From NCBI GenBank assembly GCA_902728285.1, contig CACVBU010000534.1, positions 2,302,583-2,366,582 of the forward strand: a DNA stretch of 64,000 bases, written 5' to 3'. The notes below the pieces were generated by a model. It did no database searches. It was not told the origin of the DNA and worked only from the letters and a program-made list of their open reading frames with translations. The stretch comes from Clytia hemisphaerica (Eukaryota; Cnidaria; Hydrozoa; Leptothecata; Clytiidae). This document shows positions 1 through 64,000 of the stretch, piece after piece (positions within the stretch are counted from its first letter, which is position 1; every line of letters begins with the position of its first letter). The position numbers were made by a program, and so were the translations under genes.

Positions 1-1084
1 TCCTATGTTTACATTTTCGGGGAATCTCCTGCTGAATATTAGTATCTCAATCGGTTAGGTTCTACTTTGTTTTTTGTTTATCTAGAGGGAGATTCCTACA
101 GTCCGGACGGAACGTAATCTCGGGAGAAACAACCCTCACCTGCGGATAGGCCCCGTAACGGAGTGTTGTTTCTTCCCAGAGCCCGCTTTTCGCCCTTAGT
201 GGTCTACTGATCACTATTCTGTTCGCACGCACTTTAAAAAACGAAAACTTATTTTTTTTCTAGATATATTTAGGATTTTTCTCTTCTTTTTTTTTTTTAA
301 ATGTAAATATTTACCCTCAGAGACTTATTATATATACTGATATATACCAGATTATTGGTGGCAAAAGAGAACAAGAAAAAAAAAAAATTGTTGTCGGAAT
401 ACTGACGCATTCGTCAAACCCAACGTCGGACATTTATACTGTCGGACTAGAAAGTGTCGGACTACTGACGACCTCCCAAAAAATCATCTGATCTGGGTTT
501 CCTAGTACTGTCTTTTAATAAACTTTCATCAGTCAACAGTAAAACCAACACAAACTTACTTTAAAGGTCAACTCCAGATAGGAAAAATTCTTTCCTTTTG
601 CTGTTTTGAGCTGTCGTTTCGAAGGCACGAGGTGTTAGGAAGAAAGAGCCGGCGCGAGTTTGAAACTTCCAAACCAGATGGGATTATTATTAAAATACCG
701 AACAAGTTCTTTATAGGATGGTTCTCATTATTTTTCATTCAGCAATTTATTACAATTTAGAACTTCGACTTCCGTAAACCGGTTTAAACCAGTGTTGAAA
801 CTGGTGGCGCTCGCTACTTCCACCGGTGTTCCATGGTTTGTTATGGTGTCAGTGACACGAAAATTCAACAAGTTAGCACCGGTGGAAGCAAAACACCAGT
901 GTTAACCGGTAGGTAGTAAAATGAACACCGGTAGGTATTCTAGTGTGTTGAAAATCGCGTGGCATGACACAAATGTTTATAGGATGTTTTTATAAAATAT
1001 ATGATTGGTGTTGAAACAAATATGTTACTTTCGTTTGAGGTACGAATTAGAAAATAAACACAATTTTTTCCCAAGTATGCGTTT
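1..1084. other. Non-coding AT-rich start of window
   Basis: No supported gene. The sequence has runs of T and A and a moderately GC-rich stretch at about 90-220, which contains a loose inverted repeat (GGGAGAAACAAC near 122 against GTTGTTTCTTCCC near 163). Between about 778 and 930 the palindromic word ACCGGT occurs five times, twice as CACCGGTG or its near match and twice followed by AGGTA. The spacing is irregular, so I do not call a regulatory element. Confidence 0.4.
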
Positions 1085-1640
1085 TTTTATTTTTAGAACA
1101 GATACCCCCATTTTCCAGGGTTCCAATTTTCTACCTAGAACAGATCAAATAATCACTATTCGTTACTAGAACAGATCGTGTTTATCCAGCCCAATCAAAG
1201 CTAAAGCCAATAGAGTTGATACTATTTTCTGATAAAGGAATAGAACAGATCATAAAAATTACTTTTCTTGTAAGTATCTGTTCTTACTTGCCAGCTGGAA
1301 ATAATGTTAGAACAAATCCCTAATTTCCAGCTGGAAACCTTTATAACAGATAACGACATTCCAGCTGGAAAACTTATAGAGCAGATCAAATCAATGACCA
1401 AAGCGGCCAGCAGGGGCAAGGTTTAGAACAGATAGTATTTTCCCAGCTGGACCAAAATTGGGAACCATATATTTTACGGAAAAGATCGACCATAAATTTT
1501 GCTTAGAACTGATGGAAAATTTCCAGGTGGCAGATTTTTATGTAAAAACAGATCAATAATTTCTAGGTAGACAAATTTCCTGTTTTTCTTAGAACATATC
1601 GCTATTTTCAGCTGGAACATGCCTTTAGAGCATCAATCAA
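1085..1640. repeat. Degenerate minisatellite with AACAGATC and CCAGCTGGAAA words
   Basis: About ten diverged units repeat the words TAGAACAGATC and CCAGCTGGAAA at roughly 45-60 bp spacing. Some units lack one word or have it mutated (AACAAATC, AACATATC). The CCAGCTGG core is itself palindromic. A second array built on the reverse complement of the same core (GATCTGTTT) lies at 44,985-45,490 inside an interspersed repeat. Confidence 0.7.
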
Positions 1641-1816
1641 TCACGTTGTTCTAGGATCAATGGCGCAATGAGCAATGACATGAACCAAACTTTGTTAGAT
1701 TACATGAGAAAAAAGCAAACGCGCACATCTGATTGGGGTCTCCATCTAACATCATTAGAAAGTATGCTGAAGTGGTTTCATGCGTATGAACACGCCAACT
1801 ATCACTACTAAGTCTT

Positions 1817-2247
1817 AAAACATCAATTGTGGACACGGTTGATGTTTTTTATCCACAGTCAATCATTTTTATGGACAGTCAATCATTTTTATGGACGGGC
1901 AATATCCAAACATCGACTGTCAATACTTTTCATCAACTGTCAATATCCAGATATCAACAGTCAATATCCAGACATCAGCAGTCAATATCCAGACATCAGC
2001 AGTCAATATCCAAACATCGACTGTCAATATCCAAACATCGACTGTCAATACTTTTCATCAACTGTTGAGATTATTTAATTGACTGCTGATGTCTGGATAT
2101 TGACTGTTGATATCTGGATATTGACAGTTGATGAAAAGTATTGACAGTCGATGTTTGGATATTGCCCGTCCATAAAAATGATTGACTGTCCATAAAAATG
2201 ATTGACTGTGGATAAAAAACATCAACCGTGTCCACAATTGATGTTTT
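1817..2247. repeat. Foldback element with 21-bp iterons
   Basis: A long, nearly perfect inverted repeat. The left end starts AAAACATCAATTGTGG and the right end finishes CCACAATTGATGTTTT, with arms of about 180 bp each. Most of each arm, and the middle, consists of 21-bp tandem units of the type GTCAATATCCARACATCRRC. No clear target duplication is visible. Open frames in all directions here are by-products of the repeat and palindrome. It is probably a foldback-type non-autonomous transposon. Confidence 0.8.
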
Positions 2248-2367
2248 CAGGCCTAGTAGTGTATGTTCGTATACTCGCCATTTCAAATATTGTTTGTCAA
2301 GTCAACAAAACTGAGTTAGAGGAGGGAGATTTCTTTCGCGTGAAAACGTACTGTCGGCTCTTTCAAT

Positions 2368-2691
2368 ATGCTACCACCCGGCCATGTTATTGAGCAAACA
2401 ATAAACAAGGATCAGAAAGGACTGGGTGGCATCATTGGTTTCAGTACCTCAGAGCATACTTTCCAACAACGGATTTTAACAAGCCATATCGCTGCCGAGA
2501 TTTCAGCCGACTTGAAGGAAATTCTAACTACCGGTTCAAAACTTAAAGATCTAAATATAACGATGCGATCCCGTGACGAAGAAGACATCATCAAGTGCCA
2601 GTGGTCAAACCAAGGTTTTTCGTCTGAGACGGAAAACGAATTTTACATAGCAATTTCAGTACATAATTGGGCATGTCCAACTATTTGTTGA
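2368..2691 (+). pseudogene. Orphan protein fragment
   Basis: A 107-residue open frame whose first 50 residues (starting MLPPGHVIEQ, with the segment GGIIGFSTSEHT) look like real coding sequence. They recall a short conserved block of a large uncharacterised metazoan multicopy family, but the length is far too short for such a protein and the similarity is by eye only. The frame continues upstream without a stop to about 2310. It may be an exon of a gene whose other exons lie at 2724-3725, or an isolated relic. Confidence 0.3.
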
Positions 2692-3340
2692 AATGGCTGC
2701 TATCATAGCATAAATGCGTCAAAATGAATAGAACGCTGTTCCACAAGCTGGTATCTCTCGAGAACATGGATTTGTCGTATCTTTTATCAAAAATGAATTT
2801 TACTGTTGATGAAATTCTCAATTTCAAAACGCTATTCAAACCAACCTCCTCGATGGTGCAAACTCCTGCTTCTTCAAGAAGAAAACGTTCACTTTCCATG
2901 ATTCTGTTTTCCAGAAGCGTATTTGAATCGAAAGAAAAATCAAGTACGAATTCATTTGTTCTTACGATCCATACAGTATTTTGCCCCGTAGTAACTGAGT
3001 ATAATAAACCTAAGTGCCCTTGAGCTGGAAAAAAATGTACCTTAACTGGATTAACTTTTTGCTTATCATCAAATCAAATAATTTATAATAACTTGATTAC
3101 TTTTGCTATCAATGCTTTTGCAATTGTAAATAAGTATTTCCTCAAAAACGAAGAATAACTTTTTCCCTCTTCCACGCTGTATGTATTGAGCACTGAAATT
3201 ATATTGTTTACTCTTTGTTCCTCCTTTCCATTTTATTGCAAAGATGTTCTTAATCATATATTGATGTTCGTTACATTTTTCACTCTTCCTCGCCGAGAAA
3301 AAGTGTCTCAGGTCAGAATGTAGAAAACGATGGCTAGACA
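2692..3340. other. Mostly non-coding, one unexplained 99-residue frame
   Basis: An open frame at 2724-3023 (+) starts MNRTLFHKLVSLENMDLSYL. It has a plausible leucine-rich N-terminal half and a basic patch (SSRRKRS), but no domain I recognise. After it the sequence is AT-rich without gene signals up to about 3300. Confidence 0.25.
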
Positions 3341-3725
3341 GTGAGGATTTTCCAAAATTTGATCGTGACAAGGATAAAGTGGAAAAAGAAAGGGGTGAGC
3401 GAAGTTGATCCAAATGAAATACGTGTCCAAGTCCTTGATCACATGCAATATCGTAGAAAGGTATTTATTTCATTTTCACATACACATATATATTCTTTTA
3501 ACTCGAACCCTGAGAAATCTTTTTGATATAACCTTAATTTGTATTCTTTTGAAATGGTATTCAGATTGCACAGAAATATTTCAAAAAAAGTGCTCAATAA
3601 CTACAACTACTGTCGCATCATGTTTACTTTCAATATAATAACTTTGTATATTCTTCAATAGGAAACTGTTAAAGGAAGGAAAGATCAGTCATCAATAAAA
3701 GACATCACAAAGAAACTTGAAAAGG
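3341..3725 (+). pseudogene. Two short spliced orphan exons
   Basis: The first exon ends at 3460 after a coding segment containing EIRVQVLDHMQYRRK and is followed by a GT donor. A second exon, 3662-3725, starts after a T-rich tract and AG and continues in the same frame with ETVKGRKDQSSIKD. It ends at another GT donor (GTAATCC). The two pieces join without a break, which supports a real basic, charged coding region. Upstream of 3400 the coding-looking frame (SEDFPKFDRDKDKVEKE) is out of phase by one, so a frameshift is likely. Function unknown. It may be the 5' part of the helicase gene that follows on the same strand. Confidence 0.4.
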
Positions 3726-4226
3726 TAATCCTTTTTATTTCAATTTGACAGTATTCTCGACTTAGTACTTTTTTTTGAAGTAAGGAAAATGTTGAAGGAA
3801 ATTGAAAAAAAAATAGAAAATGAGTTCCAGAGATATGGAAGAATATTTTACTTGCTTTTTTTAACTTTTTAATTAAATTCTCAAAGCATTCTAAGAGTGG
3901 GGGGTTCATTAGTCAGAAAGTCTGCCGTATACTATCTTCGCTTTTTTGATTTGATTGATAGCGCTTCGATAGAACGTCAGAGGGAACCTCTCGACAGATT
4001 TCTGTCGGCGCATGCGTCAACTCTTGGAATTATTCAAATTGCCGTGGTTGTTGAACCGAAGAAAACATTATTAGGCGATTACACTCTAATTTATTTTAGT
4101 GAAAACAACCGCGGTCTAATTATTGGATTTGAGCGCCGTAAATCAAAACAAATCAGTTTAGTGAATGGAAGGAGAAGCAGCCAAGTTAAAAGTTAAAAAA
4201 TATTAGAAGCAAGAAGTGAATTAAAA
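3726..4226. other. Spacer or intron before the helicase
   Basis: An AT-rich stretch. One 99-residue frame at 3897-4196 (+) has a mixed composition (segments SIERQREPLDRF and GDYTLIYFSENN) but no family I recognise. It could be an exon of the neighbouring gene or chance. Confidence 0.25.
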
Positions 4227-6714
4227 ATGGAAAAATTGAAGAAGAAACACATCAGATTTCACGTTGAAAAGATCATGGAGGTCTTTGATTTTTCTATCAA
4301 AGAAAAACAGTTTGATGCAGTGTGCAATATCATACGTGGCAACGATACTTTGTGCATTTTACCAACGTCATTTGGAAAAAGTTTAATTTATCAAATGCGG
4401 CTGTGCTAGCCAAAAATTTAGGCTTGGCATCTTCTCCTTTGGTAATCGTGGTTTCACCACTGGTTGCATTGATCAAGGACCAAATTTATGAGGCTAACAG
4501 CTCACCACTTGGTTTGAAAGCTTGTGCAATCCAAGAAGATATGAAGGGTTTCAACATGGTTTTTGGCACCCCAGAGACATGGCTCCAAAACAAACAGGCT
4601 CAAAACTTTTTGAAGTCATCTTTGGTCAAGAAAAACTTGGTTTGTTTGGTGGTTGATGAGGTTCACAAGGTTACTTGGTACGATTTTAAAGCATTTCTAT
4701 CTCATCTGTTTTATAGCATAGGTCGATATAGTTCACAATATTTCTTCAGAGCAAACAAGAAAAATCTTTCTCCAGCATACTGTACTCTTCTAGTCATTAA
4801 ACCATGATATATGAGTCTAACATCTGTTGTAGCTGGTTTTTACAAATATCTTGACACAATAAGTATATATGTATTATTATTACCTTAAATTTTTTTTTCA
4901 GGGGTGAAGCATCCAAGACCTTTGGAAAGACAGAAGCTGCCTTTAGAGAATCCTTTGCCCGGATATCAGAATTACGCTCTATATGTAGGTCTGATTTACC
5001 AGTTTTGGCTATCAGTGCCACGGTTAATGCTGACTTAACTGAACTTGTCATGAACAGTGTTGAACTGTCCAAATCTGTGAGAATTGTTGCCGCTTGCAGT
5101 GACAGACCCAATATTAAACTGAATATTGTGAACATTAAAGACAAAGACAACTACGCCTCTTTACGATGGCTCGTCAAGCTTGGAAGTAATTTTAAAGTAC
5201 TTATTTATTGCAGGTCAATGGAATTATGTGGTCGTCTATACACTGTTCTAATATCATTTTTTCGTGAACATTTTGAGAACCCTGAAAGTATTGTGGCAAT
5301 GTTTCATGCAGAAACCCCTTCTTCATGTAAGGACGAGGTATTGAAATCTTTGCGGGTTGAGAATTCAACAAAAAGGATCATAATTTGTACGAGTGCCCTT
5401 GAATGTGGTGTAAATGTTAAGAATGTTCGTTATGTTTTACATTATGGACCCTCATACGACGTTGTTGATTATTGTCAACAAATTGGGAGGGCTGGTAGAA
5501 ATACTAATCAACAATGTCATGCCATACTTTATACATATGCAAATGCTAAAAGAAATGTATCTATGAATCTGAAATCTTACATGCAAAGTACTACATGCTT
5601 GAGATCAGCACTTTACTCACAATTTAACGAGATTAATAACGCAATTCAATCACTGGAATCAAAACATAATTGCTGCACAATATGTTCTATTACATGCGTC
5701 TGTGGTGATTGTCCGATACAAATATTTGAGGTATTTTATTTTTGAGTATAAATTTTGTAGAAATTAAAATTTTATTCTTGCAAAAGAATTGATCCGGGCA
5801 CTCTCCATTAACAGTACTTCTGTCTTTGAAAGTGTTACTTGAAGAAGTCTTCAAAAAATTAACTGTTAATTACAGGTTTTCTTTATGTGATAGTAACTGA
5901 TAGGCCATAATGTAAAATATAAACTTTGGTAAAATTTTGTAGGGTAAATTTTGTGGTATCAGGGGGGGGGGGTCAGTAGTAAATTCTCAGACATAATCAG
6001 GTTGACTATACCGTGGTGGTGTGACAAAAAATGGAAACAAATTTTTACTACCCAGGGTAGTAAAAATAATAAATAGGTGGTATCTATGTGTAAATTTTTG
6101 AAAACTTTTACTACTACTGCTACTACTACTACCCTGGCATAATCTGCTCAAATTTATGCATTAATGATACTTCCTTAGTGCTTAGTCCTTAGTCTTTCAA
6201 TGAGTTTTTGGGAAAAGTTTTGTGTGTTTTTTTTTTAATCTTTTACTCATGGCACCCAAATTCAATGCCTGCAAAATTCAATCCCATTGAAGTACATCTT
6301 TTGTAATGATTTTATTTTCTTAACAGGAGAGAGAAGCTCGAAAAATGATGCATGGTTCCAATGTTAGACATTGCTCAGATGAACAAAGACAAATAATTAA
6401 AGATATGGTTGTAGGATACCAAGAGAGTCCACTGGATTGTGTGTCCCCCAAGCATTGCAACTGGTTTAACTTACGAAAAGATCGATAGGATTGTTGCTAA
6501 TATTGAAAAAATCAACTCAAAAGCGTTTCTGGTCAAAATTGGTATTGTAGAGAACAAAACAGCAAACAAAATATTACAGATTCTAAATATGGTATTTAAT
6601 GATATGGAAATTTCTGAAGACACACCTATTGAAAGTATGGTTTTGGATAAAAATTTCTTTTCGGATAATGATTCTCTGGCATCTTTGATATTTACTGATA
6701 GTGATGATGAGTGA
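4227..6714 (+). pseudogene. RecQ-like DEAH/DEVH-box helicase, spliced, frameshifted
   Basis: A superfamily-2 helicase of RecQ type. RecQ enzymes use ATP to unwind DNA 3'-5' in the nucleus. Visible motifs: motif I PTSFGKS, motif Ia VVSPLVALIKDQ, motif II VVDEVHKV, motif III AISATVN, motif V ECGVNVKNVRYVLHYG and motif VI QQIGRAGRN, then a cysteine cluster (CCTICSITCVCGDC) that could bind zinc. Three exons fit: 4227-4677, 4902-5730 and 6327-6714. Introns 4678-4901 and 5731-6326 have GT..AG ends and keep the frame. The last exon ends in an acidic tail (TDSDDE). Two breaks are seen: a frameshift near 4397, just after motif I, and another near 6440. The DEVH box and short length suggest the multicopy RecQ-like family of invertebrate genomes rather than a housekeeping RecQ. 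It has no HRDC domain. Confidence 0.8.
6042..6066. repeat. 12-bp hairpin in helicase intron
   Basis: A perfect inverted repeat with 12-bp arms (TTTTTACTACCC and its complement) and a 1-base loop, followed by TACTACTACT trinucleotides. It lies in the second helicase intron, which also holds a G10 tract near 5,966. It is probably the relic of a small foldback element. Confidence 0.6.
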
Positions 6715-7119
6715 AATTTAGATTTTTTTACATTTTTTTTATTTATTTTTTCATTGTATATAAAGTATTTCAAACAAAGAATTTTTATTTGAAACAAGAA
6801 ATAAGCTCGATTTGATTAAGAAAATTTTCAAAAAAAAATTTAGACAAAATTATTTACACAAAAATTTCATAATTTTTCAAACTGCTGTGGACCAATCTGG
6901 ATTTAGCCGTTCTGCCTTCAAATGCTTTATCATATTAAAATAATTCTAAAATGTTAAGATTGGTCTTGAGGTAATTTGAAAGGTCCTAAGTTTTCTTTAG
7001 TTTATTAATTGTTCTTGTAAATTATTGACTAATGAAAGGAGACTTCTCTTGTAGCACTTGTATCGGTTTCGAGTTCATCACTATCAGAGTCAGAATCGTC
7101 ACTTTCAGAGTCCGATTCT
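6715..7119. other. AT-rich spacer between two convergent pseudogenes
   Basis: Very T- and A-rich, with ATTTATT-like words just after the helicase stop that could serve in 3' end formation. Toward 7,040-7,119 the minus strand carries an out-of-frame acidic Ser/Asp-rich coding signal, probably the original C-terminal tail of the zinc-finger gene that now stops at 7,120. Confidence 0.35.
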
Positions 7120-9529
7120 TCACTCCAACGTCAGTTTCTCGTCGATTTCCTCCTCTTCCTCGTCGTCAAATACATAAATGTTTTCCTTCAATTCGCGACG
7201 TTTTCTCGAAACCTGTCATAAAATTATCATTTAAACAAACAAAAAATTCGCTTGTTGAATTTACCAAATGATTCGTATTCTCTGCCAGCTTTTCTCTCGA
7301 ATGTGGGCAATCGGCAACATATGCGAGTGAAAGTTTCTTGATGTCTTTAGCTGAAGCTTTTGATCTTTTAGATCCTCGTATTTCTTTAATTTGCAATGTG
7401 TCCCCGAAATTTTGACTTTTTTTGTAGATTTTTATTGAAAAGGCTAGTCTCTTAGCATTTTCTTTGTTTAAACTGCTATGTAAAGGTTTTAAAAGTCCTC
7501 AAAAATCTGTTCAGATGCTCAAGATGTAAGTCGCGTGATATGTTTCGACCACGAAAAACCATGGGTATTAACAAATCTGCCCCAAATTCACTTGAATGCC
7601 TTTTCAGGCTTATTTTCTATGGTTGTAAGTAAATTCAATATTGCGAGTCCATATTTATGATGTCTTGTCGCCCTGAAGTAAAGAAGGACTATTTGTACGA
7701 ATTCATTAATCGCTCTCCGTCTCCTTCTCTAATTGCATCGTGAATGTTCTGAGCAATAAATTCATGGTTAGTAATGCTTCTTGGTAATTCATCACGTAGT
7801 CCTGGTTTGAATTATCTTCCACATTAGAATCCCTGAACAAAGAAATGAAAATTATCAAACTTTTTTTGATTATTTTTTCTAAGTTTGATCTTGTACAATC
7901 GAAGAGGGGTTACCATAGCTGTAGAAGATTTTTATATTATGAGAAAAGTTTTTAGTGATCAAATCAAACAATATAATTATCATTATTATCTATTGAACAG
8001 AGGCTGCAGAAAAAAAATTCTAACTGACACAGATAAAGTTCTATGAGACTCACCGATAAAAAGAATGTATCATTTGTTCGTGAAGATTTCGCTCTTGTTC
8101 GTTTTGGAAGGGTTGATGATTGCATTTAACGCAAAAGAAAAAACGTGCTTTTGGTTTTTCTGGGTCAGTTGAAGGTCGTTCTTTTTCTTTTTCGGTTTGA
8201 TATATAACGGTGAAGCTTAAAGAAAAAAAGCGTGTTGATTATACATATATTTCAGCAGAGCTTCAAATCCGAGTCCAAAATGGATACACCTTTTTCTAAG
8301 CATTTAGAGTTGTTTTAGTTATGCTTAGCCATAATTTTTCATAGGTTTAGATTTATACTTATCATAAGCTCACTTTTCCGAATAAATCCCATTTTGCTAC
8401 AGATTTTAATAAAAACCAGATTTCTTAATTCGAGAAGAGAAACGACGAAAAAATATCACGATAAAATACGCTTGCTTTATAATGGACATAAAACAGGTGA
8501 ATAAGAATAGAATTTCGATTAGTACAGTACTAGGAGCTTTCAGATGATGATAATTCTCTATCCTTACTTTTCGACAATGTATCGCGCAATTTTCTGTACG
8601 TATTCTTGTATCATTTCTGGTTTTCCATTTTTTATTTCATCTGGTATCGGGTCATCTAGAAAGAAAATTGTTATCTTTATTCGAACAATATAATTTTTTT
8701 ATATATAACACTTTAAGATAAATCAACCGTTAGCGATTCCAGAAGGCAAAATAAAAATCTTTTAAGTTCTTACAAAGAAAGTATAATACCTTCAAAATTT
8801 TTCATGTTTAAATAACTCATCGTTATTGCTGCAATTTGACCATCAAGCTCTTTATCGGTGTACTCTGTGTAAGCGTTCATTGCCTTGTGTGGCCCTTTTT
8901 TGGCGTTTGAAGTCTTCATCACGTTCATCGCCCACGTCACGGCATATCACGTTCGCTCGAGAATCGAAGAATCTTGCCTTAAAAAGCAATCCCACACATA
9001 ATGTCCGAGCTCCAACATGTCTGAAAAATCAAATGAAGAATTCCAAAGATATGAAATAATTCAAAAGTATTTAATTCAATTCTTCTGAAATAAAACTGTC
9101 AGAGACATAGAAACTTTATTTCATCGTGATCATACAATCGTATTGTTATCTCTATTCTCTCCTATCAACAATCAGATTAACATTTGAAATAATATAAAAG
9201 GTAAAAGGTTTACTTGTATGGAGCATTAACGCCTTTAATTGCTCCATTTATGGCATGCGTTAAAACTGGGCAAATTCTTTCTACTTCTTTATAAAAGGCA
9301 AAATCATTAAATGTGACCAGTGAGTCAACAGAAGTATCTTTCATGAACGTCTGTTGCTCAAGTTTTCCAATCTCGGATTCACAAACTTCCGCGACCTTTT
9401 TCTTGAATTCTTCAGCCTCCTTCGCTTGCCTTTCTTGCTCCTGAATTAACTGATTGAAATGAAAAATTTTTAATAACATCGTAATATGCACTTGTTTAAT
9501 GAGCCCCAAAGGGGGGGGGGTTTGTAGGG

Positions 9530-9870
9530 GTTCGAACTACCGTTTTCCCGTCAAAGTTTTTGCTGAATCCCGGAATCCCGAAAATTGAAAAAATAATAAC
9601 ACCGTCATGCCGGCTTGGACAGGGCAAAAATGTACCTAAATACCGTCACCGTCTGATTTTAAAATACCGTTTTCCCGTCCCTTTTTTCGTCAAATCCCGT
9701 AATACCGTACTAAAAAAGGGCCAATCCCGTCACACCGTAAAAGTACAACCCCCCCCCAAAGCGATTGGCGTGATGGCGTGAAAAATATGCATGATCATGA
9801 AAATTTGCATCAGCCGTGATCGTTAAAATCAGTTTTTTGTTTGAGGCCTGATGGCGTGAATTTTGGGTCC
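9530..9870. repeat. Short degenerate repeats of CCCGTNATACCGT type
   Basis: About ten short related words (TACCGTTTTCCCGTC, CCCGTAATACCGT, CCCGTCACACCGT) alternate with A- and T-rich spacers, flanked by a G10 tract near 9,511 and a C9 tract near 9,748. They are followed by GTGATGGCGTGA words. Related GTGACGG and GATGGCGTGACGG words recur at 23,905-24,025. The array sits in intron 1 of the zinc-finger pseudogene. Confidence 0.6.
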
Positions 9871-10139
9871 GCTTGGGGGCCTCTCTAATTGGGGAAAACA
9901 TTCGAGTAATGATTAAATACCTTGTCCTATAAGCTTCTAAAAATAACATAAAACAAGTAATACTTTAATGGACCTACCTATTTATAAAACGAATAATTAG
10001 AATTTAATGGAAGTAATGTATGATTTTAAATTTCGATTTATATATCTATTGGAACGGAGAAAGCAATTAAGAAACGCATCGATGTTTAACGGTGAAAGAA
10101 AAATAATATCGACACTTAAATCAATCATTCAGAGAAAAT

Positions 10140-10850
10140 TAAAACTGAGAAAATCTCAAAAAACCGCTTTTTTCGGGACATTTCCGGTTCTACCGGCCGG
10201 AAAAATTTTTTTTTCGAAAATTGGGCTCTGTCACATTTTGGGCATTGCCATTTTACATCATTGTGCAAAAAATCATGAAAATCTGTCGAGTATAAGTTGA
10301 AAAAATGAAGGAAAACCGTTTTACGCCGGTTTTCGCCTGTTCCGGCGATTTTTAAGGAGTTCCGGATTCAAAGGATGATTTTTTTGGAAATCAAACAATG
10401 CTAAGTTTTGGGCATCATCATAAAGAACATTTTTCTGTAAAGAAACATTAAATAAGTTGAAAAAATGTGACGGAAATGTGAAAAAAACGACGATTTCCGG
10501 CACATTTCCGGTTCTACAGACCGGAAAAAATTTTTTTTCGGCAAACGGTTTTCGACACCTTTTCGGCAGTACTAATGTGCATCTATGTGCAAAAAATCGC
10601 AAAAAACTAATGATAAAATCTCGAGAAAATCTCAAAAAACCGCTTTTTTCGGGACATTTCCGGTTCTACCGGCCGGAAAAATTTTTTTTTCGAAAATCGG
10701 GCTCCGTCACATTCGAGGGTTTATAGTAATGCACCTTTGTGCAAAAAATCAGAAAAATTGAATGAGCCAATCTCGAGAAAAGTTGGTAACTAACTAACTA
10801 ACGAACACGGGTTAATTTATAGGACCTCCACCCCACCGGGGTAGGTCCAA
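10140..10850. repeat. Tandem ~160-bp units with hairpin terminus, copy 1
   Basis: Four units begin near 10,183, 10,340, 10,506 and 10,658. The best conserved carry TTCCGGTTCTACCGGCCGG, an A/T run, then TTTCGAAAATCGGGCTC and TGTGCAAAAAATC. The array ends with ACTA-type tetranucleotides, GGTTAATTTATAGG and a hairpin (GGACCTCCACC...GGGGTAGGTCC). The same unit core and the same end occur at 52,431-53,425. The shared end argues for an element with a defined terminus, not plain satellite DNA. Confidence 0.75.
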
Positions 10851-11183
10851 AAATGCCCCTAACAGTGCTTTCCTATACTAAATTTACATCATACATACCT
10901 GACTTTCATCTGAGTCTGAAGTATCGCCATCGATGTCAACATGTCGCCTCTTTTGTGAGGTTGACCTTCTCCATTTTATTCGCAAAGGGTCACTTTTTTC
11001 AATGTGTTTTAGACCATTAAAGCATTCACGACAAACTGTGGTTGTTTCCATTAATCCATCATTTTTGAAAAAAGTAATGCCGCAATTTCTTAAACGCCCA
11101 ATAAAATTATCAGTAATCGTATTTCTAGGAGATTGGTTCGTTTCATATTTTCCCAAACATAACCTACAGAATGAGCCCGGCAT

Positions 11184-14100
11184 TTCATTGATCAAGTAAA
11201 CCAAAAATGAGGAGCTAAAACACATGTTTTGGAAATTTCTTTTTCCTCCGCTTGCAACTTGGTACTCAGTCTTTTTTTGTCTCTCCTGTAATTTCTTGGA
11301 TGATATCAGTGTATTGCAGTATCAATTATGAAAAAAGCACGCAAAGGGAGGGTCATTATTTTGGGCTTTCACTGATGTATGTTTTTTATTTGTCAACCAA
11401 TTAATTCCTCTTTTCTTCACACTAGGACGAAAAATGAGGTCGGACAAGCTTATTGTTGCGATTTTCTCCTCTCTGATTACTCACAGCTGCTCTTTTTTCG
11501 CTCGCGCGGTTATTCTTTTAAGGCACGGCTGCTTTTTAGCTCTTACGGCGGAGAGTACTTTCTCGACAAATAAGGCAAAAGCATCAGAAAACATATCAAT
11601 CTTTCCGTCGTATAAGTAAAAGAGTAGAAAGTGAAAGAGCCTTGGTTTCACGCAAATGTTAGTTTATGCTGTTTTTTACCATAAATGAGATGTAAAGCAG
11701 TAAACCAGGGGGATGTAAATAAACCATCTCTTCAAAAACAGAAATGGTAGACCGAGATACGCTTAAATCGAAGGTTTTGGTTTTGAGTACAAGAATTCGT
11801 GCTGGTGTAGAGAGTTAAATTCAGCGTTTTTTCAGTTGTTTTAATGGTATTTTGATACGATTTTTACAGCAAATTTTGTTCGGTAAGGACGACTCTTCTT
11901 TTGGTAAATTAATTTAGAAAAAAATAGGGGAAAACAAGTTAAATTACTTCTTTTTTTTAAAGTTCTTTTCTCACTTTAACAATGTTTATGGTACTGTTTT
12001 CAGAAAAGAAAAATCACTTTAAATGTTATGTTTACATTTATTTCTGCCATTTTAAAATGAATAATTATGTTGTCAGACCCTCTAATTATGCGAAGACCAT
12101 AGTTATAAATTAAAAAAAGAGGGAATTCTGATTGGTTTTAAATTCAAATTTGGTGTGACAGTTGAGAAGTTCAGTTATATAATTTGTGGGTTCCACTGGA
12201 CTCTCTATTTTTTCCACCAACAGATTATCAAAGGCAAAAAATAGTTGAGCTCCAGACCCTGGACTAGGGGTTCATGGTTGGCGGAGGAGCGGAATCGGCC
12301 CTTTTCTTTTTTTGGTGTAATTTGGCGAAAATTGGACAATTTTTAGTGCGGAAAAACGGAATTTAGCAAGTTTTGCGGAATTTCGGAATCGAGTACCCCC
12401 TGAAAGCCTCCCCCATTCTAAAGCTTCTATTAGGTTTCGGATAAAGATTTAAAGTAGTTCCTAAGAAATAATACTTCTTCATACAAAGGAATTCAAATAT
12501 TTCATACATTGATTGCAGCGTATATTTTGAACTCCAGGAAGGGGCGCTTATTCGAATATTGTTATTGATTGAATAAGATATTGAGTAGATACTTGTGTCT
12601 TAAAAAGAAAGAAAGCGCTTAAGAATAAAATGATAGAAATTGTCAATTGGATTTTTCCAATTTTTCTTTTATTCGTCCTTTTTTGAAAAACCAACCCTTT
12701 GAAACAGTTAAGTTTAAGCAGATTCCGAATTTGTTGATATACGCATTTCTGAAATAAAAAAATAAGCGCAGCGGGGCGCCCCGCGAATAAGCGCCCCCTT
12801 CAGAGCCTAAAACATTAAATAAGCGCCGTGTCAATTCAGTCTCAGTCAACAGGCAAAACACCATGACTACTTCTATTGCTAAGTCCACATCACACACTAT
12901 TACTTCCTCCAGAATCGAACAAACCTAACTGTTCACTCCGATCCACTTCCTCCACAGTGTTGCAACAAGGTTTTGTGAATATGGACGGAAACCTTAGGAT
13001 TAGATGGTCATTTGAACCAAAAACCCTCTTACTGGCAAGACGGAAATGATATATTTGTATCTCAACTGGACGGATATCCGTCTACAGACGGAAAAGTTGC
13101 AACACTGCCTCCAGCACCATTACCAGCTCAACCAAATCCAAATCTTCAATCAAATGAATCTCCTCCAGCGAACCCTACTCTTCAATTCACCTCTTTTATT
13201 ACTGTTTCTTCCTTTTCCATACATATTAATAAATTTTCAAACAAATTCCTTACCTTTTGTCAGCCAGACAATCTCGGCAAACACCACCGTCGCATAGTTT
13301 TGAATTGGAGTCGAAATGACCACCACCTATACTCGAGGAAATCAATGAGGTGAAATTTGCGAGTTTGTAGTTTTTTTCCGTGTTTAAGTCCAAACAGAGC
13401 TTTACGTCGAAAATACATTCGAATTTTCAAACGTAAACAGCGCTTTGAAAATCGAATGTTTTTGATTGTTCACACGAGCGCGCAAATGTTTTCGAATGCT
13501 TTGAAACAATTTATTTTAGTAAGTACGTTCAATCTGGACAGTCTGGAAAATGTTATTTGTCTTTATCTTTCGAAATCATTGAGATCTTTTTTTCTGAGAG
13601 GGGACTCTGATATTTTCTTTTTCTAAATGTTGTATATTCTTTTCATGAAACAGAGTGAAAATGTATTTTCTTTCAAAGAATTATGATTTATAATCAGGAA
13701 ACACTTCTTAGTAATTTTTACTGTATTTTGGATGCACAAGTTTATTGGGAGGGCATTATTTCTGCCCAGAGTTATAGCTTCAGTTTTGATTTTTATTCAC
13801 TTCTTTGTAGTTTACAATTCTATATTTTATTCTCCAAAAAGCTTTAGATTTTTTTTGGTGTTGTCAATGATGATAATGATGTAAGTGCAATTTAAGAACG
13901 AAGAAGATGGGAAGAAGAAAAAACCGAGCTTTCTTCAGTTTTGAGATGTTTTTGAATTTGAAATGCGTGCTGGAGCTCAACTGCAATAAAACAAAGGTTA
14001 GTTAACTTTTATTAATTGCGGATTCTTGATATTATTCAAGTCGCAGATGACGAGCAAGAGAATTCTCTCAATGTCAACTGAAGAAGAAGTTGTGAGACTT

Positions 14101-15739
14101 CTACCACCTCAAAATTGGTCGAAATTCATGGAGAATCTAGCCTGACTCAGCTCATTATTATTTGCTGGCAAATGCTAAACCCCCTTCATTCACCTCACTA
14201 CAGATGATGAGCATAATATCCCTGTTCTGGCAGAAAGTAGATTAAAATGCTATGTTATGATATTATGTATGGTCTATAAAGAGAATGGGAGTAAAAGATG
14301 GGTATTTATGCTAACCATCCCTGTCTCACGGAAAGTATCTTCTTTATCTCTAAGGAATGATGACACAAACCTTGATTTATATTATATTTATTTATATTCT
14401 TTCTTTTTCTTCTTCAGGATGTGGAAAAAATTGATTTCAGATGGTTTTGGAGTCATTTTTTTCTGGATGAGCAACAGAAAGTTTAAAATATACTGTGCAT
14501 TGTGTTTCAAAAAGTCACCTTGTTTTGTTGTTCTAAATCTGATATCTAGTCCTTCTAGTTCATTCCCTTGAGAACGGATCGAGTCCGAAACATGTCGGGA
14601 AAAATCAAAATATAATAGCCGCATTCTTTTTCACCGTCCAACACATAGTCCTTCTAGTTTAGATACATCCCTGTCCTATGAATGACCTATAAAATATTTC
14701 ACAAGAAGAATAAAATTCATTTCTTTCCTTTCAATTTTTGAAAGTTTCTTGATTTTAGAAGTTCATTTTGGGACATTTCGCCGTTTTTTCTTTCCCGCCT
14801 CCTTCTTAAAAAAATTCACTTTTTTCTACGCCAATCAGATTCCCGTCTTTTTCCCGATCAGCCAATCACAGTGGCTTGTAGAGGGCATTACGTAATTCTT
14901 TGTCTGGTCTGTAATTTTGATGTTTCCTCGAATCTAGTGATTTTCTTTAGCAGAGTATGAAAATGCAGCGATTGTATTTTCTATCAAAAGGCCATTTTAG
15001 ATTTTCTTGAAAGCCAGATAAATTGCAGACCAAACCGTGGGTCGGGGTTATTTTTTCATTGTCCTTATCTCGATAACAGGAGATCAAAGTCTGGACTTCC
15101 TTGGACAAAATAACTTCCTGAAGAAAATATTTAAGCCTTAAAATTAGCCCCGACCCTAGATCAAGTGCCCCTATGTGCAGGCCACCCTAAACAGTTGTTT
15201 TTAACCCTTAACTCTCGGCCGAGTCGTTGCTTTCTTTGATAAACAGCAATTTTGGGACCTTACTTCAGTGGTCGTTTACTCGCAGTTTTTGACAGTTTTA
15301 ACAAAAGATTTTGCCCTAAACTTCAGTTAAAAGGTTATATTTTCACATTAAATCAATTACACAATATTCCGAACTTAAATTTGAGCTCAATACTCTTCAT
15401 TATAAAAATCGCAAATTTTGATAAATTTTGCAGACCAGAAAATTCACCTCATTGACACACTCAAGTAGTTGAAAGTTTGAACGATTCAGTGATAGTAAAG
15501 GCAGTTTCATTAAAAAAAGATTTGAATCAGGATTTAAACCCCAGCCAACAGACATCCTATATCAGTCAAAGTGCATAGTCAGATGGTGTTGGTGGTCAAC
15601 TACTATTGCGATAGTACAAGAAAAGTGTATGACAACAAAAACAACATAGAGGCAAGGAAATCAGTATTGACTTTACCAAAGATAGAGAAAAATGTTTTAA
15701 GAAGAAAAATCCCTTCATCATCCCACAAGTGACGAATCT
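11184..15739. other. Gene-poor region, 4.5 kb
   Basis: No supported gene. The first few hundred bases lie upstream of the zinc-finger gene and could hold its promoter, but no TATA or initiator is convincing. Near 12,290-12,400 there are GCGGAAT words in an AT background. A GC palindrome (GGGGCGCCCC) sits near 12,775. At about 15,047-15,170 a small inverted repeat (GGGTCGGGGTTATTTT against AAAATTAGCCCCGACCC) marks a possible 125-bp MITE. Open frames at 13,012-13,353 and 14,257-14,571 lack coding features. Confidence 0.4.
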
Positions 15740-15988
15740 ATGAATGCGTTAGAGGAGGAATTTTTAGCAACGATAGAAAAAGAAGAAGAAAAACTGAAAA
15801 AGGAAAAACATTTAGCATGGGAAATTCCACTTTACATCTGGGATTACTTCCCTGACGATGCCAAACCTATAAAAAACTGTCTTGATTTAAGCAGCTATAA
15901 AACTATGGACGGAATTATAAAGCAAAGAATGAGGTCAAAAGTATACAGTGCCAGACAAAGAGAAAATGTTCGGTATATTTGCCAATAA
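15740..15988 (+). CDS. Hypothetical 82-residue protein or exon
   Basis: Starts MNALEEEFLATIEKEEEKLK, a charged, probably helical N-terminus, then a more ordered part with WEIPLYIWDYFPDD and ending in a basic segment (KQRMRSKVYSARQR). The composition is more protein-like than its surroundings and it starts at ATG, but no family is recognised and no splice partners are seen. It may be a relic exon of a transposon gene. Confidence 0.3.
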   Translation: MNALEEEFLATIEKEEEKLKKEKHLAWEIPLYIWDYFPDDAKPIKNCLDLSSYKTMDGIIKQRMRSKVYSARQRENVRYICQ

Positions 15989-16185
15989 TCCAGAAAGCAT
16001 TATAATTAAACTAGGTCTTGCATGTACAGGCCTTTAAAGATCTTAAAAAACTTTTAAAAAGTAACTAATCTTAGAACAAGTAACAAGCTCAAACAAAAAG
16101 TATCCTATTGCCCACTACTCTAAAGTTACATTACCCACCAACTGAAAGGATGGATGAAAAAATAAACCTTTCACTTTCAAACATG

Positions 16186-16449
16186 CGAAATTACTATGTT
16201 TCCAATTTTTTTCGGACACTTTGGTGTGATTTTCGGACAAATATGACGGTCTCATAATCACCTATACTTGCAATATATCTCTAATCTTAATTTTTTGAGA
16301 GCTTTCCAAAAATATACAACAGGTCTCCGTTTTCTCGAGCTAAAATTTTCATTAATTTTTAACCCTATTATTTTTGCCTGAGACCGTCATATTTGTCCGA
16401 AAATCACACCAAAGTGTCCGAAAAAAAAATTGGAAACATAGTAATTTCG
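16186..16449. repeat. 264-bp MITE with ~70-bp terminal inverted repeats
   Basis: The left arm is 16,186-16,254, starting CGAAATTACTATGTTTCC, and the right arm is 16,379-16,449. They are nearly perfect reverse complements, differing only in the length of an internal A/T run. The unique middle is about 125 bp. No target duplication is certain. Confidence 0.85.
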
Positions 16450-17523
16450 ATTCCCCTACCCCTTAGCTTTCCAAAAATGTATAATAAGTGCTTCTAACAA
16501 AACAGTCGAGCGATTTTACAAAATGCCCTCTACTATATTTGACTATTTGCTTCTACACTACTGTGTCTCACGGGCCCTGCAGGTTATGAAATGATTAAGG
16601 CTAATTTTGGTTGTGGTTTACCACACATATCGACTGCTCGGTGATCAGTACTAAAACAAAGAAAAACTGTCAAAGGTGAATTATATTCTAATGCGCTAAA
16701 AATCATCTGCAAAAATGGCAAGCACCATCAATAGGGTCGAGTATGACCCTTCAATAAATTGCTTTGTCGTTTTTTTGCTTATCATTGAAATTAAGTAATG
16801 GTGCCGATGGAGCTGGTCCTTTTCTTAAAGCAATTACCATGAATACACAACTTTTCAGTCGGGCTTACGGTAACCACGTTACCAAACTACTGGAGCTTTT
16901 TTTTATGCAAATTGCTTGAAGATTCGCTAGTTTATCATGGACTTTTTCAAAGAGTACCACATATCAATGGCTAAAGAGAAACACCAAGGAAGTGTTTTTT
17001 CGATGAAGCACTATCACCTATAGCCTAGAAATCTAAGCTAGTTTGATTTGTTTCATAACAAAACGGTAAAATCACACCACACAACTTTTTATAATTTTTT
17101 TTAATTTTTCTTATTTCTATCTTCTGATTGGCTCTTATTCTAAGAGAATATAAACAAACTCTCCGTTTTACAGCTTATGCGCTCCTTTTGTACTATAGAA
17201 ATAGACATTTATTGTAGAGTGTTGCGACGGAGAGTGAAGAAAAAATGTGTCCATTTTCTTCAAAAGGTTATGTGTGTGTTTTATAAAACAGTCAACAAGA
17301 GAAAAAAATTGTTTCTTTGAGTGAAAATTTTGTGATTTGACATGAAAGTAATATATCATAATATTTTTACAGAGTTTTTCATAAAAATTAACCTTCCACT
17401 ATATAAAGAAAATTACTTTGGAAGTAACTACACTAGATTAAAATACTGTATGTACAGTATAATAAAATAATTTTAATCCCAAAAAAATTACGAAGTCTTG
17501 GATTCCTTCGTAAAACTGTCACC
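16450..17523. other. No gene seen
   Basis: AT-rich sequence with short frames only. Nothing repeated or structured stands out except a few T-runs before the next foldback element. Confidence 0.4.
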
Positions 17524-18015
17524 AAAGTCTGTCTCAAAATAATTTGCAGTTGGAGATAAAAATGGCTGTAACTTTTGATAGAATTTGAATCGAGCTCTTT
17601 AAAAATATATTTGTGAGTGGAATATTATCAAGTAAAAATTTGAGAAAATGAAAAATGAAGAAGAAAAAAATCAATTTCTTGTAGAAATGTGGTATAATTA
17701 CCATTTTCACAGGAGTGATTTTTCAATCTTAGATCATCATCACTGTCAAAAAATCTATCAAAAATATTCATTCAATCAAAAGATATCAAACAAAGTTTAT
17801 TGCTGGTTGACTCTATAAAGTTGTAAAAAACGACAAAAAAACAGCCTTTTGTCGATCAACCAGCAATAAACTTTGTTTGATATCTTTTGATTGAATGAAT
17901 ATGTAAAAAAAAAAAATTTTTAACGAGCACAAAATCGCAACTTGATTCGAATTATTTCTATCAAAAGTTACAGCCATTTTTGTCTCCAGCTGCAAATTAT
18001 TTTGAGAAAGACTTT
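17524..18015. repeat. Nested foldback element, two concentric inverted repeats
   Basis: The outer arms run from AAAGTCTGTCTCAAAATAAT at 17,524 and from its mismatched complement ending at 18,015, each about 70 bp with several mismatches. Inside is a second, longer and better matched palindrome. One arm begins TATTCATTCAATCAAAAGAT near 17,767 and the other ends near 17,902, about 46 bp each around a 45-bp loop. The inner arms match better than the outer ones, which suggests a younger element inside an older one, or one element with a structured centre. Confidence 0.8.
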
Positions 18016-19024
18016 TTTTTAAATAAGCAACGTTCTGACCAATCAGAAGCCTAACCTGCGTTCAGATTTTGAACGTGTGCTTTCCCTAAGCCAGAATTCC
18101 AAGGCAAACTTAAAACCCGTAAATATAAAAAATCTTTAAAGCGCCGAAAACGCTATATTGCCATTAGCCGTGTCCTAGCCTTGTGAATACGGGCTTAGTT
18201 AACTAGGCTATATCACCTATAGAGCGTACAGGGTAATTTCCAAGCACATTTTTACCACCACTATTTGGTGGCAAAAACTCAATTTCGAAAAGAATGTGAA
18301 AGGTAAATAATGCAAGATAGAGAAATGACGGTACAAAAAGTTGAAGAAAAATCAACTCAATCTGTTGTAATGAGTCTAACTAGTAGTTAAATGATTTTAG
18401 CCAAACGAGAGGGGTCGAGAATCAAAATTTTCTCCGTCGGCGCAAAACATGGGAGTACCTTTAAAAAGTAACTGATTCTTTGCCATTTCATTCTTTAAAC
18501 CTAGGTTCTATACTCCAAAAATTTGGACAAGCTTTCTCACTTGAGCAGATGATGACCTTTGTTTAAACCACGCTGACCTTTATACATTATACTGTTCCAG
18601 AGTTGATAAAATTTGATCTCATTGCCCTTTTTCCCAGACCTGGCTATATTTCTATCAATCACAGTATACAATGGATTCATCTGATCAAGTGATACTACGG
18701 TCCAATATATTTATTAATCATATGAATATTTTGCATCCCAGTGAATTTCATATTTCAAAATTCCCACCCTACTGGGTGCTCAACAGAGAGGCACAGAGAC
18801 AGGGATGTAATAGGAGCATTTTTTAATTTATAGACACGCCTTTTAATAAAACAGGATCAAACGAGATCCACATTGGAACTAGGCATTTATCTCCTAGATG
18901 AGCTTTACATATTTCTGTATATATTTAAGCTGTAAATTGGTGCAAATAGGATCATTTTCTAAGTTTACTGAAAACTACCGTGATTCTTATCGTTTTTGAT
19001 TTTATGATTTATCAGGATTTATTA
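18016..19024. other. No gene seen
   Basis: AT-rich spacer without long frames. No clear repeat apart from common A and T runs. Confidence 0.4.
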
Positions 19025-19106
19025 TAGCCTGGATATTCAACCACAAAATTTTAGAAAAAATAAGTTTGACCTCAGCCAGACAAAGTTCTAAAATCATAGA
19101 GCTTGG
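19025..19106 (+). repeat. ~85-bp hairpin repeat, copy 1
   Basis: Starts TAGCCTGGATATTCAA and ends with a segment like TTCTAAAATCATAGAGCTTGG that folds back on the first half (AAAATTTTAGAA). Two more copies lie at 38,658-38,740 (inverted) and 53,610-53,690. Confidence 0.65.
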
Positions 19107-19783
19107 TTTACCGAGAAATCACGTGAATCCCTGTTGACAGATTTTCCTGCATGAATCCAATGGCTGCAAATAAATATATGCACATAATGTCATGCATAAT
19201 TTCAAGATGGTGCCCCAGCAGTGATAAATCAATTTAGAATGGCAGCCTTGACCATAAAATATAGACAGTGTGGTGGAAAGTCTGTTAGACAGAAAAAGTG
19301 CAAAGTGAATTTTGGAGAAAAAAAATATCAAAACAAAACTTCCAACCCAAAACAGCACGACTAGATTGGTAAACAGAAAAGAAGAATTGAAGCAAAATAA
19401 AGATATACATTTAGTTCTTTATCCGATGCAACCAAGTCATTAAGAAGATTAAAACAACAAGAATATCTAAGTAAGCATGAAAAGAAAACAACAGAACAAC
19501 CAGAACATCTAAAAATTCCCATGTTTTGATCTTCCCACTTCTTCTCTACCATTATTGTTATTTTTATTTGGATGAGTGGTCAAACACCCAAGTGAGATAA
19601 TTAGGCATTCTATTGTTATTTGCTTAGAAGAAGAAAAATCAGGGAGATTTGCAAAGCAGCATATGCGCCTTGCTGATCGCCCGTGCGATCCATCCAAATA
19701 CTTAGTCGGACACTTCAAGTCAGCTCGCATAATTTCTTATACCCGCTCTACCATTCAGATCTCTGATTCGCTTGGACCCAACC
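19107..19783. other. Spacer, no gene
   Basis: Several 60-80 residue frames on both strands overlap one another and none has recognisable domains. The 10 bases 19,774-19,783 (GGACCCAACC) are the left target-site copy of the next element. Confidence 0.4.
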
Positions 19784-20089
19784 CCGGGGGGGGGGTACTA
19801 TTGTTAGATAGGGCAAGATGGGTTACGGGGATGCTCCGCTGGACAGGGTACCTTTTTTAAACTCCACGAGTCCCAGGTAGGGTCGCAAAAACACCAAAAT
19901 AGAAAAATCAGTCCCTCGTAGGGTGCCTATTTCTGGAAAATTTGGGAAAAAGTAGAAAATTTGATAAAATTTTGGAATTTCAGTCCCATTCAGGGTCACT
20001 TTTTCCGCAAATTTCGAGTCCCACGTAGGGTCCAATTTTCGAACCTCAGCGGAGCACCCCCGTCGGTCGACAAGGGTAGTACCCCCCGG
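19784..20089. repeat. 306-bp foldback MITE with 10-bp target duplication
   Basis: The ends are complementary: CCGGGGGGGGGTACTA on the left and TAGTACCCCCCGG on the right. A further inverted segment (ACGGGGATGCTCCGCTG against CAGCGGAGCACCCCCGT) lies just inside. The internal part repeats AGTCCCACGTAGGGTC-like words four times, separated by A/T-rich spacers. The flanks GGACCCAACC at 19,774-19,783 and 20,090-20,099 are identical; 8 bp is possible if two G belong to the element. G-rich foldbacks of this look are common in cnidarian genomes, as I recall them. Confidence 0.85.
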
Positions 20090-20099
20090 GGACCCAACC

Positions 20100-20703
20100 A
20101 ATCAGAATATCCGCGTAATCATCCTCAGATCAGAATGCAGACGATCTAGGTAAACCAGACCGTAAACATAAGAAATATCAAAATCATTGCTACTAATTTA
20201 GCAAATTGTTTGATACACCAAAAAAGGTTTGTGGTGATAGAAAGTATAGTTTGGTCCTTATTTTAAATTAGCTTTGTTCAACGATATGGAAATGAGATTA
20301 GTTTATTCAGTTCAAATAAAAGTATTGCTTTTCCTTTTTTTTCCTTATCAAAAGATAGGGATTAACACCAACATTCACATTAAACTCCTCTAAAACATTT
20401 CAAATGAAGATTGTTTTTTATAATAAGGTAGAATATTTTGGCTACTCAGATGCAAGAAATCAACTATTTAGGACGTTTAGAGGGCAAAAGTTTTCTTCGT
20501 CTTGCTACTACTATCATTATAGAAGTATATTTCGCAGATCTATTGACCTCTATGAAACAATCTCATTTAAATTTAAAGTTTATACCACTGCACTGAAACT
20601 CAATTTTAAAACTAAAAAGTGGTCAAATTACCGTGAGCGTATCCGTTTGATTTTGCAAACCATTTTCTTTCTACATATTTGGAGACTATGGCTGATAGCG
20701 ATA
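20100..20703. other. Spacer, no gene
   Basis: AT-rich. A 125-residue frame at 20,404-20,781 runs straight into the SINE and has a biased aromatic composition, so I do not accept it as a gene. Confidence 0.4.
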
Positions 20704-20924
20704 GCGAACGTAGTGCAGTGGTATAGCATCCGACTACGGTTCGCAAGGTTGTGGGTTCAATCCCAAGCGGGGTCATACTAAAGATTCCCAAAATGGTACT
20801 TGATGCCTCTCTGCTTGATGCTCAACAATTAAGAGAATGATCGAGGGTTAATGGAGCAATCCAGGGAGAATGAGTGGCGGGTAGATAGCTTGAAAGAGGA
20901 GCCTTCGCAGACTTACTTACTTAT
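20704..20924 (+). mobile_element. tRNA-derived SINE
   Basis: The head has a pol III A box (TAGTGCAGTGG, 20,711-20,721) and B box (GGTTCAATCC, 20,754-20,763) at tRNA spacing. An anticodon-like loop CTACGGT would read ACG (Arg). The acceptor ends do not pair, so it is not a functional tRNA. A body of about 140 bp follows, with TGCCTCTCTGCTTGATGCTC and AATTAAGAGAATGATCGAGG. The 3' end is ACTTACTTACTTATG. The body recalls the deeply conserved eumetazoan SINE domain described as Nin-DC, an identification made from memory and not certain. Confidence 0.7.
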
Positions 20925-21332
20925 GACTGGAGGCAAACCTCTACATCAAACAGGATCACTTACTTCATCACTCAAAATGCATACGGCCATTTTCTCATCA
21001 AACTTGTCCACGATGTCATCCTTGTTTGGACATATGAATCACAATATTGTGAGCAAACCTTTCGATTGCCATATTCAATGATTTCCACGTTCTCAACTGT
21101 TGTAAACCTTTCCCTGAAAAGTGAGTGTTTAGTTTTAGCCTATAACTTATCATTTTAATGAGTTATCTGAAAAAAGCTAAAAATGATATCTACATGAATT
21201 TCAGAGTACACCCAACACACAATTTAGAATTTCTGTTCTGTTGCTACAGCAAAGTCAAATTTGGATCTAACTCTAAAAATTATCTCTTAGGAAACCTTGA
21301 ATGAATGCTTCAGCTACATTTCCTATCCAAGG
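20925..21332. other. Spacer, no gene
   Basis: No frame, repeat or signal that I can support. Confidence 0.4.
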
Positions 21333-22036
21333 CTTAACCCTATTAGCCGCAGCCTTTTTTGAGTTTTGTAGCCCGAGGGGGGGGGGGTAGAATCTACCAC
21401 CTCTATTATTTTTTATCTAGAAGAGCAATGACTATGAAAATTGGTACAGATGTTCTCAATCATGACACAAATTTTCAGGAAGAAAAACAAAATTTCTACC
21501 TGTCGGAAAAAAGCAAAAATTTAATTTCAACAAGTACTCTTAAGGCGAGACCAATTTAATTTGTTGTTCTACGGGCAGATCGTTAACAAAATATGGGTCG
21601 GTCGGTAAAACAAGAATAAATTTTTCATTTATCAAGGTTGGTAAAGTACCGAAAATGTTTTCCAAAAAATATTCGGATTCAAAAATTCGCTTTTTTATCT
21701 TCGATGAAGATCATAATAAAATCTTAGTGTAGAGAATGCATGATTTTCTAAATTTTTAAATTTCTTGAATTAATTTTCAGCTTTATTCAAATTTAATTCT
21801 TACAAATATAACTAGTGTGTAAAATATATTGTAATGGAAATTCAATATTATTATTTTTTTAATTTTAGCAAAAATACGGTTGGTCAGGCACGTAGAACAA
21901 CAAATTAAATTGGTCTTGCCTAATAAGATTTTATTAAAAGTCAGAAGTTTCAAGTTGTTTCAATAATTTTTCTCTGAGATATACACAAAAGAACACCAGC
22001 GTGGTAGATTCTACCCCCCTGGGGCTAACAGGGTTA
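21333..22036. repeat. ~700-bp foldback element with G-rich ends
   Basis: The ends pair: CTTAACCCTATTAGCC with its near complement ending at 22,036, and GGGGGGTAGAATCTACCAC with the segment at about 22,000-22,018. A second inverted pair lies inside: GGCGAGACCAATTTAATTTG near 21,544 and CAAATTAAATTGGTCTTGCC near 21,900. The G11 tract at 21,376 is longer than its partner (C6). No clear target duplication. Confidence 0.75.
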
Positions 22037-22589
22037 GGTAATCATTTTTCCTAAAGTTAAACATAGATAGACTCTTGCATACAAATGATCCGGCCAACAG
22101 AATGTACTGCCACTACGAGTGCACACAATACACGGGTTTCGAATTAAATTTTTTGCTTAGCTTTAGCTTTGATCCCATGTAAATTTGCACGAAAAATATC
22201 AAGTAAACAGAACGAAAATTGGCCGTGTATCAAGCAATTTTAGCTCATTTTTCCATTTTGACAGACTTTATGGGTCATTATGAAAACAAAAAACATTAAA
22301 ATAAAAAGTCAATCGTTTAATCATATTTCTTTTATTGAATCTAAAATAGAAAAACATCTTTTGAATGAACACCTGGCTTTCAAAAGAGAAGAAAGGAAAT
22401 CTATCAACCTTTTATAAGGCATTTCCCCTTATCGCTCCTTTTATTTACTTGATTTTTTCTCTCGCGCCAGATTTAATTCGAAACCCGTGTATTACCGCTT
22501 TACCAGCACTTAAAACAAAAATATCTTTGTCAGAATTGCGTGCCGATAACACGATCTCTAATGAGTAAAATAGGTGAGAACTCGTATCA
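22037..22589. other. Spacer before a LINE remnant
   Basis: AT-rich. A short frame at 22,365-22,568 (+) precedes the ORF1-like sequence but shows no motif. Confidence 0.35.
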
Positions 22590-23173
22590 TATGATGCAGA
22601 GGGAGATTGAGAAGAAGAACGATATCGAAAGCATCTTAACCAATAAAATGGCTGACTTTGAGATAAAACCAAGCAGATTATAAAAGAAGAAATAAAGCAA
22701 GCAATGAAATACACAGAAAAAACATCAGAAAAACATACGCTGAAATAACTAAGAAACACGAGAATAATTTCAAATCAGCAGTGACAGAACACCAACAAGA
22801 AAATAAGAATGAAGAAAGAGACGTCGAATCAAGAAAACGAAACATTATTATACATGGAATGGTGGAATTAGAGGGAGATACGAAAGAGGTGCAACAGGAA
22901 CAAGACAAAATAGATATGGAAGGTATACTAGGTAACATTGTCGTCCAAGATATCAAACCGTCCCACCATCGCATTGGACAAAACAGAAAAGGGCTACAAT
23001 GGCTTCCAATCAAGTTGATCTTAAAAAGTATGGAGGAAAAAGAACGGATAATGCAAAATCTGCATAAGCTGAAACGATTCAACGAAAGAAAAATTATTAA
23101 ACATATGTGCCAAAAGGCGAAATTAATGAATTTAGAAAATCAATTTCGTTTGGCATGTAAGAGAATGCCCTAG
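22590..23173 (+). pseudogene. LINE ORF1-like protein remnant
   Basis: The best part, 22,781-23,173, reads RKRNIIIHGMVELEG, then HHRIGQNRKGLQWLPIKL and EKERIMQNLHKLKRF. This is the order of the RNA-binding domain of non-LTR retrotransposon ORF1 proteins (CR1/L1-like, transposase_22-type). An upstream frame from about 22,590 supplies a charged coiled coil, but a 1-base shift separates it near 22,738. The protein stops at 23,173 where the family would continue for some residues, and no reverse transcriptase follows. It is a 5'-region relic; the start is uncertain because the open part begins at GTG. Confidence 0.6.
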
Positions 23174-24167
23174 AAACCTTCGTCTAGTTCGAAAACCTAG
23201 GACAAAGACGTCTTCTCTGTCCATATCTTCTAACAGCTGGACGACAGATGAAGATTAGACAATATTTTATAAATCTAAAATTATCTTAGAGGTCGATAGA
23301 CCTGTAAAATATAATACATAAAATATGAAATCAAACTATGTAAGGGTTAGAAAGAGACTAGGGAGACCTTTTTGTATCCCCCCAACGAAAAATTTAAATC
23401 TAGCCTTGCAATGCTACCATGCCTAAGTGTAGCAAGGCAAATTGAGGGAAACAAAATGTAGTTTTACAAACTATTGTTATCCTGCAACAATCATAATATT
23501 ACCAAAGCATGTAGACGTAATCTCGCCAAACAATTTTGGAATCCTTAACCGTGCCATCGTGGAGGAGTTCAAATATTATGAGGTCTTATTAAAAATCACT
23601 TAAAGGGCACACATGAAAAGTGGCCAAAGGTAAAGCTCATAACAGAGGTCTTAGAAAGAAGATCTTATTAAAAGAGCACTTATGTGAGGTATGGCGTTCC
23701 ATATCACTGGAACAAAAGAGGAAACTGGGACGACTTTCAAATATCAACAGCTGTTAAGTTAGATGGTAGCATATTCAGAGTCAGATAAAAATGATTAAGA
23801 TCTTTGATTTTAATCAAGATATTCATTTTGTAATATCAACTCAGTAGTTCTTACAAATGATCATACTCGCACAGGTTCACGATAGTCTGTTTAGTCAAAT
23901 TGGTTTGTTTGATGGCGTGACGGTTCCTTCAGTGTGATGGCAGGATCTATGATTTTAAGCGTGATCCATGACTGAAAAGAAATTTGTTAGTGTGACGGCA
24001 TGTAATACTGTAATGGAATGACTTGACAGTAGGGATATCGATAATAAATTTTAAACACTTTTCAGCTCTAAATGTACTTGGATGACAATTTCCAACCTCC
24101 CGTATTTAAAAAAAAAGAGCCTATCCTAGACCACAGTAGCTTGTTTTCAGCACACTTTTATTAACGT
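23174..24167. other. Spacer, mostly non-coding
   Basis: No gene. At 23,905-24,025 the words GATGGCGTGACGG, GTGATGGCAGG and GTGACGGCATG repeat loosely, like those at 9,760-9,860. Confidence 0.4.
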
Positions 24168-27100
24168 ATGGATTTGAAAGACACGAAAATTGTCACAAAT
24201 CGATCCAAGATGGGGAATGAAACCTCTTCTGAGATTTTGCAAAATTTATCTAGAACATGCTCTGAAGAGAATGACAAGCATTTGAATGAAGATCTTATTC
24301 TTCCTATTCGACAGACTCTTCAAGAAAGGGCCGCAACGGCCTGTACAACTGATAAAGAAGAACATCTTACAAATATTGCTTTTAAACTTAAACATGAAAA
24401 TAACTTAAAAAGAAAGTTGACTTCTTGTGAAGAGGTAACTGCAGCTTATCATCAAAAGCTGGGAGAACTTAAATCTCTTCCAGGTACATTTTCTGAGTCT
24501 ATTAAAGATAGACAAATAGCACGTCTAGAGTTAGATATATTCAAAAAATGGTATTTAGAAGAGGAAAAAGAACTTAATGATTTAAAGATCAAACAAAGAA
24601 AAAAACTTAGACAAAAAACTCAACAGGAGAGAGACTGCACTTAAGGAAAAAAAAGAAAACAATAATGCTCAAAGAAAAGAGAACATTGACTCAACTTCTT
24701 GAATTCAAGCTTGATTCTTGCAATGAAACCAGTACAGAAATCAAATTTGATAATATTGATAACTAGCCGGTAACTGGCGGCGTAGCTGAACACACTAAAA
24801 GTCCTTTGGATGTTGAAGCTGGCTTAAAAAAGCGATCAAATAAAAAAAAGAAATCTCTACAACGTTTAACTTCCTTCCCCGGTTGTCTTATCTTTTAACC
24901 ATATTTGGATCGTGTACTGTCCCCCCGTGACATAATTTTTTGTTTAAGTCAAAAGTTATCAGAAAGAGCGTTGTTTACTGTACCAGTGTCATTTGAAACG
25001 ACTCTGCAGGTAGTTATTTTTTTCGCTTCGCTCGCATTAAATATACCGTCCAGTTTAAATGACAATTTTTCAGGAAAAAGTGCGAAGGTCACAAGAATAG
25101 TGCAACTCTTTGTTTTTATCAGATCGAAAAAAAGACAATTCCAGGTTGCTTTTTTAACCCCTTGACATAACTTTTCAAAAAAAAATGACGTGTACACTTT
25201 TTAACAGTAACAACGACTTGAATATTATTATAAAAAGAAAGAAGTGAACTCATTTTTTCTTATGCTATATATCGCCCTTTAAATGTTGTTGCTGTCCACA
25301 AACTTTTTGATTTTTATGTTTTGAAATATTATTTTCTATGAAATGAAATTGTTTTGTTTTGAAAAGAATTCGAATCTCATTAATAAATACGATCGTTAAA
25401 TACATTCGAAGACATTTAAAACAAAAGAAGAGAGAAAAAGGCAAGTCTTGGCAGAAATTAAAATTACAAAATGTAGATGGGCCTTAAATTTCAAAACAAA
25501 GGCTGAAGAAAGTCTAAACCAAGCCAATAGAACAAATTTGAGGAGCAAGAGACTAAAAGTCATAAATTTAAAACACAAACAAAGCGAAAACAAAAGTGGT
25601 GACACACAGGCACACAAAGTACCGCTTTTAATATATAGATATTGGAGAAAAAAAAGCTCTCAAAAAGATATTGAGAACATTGAAAAAAAAATTGAAAGCG
25701 TGTATTCAAATGTGAAAACTTTAAATTGTGAAAACAGAGAATTGCAACAGAGAATTGCAACAGCTTGTTGCACCTTTGCAAGATGATGAAGTAGTCACAT
25801 TTCATGATGGTAGATACCGTAATGAAATCCGTGAGGTCATTACGGAACTACTGCATTTAAATGTTATTAAAAATATTGATGGTGTCATTGAATGCATACT
25901 AAAAAAAACTAACAAATAAGGATATCAGAAAGCTCCCTTCAACTGGAGTTAAGTGTCGAATACAAAATGAAGCTGTGATTGTTGCACAGTTACAAATTGG
26001 GGAGGCTCTTCTTGATGAAACAAATAAAATTGTTTCAGCTCAATAGGTAAGAGGACAGTGTCATTTGGACTCAATGAGGTAGCTGGTGGGGATGCTTGGG
26101 GCAGTTATGAAGTATTTCATAGAGTCAATTGGGAGCTTGCTGAAGTGATTTCGAATGGTGAGGGTGATAAATCTGAAAAAAAATTCAAAAATGATTGAAA
26201 ATATAAGAAGCACTACGTCTGACCTTGGTCCAGTGAACCTGTTATTTAATGAAACTGGGGGATGACTGTTTACCAACTGCCATAGACAAGTGGAATGAAA
26301 TGACTGAAATGGCCAATTCTTTTTGTAAATTGCATCTTTTGGCTAATTTTGCTTCTGAAACTGATAAGGTTTTAAATTCTTTCGAAAAGCTCATTATCAG
26401 ATGATTTTGATACAGTGTTTGCTTTCAATACCAAAGAATCTGGTGCTGCACGCATTGTGTAAACTGCTTGTAAAGCTTTTCACGCAAGAGTCAGTGATGA
26501 AGCAGGTGTTGCCTCTTATTTTGAGTCCTATTTATCTGGACTAAGAGATTCCTCGAAATTTATCCCCTTCATTGGGAACAGGTTTAACATCCTTTATCAA
26601 TGGAGCTGCACTTTTTACCCCCATATTTCAATCAAGGATTTTATTAAGAAGTGGCCACATCCAAACAATCTTTTGAAGGCAGTTGAGGAAGATATCTCAA
26701 ACAAACTTCCTTGCAGAGGTAAGAACTCTAATTACTATAGACAAATTGTTGGCTGGTCCTCTGTGGCGCATCATTGAAGAAAAAAAGTCAATTCTTTAAT
26801 GAAACCTTCTGAACCTGAAAATACAGTTATCAGAGCTTGCTAAAGATGCTTCCAGAGTTTTTCGGGACAGAAGGATTTTTACACTGGACGATATGATAAG
26901 GATGTAGTTCTTAAATGCCTTTTCAAAGAAACTGATGAGGAGTTTGACATTATTGACCCGGCAATCTCTTGAAATAATTATCTATCCAAAATTGATTATT
27001 TTAGAAATACAGTGCCGTGATCAATTACCAGGAGGCAAATACTGGAACGTAGATTGAAATAAACAAAATGTACCAACAACAAATAAGGCCTCAGAAAGTG

Positions 27101-28080
27101 AATTTGCTATTCCTGACCTGCTTGTGCCGACTCAAAATTATTTTGATTTGTGATAGCCTACTGGATTTTTCATGATTTTTTCTTCTATTTTATTTACTTT
27201 GGACTTTTGTTTACTTTATTGTATGTTCGGGAAGAAAATTGATGCTGATGACCACGTCGGTGGACCTGTGTCGCAGGTGACCCTGTTTTCTTCTTGGTAC
27301 ATAAGTCAGTCCAGCAACAAGGGTCGAAACTGAGCTACTTATGTACCCTTACAATAGTGGTACCGGATTTGTCATTTTATTGGATTTGTCTTTTCATGTG
27401 TATGTCGGATGGAAATGGTTATTTAGGTGTGTGGCATTGGGTCGATGGATGTGTACTAAGTGGCAGTTTTTACACTAGGTTTGGATAGTGGTAGTATTTG
27501 AGCATTTGTTTTGAACTATTTCCATCGATGATCTTTACTATTGATTTTTTCTTATATATTTTTCTTTGGATTGATTTGCTATTTTTGGGTTCAGTTGTTA
27601 AACTTTTTCTTTTGGAAAGGTAGTTTTTGGCCTTCATTAACAGCTCTGTATTGCTTTCTTCATGTTCATACAAAACCTAATGCTAGTATACAAACCATAC
27701 AAGCGTCTAAAATGTGGTCAAGAAATGACACAAATAATCGGCTTGAAAGTAAAAATATTGAGGAACGTGATGAAATATTAGATAAGGCCCAAAAGTTAGC
27801 TCCTTAAATGAAAGCAAAATATGACGAACGGAAAATTACTTTAGTCTCTGCGAGGAAAGAAAGATTGGAACAAAAACAAAAATAGAAGATTGAAATTAAA
27901 GAGAAAGCAGCAGCGAAAAAAGCCTTAGCAATCAACAATCTAGTCCAAGCAGGGCACAAAGTATGGCTAATAGAACAGGAAGCTGAAAAAAAAACCTTAA
28001 TTATATTGAAGAAGATAAAAACAAGTGCCAGATTATTTTGCTATAAATTGCATTTTACAAAGACGTAATGGATATGTTCT
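24168..28080 (+). pseudogene. Decayed multi-domain orphan, probable DNA transposon gene
   Basis: The first part (24,168-24,763) is a charged coiled-coil protein (LERAATACTT-like N-terminus, KLKHENNLKRKL, KEENNNAQRKEN). The signal breaks at an inserted repeat (24,764-25,640) and resumes with IEKKIESVYSNVKTLNCE and EVVTFHDGRYRNEIREVI. It then continues in changing frames: NEVAGGDAWGSYEVFHRV, RVSDEAGVASYFESYL, KFIPFIGNRFNILYQW and LPCRGKNSNYYRQIV. A C-terminal coiled coil near 27,770-28,080 includes LVQAGHKVWLIEQEAEKK. At least eight frameshifts or stops. The block around GNRFN recalls an uncharacterised metazoan multicopy protein that I take to be transposon-borne; no DDE residues could be assigned. 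The stretch 27,120-27,700 looks non-coding and may be a further insertion. Confidence 0.5.
24764..25640 (+). repeat. Interspersed repeat, copy A
   Basis: Begins TAGCCGGTAACTGGCG and ends TTAATATATAGAT. Shared segments with copies B (44,826-46,326) and C (38,741-39,128): GTCCTTTGGATGTTGARGCT near the start, then ATACGATCGTTAA, and a long match around AAATTACAAAATGTAGATGG. It lacks the minisatellite of copy B, so it is about 620 bp shorter. It splits the coiled-coil region of the host pseudogene. No target duplication is clear. Ends of the form TAGC...TACCCGGC and TATATAGAT occur on a widespread but poorly classified group of animal repeats. Confidence 0.8.
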
Positions 28081-28314
28081 GTTAATTTGATTATTTTTTA
28101 AAGAAGATTGAAAAGTTGAAATAGTTGAAAATTATATAAAACAAGATGAGAACAATAACACACAAAAAAGCAACTCAAATATGGCTAAATATTAACTGAA
28201 ATGAAATCGACGGAAAGATCAAAATTGATAATTTAAGGATTTAAAGGAGAAAGTGATTAACTCAAGTGGTTTGTAGAGAGTAAGGGAGGACCACTACAAA
28301 ACTCAAAAAATGTT

Positions 28315-29040
28315 TTTATTGAACATTTATTTAGATTTTCTCCAGATGGCATTTACTTGGCCTAGAGAATTCTGATCTCCTAATGGTATTTTATACCTAG
28401 ATATTCTCCCGACTTTATTCAACTTTCTCCAGATGGTATTACTTGGCCAAGAGAATTCTCATCTCCTGATGGTATTTTATACCTAGAGATCCTTCAGATT
28501 TCAAGAATTTATTCAATTTTCTCCAGATGGCATCTCTTGGCCTAGATAATTCTGATCTCCTGCTGCAGTTAATTTTGTATTGCCTATTATTACTGAAATA
28601 AATGTGTCAAGTGTTGTTTGTTGTCTTTCATAATGGTTTAAGAATTAAAAAAGTCTTGTCTGACATGCAACTTTCTTTGAACTGTAATTTTTGCATGCAA
28701 AGTTGGGTAATTTTTAATTATTGTTTATATTCATCTAAATGTTGATTTGTTTGTTTCTTTAGATCTATAACTAAAACAAAAATACCATGGCTGTCATCAG
28801 TATTGTCCTTTATAATTCAACCACCATGAGTCTTTTGACACAGGACGATCTGGAGAGTCGGAAGAGTGGAATCTAGTGAGGTTATTTGTGAAAATTGGTC
28901 AGCTTTGGTCCATCGAACCGGATGCAACACGACGAAATAGACATTCCGGACAATGAGGAACGGCCGAAGTTTGATGTATGTAGTCTTGTAGGCTTCATCT
29001 TGAAATAGCAAAATAAACCAGAGGAGATAATGGTGGAAGA
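28315..29040 (+). repeat. Repeat with ~92-bp tandem head and small ORF, copy 1
   Basis: Three tandem units (28,318-28,565) each contain TTCTCCAGATGGCAT, TTGGCCTAGAGAATTCTGAT and GGTATTTTATACCTAG. A 470-bp body follows, ending ATAAACCAGAGGAGATAATG. The whole arrangement recurs at 50,955-51,690. The small reading frame starting ATGGCTGTCATCAGTATTGT near 28,786 is frameshifted and stops early here but is open in the other copy. Confidence 0.8.
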
Positions 29041-29281
29041 TAACATCAACTGCATGAAAGATCGGATAGTGACCCTAGAGAAGGAAGTGGAAAAATTGGA
29101 TGAGGTGACTGAGCTAAAGTCTAAAATCCTGAAACCCGAGAATCTATCCAAGCACAAGTTTCGGCAACTTTGTCCGGCAAATACAGCACAATGCTGTTGC
29201 AATCAACCCGACACTCTTGAAAAGTGTAAAGCTCCTTGTTGGTGTAGTTGTTCGAACCACGCAGGAAAAGAAACAACATGA
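29030..29281 (+). CDS. Hypothetical coiled-coil and cysteine-rich protein
   Basis: 83 residues: a heptad-rich N-terminus (MKDRIVTLEKEVEKL), then a Cys-rich end (CPANTAQCCCNQPDT, CWCSCSNH). It starts at ATG overlapping the 3' end of the repeat above. The coiled coil is of the size found in ORF1 proteins of LINEs, and a LINE endonuclease region lies on the same strand beyond the BEL insertion (35,640 on). It may therefore be ORF1 of that LINE, split from ORF2 by the BEL element. That link is inference. Confidence 0.35.
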   Translation: MVEDNINCMKDRIVTLEKEVEKLDEVTELKSKILKPENLSKHKFRQLCPANTAQCCCNQPDTLEKCKAPCWCSCSNHAGKETT

Positions 29282-29309
29282 AGACATGGAAAATCATTTT
29301 CAGACTCCT

Positions 29310-29468
29310 TGTGATTCCAAGCAAATAAAGAGGACTGTATTTTTCTATTAAATTTCACAAGATGTTTCTTCTATAAGCTCAAATTTCAACTAAATAAAAA
29401 CGCTAACTTCACAACAAAAAACATGCTTTATATACTACTTGATCACGTGACTTCATCAATTATTCACA
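29310..29468 (-). repeat. BEL 3' LTR (159 bp)
   Basis: On the minus strand it begins TGTGAATAATTG and ends AATCACA, so the termini are the inverted TGTGA/TCACA. It matches the other LTR except for a few substitutions and a 6-bp difference (ATCA-containing) near the 5' end. Just upstream in element direction is a short polypurine tract GGGGAG (29,469-29,474), the likely plus-strand primer. Confidence 0.95.
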
Positions 29469-32400
29469 CTCCCCAGCCAGCGGTACAGCGTTTCGTAACC
29501 GTTTCTTTCTTGAAAGTTTCTAAGGGATAAAGTTTATTCACGGGGCGAGTAATCAAAGTTCTAGTCTTTCCAACAAATATCTTAGCACCACGAGTACCAA
29601 TCAGTTCTCGTACGCGACCGAGTCGCCATTTGTGTCGTGGTTGTTTGTCGTCGTAAATTAAAACTACGTCATTGAAGCGAATTAACTGTCCTCCAGGGCG
29701 ATTTTGTATGGTGTATTGACGTAAGGTGTTCAAATATTCCTTTCGCCAACGGTTCCAGAAAAGATCAATCACAGTTTGAAGATACTTGTGACGTTTCGAC
29801 AGTTCAATTTCGTCATTCAAATTTACTACGTTTTCGTTTGTATTTCGTAGCCTCAACTTTCGACCAAATAATAAATAATAAATGATTAGGCGTCAATGGT
29901 TCCTCTAAATTATCATCGTCAAGTTCATTCAAAGGACGCGAATTTACAATGTCTTCAGTTTCTGCAAGGACAGTTTGAAATTCAGTAAAACTAAGGCAGG
30001 CGTTGCCAATAGTTTTCTTTAGACAACGTTTAACAGTCTTTCAAACATTCCTCCATGCCACGGAGCCTCGGCAATGTTGAAACTCCAATCAATATTACGT
30101 GAAGTGGCGAAGGATTGCACTTATTGAGCAATGAACATAGTCCCGTTATCACTCAAGACTTTCTGAGGGCATCCTCGTCTAGCAATAAAACGAATAAGGC
30201 TAGAAACGAATGCTGTAGCTGTTGCATCTTGGACAAGATCAAGCACCACACCTCTAGTAGTAGCGCAGGTGTATAGTGCAGTGTAGGATTTGTAGAGTTC
30301 ATCTTCTAATTCGTCTTCAATGTAAACGTTCTTACAAAGGATAGGACCGAAATAATCAACACCAGTACCACTGAAGGGTACATCGTCTCTCAAACGAAGT
30401 TTTGGAAGGTCAGTTTCTTCTGGACAACGATAATGTCTAGGGTTGAACTTTTTACAAGGGCACGGATATTTTGCGAGAACGCCTCTTACGAAGCTACGAC
30501 CGCGCGTAATCCAAAAACGATTTCTAATTTCAGCAAGTGTTCGTCGAGCACCGAGGTGTTGTACTAGTCTATGACAATCAATTGTAATCAATTCAGCGAG
30601 TTTGTGTTCTCTGTTTATAACAATAGGAGATCTGGTTTCGTATGGAATATCTGCGTTTTTAATACGGTCATTTGTACATAATAGACTTTTTGTATCGAGG
30701 GTAACGTTCAAGCATTTTTCTAACTGTTGTCGGTCTTCTTGATCTATTATTGTCTGGTTCTTTTTGATCCATCGAAACTCCGCCTCTCGTATCTCGTCAA
30801 CATTCAGTTCTGACGTCATAACTCTTTCTTCTTTAGGTACTCGAATATTTCTCAAAAATCTCAAAACATAACCTGTTATTCTGTACAGCTTTTGTAAACA
30901 CAAGAACTTCTCAATAACAATAACTTTTCCAATTAAATGGTGTACCTCATTAATATTAATGAGAACATTTCTTTTCCTCTCTCTCAAACTCAATCAGGGA
31001 ATCCCCTCCCAGTGAAGGAAGATTCTTTTCGTGTAAAGTTTTCTCAATGTTCTCCAACAGGAAAGATGGTGCTTGCCACCACAAATCGTCGTGAACGGAA
31101 TTCTCTTTGCGTGTCGTCAAATCAGCAGGATTGGCGTCCGTACTATAATAATTCCACAAAGATGGCGAAACAATTTTACGAATTTTGTCAACTCGATTTT
31201 CAACAAAAGTTTTAAACTCTTTGTGAATAGCTTTGATCCAACTAAGTGTGATCATTGAATCACTCCAACAAAAATAGCCATCAATAAACATTTCTCTCGA
31301 TAACGACGAATTAACATTTTCAATTGAAGTTGATAAAATAAAATTTCCAAGTAACTCTTTTCGTGGAATCGTAAACTCTTGCTTTTTCAATGGAACGACA
31401 CGCGATTTCGACGTAACAAAATTAATAATAGCATTCTCACATTTGGTAACTCCTTTAATATATACACAACAGCCATAAGCTAAATCAGCAGCATCGGAGA
31501 AACCGTGTAAATAAATTTTCTCAATCGGGTCATCAATCGAGCAACCAGTAAAATAATATCTATTCACAACAATAGCTGGACCATTCATAAAACTTTGAAC
31601 AACTTTCAACCACTTTGTACAAATTTCGTTTGGGAGTGTTTCATCCCAGCCAACATTCAATAAACAAATTTCACGAAAAAGCAATTTCAAGCCAATAGTC
31701 AATGGCTGAACGAAACCAATTGGATCGTAGATTCCAGCAATAATTTTCAAAATTTCTCTCTTTGTTGGCATTTCTTCTTTGACGTTCTCGAATAGTCCTT
31801 TGACGGACAAAATCAATTTGTCGTCAAGCTCATTCCAGACAATACCAAGAACTTTACTATTTTGTATTCTACTTTTTCTTTCTTATTTATTTCTTTTTCT
31901 TCTTTCTCATTTATTATTTCTCTTAGTTCTTGACTTTTCGGGCGCCACTTTCTCAGAGGAAAGCTCGCTTCCATAAATCTCAATTTGAATTTCTTGTACA
32001 AATCGAGACCATTTTCAACACTACTAGTTCCGGTGTTTAAATCATCAACGTAGAAATGATCACGGACCTTTCTACTGAACTCAGGATCAAGTTGCTCATA
32101 TTTCTTGGCAACTTTTCTCACACACCCATTTAGCAAAAATTGCGAACTTGTAACACCCCAGATAATACAAGTAAAACGAAATGTTTGAATTTCTGGAAAT
32201 TTAGCATAAGAATTTTTGTACCATAAAAATCTCATAAAATCACGATGTGCAGGATCAATTTCAATCTGGGTGTATGCTTTTTCAATATCAGCACACATAG
32301 CAATGAGATGTGAAAATTTAATAACGAGTCAAATATCAAAGGGTTTAAGCACGGACCCTTGTATAAAACATCATTAAGACTGACGCCGTCACGATACTTA

Positions 32401-33910
32401 GCACTTGCATCAAACACGACCCTGACTTTGGTTGTAATTTTATCAGGTCTCACCACTTCTCGATGTGGTAGATACGTCACCATGTGGGGCTCGCCTGGGT
32501 CATCGTCAAGTACGAGCTCGATCACCCCTTTACTCAGTTGATCATCAAAAACAGCACTGTACTGTTCAAAAAGTTCTGGATTCTTTCCAATACGATTGTG
32601 TAACGAGTCTAAGCGTTTCTTGCTCAATAAATAATGGTCGGGTAGCGAAGATTGCCACAAATTCTTTGATTATGAAACATAAACTTTGAAGTCCTATCTT
32701 AGCTATATTCTTGGTAAACAAAACAATTCGTTTGCTTATTTCCCTATCTCACTTTGATAACCTAGATTTTAAAATTTTATTAATTTTTTTAGATACATAG
32801 CTTTTAATTTTATATTGGACATGCGTAGGTTTTTATGACTCATAGGTTACATTAGGTTAGCTCAAGTCTAGTTCTAATTAACTCCTATAACAAAACTAAA
32901 TCTCACTTAAGCCACATAAGCTTATTACGCTTTACTTTTTTTCTCTGGTTAACTATCCTTCAGAAATCTCTGCACTAATAATTATTTTATCTCTATTTAC
33001 AGCATATACATAATTTTAATACATTTTAACTATTTTTCATTTGTAATATAGTCCTTAGTTGCAGGTCCACATCAGCTTAGTCTGCCTTTTTAACCTGCTT
33101 TATCAAATAAATAAAATAATAAAAAAAAAAAATAATCTTTGAACGGAAGTTTTACAACAAACCTTCCTTCAGCAAAATAGTTCTCATCGTTAAACTTGTC
33201 ATAAACGGAGCGTTCATTCTCCTTGATACCGATAGTTTCTAAGTCCCAAAAGTTTTTCACTTCCTCTGACAGGAGTTTATCCTCACGAGTTTCACAAACA
33301 ATTTTCATAACGTGGGTTGACACAACATTGGTACTACTTTCTGGAAATTTCATTGGGCCACTCAAAACGTACCCAAATAACGATTTCAATAAAGTCAATC
33401 CACTTTTATCTTTCTTAACATCACCTGTCATAAGCTCCCAATAATAATCTCCTCCTATCAATACGTCAATAGATTTTTCCACAGTTTTGTCATTCTCAGC
33501 AAGGGTATATTGCTTCAAATGCGGAAATTCCTCTAAGACAGTTCCTATATCTTGTCCGCTGACGGGGGCACAGATTGTTGGTACAGAAAAAGCTTTAATT
33601 TTGACGGTGGAATCTCCTTTCAAACTCAATTCATATTCTTTCACGAAGGAAAAGTTTTTACACACATGTTTACTTGGCGAATGGGCGATAAATTCAAATC
33701 TTTAACAACTTTCTCAGTAATGTTGGTTTGCTGAGCACCGGAGTCAAACAGTACACAAACTCCACAAGCTTTATTATCACTTTCTGCAATTCCGTTGGCG
33801 GTTTGCAATAAAACAGTTCCTGAATCATCAACTAAATTTTGACTTTTCTCAATAATAACAGCAGTTTGTAATTCTGTGAGGGAGAGTGTTTCATCATTTT
33901 TCTCCTCACT
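29464..33910 (-). pseudogene. BEL/Pao pol: protease, RT, RNase H, integrase, broken
   Basis: In gene order: a retropepsin-like protease with the active-site motif LFDSGA (33,760 region), then the connecting region, interrupted at 33,135-32,670 by an insertion. Reverse transcriptase follows (VRVVFDASAK; catalytic YVDD near 32,055), then the Pao connector (PIGFVQPLT). RNase H has SDAADLAYG, IPRKELLG and NPADLTTR. The integrase zinc-binding region (31,000-30,470) has HRLVQHLGARRT and CPCKKF, and the DDE core has VDYFG, SDNG and a displaced WHGGMFE. The C-terminal domain (29,856-29,464) is DUF5641-like with RPGGQLIRFNDVVL. Breaks: a frameshift near 32,320, a shift near 31,815, a stop near 30,122, a shift near 30,030, and more around 29,870. 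Confidence 0.9.
32670..33135 (+). mobile_element. A-tailed insertion inside BEL pol
   Basis: A 466-bp AT-rich segment with no coding match interrupts pol between the protease-side and RT-side domains. It ends on the plus strand with an A-rich tail (AAATAAATAAAATAAT and A12) and is flanked by TCTTTGA at 32,663-32,669 and 33,136-33,142. A tail plus a short target duplication indicates target-primed retroposition, so it is a SINE or a truncated LINE 3' end. No pol III boxes were found, so a LINE tail or retrocopied RNA is equally possible. Confidence 0.65.
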
Positions 33911-33949
33911 TTTCTAATTCAGTTTTTTCTCCTTTTGTGTTTGTTTGTT

Positions 33950-35129
33950 GACATAACGCGGTAGGGTGATTCCCCGAGGTCCCACGGTTTCAAACAATTG
34001 AAACAACAATGGTTTTTCTTCAAATTTCTCTGCGAGCACTATTTGTCATAACAATAGTACATTGACCACTGTAATGATCTGTGCTTTGGCAAAATCTGCA
34101 AAACTTTTTTCTTTGTTGTGCACCTCCAAAGTTCATTGAGGAGCGTTTTTTCGAAATCGAATTTTCTGTTTAGGGACCTTTCAAATAATCAAAGTTTTCT
34201 CTTGCTAGAATTTCCTCATTAATAGCTTTCAAAAATTGAGTTATGTCCCAAGTGTTACTTCCAAGAGTTCTACTGAGATGTAAATGAACGACATTTGGTA
34301 ATTTCTCTAAAACAATAAGTATCAACATCGGACCCAAAGTTTCTTTCTCAATTCCGGTTGATTTTAAAGCACGGACGTTGCTTTCGACTGTGTCATACAA
34401 TTTTCGAATTTCTTTAGCTGAGCCGTTACTTGGTTTTTCTAATTTAATCAGTTTATTCATAAGACTCGAACGGATGAGTTGCGAATTTCCATAACGTTCA
34501 GTTAGGAGTTGCCAGGCTTTATCATAATTTTCTCCACTAAGTGGAAGTCCTTGAATTGCTTACTGAGCTTCATCTCGAACGTATCCTTGCCAATACGTGA
34601 ATTTTTCAATGTCAGACAGTTTCGAATTTTCGTGGATGGTCGCAGTTAACGTGTCTCTAAACGAATTCCATTCTTACGGGTCTCCTTTGAATTTCGGGAT
34701 TTCGATTTTCGGCAAGCGGACACCGTCGTTCTTTCTTTCGATGATCGGTTGCTGTACTGTGGCAGTGATTGTACCCGTAGCGATCGGCGTGACGTTTACG
34801 TTAGCGTAAGGTGCTTCAAGTTTTTGTTCTAATCGTTTAAGTTTTGAAACGTACTTCTGTACTTTCAGTTCAAATTCAGTGTTGGCATTCAGTTCATCAG
34901 CCATTTCCTCGCCGTCAGACAGGAGTTCCAAAATCTTTTCGTCAAGTTTTTTAATTGTGTCGTGCTTACTTTGTATCGTGATGATATTGCCATTCAATTC
35001 ATCCATTACATCGTATCGTTGTGTTTCGGTGAGCGTATCGTAATTCGGGTTGTCGAACTTGGCAAACAATTTACTAGCGTTCAGTCGGTAAGCGTTTCTG
35101 CTTTTCTTCAATTTGGCAAGGTCAGCCAT
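33950..35129 (-). pseudogene. BEL/Pao gag with zinc knuckles, broken
   Basis: Starts MADLAKLKKSRNAYRLNASK at 35,129 and contains a coiled coil. The Pao-type gag domain (DUF1759-like) then has RLPKIEIPKFKGDP and, further on, AIQGLPLSGENYDKAW. Near 34,110 a CCHC knuckle is seen (CRFCQSTDHYSGQC), followed in another frame by a second Cys/His cluster. Breaks: an in-frame TAA at 34,674-34,676, another stop near 34,560, a third near 34,170, and a frameshift between the two knuckles near 34,025. In an intact element gag would package the RNA; this copy cannot. Confidence 0.85.
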
Positions 35130-35286
35130 ATTTTCAAAATCAAATCAATAATCACGTGTAATCAAAATCAATCGAATCAAATCTCAAATATCATTGATCG
35201 GTAACAAATCCAAAATCACATCAAAATTTCAATCTCCGAACCGCGTATCAAAAATCAAATCTCATAACAACAAATCAATTCCAATA

Positions 35287-35303
35287 TCCGGCTCGAAGGA
35301 CCA
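35287..35303 (-). other. Primer binding site complementary to tRNA-Tyr
   Basis: Directly next to the 5' LTR. Read on the minus strand it is TGGTCCTTCGAGCCGGA, a 17-base match to the 3' end of animal tRNA-Tyr including the CCA. The sequence of that tRNA end is from memory of conserved animal tRNA-Tyr genes. Confidence 0.8.
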
Positions 35304-35456
35304 TGTGATTCCAAGCAAATAAAGAGGACTGTATTTTTCTATTAAATTTCACAAGATGTTTCTTCTATAAGCTCAAATTGCAACTAAATAATAACGCTAA
35401 CTTCACATCAAAAAACATGCTTTATATATTACTTGATCACGTGACAATTATTCACA
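35304..35456 (-). repeat. BEL 5' LTR (153 bp)
   Basis: The same termini as the other LTR. In element direction it contains TATATAAAGCATG near its start, a plausible TATA region. An AATAAA-like polyadenylation word on the minus strand is not obvious. It is followed by the primer site. Confidence 0.95.
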
Positions 35457-35639
35457 CTCCTGATTGGAATTGTATCAACACCAAACCAAGTCAGCTCTCA
35501 TGACACAACAAGTGAAATTTTGTTTGCAAGACAACCAATGCAATATTAAACAACTATTTAGTCTGTGTGTCATTACCACAAACATCAATAATACCCTCAA
35601 GCAAACAGAAGTGGTGTACTGATCAGACTCTTGCTCATT

Positions 35640-36715
35640 CTTAGTGGATGAACTGAACCCAGGACCCATTGGCAATAGACGTGTGAAGTATCCTTGCGGA
35701 ATCTGTGAAAAAGCTGTCCGAAACAACCAAGATTGTATTTCATGTGATAAATGTTAGCAATGGTTTCACACAACATGCATAAGTATGACAGACATCATTT
35801 TTAATTCTTATGTGAATGATAAAGAACTCGAGTGGACTTGTCAAATGCGAAATGCCAGACATTAACTCGTCTTATCTTGATACATCCTTATCATCAAATG
35901 GAAGTAGTGATAGTGATATTAAACCTGACAAAGTGAAAGCAAAATACCTTCGTTTAATGAATGTCAATTTCCAATGTATCCGGGGCAAAACAGAACTTTT
36001 TCACAAAAGGATGCTTGAAGTAAACCTTGACATTATAATTGGCTTACAAACTCGTGTAGGCCTTTCAAGAGATTCTGAATTACACCTCCCCATCCATCCT
36101 GATGGTGAGGATGGATGGGGAGGTGTTATTATTATAACTAAACTTTCCCTAAGTGCAGAAGAGATTTTCAATTCAAAAGATACATAGTCTATAGCCATCA
36201 AAAAACCAGTTATTATAGTTTCAGCATATCGCCCACCAAAAAAAAACTCCCGTACTTTGAACTTTTAACAAAGGACATCAAATCAATTATCTCAAAATTC
36301 AAAACCAGCACAGTCTGGATATGTGGTGACTGGAATCTGCCTGCTATCGACTGGTAAACTAATTCAATTGTAAATCACAATAATTCGAAAGCTATCAATG
36401 AAACAGTAATAAACATGATATATTACTGTAACCTCGACCAAATTATTAACTACCCTACACAACAGAACAATACTCTAGACAAATAACTTTTCACTTGTAT
36501 CCAACATCAATGATATACCAGGAATAAGTGTTACTGATGTTATGTGTCACCCGTTCAGGCAACGTGCAAACAAGAGAACAGTCCACTTATGGAATAAGGA
36601 AAATATTCCTCTGCTAAAACAAGAACTTCAAATCAAACACGCAGAAGGGATGTCCTCCATCGACAACACGTGGAGTGACTTCAAATCTGAAGAAAGCAAA
36701 AAGAGAAAACGAAGA
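35640..36715 (+). pseudogene. LINE ORF2 5' part: PHD finger and AP-like endonuclease
   Basis: It begins after a DELNPGP motif, typical of the junction before the PHD finger in L2/CR1-like elements. The PHD-type zinc finger is YPCGICEKAV, CISCDKC, WFHTTC and LEWTC. The exonuclease-endonuclease-phosphatase domain follows: RLMNVNFQCIRGK, NLDIIIGLQT (D/L at the usual place), GWGGVIIITK, VIIVSAYRPP, ICGDWNLPAIDW, NTLD, and a degraded IPGISVTDVM where SDH is expected. The endonuclease nicks target DNA for reverse transcription. Several frameshifts and stops (for example in the finger at 35,756, and near 36,187 and 36,355). The reverse transcriptase is missing; the sequence changes after about 36,715. 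Confidence 0.75.
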
Positions 36716-37229
36716 AAGTAAAAAAAGTCGGCCTAGAACCCGGTGCGGAATACCGCTTTCGAGCGACCGTACTTGCTGAGAGAAAAAGAAGAATGATTTG
36801 AAAGTTAAAAGACACCAACCAAATCCATCAAAAAAACCAACAACAAAACCAAATCCAAAATGCTCACAACCAACCACAAATTAGCGCTCAAACACCACCT
36901 CAAATGCTTCCACCTCAAATGCTGTCACAAATACCACCAAATACTTATTCCATCACAATCGATGCAGCCAAGATTTTTTCCACCTAAAATACAATATTTA
37001 CAGCAGCCACACACAAACTTTTGTTATATTTGGAAACAATAATTTAGATTAATATTTATTCATTTTACTTTTTAACTATTGAATTTGATTTTCTTTACTT
37101 TGATTCTTTCATTTTCGATTTTAAAAGTTTTAGTGTTCTTTATAAATCTTGATGGTCTTAATAAATTCTTGGCAGTTGTAATAAATTCGCGGTGGTCTTA
37201 ATACATTCGTGGTGCCCCTATGATAGTGA
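36716..37229. other. Non-coding, with a 75-bp segment shared with 53.5 kb
   Basis: At 36,728-36,800 the sequence CCTAGAACCCGGTGCGGAAT and following (GAGCGACCGTAC, GAGAAAAAGAAGAA) matches 53,540-53,600 with substitutions. A Gln/Pro-rich frame (QISAQTPPQMLPPQML) at 36,815-36,980 is too simple in composition to call. The rest is AT-rich. Confidence 0.45.
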
Positions 37230-37650
37230 AATATATTTGGCCTGTATATTTCAAAGACATTTTATTTACATCTCAAATGCTTTTCAAAAAGCATTCCATC
37301 TACAACCCGTCAAGCATTTCAAATACCATCCATGAAATGTTTCTGGATGGTAAAGTTTGGATTGTATTCGAAATGTGTATCCAAAAAACTTTTCATGCAC
37401 AATCCAAATACATTTCAAAAGTGCATTTCAAAAGCATTCCACGCAATGTGTCTGGATGGGATTGCTTGGATTGTACTTGAAACGTATCCTAAAAACTTTT
37501 CATGCATATTCCAAATACATTTCAGCATATTTCAAATACATTTCAAAATTGGATTTCAAATTTCCATGGAATGTGTATGGATGGTATCGTTTTGGTTGTA
37601 CTTGAAACGTTTATTGAAAAATTCTTTCATATTGCACAATCCAAATACAT
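37230..37650. repeat. ~120-bp tandem repeat, three units plus partials
   Basis: Each unit has CAATCCAAATACATTTCAAA, then GCATTCCACGCAATGTGT, CTGGATGGxxTxG, TTGGATTGTACTTGAAACGT and an AAAAACTTTTCATGCA segment. Units are diverged and one has an internal duplication of CAAATACATTTCA. The long overlapping frames here come from the repeat. Confidence 0.75.
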
Positions 37651-38190
37651 CACAAAAAGTTCAAAAGCATTCCGCAAGGGCGCAGGAACAGCTGAAATTG
37701 GTTAGATTTGTTTAAAATTCACCAGGAAAAGTCGAAAATGTGTCTCCAGCCACCCTTCAGTCTATTCCATAATTTTTTCAATAATTTAAATCTGAATACA
37801 TTTCAAGAGTGACTCTAAAAGTTTAATGACTTAACCAAAATTTTGTGATTTTGTCAAGGTTGGCTTCACATTCGTCTAATGCCATTAAAATCAGCTTTCA
37901 CAGGCGGTGAAAGAGCTTTTTAGAGTAAGAAAAAATTATTTACAAAAATTTTTCAAGAAAATATTACTTAATCGAAGACGAGAACTTGATGACAAGTGTA
38001 TTTCAAGAAATAAAAATCAGAACCATTGCCACCGGTTAAAATTTTATGATTTTGATTTTATGAATCAGCAAAATGATTAAACTTCACAAATTTGAGAAAT
38101 TTAGTATTGCAAAAGGTAATCCTACAAATCCTAGTATCTATCGTCATACCATTGCTTACTTTCGTTTTTGCTTTGTTTTATCCTGGGAAT
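37651..38190. other. No gene seen
   Basis: AT-rich spacer without supported features. Confidence 0.4.
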
Positions 38191-38376
38191 CCAAGCGTTA
38201 AACTTTTTTCACAGTCTAGTTTATGATATTTTTGCTGCTGGTTTAACGCTTGGCGCAGGTAACTCGCCTGCAGGGAGATTTTTCCCTGCAATGCAGGTTC
38301 GGCCTGATTGGCCAGCTTTCGGCGTATTACTTAGCAGTACTTTCGCGCGCATTTTGATTATTTCGATGCGCGCGCA
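38191..38376. repeat. Cluster of three hairpins in a GC-richer island
   Basis: CCAAGCGTTAAAC (38,191-38,203) pairs with GTTTAACGCTTGG (38,241-38,253). TGCAGGGA...TCCCTGCA forms a tight hairpin at 38,269-38,290. CGCGCGCA (38,344) pairs with TGCGCGCG (38,367). The island is clearly richer in G+C and CpG than its neighbours. It could be a small transposon end, a promoter-like island or an insulator; no gene starts next to it. Confidence 0.6.
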
Positions 38377-38657
38377 TAATTTATGGAAAAAGCTGACTCT
38401 GCAGAAAAAAGGAAAACAAATGAAAATGAAAACATAGATTCATTTCAAAACAAAATGGCTGTTGGCTGGAAGTCTAAATACATGTGGCTGATGTTTTTAT
38501 TTGGTTTTTAGTAGCTTTGAAGGTCTTTATAGATTGTGGAGGAGTTTTATGGTAAGTTGATTATGTGTGTTTGCCTGGGTTTCCAAAGTTCAGAAACTGT
38601 CAACAAGGGTTCACACACAGACTGTTTATAACATTCTGTGTCAGACTAATCTACCTG
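38377..38657. other. Spacer
   Basis: No supported feature; low-complexity AT-rich DNA. Confidence 0.4.
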
Positions 38658-38740
38658 CACCAAGCTCTATAATTTTAGAACTTTGTGAGGTGAGGTATTT
38701 TTTGTTTTTTCTAAAATTATGAGCTTGGATTCCCAGGCTA
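38658..38740 (-). repeat. ~85-bp hairpin repeat, copy 2
   Basis: Inverted relative to copy 1. CAAGCTCTATAATTTTAGAA pairs with TTCTAAAATTATGAGCTTGG around a 38-base loop, giving the clearest hairpin of the three copies. It directly abuts interspersed repeat copy C. Confidence 0.75.
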
Positions 38741-39128
38741 GCTTTGTTTGTGTTTTTAAATGACTTTTAGTCTCTTGCTCCACAAATTTGTTCCATTGGC
38801 TTGGTTTAGACTTTCTTCAGCCTTTGTTTTGAAATTTAAGGCCCATCTACATTTTGTAATTTTAATTTCTGCCAAGACTTGCCTTTTTCTCTCTTCTTTT
38901 GTTTTAAATGTCTTCGAATGTATTTAACGATCGTATTTATTAATGACATTCGAATTCTTTTCAAAACAATTTCATTTCATAGAAAATAATATTTCAAAAG
39001 TAAATTAAAACATAAAAATCAAAAAGTTTGTGGACAACAACAACATTTAAAGGGCGATATATAGCATAAGAAAAAAAAATTAGTTCACTTCTTTCTTCTT
39101 ATAAAAATATTCAAGTCGTTGTTGCAAA
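38741..39128 (-). repeat. Interspersed repeat, copy C (truncated, inverted)
   Basis: Reverse complement of the 3' half of copies A and B, from CATTTAAAGGGCGATATATAG down to the CAAACAAAGC segment. Both outer termini are missing. Confidence 0.8.
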
Positions 39129-39139
39129 TTTTTTTTCCG

Positions 39140-39222
39140 TGATCGGTTAGAAGAATCTTTCATAGTTGGAAGATTCTTTTAACATTAGAAGAATCTTCAC
39201 TATTAAGGTTGGAAGAATCTCG
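39140..39222. repeat. GGAAGAATC repeats, site 1
   Basis: Four words of the type GGAAGAATCTT(T/C)A alternate with TTCACTATTAAGG. The same words in opposite orientation (GATTCTTCCAACCTT) are at 50,860-50,950. The two sites lie on either side of the zinc-finger/MULE block. Confidence 0.6.
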
Positions 39223-39867
39223 CCTCGCTGTTCGTGTTTCGTCTAATCAGTCCTTCCAGAAATGACGTCAATTGTGTGCGCGTAAAACAAAAAATTATAA
39301 ACATTTGATTAAAAAATTGTGCTGTCTGGCTGGTAACCTATATACTATGACTTTGTTAAATACTTATTTTCTGTTTTTAGATTAAAATACGGATTCAACT
39401 GATGATGTAATTGAGCTCCCTTCTACTGTGAAAGAAAACAATAAATGCGACAGGCTTTCAACTGTTTTACAGAGAAATAGCGGTAAATTCTAAATATTCA
39501 TTTTCAGAGTTAAATATTCATTTTTCTGCAAATGATGTGTAGCTGCGAAGCCCATTTACACATGTTAACGACAAGAATAAAAGAGGAATACACCATTTTT
39601 ATGAGAAAAAAACTGTTAGGCTAGGCATTGAGGCTTTTGGTATCAAAAGGTTATGAAAATATGTTTTTTCAATAAGAAATTCAAAAGCTTAAAAGTAGAC
39701 TCTGAAACATCCAATCACCAAGGATAGGAAATTCTTACAAAATGCTCAAGAAGTATCGGAAATTTTAATAAGAGCATTATTTTTAATGTTATAATCCTAA
39801 AGAGTTAAAAAGATTTTTTACTAATGATCTTTTAATAAAATAATCGTGTAAACATCTATCATTTTAG
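39223..39867. other. Spacer with a possible upstream exon of the zinc-finger gene
   Basis: At 39,381-39,480 a segment between a pyrimidine-AG and a GT reads DSTDDVIELPSTVKE in one frame and could be an exon, but its phase does not fit the next exon. The remainder is AT-rich. Confidence 0.3.
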
Positions 39868-40589
39868 AAAGACCTTGCAATTCCCGATGATGAAGGTGTC
39901 CAGTTGTCCATTGGGGAAATGTCGAAATTTGCTGGTGGATTATGGAGGAGGAAGAGAGAAATGTAAGGCTAGGCTTTTTGCCATAGGCTTTAAAATTTAT
40001 GAAAAAGATGAAGATTTTTTATAAAAATAAAGTACTGATTGTGTTCACATTTCGATTTTCCAAATTTTGCTTTCATATTGTATAATCACTGTGATTTAAG
40101 ATTAAAAAAAGTAATAATAAAAGTCAGAAAAAAATAGAGAAAATTATAAACAAAGGGCCATAAAAATGGAAGAAAGTGTCACAATAAACTTGCTTTTAAT
40201 TTTACTAATAACAATAAACTTTTTTATTTACTGAAATTTTAGAACTGGAAAAAAGAAGCCAAGCAACCAGCAAACAATGATATGCTCGAAATGCGAAAAA
40301 GTGTTCACTCCACCAAAGTTTTTGAGGCATCATGTTAAAAGATGTAGGGAGGTGGAATGCGATGTATGTCACAAAACGTTTAAGAACTTGGTTTTGCTGG
40401 AAAAGCAGAAAATAACTCACGAAAAAAAAATTCAAGTGTGAATTGTGTCCGAAAGAGTTTGGCTTTATGAGTTCATTGAAGAAGCACAATTTAACACACG
40501 AGCCACCAAGTCTCAAATGTTCATAGTGCACTGGAATGTTCCGGACTGTTTCAAATTTGAACAGACACTTAAAAACTCATGCAGTATGA
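39868..40589 (+). pseudogene. C2H2 zinc-finger protein, four fingers, broken
   Basis: Exon 39,868-39,962 (KDLAIPDDEGVQLSIGEMSK) is joined in phase to exon 40,243-40,589 by a GT..AG intron. Fingers: ICSKCEKVFTPPKFLRHHVKRC (a C2HC variant), then CDVC...H, then in another frame CELCPKEFGFMSSLKKHNLTH and a last one ending SNLNRHLKTH. A run of nine A near 40,425 causes the frameshift after finger 2. A stop replaces a residue in finger 4 (CS*C). Such fingers bind DNA. It could be a host relic or part of a transposon; it converges on the MULE gene end 230 bp away. Confidence 0.65.
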
Positions 40590-41695
40590 ATGAAAATAGA
40601 TAAGTGTGTAAAAAAGCGGATATATCCTATATATAACAAAGTACAGCTAAATATAATTCAATATGAGACTATAAATTTGTGTATTTGCTGCGCCAACTCT
40701 CATTTATTAGAAATAAATGCAATGTCAAGCGATATAAAACTACTTTTGTTTCTTTATTTTCTGTGCAGACAAGAACTTAGCCTTAGAAGCCATGGTTCTG
40801 CCAGCTTTCTTTGAAGCTGCTACGTTATCAGCCACATTTTTTGAAAAGTTGTGCTGTCTCTTTTGTTAATGAAGGGGTTCTTCTTAACTGATGAGCCTTT
40901 TGCTTCTGGGTTTCTGTTACCATTGCCCGTTTTTCTGCATTTTACAGATTCTGGCTGATCGTATATTTTTCCTTGTCTTGCTCTCTTTATCAAAGATGTA
41001 GAAGTGATCTTCAAACTTGTGTTTTGACTGGTTGCAAAGGTATGAAAAGCACTGGACAGTCTTGAAGATTGACCTTTGTATTTTTTCAACTCTCTCACAA
41101 AATTTAATCACACCCCGTAATAGATTGCTATCCTGTGTTGCTTTGATAACTTTAAATAAAGTGGTATCCACTTTTTGCAGCTCATCCATAACCTCCTGCT
41201 TGTTTATGACATCAATAGATCTTCTCAAGTCGATGGGTTGGGCTAAAATAAATAAATGTAATTAATTTTGAGAACTGCTATCACTCAATTCCAGAAGAAG
41301 AAAAGACTAAAGTTTTTTTTTATCCAATTATTTAAGGTATGAAATCTTTTTCAAGAGTTTTTGGTAAGAATCCCTTCTACCCTTCTACCCCAGCGCAATA
41401 TATACTTAATGGTCGCTCTCTTATAAATAATTCAAATTCGAAACATACCCTGTTTGTCCTTGCACTTCAGTGAAGATGGTTCAGGTGATGACTCGACCTC
41501 TTGTGTTATATTTGGTTCTATTTGATCAATTTCATTCTGAGCCGTTTGCTCCGTCCAGTTATGCAAACCATCATAGTAATGTTCAGGCAAGTATTCCCCG
41601 ATAGCTAGGTAAGAGTACTCTCTTCTCTGACTTGATGAGAGATATGGAAGGAATGCTGATCCATTTTTGTTTATGTGGAGCCAGATAACATATTA

Positions 41696-41738
41696 GCGAG
41701 TTTATGTAAATTCGATTTCTAGTGCTTCGGCGAGTGCA
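41696..41738 (+). repeat. Harbinger left terminal inverted repeat
   Basis: 43 bp, matching the right end with about four mismatches; common parts include TATGTAAATT, GATTTCTAG and CGGCGAGTG. Beyond the repeat both ends carry a TACGTCAC- or TGACGTCAC-like word. Confidence 0.9.
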
Positions 41739-42001
41739 GGGGCTGGTGACGTCACAACGGCCTGGGTAAGCAAATTCGACTTATCGGGAAATCTTGGTGT
41801 CAATTTTGCTTCAGACGGTAAAAACAACAAAATTACTGTCTGCCTGTTTCGGTTAGGATCTAAACCCGAAAATGTTTATTTTCTCCGGGAAAGCTTGCAC
41901 CTTTGGCGAAAACATAAACAAAAATTTTTTTTCCTAGAAACCAGAAAGTGTTTTGTGCAGGTCCTGATCTGATCCAAAACTTTACTTTGTTTTGCACAAA
42001 A

Positions 42002-43249
42002 ATGGACAATTTTTTCGAAACTTTCAAACTGTAAGTATCATAATCATCATCTTTTAGTGATAAGAATTTTGTTTGTTTTTGCTTTCTGTTCTTTTTCTTA
42101 AATAAAGTCAAGTAGTGTTTTAAAAAAACATAGTTTGCCGTAAGAAAATGAATGAAATTAGCTTAATATCAATCTTTAAACATTTTTTTGATTATATATT
42201 TTTTCTTTTTTAGCTCTGCTTCAAAAGAAAATCAACCACCAACACCACCCCACTTCGAAATCATTACCACCACACCAACGTCATTAAAGAAATTCCAAAC
42301 AGTCACCCAACATGATGCCACCTGTCAATTTGACAAATCTTTTTACAAATTCTGCCAGGAAACCCTTCAATGTTCCATTTCGTTCCAATGTTCCTGTGTC
42401 TGTACCTTTTAGTCCATTGATTTTTCCTGCTGCCAATGTTATTGTTCCTGTTTGCCGTCCCTCTGTAGCTGTATCAACTGTTGCCCACCCTGCTGTGTTT
42501 TCAACCAGTCAAAGTAATGTTGTGGATATGTCTTGCTGTGTTTCGTCTCTGTCGTCATCATCGTTTGAAGTCAACAACAACAAACAACCATCATCAAAAC
42601 CTCCATCTCGATTTACATTTGATGAGCAGGTTTCCTTATGCAAAGAGGTCATGATGACAAATTTATTTTCTTTTCCAAAAGGTTCTCCAAAAAGAACACC
42701 TATTTGGGAAGAATTGACAAGCAAGATAAGATGTCTTTGACAATAGGAAGGCCCCTTAAACGTCGATTTATACGGAAACATTTTAATGAACTTTCGAGTG
42801 GGTTCAAAATAAAACAAAATTGACAAATTAAAGGTAGTGGCATGAATGACTCTACCCCAACAGAACTGGATGAATTATTGCAAAATTTGTGGGACATTGA
42901 AAATTACGGAAAACTTGAAAAAGAAGCATCGCAAGCAAAAGAAGAAAAGACAAAATTAAAGAGGAAAACATTGTGTGAAACTATTGGAGAGACAAAAACT
43001 AGAGAGGAAGCACCTAAGAAACCACGTCAGGAAAGATCAGACAAAAAGGTGGAAAATCGAGAGACTGTATTAAATTTTGTGAGGAATAAATCAGAGAGGG
43101 AACTAGATTTGCGAGAGAAGGAATTGGCCATCAAAGAGAGAGAGTTGGCTCTAAAAGAAGAACTGTACAGGCAAAACACATTCTTGATAAAGTCTATGCA
43201 ACAGACAATTGATGACCAGAAAGAAAATTATAGACAAACTTTTGAATAA
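42002..43249 (+). pseudogene. Harbinger Myb/SANT-like protein, spliced, broken
   Basis: Exon 1 (42,002-42,030) starts MDNFFETFK and its donor is GTAAGTATC. Exon 2 starts at 42,214 and continues in phase (LSASKENQPPTPPHFEII). A Ser/Pro/Val-rich stretch follows, then the Myb/SANT-like trihelix region (RFTFDEQVSLCKEVM, KRTPIWEELTSKI, then GRPLKRRFIRKHFNEL), the TELDELLQNLWDIEN motif and a long C-terminal coiled coil (REKELAIKERELALKEE). In Harbingers this protein helps the transposase enter the nucleus and bind the ends. Breaks: frame changes near 42,340 and 42,720 and a TGA near 42,823. Otherwise the length is normal for the family. Confidence 0.85.
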
Positions 43250-44375
43250 CAGAGAAGCTTGATTTTCCAGGCCCTCTATCTTCAAAATTTTGCCTTTAAT
43301 TTTCTTTCAGTTCATTAAGTCTGGATCTTTTTTTTAAACTTTTTATCGTTAACAAAACTTAAAAACAAAATTAAACAAATTATGTGTCTGCATCGACTAA
43401 ATCAGGATTGTGTTTTGTCTGCTGCTTTCAGACGTGATGTCTAACCTCTGTTCAACAAGTTTTTACTACACTCATACAAACGCCTGATTGCAAACAACTC
43501 TCGGCACGTTTTATCGCATCCAATCAGATTCTAGTATTTTGTCATTTTAATTGCTCTTGGGAATAACGTAAATGTTATTATTTTTGCCTTTTGATAACAA
43601 ACTATTTTTCTTGCCTTGGGACTACGAAAAGTCTTCGGCAAAGGCAATCATGTTTTTACTGAGTTTGTTTGCAACCAAGATAATAGTACGCATCTTTAAA
43701 TTTATTCTATTTACTATGTATTTAAATTTGTATTTATTTTAAATCGATTTATGTATATGTTATTGAATTGTACAAGGTAGAAAGAAATTATTATTTTATT
43801 AATTTTAAGAATTTAAGAATTATTTATTGTTAAATTGATATATTTATGATATGGATTATAGTTAAGATCATTTAAGTCTTGATATTTTGTTGTAATTTAA
43901 GGTAAAAGATATCATTTTTATAAGCCTGAAACTATATTTTTAAAAATTCAAAATATCTATTGTTTGATTTCAAATATTTTAGTAGAAGAATACTGTAATG
44001 TAGTACAGTACGAAAAGAAACTTAATCAATCAATATCTTGTAATCTGCTTATCTCTTATCCCTGAACCTTTGATTATTCGAATAGTATTTGTTTTCCTAA
44101 AATTTAGACCATTAAAGGATCATGTACTTTTCTAAATTATGAAAAATGTTAGTAGATTTTTTGTAAAATCTTACTTTTTCTTACCTGGGGCTCTTGGAAA
44201 ATGTTTCTTCTAAATCTGTAAGGTGCCATTCATCTAATTGATACCAGTGACTGCTAGGGAAAAGGGGAAAGGGGGGCATGGGAAAGATAAGGGGGGCAAG
44301 TAAGATTTGTTTTTTTAAGAGATTTGTGGTTTTAAAAAAAACCGTTTTGTATATCCATGATGTCACCCCTTCCAC
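43250..44375. other. Non-coding space between the two convergent Harbinger genes
   Basis: Very AT-rich, with AATAAA-like words for 3' ends on both strands. No repeat or gene is seen. Confidence 0.5.
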
Positions 44376-44825
44376 TTATTGTCGTTGTTGAGGAGGATGT
44401 GGTGGTTGAGGTGGCTGCTGTGGTGGATGAGGCGGCTGTTGTGGTGGTTGAGGCAGTTGTTGTGGTGGTTGAGGCGGCTGTTGTGGTGGTTGAAGTGGTT
44501 GAGGCGGTTGTTGTGGTGGTTGAGGTGGCTGTGGGCGTAGATAGTCAATCAACGTTGGTGGTTGGCAATTAAAATAGTTGAACGTGTTCGAGCCATAGAG
44601 GATAGTGTGGAGGTTTGTCAAAAGAGCTGAAACAACATATTGCTTGGCAACAGGTGAACCACTCTTTTGCATGGCCTAGTAAAAAATCAAAAAAGCCTTT
44701 TAGAGAAAAGTTCAAAAACCTGAATACTATATATAAAATATTCAGTCCATTGAAAACCAGAAAAATGTTTAAATCTTAATTAAAAGGTTTTGAATATTGT
44801 ATGTCCTGTATGAATAAAGACTACT

Positions 44826-46326
44826 AGCCGGTACCCGGCGTCGCACGCCGGTTAAGCTGTAGCTGAACGCACTAATAAAAGTCCTTTGGATGTTGAGGCT
44901 AGCTTAAAAAAACGATCAAATGAACAAAAAGATATCTTCAAAGTTTGACTCTAACCCTCGAAAGCATCCAGCGAGGTCCTTTTTTTAAACATCTGTTTCC
45001 CAGGCATAGCCTTCCTGGAAAATTTGATCTGTTGGCCAAAAATTTCAAAAATCTTATTCCTAGAAATGGAGATCTGTTTCTCCTCAAAACCTAAATTTTT
45101 AATCTCAAAGTATCTTCCCTAGAAAATTTGATCTGTTTTCACAAATTTCAGAATTAAAATTTTGATATGTTCTCCCAAGCTTATAAGAAATAGGATATCT
45201 GTTTCCCTCTCCTGGAAATGTTCATCTGTTTCCTTTGCTTTTTGTGATTGATATCTGTTTTCCCCCAGAAAGTTCAATCTGTTTCCAATGCAATATTATT
45301 TTTTGGAAACAGATATCTGTTTCCCAATTTATTATGTCATCTCCTAGAAATATTGATCTGTTTCTCTCTGATGACGTCATCAGCTGGAGTGGGGAAACAG
45401 ATAGCTATAAGGAAAAGGTCTTTCCTAGAAAGTCGGATCTGTTTCCCCATTTTTCAAAAAACGCTCTCTCCTGAAAAAGGCAAACAGATATATTTCGGGG
45501 AAATGGGCTCGTTGGCTACTTCTGAACCCTTCTGAGATCTTTTTCTCGCTTCGCTCGCATTAATTAAATACGCCGTCCAGTTTTCGACTATTTGAGAAAA
45601 TCTCATGCTAAAGAGGAGTGAAATGTAGAAATGACAATTCTTCAGGAAAAAGCGGGAAATCCACAAAGAATAATGCAACTTTGTTTTTATCAGATTTAAA
45701 AAGATAAATAATAAGTCAATTCTAAATTGCTTTTTTAAAACCCTTGTCATAACTTTCCACGTGTAAAATGACGTACACAGTTTTTAACAGTATCAACCAC
45801 TTAAATGTTTTTATATGAAGAAAGAGATGGACTTATTTCTTCTCTTGCTTTTTATCGCCCTTTGAATTCTGTTATTGTTCGACAAACTTTAATTTTTATG
45901 TTTTGATTTACATTTGAAATGTTCTTTTCTATAAAAGAAACTTGTTTTGTTTTGAAAAGAATTCGAATGTCATTAATAAATACGATCGTTAACAGGTTAA
46001 AATACATTCGAAAACATTTCAAACAAAAGAAAAGAGAAAAACAGGATCGGGGAAAGCTGGGGAGAAATTAAAATTACTAAATGTAGATGGCCCTTAAATT
46101 TCAAAACAAAGGCTGAATAAAGTCTAAACAGAGGCTAGGCTCTATCCGATCTGTCAATCAAAACAAACTTATCGAGAACAAAACATTGCTTGCGAAATCG
46201 AAAGGCGCGAATCCAATAGAACAAATTTGTGGAGCAAGAGACTAAAAGTCATAATTTTAAAACACAAACAAAGCGAAAACGAAAGTGGTGACACAAAGAC
46301 ACAAAGCACCGCTATTAATATATAGA
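44826..46326 (+). repeat. Interspersed repeat, copy B, in the Harbinger intron
   Basis: Begins TAGCCGGTACCCGGCG and ends TTAATATATAGAT. It matches copy A along its ends and middle but also contains a minisatellite (44,985-45,490) that copy A lacks. It takes up most of the transposase intron. Its last base is only about 6 bp from the splice donor, so the donor context now reads GTATAATC followed by the repeat end. No long reading frame of its own. Confidence 0.85.
44985..45490. repeat. GATCTGTTT minisatellite
   Basis: About 14 words GATCTGTTT or ATATCTGTTT at 25-45 bp spacing, most preceded by CCTAGAAA or CTGGAAA. It is the reverse-complement counterpart of the AACAGATC array at 1,085-1,640. 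Two words occur inverted (GGAAACAGAT), so parts can fold back. Confidence 0.75.
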
Positions 46327-47485
46327 TTATACCTTATGGTCAGTAAATTTGAACTTCTCTATGACTTGACCAAAAGCCCACTCCACAGTCACTCTTGCCC
46401 TTGACATGTCCCGATTATATATCGCCTGGTTGTTGGCTGGATCTCTGAAACCAGTTTGTAAATGGGCACTAAACGGGTACCCTCCATCTCCATAAATGCA
46501 TAGGAGCTCACCATTACTGCCATAAGAAAATTGTTGTAGCTGTTGCAGCAGGCCAGACTGCCACAGCATGTTAGAGTCATGTCGAGCTCCTTCTATAGGG
46601 CCAAAGAAATTAGCTATAAGACCATTGGCAGCGGTCACAGCTTGATACTTGAGTGCATGTTTTCTTTTATGCCCATTGTAGAACAACCTTTGGTCCTCCT
46701 GGGGTCTGGCGATACCCCTGACCGTGCCATCGACAAACCCCCAGCAGTTGTCCAAAGGAGCCCCTTTCGTATGCACACGTTCTGCGTATAAAGAAAGGTT
46801 TTCCCGGGACTACCAAGGTTGCTCAAACGATTGAAGGAGCCAACTGTAGCGATCGTAAAAATGACTCAGTATGAAATTGAACATGCTACAAAGGTGAGGC
46901 TCTGACCTGCCAAACTTTGGTAACAGATCGGAGTACCTGCATGGAAATGCAAGTCTTCGACACAACAAACAAAAGAGCTCAACACTACTAGTGTGAATGT
47001 AGGCTGGCCTAGGCAAAACCACCTCATTGTCATCAACCCCCAGCATGGCAGCAATCCTTAGCACATCCCTCTTCCGGAATCTGCAGTCCACCCAGCATTC
47101 TTTATCACTCCACAAGTTAAAATTGAAGTTCCCCCACCTAGCACCATAGCCATTACCAACTGCACCAACAAAATTTACCTCTGTGGCATAAGCCAGCATG
47201 AGGTATTCTTCATCAGAAATAACCCCATTGACATAGGCATTTGCCAGTTCAGTGCCAACATCTCTTCCAACCATGATAACCTAATTAAAAATTTTAACTT
47301 ACTGTTTTCAATATCGAAAGAATAAAGTCTCAAAGAAAAAGCTTTGAGGGCTTCTTTATTCTTTTGACATTGGCAACGAAGCAAACAAACCCTAGCAAAA
47401 CTAAAAAAAAACACAGACGGCAAAAACAACATCGCGCTTGCTCGAGGGCTCAATGTCACCTTTGGATCGTGTTTTCGTGACGTAG

Positions 47486-47528
47486 TCACTCGCCGTAGCG
47501 CTAGAAATCAAATTTACATAATCTCGCT
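47486..47528 (-). repeat. Harbinger right terminal inverted repeat
   Basis: Reads on the minus strand AGCGAGATTATGTAAATTTG and on. It pairs with the left end over 43 bp. The transposase starts about 210 bp inside. Confidence 0.9.
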
Positions 47529-50432
47529 ATTGATGTTTACAGACAGCGCCAGATTGCCCTACATGACATTCACACACTCCTAGGTCAGTATCCACGTAAT
47601 ATCTCTTCTCAGGATCTTCTTCACTGCTTATCAAATAGGAAGAATTGTTGACAATTTCAAGACTATTGATCATTTCTGTCTGCTTTCGTTTAATTTTGAA
47701 ACCAGCTCCATCTCCTTTCTCTTTAGAACGTCCCATAAAACGTCTGCTGTAGATACCTATACTTAGAATCAAAATAAAGATTTACCTGCTAATTAATTTG
47801 ATTGTAATAGTTGCTTTAATGAACTGAGCATCTTAGGGTAGCTCTAAATAAAGGTTAAGATTGAAAATATCCTTTACGATAGACTTTTGGTTCCATGCTG
47901 ATAAAAAGTGTATGAAAGTGTTATGAAATACATGTAACCTGATTGAAATATAAACTAATTAATGAATTTCCTTTGCTATGTTAATCAGCTTTGTTTTATA
48001 ATGATCTTCTAGTTCATTCACAATTTTATCTAGCAGGCCATTGATATTGATCTCCTCGGTTCTGTTTAGTACGGAATCTTTTAATACAAGAAATTGAGCT
48101 TCGACCATATTATTCGTATTGTGCCCACGAACGCTATATTCCTTTCTAAAACAAGAAAGTACATTCAAAATAAAAAAATGGGAATGGAATTTTACCTGTT
48201 TTTATTATCCCTAGGAGGACTGGAATTAAATTTTGTGATTTATTTACAACCCTTAGAAGAGTTATGAAGATTTTGAAGGGACCATTAAGAGCGGCACATC
48301 AAACTTAACCGTACCCCCTGGTTCTAAAATACAACTAATTAATTATTGGAGCTAAAAACAGTAGGTTCTTTAAAAGATAAATACCTGTATAAAAAACACC
48401 ATGCCTCTTTCAGGTCATAGACATCATCAAGGTACGAAATCAAATTGATGTACTTGCTGACTATTTCCGAGCTTTTTAAGTCATCAAATGCACTTTGTAA
48501 ATCATCCACATCCTCAGTTATAAACACAAGTTATTTAAATCTCATCATAATTTCTGAATCATAATGAAGAAAAAAATCATATTTACTTCTCACTTTCTTC
48601 AGTTAGATAAGGTATAAGGTTGTAATTCAGCTATAGCAGCTCAAAACATCTAGAGTATTGGGGTGGTATCTTATATCCTGATTCTTAGAAATTTTGATTT
48701 TTGGCAAAAAAGTTCTTATAGTATCTTTCTTTGTGGGTAAAAATATTTATAAAACCCTTTCTATACATATGTTCTATCAGTTGAAGCAATGCAATGGTTT
48801 TTATCAAAGAGCCAATGTCACACTTGTTGGAGAAGGTGGAAAACACATAGAAGAAGACAAGCATTAGGCCATACATACTTTAGGGCATTCTTAGCTCTGA
48901 GCAGATGTCGGTCATGAAGACTTCTGGGCCCCTTACAGGATGCCCAAAAAAAGCTGTGTCAGGCAGGATTAACTTTAACATTTCCAGAGCTTTAATCGGG
49001 GTGTCAGTTGTCTCGTCGCTCGTGATAATTACAGCCAATGGTAGAGCTCCAACTGGACTATGAGTCACCATGAAGAAAAATCGAAGGTTATACTCTTCCA
49101 AGCCACCAGTTGAATCAAAGAAGGAAAGCTCTGAAGATGATCGTACCTGAAAAAGAAAATAAAGGAAATCAAACATAACGAAACCATAAAAGATTCAGTG
49201 TTTATCATTTTACAGTATTACCCGATACTCTCAAAAATTTCTAACTTGTAAATCTAAAAAGGATCTTCAACAACTTCAACAACACATCCAACATTATTTC
49301 TGGGAGCTATACACCTCATACCTTTTCATGAATCCTTAGCATAGGTGGAGTTAACATGACAAATATCAAAGCATCATTCTCTTCCTAAATTCTTGTAAGG
49401 CAAATTTCTATTTATTATCCAATTCTGTCAACTTCTGTATGCGTTCTGAAATTGAAATTTATCAATTCTATAAGATTTAACAAATTCAAAACTGCATTCA
49501 CTAAAACCCTTGCCTAGGCCCCTTATGGTAAAATGCAAACCTTTGCAAACAAATCTATCAGTATCGATGAATCAAATAGAAGATTATTTAACAGAACATG
49601 ATCCACCTTTAAAGTGTTGGAATATTGATTTCATATTTCGTGTACCATACTTGCTTTCATTACATGTTTTGAACAAAAGGTTGAAATCACTTCTTCTGGG
49701 CATACGTGATCTATCTGACATTGCAATATGAAATTCAATATCACTATTGGAATTTGACTTTGTTTCACTGATAAGCTCTTTGTAAGCCAGACTTGGTGTA
49801 TAACCTTTCTCAAATGATTGTAAAACTTTTGCTTTGGTAATGGAGTGTATGTCACTGAATGTCAGTGTTTGAAGAGATGTGGTGGAGTGGTTGTGAGTCC
49901 ATTGTATTTCATCATTTCAGCATTTCATTTTATAAAGTCATTCGTTGGTGCTCTGCTATGTCTGATAATCATACTATAAGGGCAGTTATTGTTCTTCATT
50001 CTTTTGGAAGGATTTGATTTCAAAATTCTATGCATATCAAAAGTGCTTTCATAAAACATTTTAAGTTGACATCTGTAGTATTCATATGAAGAAAATTCGT
50101 TTTTATCGGACAGTTCTTTGCGATGCTGGATTCGCAATGTCTCTTTTGATTTGCAGCAGTATTCCTCAACAAAGTCCTTTGTCGAGCAGAAATTACACTC
50201 TATGAGAGCTTTGAAGCTGTTCGTTGATCCAATGATGTAGATGATCCAATGATCCAAAATGTTGTAGTCCACGATGGAAAAAAGGTCAGCTAAGTTTTTC
50301 TCAAGCTCAAGCTTACTGACAGTTAATGAAGAAGAGAAACGATTTTTCAAATCTGAAACCCGCTTCAAAATTGCAACATTGGAAACCATATTTGTTTTGG
50401 CAATTAGAAATGTTCCCAAAAATATCTTAAGG

Positions 50433-50813
50433 CCAAAGAAAAAAAAATGTCTTGTTTTCGGAAATGCGGGTGATGAAAAAAAAACTCACCCGGCCGGCCG
50501 CAAAATATTTTTCTTTTACATTTTTGGATTTTTCTTACACCCTTGATTTTTCTATTTAAGGAGAAATACAAAACTTATATGTGTGTTTGCTTCGTTCTTT
50601 GATTTTCTTTGTAGGAATAGAGACTTTTTATATTTGCAAAAAACATAAGCAACCAGGTTTCCAAGGCTTGAGCCCTCAAATTAGCCAAATATTCAGTTCG
50701 AAAAAAAAAAAATTTCTTCCACTTCGCAAATTTTTTTTTTTTTTGCGGCCCGTTGACCGTTCAAAAAAGAAGTTCACCCGGCCGATTTCCGGAAACAAGA
50801 CATTTTTTTTTGG
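50433..50813. repeat. ~380-bp MITE next to the MULE start
   Basis: The left end CCAAAGAAAAAAAAATGTC continues with TTGTTTTCGG. The right end is its complement (CCGGAAACAAGACATT, then T-run, GG). Arms are about 30 bp. Internal CACCCGGCCG words recur near both ends. No clear target duplication. Confidence 0.7.
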
Positions 50814-50859
50814 ACTTACCAGGCTTAAATATCGGCAGAACCAAAGTCAACTGAAGTCA

Positions 50860-50950
50860 AAGATTCTTCCAAGCTTAATAGTGGAGATTCTTCCAACCTT
50901 TGAAGATTCTTCCGAGCTTAATAGTGAAGATTCTTCCAACCTTCAAAGAT
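50860..50950. repeat. GATTCTTCCAACCTT repeats, site 2
   Basis: Four words GATTCTTCC(A/G) with AAGCTTAATAGTG(G/A)A between them, the inverse of the repeats at 39,140-39,222. Confidence 0.6.
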
Positions 50951-50954
50951 TGTG

Positions 50955-51690
50955 GGAATACTCTCTGATCTCTTGATGGTATTTTATACCTAGAGATAGA
51001 GATCCTTCAGATTTCCAGAATTTATTCACTTTTCTCCAGATGGCATCTCTTGGCCTAGATAATTTTGATCTCCTGATGGTATTTTATACCTAGAGATATT
51101 CCAGATTTCTAGACTTTATTCAATTTTCTCTAGATGGCGTCAATTGGCCTAGAGAATTCTGATCTCCTGCTGCAGTTAACTTTGTATTGCCTATATTACT
51201 GAAATAAATATGTGCCAAGTGTTGTTTGTTGTCTTTCATAATCGTTTAAGAATTAAAAAAGTCTTGTCTGACATACAACTTTCTTTGAACTGTAATTTTT
51301 GCGTGCAAAGTTGGGTAATTTTCAATTATTGTTTATATTCATCTAAATGTTAATTTGTTTGTTTCTGCAACTAAAACAAAAATACCATGGCTGTCATCAG
51401 TATTGTCCCTCATAATTCAACCATCATGAGTCTTTTGACACAGGACGATCGGGATAGTGACGGGAATCTAGAGAGGTTATTTGTGAAAATTGGTCAGCTT
51501 TGGTCCATCAAACCGGATGCAACAGGGCTGGCCTACTTTGAAGTTGGTAGACCCGTGATAATAAGGATGACAGAGGACGAAATAGATATTCCGGACAATG
51601 ACGAATAGCCCTGTTTGCTGTATGTAGTCTTATAGTCTTGTAGGCTTCATCTTGATAGAGTAAAATAAACCAGAGGAGATAACGGTGGAA
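50955..51690 (+). repeat. Repeat with ~92-bp tandem head and small ORF, copy 2
   Basis: Colinear with 28,315-29,040: the tandem head (50,960-51,165) then the body, ending AAACCAGAGGAGATAACGGT. The copies differ at perhaps one base in fifteen plus small indels. In this copy the small ORF is open. Confidence 0.8.
51387..51608 (+). CDS. Small repeat-borne ORF of 73 residues
   Basis: Starts MAVISIVPHNSTIMSLLTQD and ends EDEIDIPDNDE, an acidic tail. The middle (LFVKIGQLWSIKPDATGLAYF) looks like a folded protein segment. In the copy at 28,786 the same frame has a shift and a 45-bp deletion but keeps the ends. Retained similarity between copies supports a former gene, probably a fragment of an element-encoded protein. 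Function unknown. Confidence 0.4.
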   Translation: MAVISIVPHNSTIMSLLTQDDRDSDGNLERLFVKIGQLWSIKPDATGLAYFEVGRPVIIRMTEDEIDIPDNDE

Positions 51691-52430
51691 GATATATGTT
51701 AAATTTGTTAATTAATTTTTTGAAGTTCTCTTCTCTCTACAAGATGACGAAACTACCCTCCAAATTTAAGGTCAATATCTTAACCACATCAAAAGTTATT
51801 GGATTTTGAATTTGAAAAACCATCAAAAAGTGTATATCTCAGTGCCATTTCATATGCCATTTCTGGGCTAAATTGTCAACCTCAAATGTCTAAAAAGGTG
51901 CTATTCTAACGGAACCAAAATCTCAACATCTCTGGGACCGCTTATCATTAGGAGGTGTATGACCCCTCATTTTTTTCTTTTTTGAAGCTCTATAAGATGA
52001 ACTAGGTTTGATTGCCACCAGAATAGTTTCAATTTGACCCTGGAATGGCTACCATGTTTCTTAAAAGTGTGTTTCTTAAAATAAAATAAAAACCTGTAGT
52101 TTTAACAGCCTGTACATTTTACATCATATCATTTTATCACAGGAAACATATTTATATATCTGAAGAAGCTAATTAAATTCAGAAACAACGCATGTTAAGC
52201 TAAACATAAAAAACATTAAAACCAAAAAAGAAATATCACCAACTCAAAAAGACAAGGAAAAGACAAACTCTCAACTAAAACAAACAAGTGATACGGACCT
52301 ACCTGGTTATGCTTTTAACAAATATAATTGATATCTACGTGAGCATGACCGTTAAACAATCATTCAGAACACAAATAGTGACGATCTATTAAAATTAGTC
52401 GTTTGTTTCTTATAAAAAATACGTTTAGAA
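51691..52430. other. No gene seen
   Basis: AT-rich spacer between repeats; no supported feature. Confidence 0.4.
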
Positions 52431-53425
52431 ACCAAAATTTCATGCTCTTGAAATAATCTTTCATATTCAAGACTTCGTGAGCAAAAAAAAACATCTTTCT
52501 CATTAAAAAATTGAGTAATTTGGTTAAGAACATTGATGTATGATTATTAATAGTGATTCTTATAAATAAAGATGCGTTTTTTTAGCTGAAAAATTCTTTT
52601 TTTACAAAAATCTGCTTGAGCCATCTTTTACCTACTTTCATGTAAAAAATCAGAAAAAAACAATCATCCAATTTTTCACAAAGTCCAAAAAACCCTTTTT
52701 TTAGCCGTTTTTAGGCCCAAATTTGCCCAAAAACATTTTTTTTCGAAAATCGGGCTCCGTCACATTTCAGGGTTTAAAGTTATGCATCTTTGTGCAAAAA
52801 ATCATAAAGAATGAAAGAGCCAATCTCGAGAAAAGCTAATACCTAACCTAAGTAATTGATAATGTGCTTATAAAAAAATATCGAATTTGGCCAGTTTTTC
52901 TATAAAAACACGGTAAGCAACCAAAATTTCATGTCTAAGCACACATACTCTCTAAAAGTAAGCCCTCATGAGCAAAAAAAACATCTATGTCATAAAAAAA
53001 TTGAGTAATTTGACTAAGAACATTGATCTATGCTTATTAATAGTGATTCTTATAGATAAATATGCGTTTTTTGAGCCAACAAATTTTTTTTGCAAAAATC
53101 TGCTTGAGCCATCTTTTACCTATGATGGTACCCTACTTTCATACAAAAAATTAGAAAAAATTAATGATCCAATTTTTCACAAAGTCTAAAAAACCCGTTT
53201 TTTAGCCGTTTTTTGGCCCGAATTGGCCCAAAAAATTTTTTTTTCGAAAATCGGGCTCCGTCACATTTTGGCCACCACCATTTTGCACCTTTGTACCAAA
53301 AATCAAAAGACTCCTATGATTCAATCCTGAGAAAAGTTGGTAACAGACGAACGAACGAACGAACGGACGGACGAACGGACAAACACAGGTTAATTTATAG
53401 GACCTCCACCGGGGTAGGTCCAAAA
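52431..53425. repeat. Tandem 487-bp (3 x ~160 bp) repeat with hairpin terminus, copy 2
   Basis: AACCAAAATTTCATG starts at 52,431 and again at 52,918, so two units of 487 bp are in tandem. Each contains TTTCGAAAATCGGGCTCC and a GTCACATTT word, like the ~160-bp units at 10.1-10.8 kb. The array ends with (ACGA/ACGG)n near 53,345-53,390, GGTTAATTTATAGG and the hairpin GGACCTCCACCGGGGTAGGTCC in two halves, the same terminus as copy 1. Confidence 0.75.
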
Positions 53426-54870
53426 ATATAAGGTGTGATCATGAGTAAGCATGCCCTGCTACTTAAGTCACCCGTCATCTAACCAAAAGAGAAGATATTA
53501 GGAATGAAAGAAGCAATATTGAAAAGTTTGAAAAGTTGCCCTAGAACCCGGTTAGGCGTGCCGTATCCGAGTGGTCGTACGACTGAAAGGGAAGAAGGAA
53601 ATAATGAATTAGCCTGGATATCCAAGCTCAATATTTTAGAAAAAACTAAATTTACCTCAATATACAAAGTTCCAAAATTATAGAGCTTGGTCTCCCTAAA
53701 GAATGAAAGTGCAAACCCATGTTTCCAAAACTTTCCCTAGCCAACCCAGGGCAGCAAAACAGAAATTAATAAAAGCAGCCTTACAATATCTAAAACCAAA
53801 ACATCCAAAGATTACGCCAGAGTCCATGAACAAGTTTGCATGCATTATCATGACCAACTATCAGACCATGTTTTCTTAGAAAATGAACTTGCCTCAGTTT
53901 TCTTCTTTTTCATGTTTTCATGTAACAGAAAGCTCTATCTTCACTAGCAAGTGGAGGACTATCCTATTTTTGCTTCAGAATTGCTCCGCGTCGTGTAGAT
54001 TGGTCCTTGCGGCTTTAGCGAAGTGAGCGCAAGCAAGCGGACTGCATTCTCATATGGAGAATGCAAATCGCTCTAGGGAGACCAGGCCGTAAACCAAAAC
54101 ATAAAATATAAAAAACTAGACTGTGAAATAGTTTACAGCATGGATATCCTGGCTAATGACGAATTAAAGTGCAGATGCCTTGAATTTGGAACCATGGATG
54201 TCAATATCTTAGGATGGAATCACTGTTGACAACTTTGAATTTTTCAAATGCTTTTCATGATAGCTATACATGGATGAAGTATGATTTTTTCACATAAACA
54301 CATGTTATATCGATACGAATGAACTTCTTTAACCAAATTAACTAGAGTGCGTCGCTACCTTAATGTAGTTGATCTTTGGACAAACACTGTATTTAGGGAG
54401 CTCCCAAGGAACATCTATTCAATGAACTTTTTGTTCCCAAAGGAACTAAATGAATTGTTCACTGTTTGAGAGAGAGAGTGTACATAATGCAAATGAATTA
54501 ATCATTCTTTTCTTGTGCTTTTACGAATAGTTCCTTGTCTAGGGAATAAAGTGTTCATAGTGTGTAGGAATTTAGTGTCCTCTCATTCTTATTGTGTGTT
54601 GGTTACAAAAACGGGTATCATTTTCTTTTAACTAAGATCAATTTGATCTTTTTATTAACTCAAATTGTTCTCTACCATGGGAATTTTAATTTCCAATCGT
54701 ACCTTATTGGTGGTATCTGCTATGCACGCAGGTTTCTCATTGGGCATTTTTTAAAGGGGGTTTGAGAGATGCTTCTCCCTTTTCTAATTCAATGTAAATT
54801 TTATACCCCCTTAACAGCGTTGAAGTTGTAAATTACATAAAAAGGGAAAACTTTGCTCCTTTCATTCACG
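53426..54870. other. Spacer with repeat fragments, no gene
   Basis: Holds the segment 53,540-53,600 shared with 36,728-36,800 and the hairpin repeat copy 3. Near 53,990-54,080 lies a GC-richer stretch ending GGAGACCAGGCCGTAAACC, similar to 20,150-20,170. No coding frame is supported. The Crypton-like gene may have its promoter in 54,600-54,870. Confidence 0.4.
53610..53690 (+). repeat. ~85-bp hairpin repeat, copy 3
   Basis: Starts TAGCCTGGATATCCAAGCTC and ends CCAAAATTATAGAGCTTGG. Same arrangement as copy 1. Confidence 0.65.
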
Positions 54871-56913
54871 ATGCGTCGCTCAAGGCGACTGCAAGTCAAC
54901 TGGAAGACTTTAGTTGGTTCCGCTCATGGAAAAAGAACGCTAAAATTACGTCCAAATGGGCAAAACCTTTACACTTGTTCAATAAAACTTTGTTTACATG
55001 GAGATTGCAAAAGTTGCCGCGGATTGAGAAAACACATAAACGTGAAGCACCCATGGTATTATTATTTTGATGAACAACCCGAGGTTAAACGTGAAGACAT
55101 GGTTGGCACATTTAGAGTTACAAAACGAGCTTGGACTGCCGGTAAGCCGTCTTTTTCACTCGATAAAGGTATATATAGGAGAGTCCCGGCAAATTAAAAA
55201 ACGATCAATGAAATATTTTATGCAGGCCATGGGAAACAATGAAAATGACATTGAGCTGACAAACGAATTTGTTGATTGCTGTCTGTCATCAGCTTCAATT
55301 TTTATTTCATTTTTGAAAACTTTAGAGTCTAGTTGGAAGGTTGGTCCTTCAGGTGCATTGAACTACGTGAAAGCTCTTAGTGACTTTATCGATTTTAGAA
55401 AGGCAAACAGTGTATCTGATAATATTCTACGTTGCTTTACTTTTGTAGAGGTGTATCTAAGGAGAGCAACTGAAAACCTTCGTAAAAGAAAGAACCTTGA
55501 TTGTAATCGTAACCTCCATTTGGAAAGTCTAATTGCTAGAAATAGTTGGGCCACGTTAGAAGACATGGAACAAGTCATACCTCATCACATTGGACAGTTC
55601 AAAACGATCATCCAAAAGTCTGCCAATAGTGAAGAAGCTAGACTTTTAACAAAAGGCGAACTGGTATTTTGCATTCGATTCATTACCACTTTATTGTTCC
55701 TGAGAGTGAAATGTTCGAGACCTATGACTTATCAATTTCTTACCGTCTGAATGGTAAACAAAGCAAGAGGGAATGATGGATTTGTAGACCAGAAAGAGTT
55801 TAAAATTGCATCAAGGTATCGATATTTAATCAAAATAGATCCATTATAATTGATACACCGAATCAAAATTTTCTTAATAAAAGCTATTATAGATGATTAC
55901 ATATCATCATCATGAAAGTAAAAGTCAACAAATGTATTTGTGTTGAATATGATGAAAAACAGAAAAAACACAATCATTCTCTTGTCTCCCGAATAGACGT
56001 CCCCCCGCTAATTGTTAAATGAAAAAAAATCCATCCCCCCGCTCTTATTAAGATCCGCTAATTAAATTTGAACAGTTTAATATTTTATTACAGTGTAGAT
56101 AGACCTTAAACTTGTTAAAATCTTCCTTTTTTAAGTATTGGTTCTTATTTTACGTGTTCAATTGTTAAAGTTTCTTTCTTTGTTGTTGAAAATGATATCA
56201 GTTTAAAAAAATTCTGTCTTCGAATTACCCCCCCCCTCTTATTCCACCCCCCCCCCCCACTCTTTGTTTTATATTTTCAGGTACATTTTTGACACTTTAA
56301 TCTTATCGGACGACACAATTGAAATAATCGACTTGTATTTGGAACACATGAGACCTCGTTTAAATCCGCAATGTGATTTCCTACTGCTCTCAACAAACGG
56401 CACTCAATTTCAGTCACTGACTTCTGCTATGACAATTCTCGTTCGTCAAGCAATTGGCAAACACATCAATCCAACACGGTACAGGCAAATAATCGAAACG
56501 GAAAGCAGCGAACGACTCAATCTAGAAGAGCAACATTTTATTACTGAGGATCAAAAGCACAGTTCGACAGTTGCAAAGGTACATTACAAGAAGACGCAAT
56601 CCAGAATCGTTGCAGTTGAAGGAAAGAAATGCATGGACAAGAGACAAAGGAAGCGCGAACGGACGTTAACAAAAACCTGGTAAGCATGTTCAATAACATC
56701 TCTTGCTCATTCGACAACGAGGTTCTGAGCCAGAGTCAGCGTATAATAGAGGGAGGAGAACCTAGTCTTAGTGGTTCAAGTTCTCACATCAATCAGACGA
56801 CGAATCAAACCGAGAGAGATCCGTATCAGCCAATAAGAGAATCACACACAGTGGAAGGTGAAGATATTGTCAGCAAACAGCTCTCGTCATGTTTTAGATG
56901 TACCAACAGATAA
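54871..56913 (+). pseudogene. Crypton-like tyrosine recombinase with zinc finger, broken
   Basis: Starts MRRSRRLQVNWKTLVG. A C2H2-type finger follows (CLHGDCKSCRGLRKHI...KHPWYYYFDEQP). After a frame change near 55,160 a long helical region (GNNENDIELTNEFVDCCL, SGALNYVKALSDFIDFRK) leads to the catalytic domain: LRVKCSRPMTYQFLTV (first Arg), NPTRYRQIIETES (second Arg), and EDQKHSSTVAKVHYKK with the candidate nucleophile Tyr. Intron 55,816-56,280 has GT..AG ends and keeps the phase. The open frames after 56,629 (ending near 56,913) give a Ser-rich tail in a shifted frame. Breaks: frameshift near 55,160, TGA near 55,748, frameshift near 56,670. Cryptons move by recombination with no TIRs; none were looked for successfully. 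Host domesticated relatives are an alternative but the breaks argue against function. Confidence 0.65.
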
Positions 56914-56974
56914 TGTTGCCGTCAAAAGAGAAGTTGCTGAACAATAAGTTAATAAGAGACAAACAAAGAATGTG

Positions 56975-57370
56975 AAATTTACTCACTGCAAAAAATAATT
57001 TCTTAAAGAAAAAGAATTATCTTATCTTAAGAAATCCCAAGAAAATATTTCTTTTCATTAGAATAGAAATATTGATTTAAGAAAAAGTACGTCACAGTTA
57101 ATAAGCTTTCTTAAGACAGTTTAAAGTATTTAAGAAAAATATCGACTTAAGAAAATTATTAATAAAAAGAGAAAGATTTTCTTAGTCTTTCTTAACCTAA
57201 TAAATGAATTAGAAAGATTTTCTTAATCTTACTTAATTTAAGAAAACAGATTTTTTTTTCTTGGTTTTCTTAACGTAAGAAAATAGATTTTCTGTTTTTT
57301 TTTTGGTTTTCTTGATGTAAGAAAATTTTACTCCTCTGATTTGAAATTTTCTTAATGTAAGAATTCTTTA
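56975..57370. repeat. Cluster of TTAAGAAA words
   Basis: About 20 occurrences of TTAAGAAA, TTTCTTAA or near forms in 400 bp, some joined as the palindrome TTTCTTAAGA. Because the word is nearly self-complementary the region can fold many ways. It follows the recombinase gene directly and may be its 3' end or a small foldback element. Confidence 0.6.
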
Positions 57371-58712
57371 TTAAAGCAAAAAGGTTTCTAGCCGCACGCT
57401 CATTAGTTTTTTCTTTACGGTTGTTAGTGTCCGCGCGACAAGCTAGAAAATACACATGCAATCATTAGTCTAATCAAAACTTACCGTGCGGTTGATCATT
57501 GGTTTTAAGGTATATTTATTACGTAATTTCTACTGAACTACTTAATTATTCAATAGAGGGCGTCCTCTTTTAAAAAGGTCTATTATACCCCCTTCTCAAA
57601 GACCCGGTAGAATCTTTTTAGCCAGTGGGTGGAAAAGACGGACTGAAATTAGATGGGGATCGATATTCCCTTATTCTTTATGACAGGGGATTTAGTTTCA
57701 AAGTCAGAAAATTCAGTGGGGATGGAAAAAATAGTATAATATTTTACAGTGAAAATTGGTTTATTTGATTATTTCCTTTGGGACGAAAATTTGGGTATAA
57801 TCTTCCACCGAGGACGGTATTTTGGCCAATTTTTCAGTAAGAAGGGTTCCCAGTCGGTCTGAGAGAAGGGGTGTAATTATGGAAATTAGAATTCCTAAGT
57901 TTGGCGGGATACAGATTTTAGTGTTTTTCCCTCTCCCGACCAAACACCATTTAATCCCCAGGCAGTTAGCATCCCGCCATATCAGTAATTTCATTACGTT
58001 ATCTTTCTGCACTTGGAGTCCCTACGTCACCATACACCATAATGGCGTCGTTTTTGAAAAATTGGTCTTCAGTGAAAATTTTCCCTCTATTGAAAAAACA
58101 TATATGGGAGTGATTTGAAATTAGTCATTGTTAAAATCGGTTAACATAATCCAAGGTTTCTTCAAAATCATAATCTTGAAAACGCTGATATATAAATACC
58201 CTAGCCATACAAAGTCGATAATAGCTATAATAATATAGTATGAAAACAAAATAATTTAGCCTAAATTATTTGAAAATATTCGTAGCATGTGAGAGAAAAG
58301 TCTTTGACAAAACTTTTGCATGTAATGAATTTCTCCCGACAATCACTTTTCAAGATGTAGCAAAAAGAGCAGTGACCATAGACAAATCCTAGATTATGGG
58401 GTAAAAACATGATTGGTGAAATAAAGTTTGAGTAGTTGTACCTACAATACTATGAGAAAGAGTGTTGATGCCCCCACCAGGCTGGTACCAAAACCAAAAA
58501 GAGCCTAACGAATAGAGCAGAATTTTGAATGCGAATGATCTTTGGCAAACGGTAAACTTAGCGACATAATGATTATCCAACTTAAACATCGATATGAAAA
58601 TAATGGGAAAACATAGCGAAAGTTTGTTACGTGCTATACGCTGCCTACACACGCCAGTAAGAGAGAGAACGTTCTTAAGTCAAGAATGCTATATCAAAAA
58701 CTATAATAGTAA
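57371..58712. other. No gene seen
   Basis: Moderately AT-rich. Frames of 80-100 residues overlap on both strands without domains. No repeat stands out. Confidence 0.4.
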
Positions 58713-60509
58713 CTATTTCATTAACGGGTTATTCCCACAAATATGTTCACTGATAATATCGCAAAGGTCATATTTTAAAGGAACAAATCGATCATCAGCT
58801 TGGTTTTTTACAACTTGATAAATATTGTAGTCTAAGAGACCAGTAAACGGTTTCATTTGCTCTTGACTGAATTCAGGGGATACTTGGTATCCGACAAAGT
58901 CGTTATCAAAACGAAATGTCTCTAACATACTTAACACAAATATAGGAACTTTTGCGCATATGATTTTTACAAGCTTCCCAAACATTGGGAGCTCTGTATT
59001 GGAATCTGCGTCTACTGCGAGGAAACAATGCCCAGCTATGTATTTGGTACCATTTAAAGTTATCCAGTTCAGGTAGCTCGAATGTACTGGAAAATCATCA
59101 AATGGGTGTTTTTTTGCGAATCAGGTCCATCTCTGCAGGTGGAATAGACTTTCCAGGACCATCCTCTCGTGAAGAACAGAGAAATGAACTCGTGGCTGTA
59201 TGTTTTAGGTACCTGTTCGCAAGTGATGTTTCCAAATGAGAAAAATTACAAAAAGGTAAGAAGGACTTGAATGTTTTATGCATAGCTTCGAAGCGCATAC
59301 ACGAGTAGCGTACTGGAGGGCCAAAGCGTGGAATAAGGGAAGGTGTTTCAAGTAAGTAATGATGCTTCGGAATCAAATTTTCTTGAGGAAAGATACTTTT
59401 GAAGACACTGCAATGTTCTTCAATGATTTGACTCAAGTATCCAATAGTGCCAAATGTAAATAATAGGGATCTATGTTAAAAATTGATTTTTTGAATCATA
59501 AACTGATTACCCCTTCAAAATGTGCCAAAACATGTATAATTTCAGAAAAAGAAGAAAAAATTCGGTAATGGCCACGCCCATCTCGGAATATCACTGCTAG
59601 GTTGCCTAAAAAAAGAATTCTCAAAAACCTATCAAGTTACCCCTCATTTGAAAGGTAATTTAATGTAGATTAAGAAAAACATCATGACTATGCAACATAA
59701 ATGAAGTGATAAGGTTGTAGAGTACATTATATTGCTCTTGAAAGAGGCTTTTTTAGTGTAATCCTGTAATGTCTTAAAAGTTCATACTTTCGTAATTAAT
59801 TCATACTTTCATTAAATTTTTTGGGAGACCTACATAAAATAAACATAAGTGCTTATTTTCTACTGATATTATACATTTTGAATCTACAGGATCATTATAA
59901 AAATTTAAAAACTAAGCAAGGATAAAGGAGCTATTTGACAAATAAGAAATTTCAAGAACAGTCGAAGTTAGAACGTCCGTCAACCTCTCAAACCTTATAC
60001 TGAACACATGTTGTATAGACTTTAGCATAAAAGGATTTCATCTAAAAGATATTTTACAGAGTTTGAAGGGTACTTCCTTTGTATTTAGATTTTAAATCTA
60101 ATAAATTTAAATTGAAATATTTTTGACAACATTTTATCCTCGCAGTTCCAAGATATTGGACTTTAGTCGCAATTACTTGGTCGACAGATGTCTTATTTAT
60201 TTCAGCTTTTTCAGGAATGTCCAGTTGTGTCCGCTTTTATCAGTTCGTATCATGTATGAAACTGTTTAATGGTTGAAACTTTTCTACTACTCCTAAATGC
60301 CATTTTGTCTCATTACCCTCGTGCTAAAAGGCGATATCACAAGTTTTGTCTTTCTGTACTGCTTCATCCCCTTGAGCTTGTAAAGGAGAATTGAGTTCCA
60401 GTTTTAGTGATTTACTATCATCCCTCTTACCCACAATTCCATGCATAACATTTCTAAAATCTCCAATAGTTATCTAAGGGCAACAACGTGCAGTTAAGAG
60501 CTCAATTTT

Positions 60510-60870
60510 TCAACATACTCTTTCGTGGAGAGGTTGCGATAATCTTCTCTCAAACGAAAGACTGCAACTGTTCGCTTGAGAGACAAGACATGCATGTAAT
60601 TTTAGCATATTATACATCCTTTTGTTCTTAAGTTTATCGTCCAAGTTTGTTTCTACATACTTCTTAATTTCTTCTTCTGAGGTAAATGGGTCTGGGATAC
60701 TTTCCTTTTTTAAAGTCTCCAATAATGAGAACTTTTTTTACTCTTCACTCAAACTTGCCTTTTCTTTTTCAGGAAAGGCTTCAGTTTTCTGCTGCTTGAC
60801 TTTATCAGCCCATTCAAGTTTAATTACCTTGACTTCTTTGGAGGGTTTTATAAATTTTTTACGTTATTAG
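60510..60870 (-). pseudogene. Orphan coding fragment inside the above gene's gap
   Basis: Reads EEEIKKYVETNLDDKLKNKR and MYNMLKLHACLVSQANSCSL at 60,722-60,510. A less clear Lys/Glu-rich segment precedes it, with a stop near 60,740. It does not fit between the neighbouring exon sequences, so it is probably from another element inserted in the intron, or an exon of a different gene. Not recognised. Confidence 0.3.
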
Positions 60871-63236
60871 TTTTAAGTTATTTGGATTTGCTTGCTCAAG
60901 AATGTCATCTTTTTATTGAGTACCAGCTCTTGAAAAATACTGCTATTCTATGACAAAAAGTCTGATTTACTCAACTCTGTATGATTTTTTTGAAAGTATT
61001 GATCAAAGTATAACGATTTTGATAGGGAAATGATTGTAAGAGCTTAATAAACTCATCATGTGTTTTTAGAGAAAAAATCACAAAATCATCATTTTTTAGC
61101 AGGCATAACTTTTTATAACCTCATTTTTAGCCACTACTTATGACCTTTTTTGGAATCTGCATGAAATTCTCTTTCCAATGAGGGGTCACATGACTATCTT
61201 TTGACAAAGAAAAAAATCACTCCTAGGGCGGCCCCTTTGAGCTGTCGGTGGACCCTAAAAGCCCAGGTAGGGAAACCAAAAATGGTTCCTACCCTAAAAA
61301 TTGATGTTTTTTCAAGTTTTTTTAACCTATGGCACATTTTAAGAGGGTAATCAGCATGATCTGTTCCTAACATAAATCCCTATAAATAAAGGCGAAAAAG
61401 CCAATGCAACAATCCTTGAAAGTGATGATAAGAATTGAAAATAGACATTATCCACTGGAAGAAAGACATCCAGTAGATAAGGAATAATTTTTAAAAGGAT
61501 TCGAGCATTTTCTGCACTGTACTTAATTTTTCGATCATCTGTGGTGAAAATACTTGACTTCAACGCCTCGGGCTTACTCTTTTTATCAGAATAAGAAAAT
61601 TCGAAAGTTTGCAATAAGTAATTGAATTCTTCCAATGTGAAAAATTTGTCTTTAATTAAGGCTTCTAAACAAAGTTTTATTTCATAAGGTACAACGCCTT
61701 CTAACAGATCGTGCATAATATCGTTGGGTAATTGCTTTGTAACATCAAAATCATTCAAAAATGACAAAGCTGATCTACCAATAATACCGTAATTAACTTG
61801 AATTTGATCTTTTGCGGTACCATTTGGTAGTGTTTCAATAATGTGACAAACTCTGCAATGTTCTTGTTTTGATCGATTAACAAACAAGGTTGGTTTCAAA
61901 TTCCCTCGTATGTCTTCGGCAGTGGCAAAACAACGACGACATTTACGTAGGGCAAAACCGATGCCAACTTTGAAACCGCCAATTTGATGTTGGCCTTCAT
62001 TATCTCCAATACACAAAATAACATTTCCAAAGCAAAGCTGCTCTTTGCCATTTATAGTAAAAAAATATCCTCGAAAAAGCTTATCCATATCATCCAGAAA
62101 TGGTTTCATGACAGCCTCAAAACCATATTTATTCAGCTTAATCTTGTTTACTGATATTAACAAATTAATTGCACTGAGTTTGGATCGATACTTAGGAGGA
62201 ATGTTGCACAGGGTCCAGTAAAAATTGACCATATTGTGTTTAGTATTTCTGTTGCCAATTGGATTACACAATCCAACCCCATCTTGGAAAAGTAAAATAG
62301 TGAAAACAGGTTCTTCCCTATCAGAATATTGGGAGTTCTTAAAAAAGGATCCATCAAAAATGTCATAAAAAACACCTTCCCTGAAAACTTAGGCTTTTGT
62401 AATAATACTGTGGCCATTTCGTCATTCGATAACAAATGTTGAATCTTATCAATTATCGATATGTAAACACATGTCTCAGGAACTTCTTTCAATTCTAACT
62501 CTTTTGTTTTTGGTGATTGCACTTGTTTCAATATCTTTCCAAGTTCAACCTCTATTGGCTTTGTAAAAATAATATGCTCTTCAAGGTATTTATCTTGCAT
62601 GTACTTGGTGTGTAGACCAAAAAATGGATTAGAATATATTTGGGTTGATTCACAAACTGCAGCAATTGTTGCTTCATCTAATGATAGTTTTTTCATTTTA
62701 TCACATACATCTTCAGATACCAAATCGACAGTTGAAGCAATGATCTTAGAATTTCTTTTAATGATTTCGTCTACAACAACCTGAAAACAATACAAATAAT
62801 AGTAAACTGAAGCTATCAAAAACAAAGATAATTTTCTCCAGTTTTCTCCATATTTTGCTCAAGTACATGAATTGAACCTTTTTGAATTCCTGTTGATAAG
62901 TTTTTAATCATCCAGCAAAATATTATAATACATAGGAGTTATTATTGTTACCGTTGTTTCGGCTTACTTTCATAACCTCCAGAACACAGCCCTTTCTCGT
63001 CATCAATATAATTAAAGTAAAACTCAAAACAAACCTTATTAACCAGATTAATGATATGTATAAAAAATCATGAAGTGATGTCATAGGCATACACTAATGA
63101 GATTCCTCACATATTATTAATAATAAATTTGAGAGCCTGAAAACCATCCAGCATTGTATAAATTTGGGTTATATCAAGTTTATTCTATCATTTGGCACAA
63201 TTTATTTTTTAATCCACCACATGACTTTATTCTAGT

Positions 63237-63391
63237 ACTCTTTTGTGCTTAATTGTAGGGGGTGGAATAAGCAGGGGGTGGTACTTCGGGGAAAAATCCA
63301 TAAAATGGGGGGGGGTCATTATAAAGTGAAATGGGGGTGATTTTTTTCCGAAAATTGCAAAGTGACCCCCTACAATTAAGCACAAAAGAGT
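63237..63391. repeat. 155-bp MITE with 27-bp TIRs and AGT target duplication
   Basis: The ends ACTCTTTTGTGCTTAATTGT and complement, continuing to AGGGGGT/ACCCCCT, pair perfectly over about 27 bp. AGT flanks both sides (63,234-63,236 and 63,392-63,394). The middle is G-rich (GGGGG tracts, a G9 near 63,307). It lies upstream of the last large exon, within an intron of the orphan gene. Confidence 0.85.
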
Positions 63392-63630
63392 AGTTAGTAG
63401 TTAGCAAAAATCACTTGCAAACAGAAAAAAAAAATTCTAATATGTGTGCTGTGTTCACAAACATTTTGTGGGTTTGGATATTGTTTATTCCTGGCTTATG
63501 AAAGTTACCTGAACAACGGTACCATACTAAACAGCGATTGAAAAATTACCTGTGAAATTTTACTTTTCCTCAAAAATAAAATCAAGTTACCAACATCATT
63601 GCTCATTTCTTGTAGCTTATAGCTGAAATC

Positions 63631-64000
63631 CTGAAAAAAGGAAAAGAAAATTCATTTTGAAAAATCATTACTAAAAGCAGTTGACTTATTATCATAAGCA
63701 CAACATAAGATTTAATTTCTAATCTAATTCGGTGTTACCATCATACACAATTTTACCACCACTAAGTGTCTGTGCAGCAAGCTAGAAGGTAGAGATGAAT
63801 CATCAGATCTCAGATTTCGCAACCTAATGATTAATACCGTCATTTGCTCTAACTTGGGATGAGTAGTCGCAACTTGGGAAGTTGATTTTCCGGACTGTAT
63901 TTTTACTTACTGTTTGACAATAAGTTTGTTTTGATACTTCAACCAAGTTTATCACTCAAACTTTCCACCTTCCATCCACAAACCAAATTTTAACTCTGAA
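63631..64000. other. Upstream of the orphan gene
   Basis: AT-rich. Further 5' exons of the minus-strand gene may lie here or beyond the window, but none is clear. Confidence 0.35.

Follow-up and report, generated by a model that had tools for sequence, protein, structure and literature searches.

Nested MULE, Harbinger and Helitron transposons at a locus of Clytia hemisphaerica and the order of their insertion

The MULE and its C2H2 zinc-finger gene

The window, by which the whole analysed stretch of 64,000 nucleotides from Clytia hemisphaerica (on contig C374) is meant, contains a MULE transposon whose footprint runs from 39124 to about 50953, with the transposase on the minus strand and the right terminus truncated. 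The genome (417 Mb in 951 contigs) was searched with pieces of each layer of the locus, the best candidates being scored, so that all copy numbers are to be read as "at least". The element possesses terminal inverted repeats, about 97 bp of which are common to the copies: a left one at 39124–39220 (plus strand) consisting of AGAAGAATCTT-like sub-repeats and the inner part only of a right one at 50857–50953 (minus strand). One other close MULE copy was found, on contig C915; it also ends in inverted arrays of AGAAGAATCTT-like sub-repeats, and its right array runs on where that of the window stops at about 50953. The left terminus at 39124 is common to loci on C654, C735 and C802 which have unrelated flanks, so the MULE is a mobile element and not merely a host gene. 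No target duplication of 8–11 bp was recognised by eye at C915, and the right end of the window copy is lost.

The transposase is encoded on the minus strand by an N-terminal region (49587–50389), a DDE exon with a broken frame (48770–49201), an exon named SWIM-like by eye, which is divided into a portion upstream of the Harbinger (47528–47781) and a portion downstream of it (41446–41694), and a C-terminal region (40743–41261). These coding stretches (40743 to 50389) are about 94–98% identical to C915, and the long alignments including non-coding parts of the MULE about 90–97%. The MULE domain PF10551 was detected in the C915 copy with 34.2 bits (cut-off 27.6); the window DDE exon by itself had no MULE Pfam match, and Pfam searches with individual MULE exons of the window had no relevant result. 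There was no Pfam match for the SWIM-like exon, and FAR1 in the N-terminal region of C915 scored 12.7 bits, far under the cut-off of 28.1. All three coding stretches checked for gaps, namely those outside the SWIM-like exon, differ in length from C915; five of the gaps have lengths not divisible by three, and one stop is present, which makes the window copy a pseudogene as of now, in agreement with a preliminary description of this DNA.

Two further layers are associated with the MULE. A MITE-like element at 50428–50811 in its 5′ region is absent from C915; comparison with three copies of nearly full length, two of them with identical flanks, gave 89–93% similarity, and the element probably has a 3-bp target duplication (TTA or TAA). 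On the other side, a fragment of a Helitron family (about 38741–39123, plus strand) ends at the left terminus of the MULE, and all 31 listed matches to the left flank (self excluded) end at the same boundary, a pattern pointing to insertion of the MULE into a Helitron that was already there. The remainder of that fragment was sought on the right-hand side of the MULE, and no Helitron match was obtained in 46327–64000.

The MULE also carries a C2H2 zinc-finger gene (40238–40589, plus strand) lying tail to tail with the transposase. The gene is broken in the window and open in C915, where it forms a 120-codon frame (counted irrespective of a start codon) with four fingers. At least 12 matches were obtained in a search with it, three of them representing C915 and the window itself. 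Five of the nine others (C661, C188, C386, C853 and C281) are located 1.7–5.2 kb from a MULE transposase match, every one tail to tail with it, and the C2H2 proteins of these paired loci are 36–48% identical; at C508, C782, C931 and C797 the C2H2 match has no transposase match among those listed. The frame is open at C188 and C661 and contains stops in C386 and C281. In all three pairs formed by C915, C188 and C661 the non-synonymous differences (pN 0.35–0.40) are well under the synonymous ones (pS 0.75–0.95, which is saturated).

The possibility that the C2H2 gene is a chance neighbour or a one-off capture was rejected, as it recurs beside MULE transposases. Since the pairing is found at five further loci, the gene looks like a real partner and an old companion of the MULE lineage. 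Because the pairing has been kept while the proteins diverged so far, we incline slightly towards an old, functionally maintained four-finger partner that is no host capture and is probably needed for transposition, for example by binding the AGAAGAATCTT array of the terminal repeats.

The Harbinger and the empty site in the MULE

The Harbinger transposon occupies 41695–47528 (minus strand) and is bounded by terminal inverted repeats (TIRs) of about 42–43 nt (41695–41736 and 47487–47528), 91% matched and inside the 25–50 bp typical of PIF/Harbinger elements, and by a target-site duplication ATT on the left (41692–41694) and on the right (47529–47531). Its transposase includes an exon with the DDE_Tnp_4 domain (46333–47280, minus strand) and a downstream exon coding for a proline/glutamine-rich tail (44376–44675, minus strand). 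The domain (PF13359, cut-off 24.8) scored 74 bits in the window and 77 bits in the closest copy, located on C339. There is one in-frame stop in the window transposase, and the frame is open in C339. A second ORF on the plus strand (42288–43249) is likewise broken, being a single 372-aa open frame in C339 and two pieces in the window; it was examined for the Myb/SANT-like domain of PIF/Harbinger second ORFs and had no Pfam family above the cut-off. The preliminary description called the Harbinger complete, which holds for its ends and not for its genes.

Matching 3-bp repeats surround four of the five fetched Harbinger copies with both ends (the window, C339, C276 and C577), with the duplication of C577 sitting in a GT microsatellite; the ends of the copy in C94 are eroded.

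The MULE site is uncut in C915, which has a single ATT and a frame open across it. In a BLASTN comparison with the window, the sequence matching 41441–41694 directly adjoins that matching 47528–50425, the overlap of the two segments being no more than the duplicated ATT plus one base by chance. This bears out the earlier claim that the MULE is interrupted by the Harbinger, and the check then proposed, a search for MULE copies free of the Harbinger, gave an empty site in the one other close copy found. C915 was considered as the other allele of the window and rejected, since its flanks differ from those of the window on the corresponding sides; C915 is therefore a separate locus. A lone 34-nt match connects a C915 flank with 52053–52086 of the window, at a non-corresponding place, and leaves the verdict on the allele unchanged.

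An empty site could also be a restored one. Harbinger-type transposases can excise cleanly, so a Harbinger already in place before the two MULE copies diverged might have been precisely excised from C915 with one ATT left behind. Such a history requires an extra event, and C915 lacks the MITE-like insertion too, as expected of an untouched copy, though it does carry an insert of its own elsewhere; we regard the excision as improbable and the site in C915 as one into which no Harbinger had been inserted.

The case named in the preliminary description as contradicting its reading, that of a MULE–Harbinger chimera amplified as a single unit, was not encountered in the loci searched. Among 20 Harbinger locus ids, which correspond to about 15 places on 14 contigs, were mostly taken with flanks of 1.5 kb and cover the matches other than L020 and eight weak ones lacking a locus, none yielded MULE sequence, and the flanks of the C339 Harbinger yielded none either. 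The MULE on C915, the one other close copy, lacks the Harbinger, and no Harbinger sequence turned up in its four locus ids. The chimera gained no direct support, and the nearest likeness to it is a similar chimera one level down, formed by the Helitron and its internal element described below. An amplified unit is thus highly improbable at the MULE–Harbinger level, and a separate insertion of the Harbinger into a resident MULE is the preferred reading.

The Helitron in the transposase intron and element X

The sequence named repeat B in the preliminary description is located at 44824–46326 (minus strand), 6 nt inside the intron of the Harbinger transposase. The intron is an uninterrupted 166 bp in C339, with the ends GT...AG, compared to 1657 bp in the window, and C339 runs continuously from 44823 to 46327, so that both the placement of repeat B inside the Harbinger and the existence of a Harbinger copy free of it are borne out. 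The insertion lies 6 nt from the 5′ splice site and has kept the GT donor in place. On C212, two distant Harbinger copies, about 78% identical at the exon end, show the splice donor followed by an intron without Helitron sequence. In two other distant copies, C409 and C193, there is no intron and no Helitron sequence, and one exon runs straight into the next, in support of the intron already named in the preliminary description. The copy in C577 was considered as a further Harbinger without repeat B and rejected, as the stretch in question is missing there and it can serve as no control.

By its ends, repeat B is classed as a non-autonomous Helitron; it is too short to hold a Rep/helicase gene. 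The 5′ end is TCTATATATTAATAG, and the 3′ end is a hairpin followed by CTAG, in keeping with the CTRR ending of Helitrons. Among the ten copies displayed, window included, the 3′ end is CTAG in all and the 5′ end TC in nine, with L068 as the exception; a 3′ flanking T is present in 10/10 and a 5′ flanking A in 5/10. The hairpin is shortened in L069, and L070 was left out of these end counts as its 3′ part is split. According to the empty site in C339, the Helitron entered between an A and a T and generated no duplication.

Inside the Helitron there is a further DNA transposon of 566 bp, element X (44959–45524, minus strand), with TIRs recognised by eye as imperfect and a 6-bp duplication, AGGGTT in the Helitron orientation. 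Matching 6-bp repeats surround X at 10 of 13 loci in addition to the window; those of L007 and L072 are mismatched, and L077 is truncated. X is carried by the window and C888 among ten Helitron loci, and in the other eight (L064–L071) Helitron positions 1–793 are joined to 1368 onward by 4–5 nt. The alternative that 44959–45524 is native Helitron sequence was rejected, since it is missing in all eight of these copies.

The whole 1503-bp sequence of Helitron plus X is recovered in one alignment from C888 (97.7%) and C106 (85.8%). X is found at the same left junction in C617, where the 5′ part of the Helitron is lost or displaced, and in C435, where X is cut short; C248 contains fragments of Helitron and X in a different arrangement. 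On these alignments and junctions the Helitron with X is read as a compound transposon that spread as one unit. X also inserts independently, as follows from C236, where a reversed X, flanked by a duplication of its own, separates two parts of a different Helitron copy. At the window locus X most likely came together with the Helitron. The locus also displays a compound transposon propagated jointly, and the amplified chimera, not encountered at the MULE–Harbinger level among the loci searched, is present one level deeper, inside repeat B.

Insertion order and comparison with known systems

The junctions are those of the assembly, and one rival reading is an assembly artefact fusing pieces of different loci. 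Against it speak the matching duplications at the Harbinger (ATT) and X (AGGGTT) junctions, the position of the Helitron at an A/T site, and the MULE frame that runs across one ATT in C915, and we consider it very unlikely that the stack was created in this way and not by insertion.

Divergence alone was rejected as a means of ordering the MULE and the Harbinger. The K2P distances of the window–C915 MULE pair are 0.054, 0.024 and 0.047 in three stretches and those of the Harbinger pair 0.045 and 0.032, so the ranges overlap (0.024–0.054 vs 0.032–0.045), and the changes private to the window Harbinger (98 of 2711 sites, 3.6%) exceed half the MULE distance (about 2.5%). The Helitron with X has 11 private changes in 1490 sites and is the youngest layer by this measure as well. 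In the three-way Harbinger count, 192 sites private to C577 are inflated and were excluded; the inflation probably comes from misalignment near the 1.3-kb insert of C577 and a missing stretch. The two older layers are ordered by their nesting.

Read from the nesting and the empty sites, each of which (for the MULE and for the Harbinger) depends mainly on a single close copy, the insertion order of MULE, Harbinger and Helitron with X can be regarded as established, and the relative ages given in the preliminary description, with repeat B last, are supported on the same grounds. Its span of 40820–50419 captured the nesting and not the limits, which are 39124 to about 50953 for the MULE, 41695–47528 for the Harbinger and 44824–46326 (minus strand) for repeat B.

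We are highly confident that the stack represents four elements from three separate insertions, namely a MULE, then a Harbinger, then a Helitron already carrying X. A two-gene MULE arrived first, probably into an older Helitron copy; the Harbinger next entered the SWIM-like exon of the MULE with duplication of ATT; later, a non-autonomous Helitron with the 566-bp transposon X entered the short intron of the Harbinger transposase between A and T, making no target duplication. From the element ends and from knowledge of the families we infer DDE cut-and-paste and rolling-circle mechanisms.

The arrangement is ordinary in kind, and the stack is well resolved. Transposon nesting of this type is frequent in animal and plant genomes. 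Non-autonomous Helitrons start with TC, end with a 3′ hairpin and CTAG followed by a flanking T, and make no duplication. Repeat B is alike in its ends, hairpin, 3′ T and missing duplication; what distinguishes it is that one subfamily here bears a 566-bp DNA transposon and spread with it. Nested transposons have been seen in diverse genomes and serve to order insertions, and in the available part of the account of the REANNOTATE tool the order is likewise taken from nesting (PMC2672092). The clusters treated in that part are of the same kind (PMC2672092); the present stack is made of a MULE, a Harbinger and a Helitron that holds a 566-bp element, and its insertions are backed by empty sites or duplications. 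With PIF/Harbinger elements, as far as the available excerpt describes them (PMC9179366), our Harbinger has in common the DDE transposase, TIRs (42–43 nt), 3-bp duplications and a second ORF; here the second ORF is without a Pfam match above the cut-off, and the duplications are ATT, AAT and TGT.

As a worked example the locus is clean, since empty sites, and not divergence only, back the order of three transposon superfamilies. Additions to the preliminary description are the empty-site support, the identification of repeat B as a Helitron, the compound that it forms with X, the correct left terminus of the MULE, and the C2H2 partner gene of the MULE. The last of these lay outside that description and is the least ordinary feature of the locus, although a MULE carrying a C2H2 gene is of a known kind.

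The genes mudrA and mudrB of maize MuDR are convergent, and the second gene lies tail to tail with the transposase both there and here. In the part of the MULE account available, mudrB is a protein of unknown function (PMC6446971), as opposed to the C2H2 zinc-finger protein found here. The same part lists a C2H2 finger for Mutyl of Yarrowia, a two-ORF MULE to which ours is likened by description; its second ORF, mutB, is said to bind DNA, and its orientation is given as both same and antisense (PMC6446971). The Spectre MULEs of arthropods are there reported to have a C2H2 ORF (PMC6446971). Likened by that description, both elements have a C2H2 zinc-finger ORF separate from the transposase, and their TIRs are of similar length, 74 bp in Spectre and about 97 bp here; in our element a SWIM-like finger was additionally recognised by eye in the transposase, and a target duplication was not found, the right end of the window copy being lost. 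The C2H2 protein is a candidate accessory factor, and a MULE with a conserved C2H2 partner would extend the Spectre arrangement, which the available part of that account describes from one complete aphid element (PMC6446971).

Gene content and flanks of the MULE

Besides its transposase, the MULE contains a gene coding for a C2H2 zinc-finger protein (window 40238-40589), which is arranged tail to tail with the transposase gene and is also present at 5812-6171 of L048, the locus on contig C915 with the only other close MULE copy found. The pairing of a C2H2 gene with a MULE transposase was found again at five further loci.

The C915 MULE possesses an insert of its own of approximately 360 bp (L048, about 4603-4967), which the window lacks, has the inverted ends ATGTTTTT...AAAACAT and is bordered by TAC at either side. 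The truncated right end of the window MULE is adjoined by another repeat, which contains a tandem of about 94-100 bp and is represented by two copies in the window (50964-51694 and 28371-29042; 81%).

Other Harbinger copies and relatives

A third Harbinger copy, L083 on contig C577, is split by a different insertion, about 1.3 kb long, and a large portion of its transposase region is missing. In two distant Harbinger relatives, L019 (contig C409) and L024 (contig C193), the intron is absent and the two transposase exons are joined directly.

Element X and Helitron copies

The DNA transposon X located inside the Helitron (window 44959-45524) is 566 bp long, with 6-bp duplications and spaced motifs resembling AAACAGAT/TTTCTAGGA. 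Among the matches listed, more than 30 copies of X are present at 91-95%. One copy, at L082 (contig C236), is reversed in orientation, has a 6-bp duplication of its own and separates two portions of a different Helitron copy. A further Helitron copy, of the type without X, lies in pieces at window 24782-25639 (78-92%).
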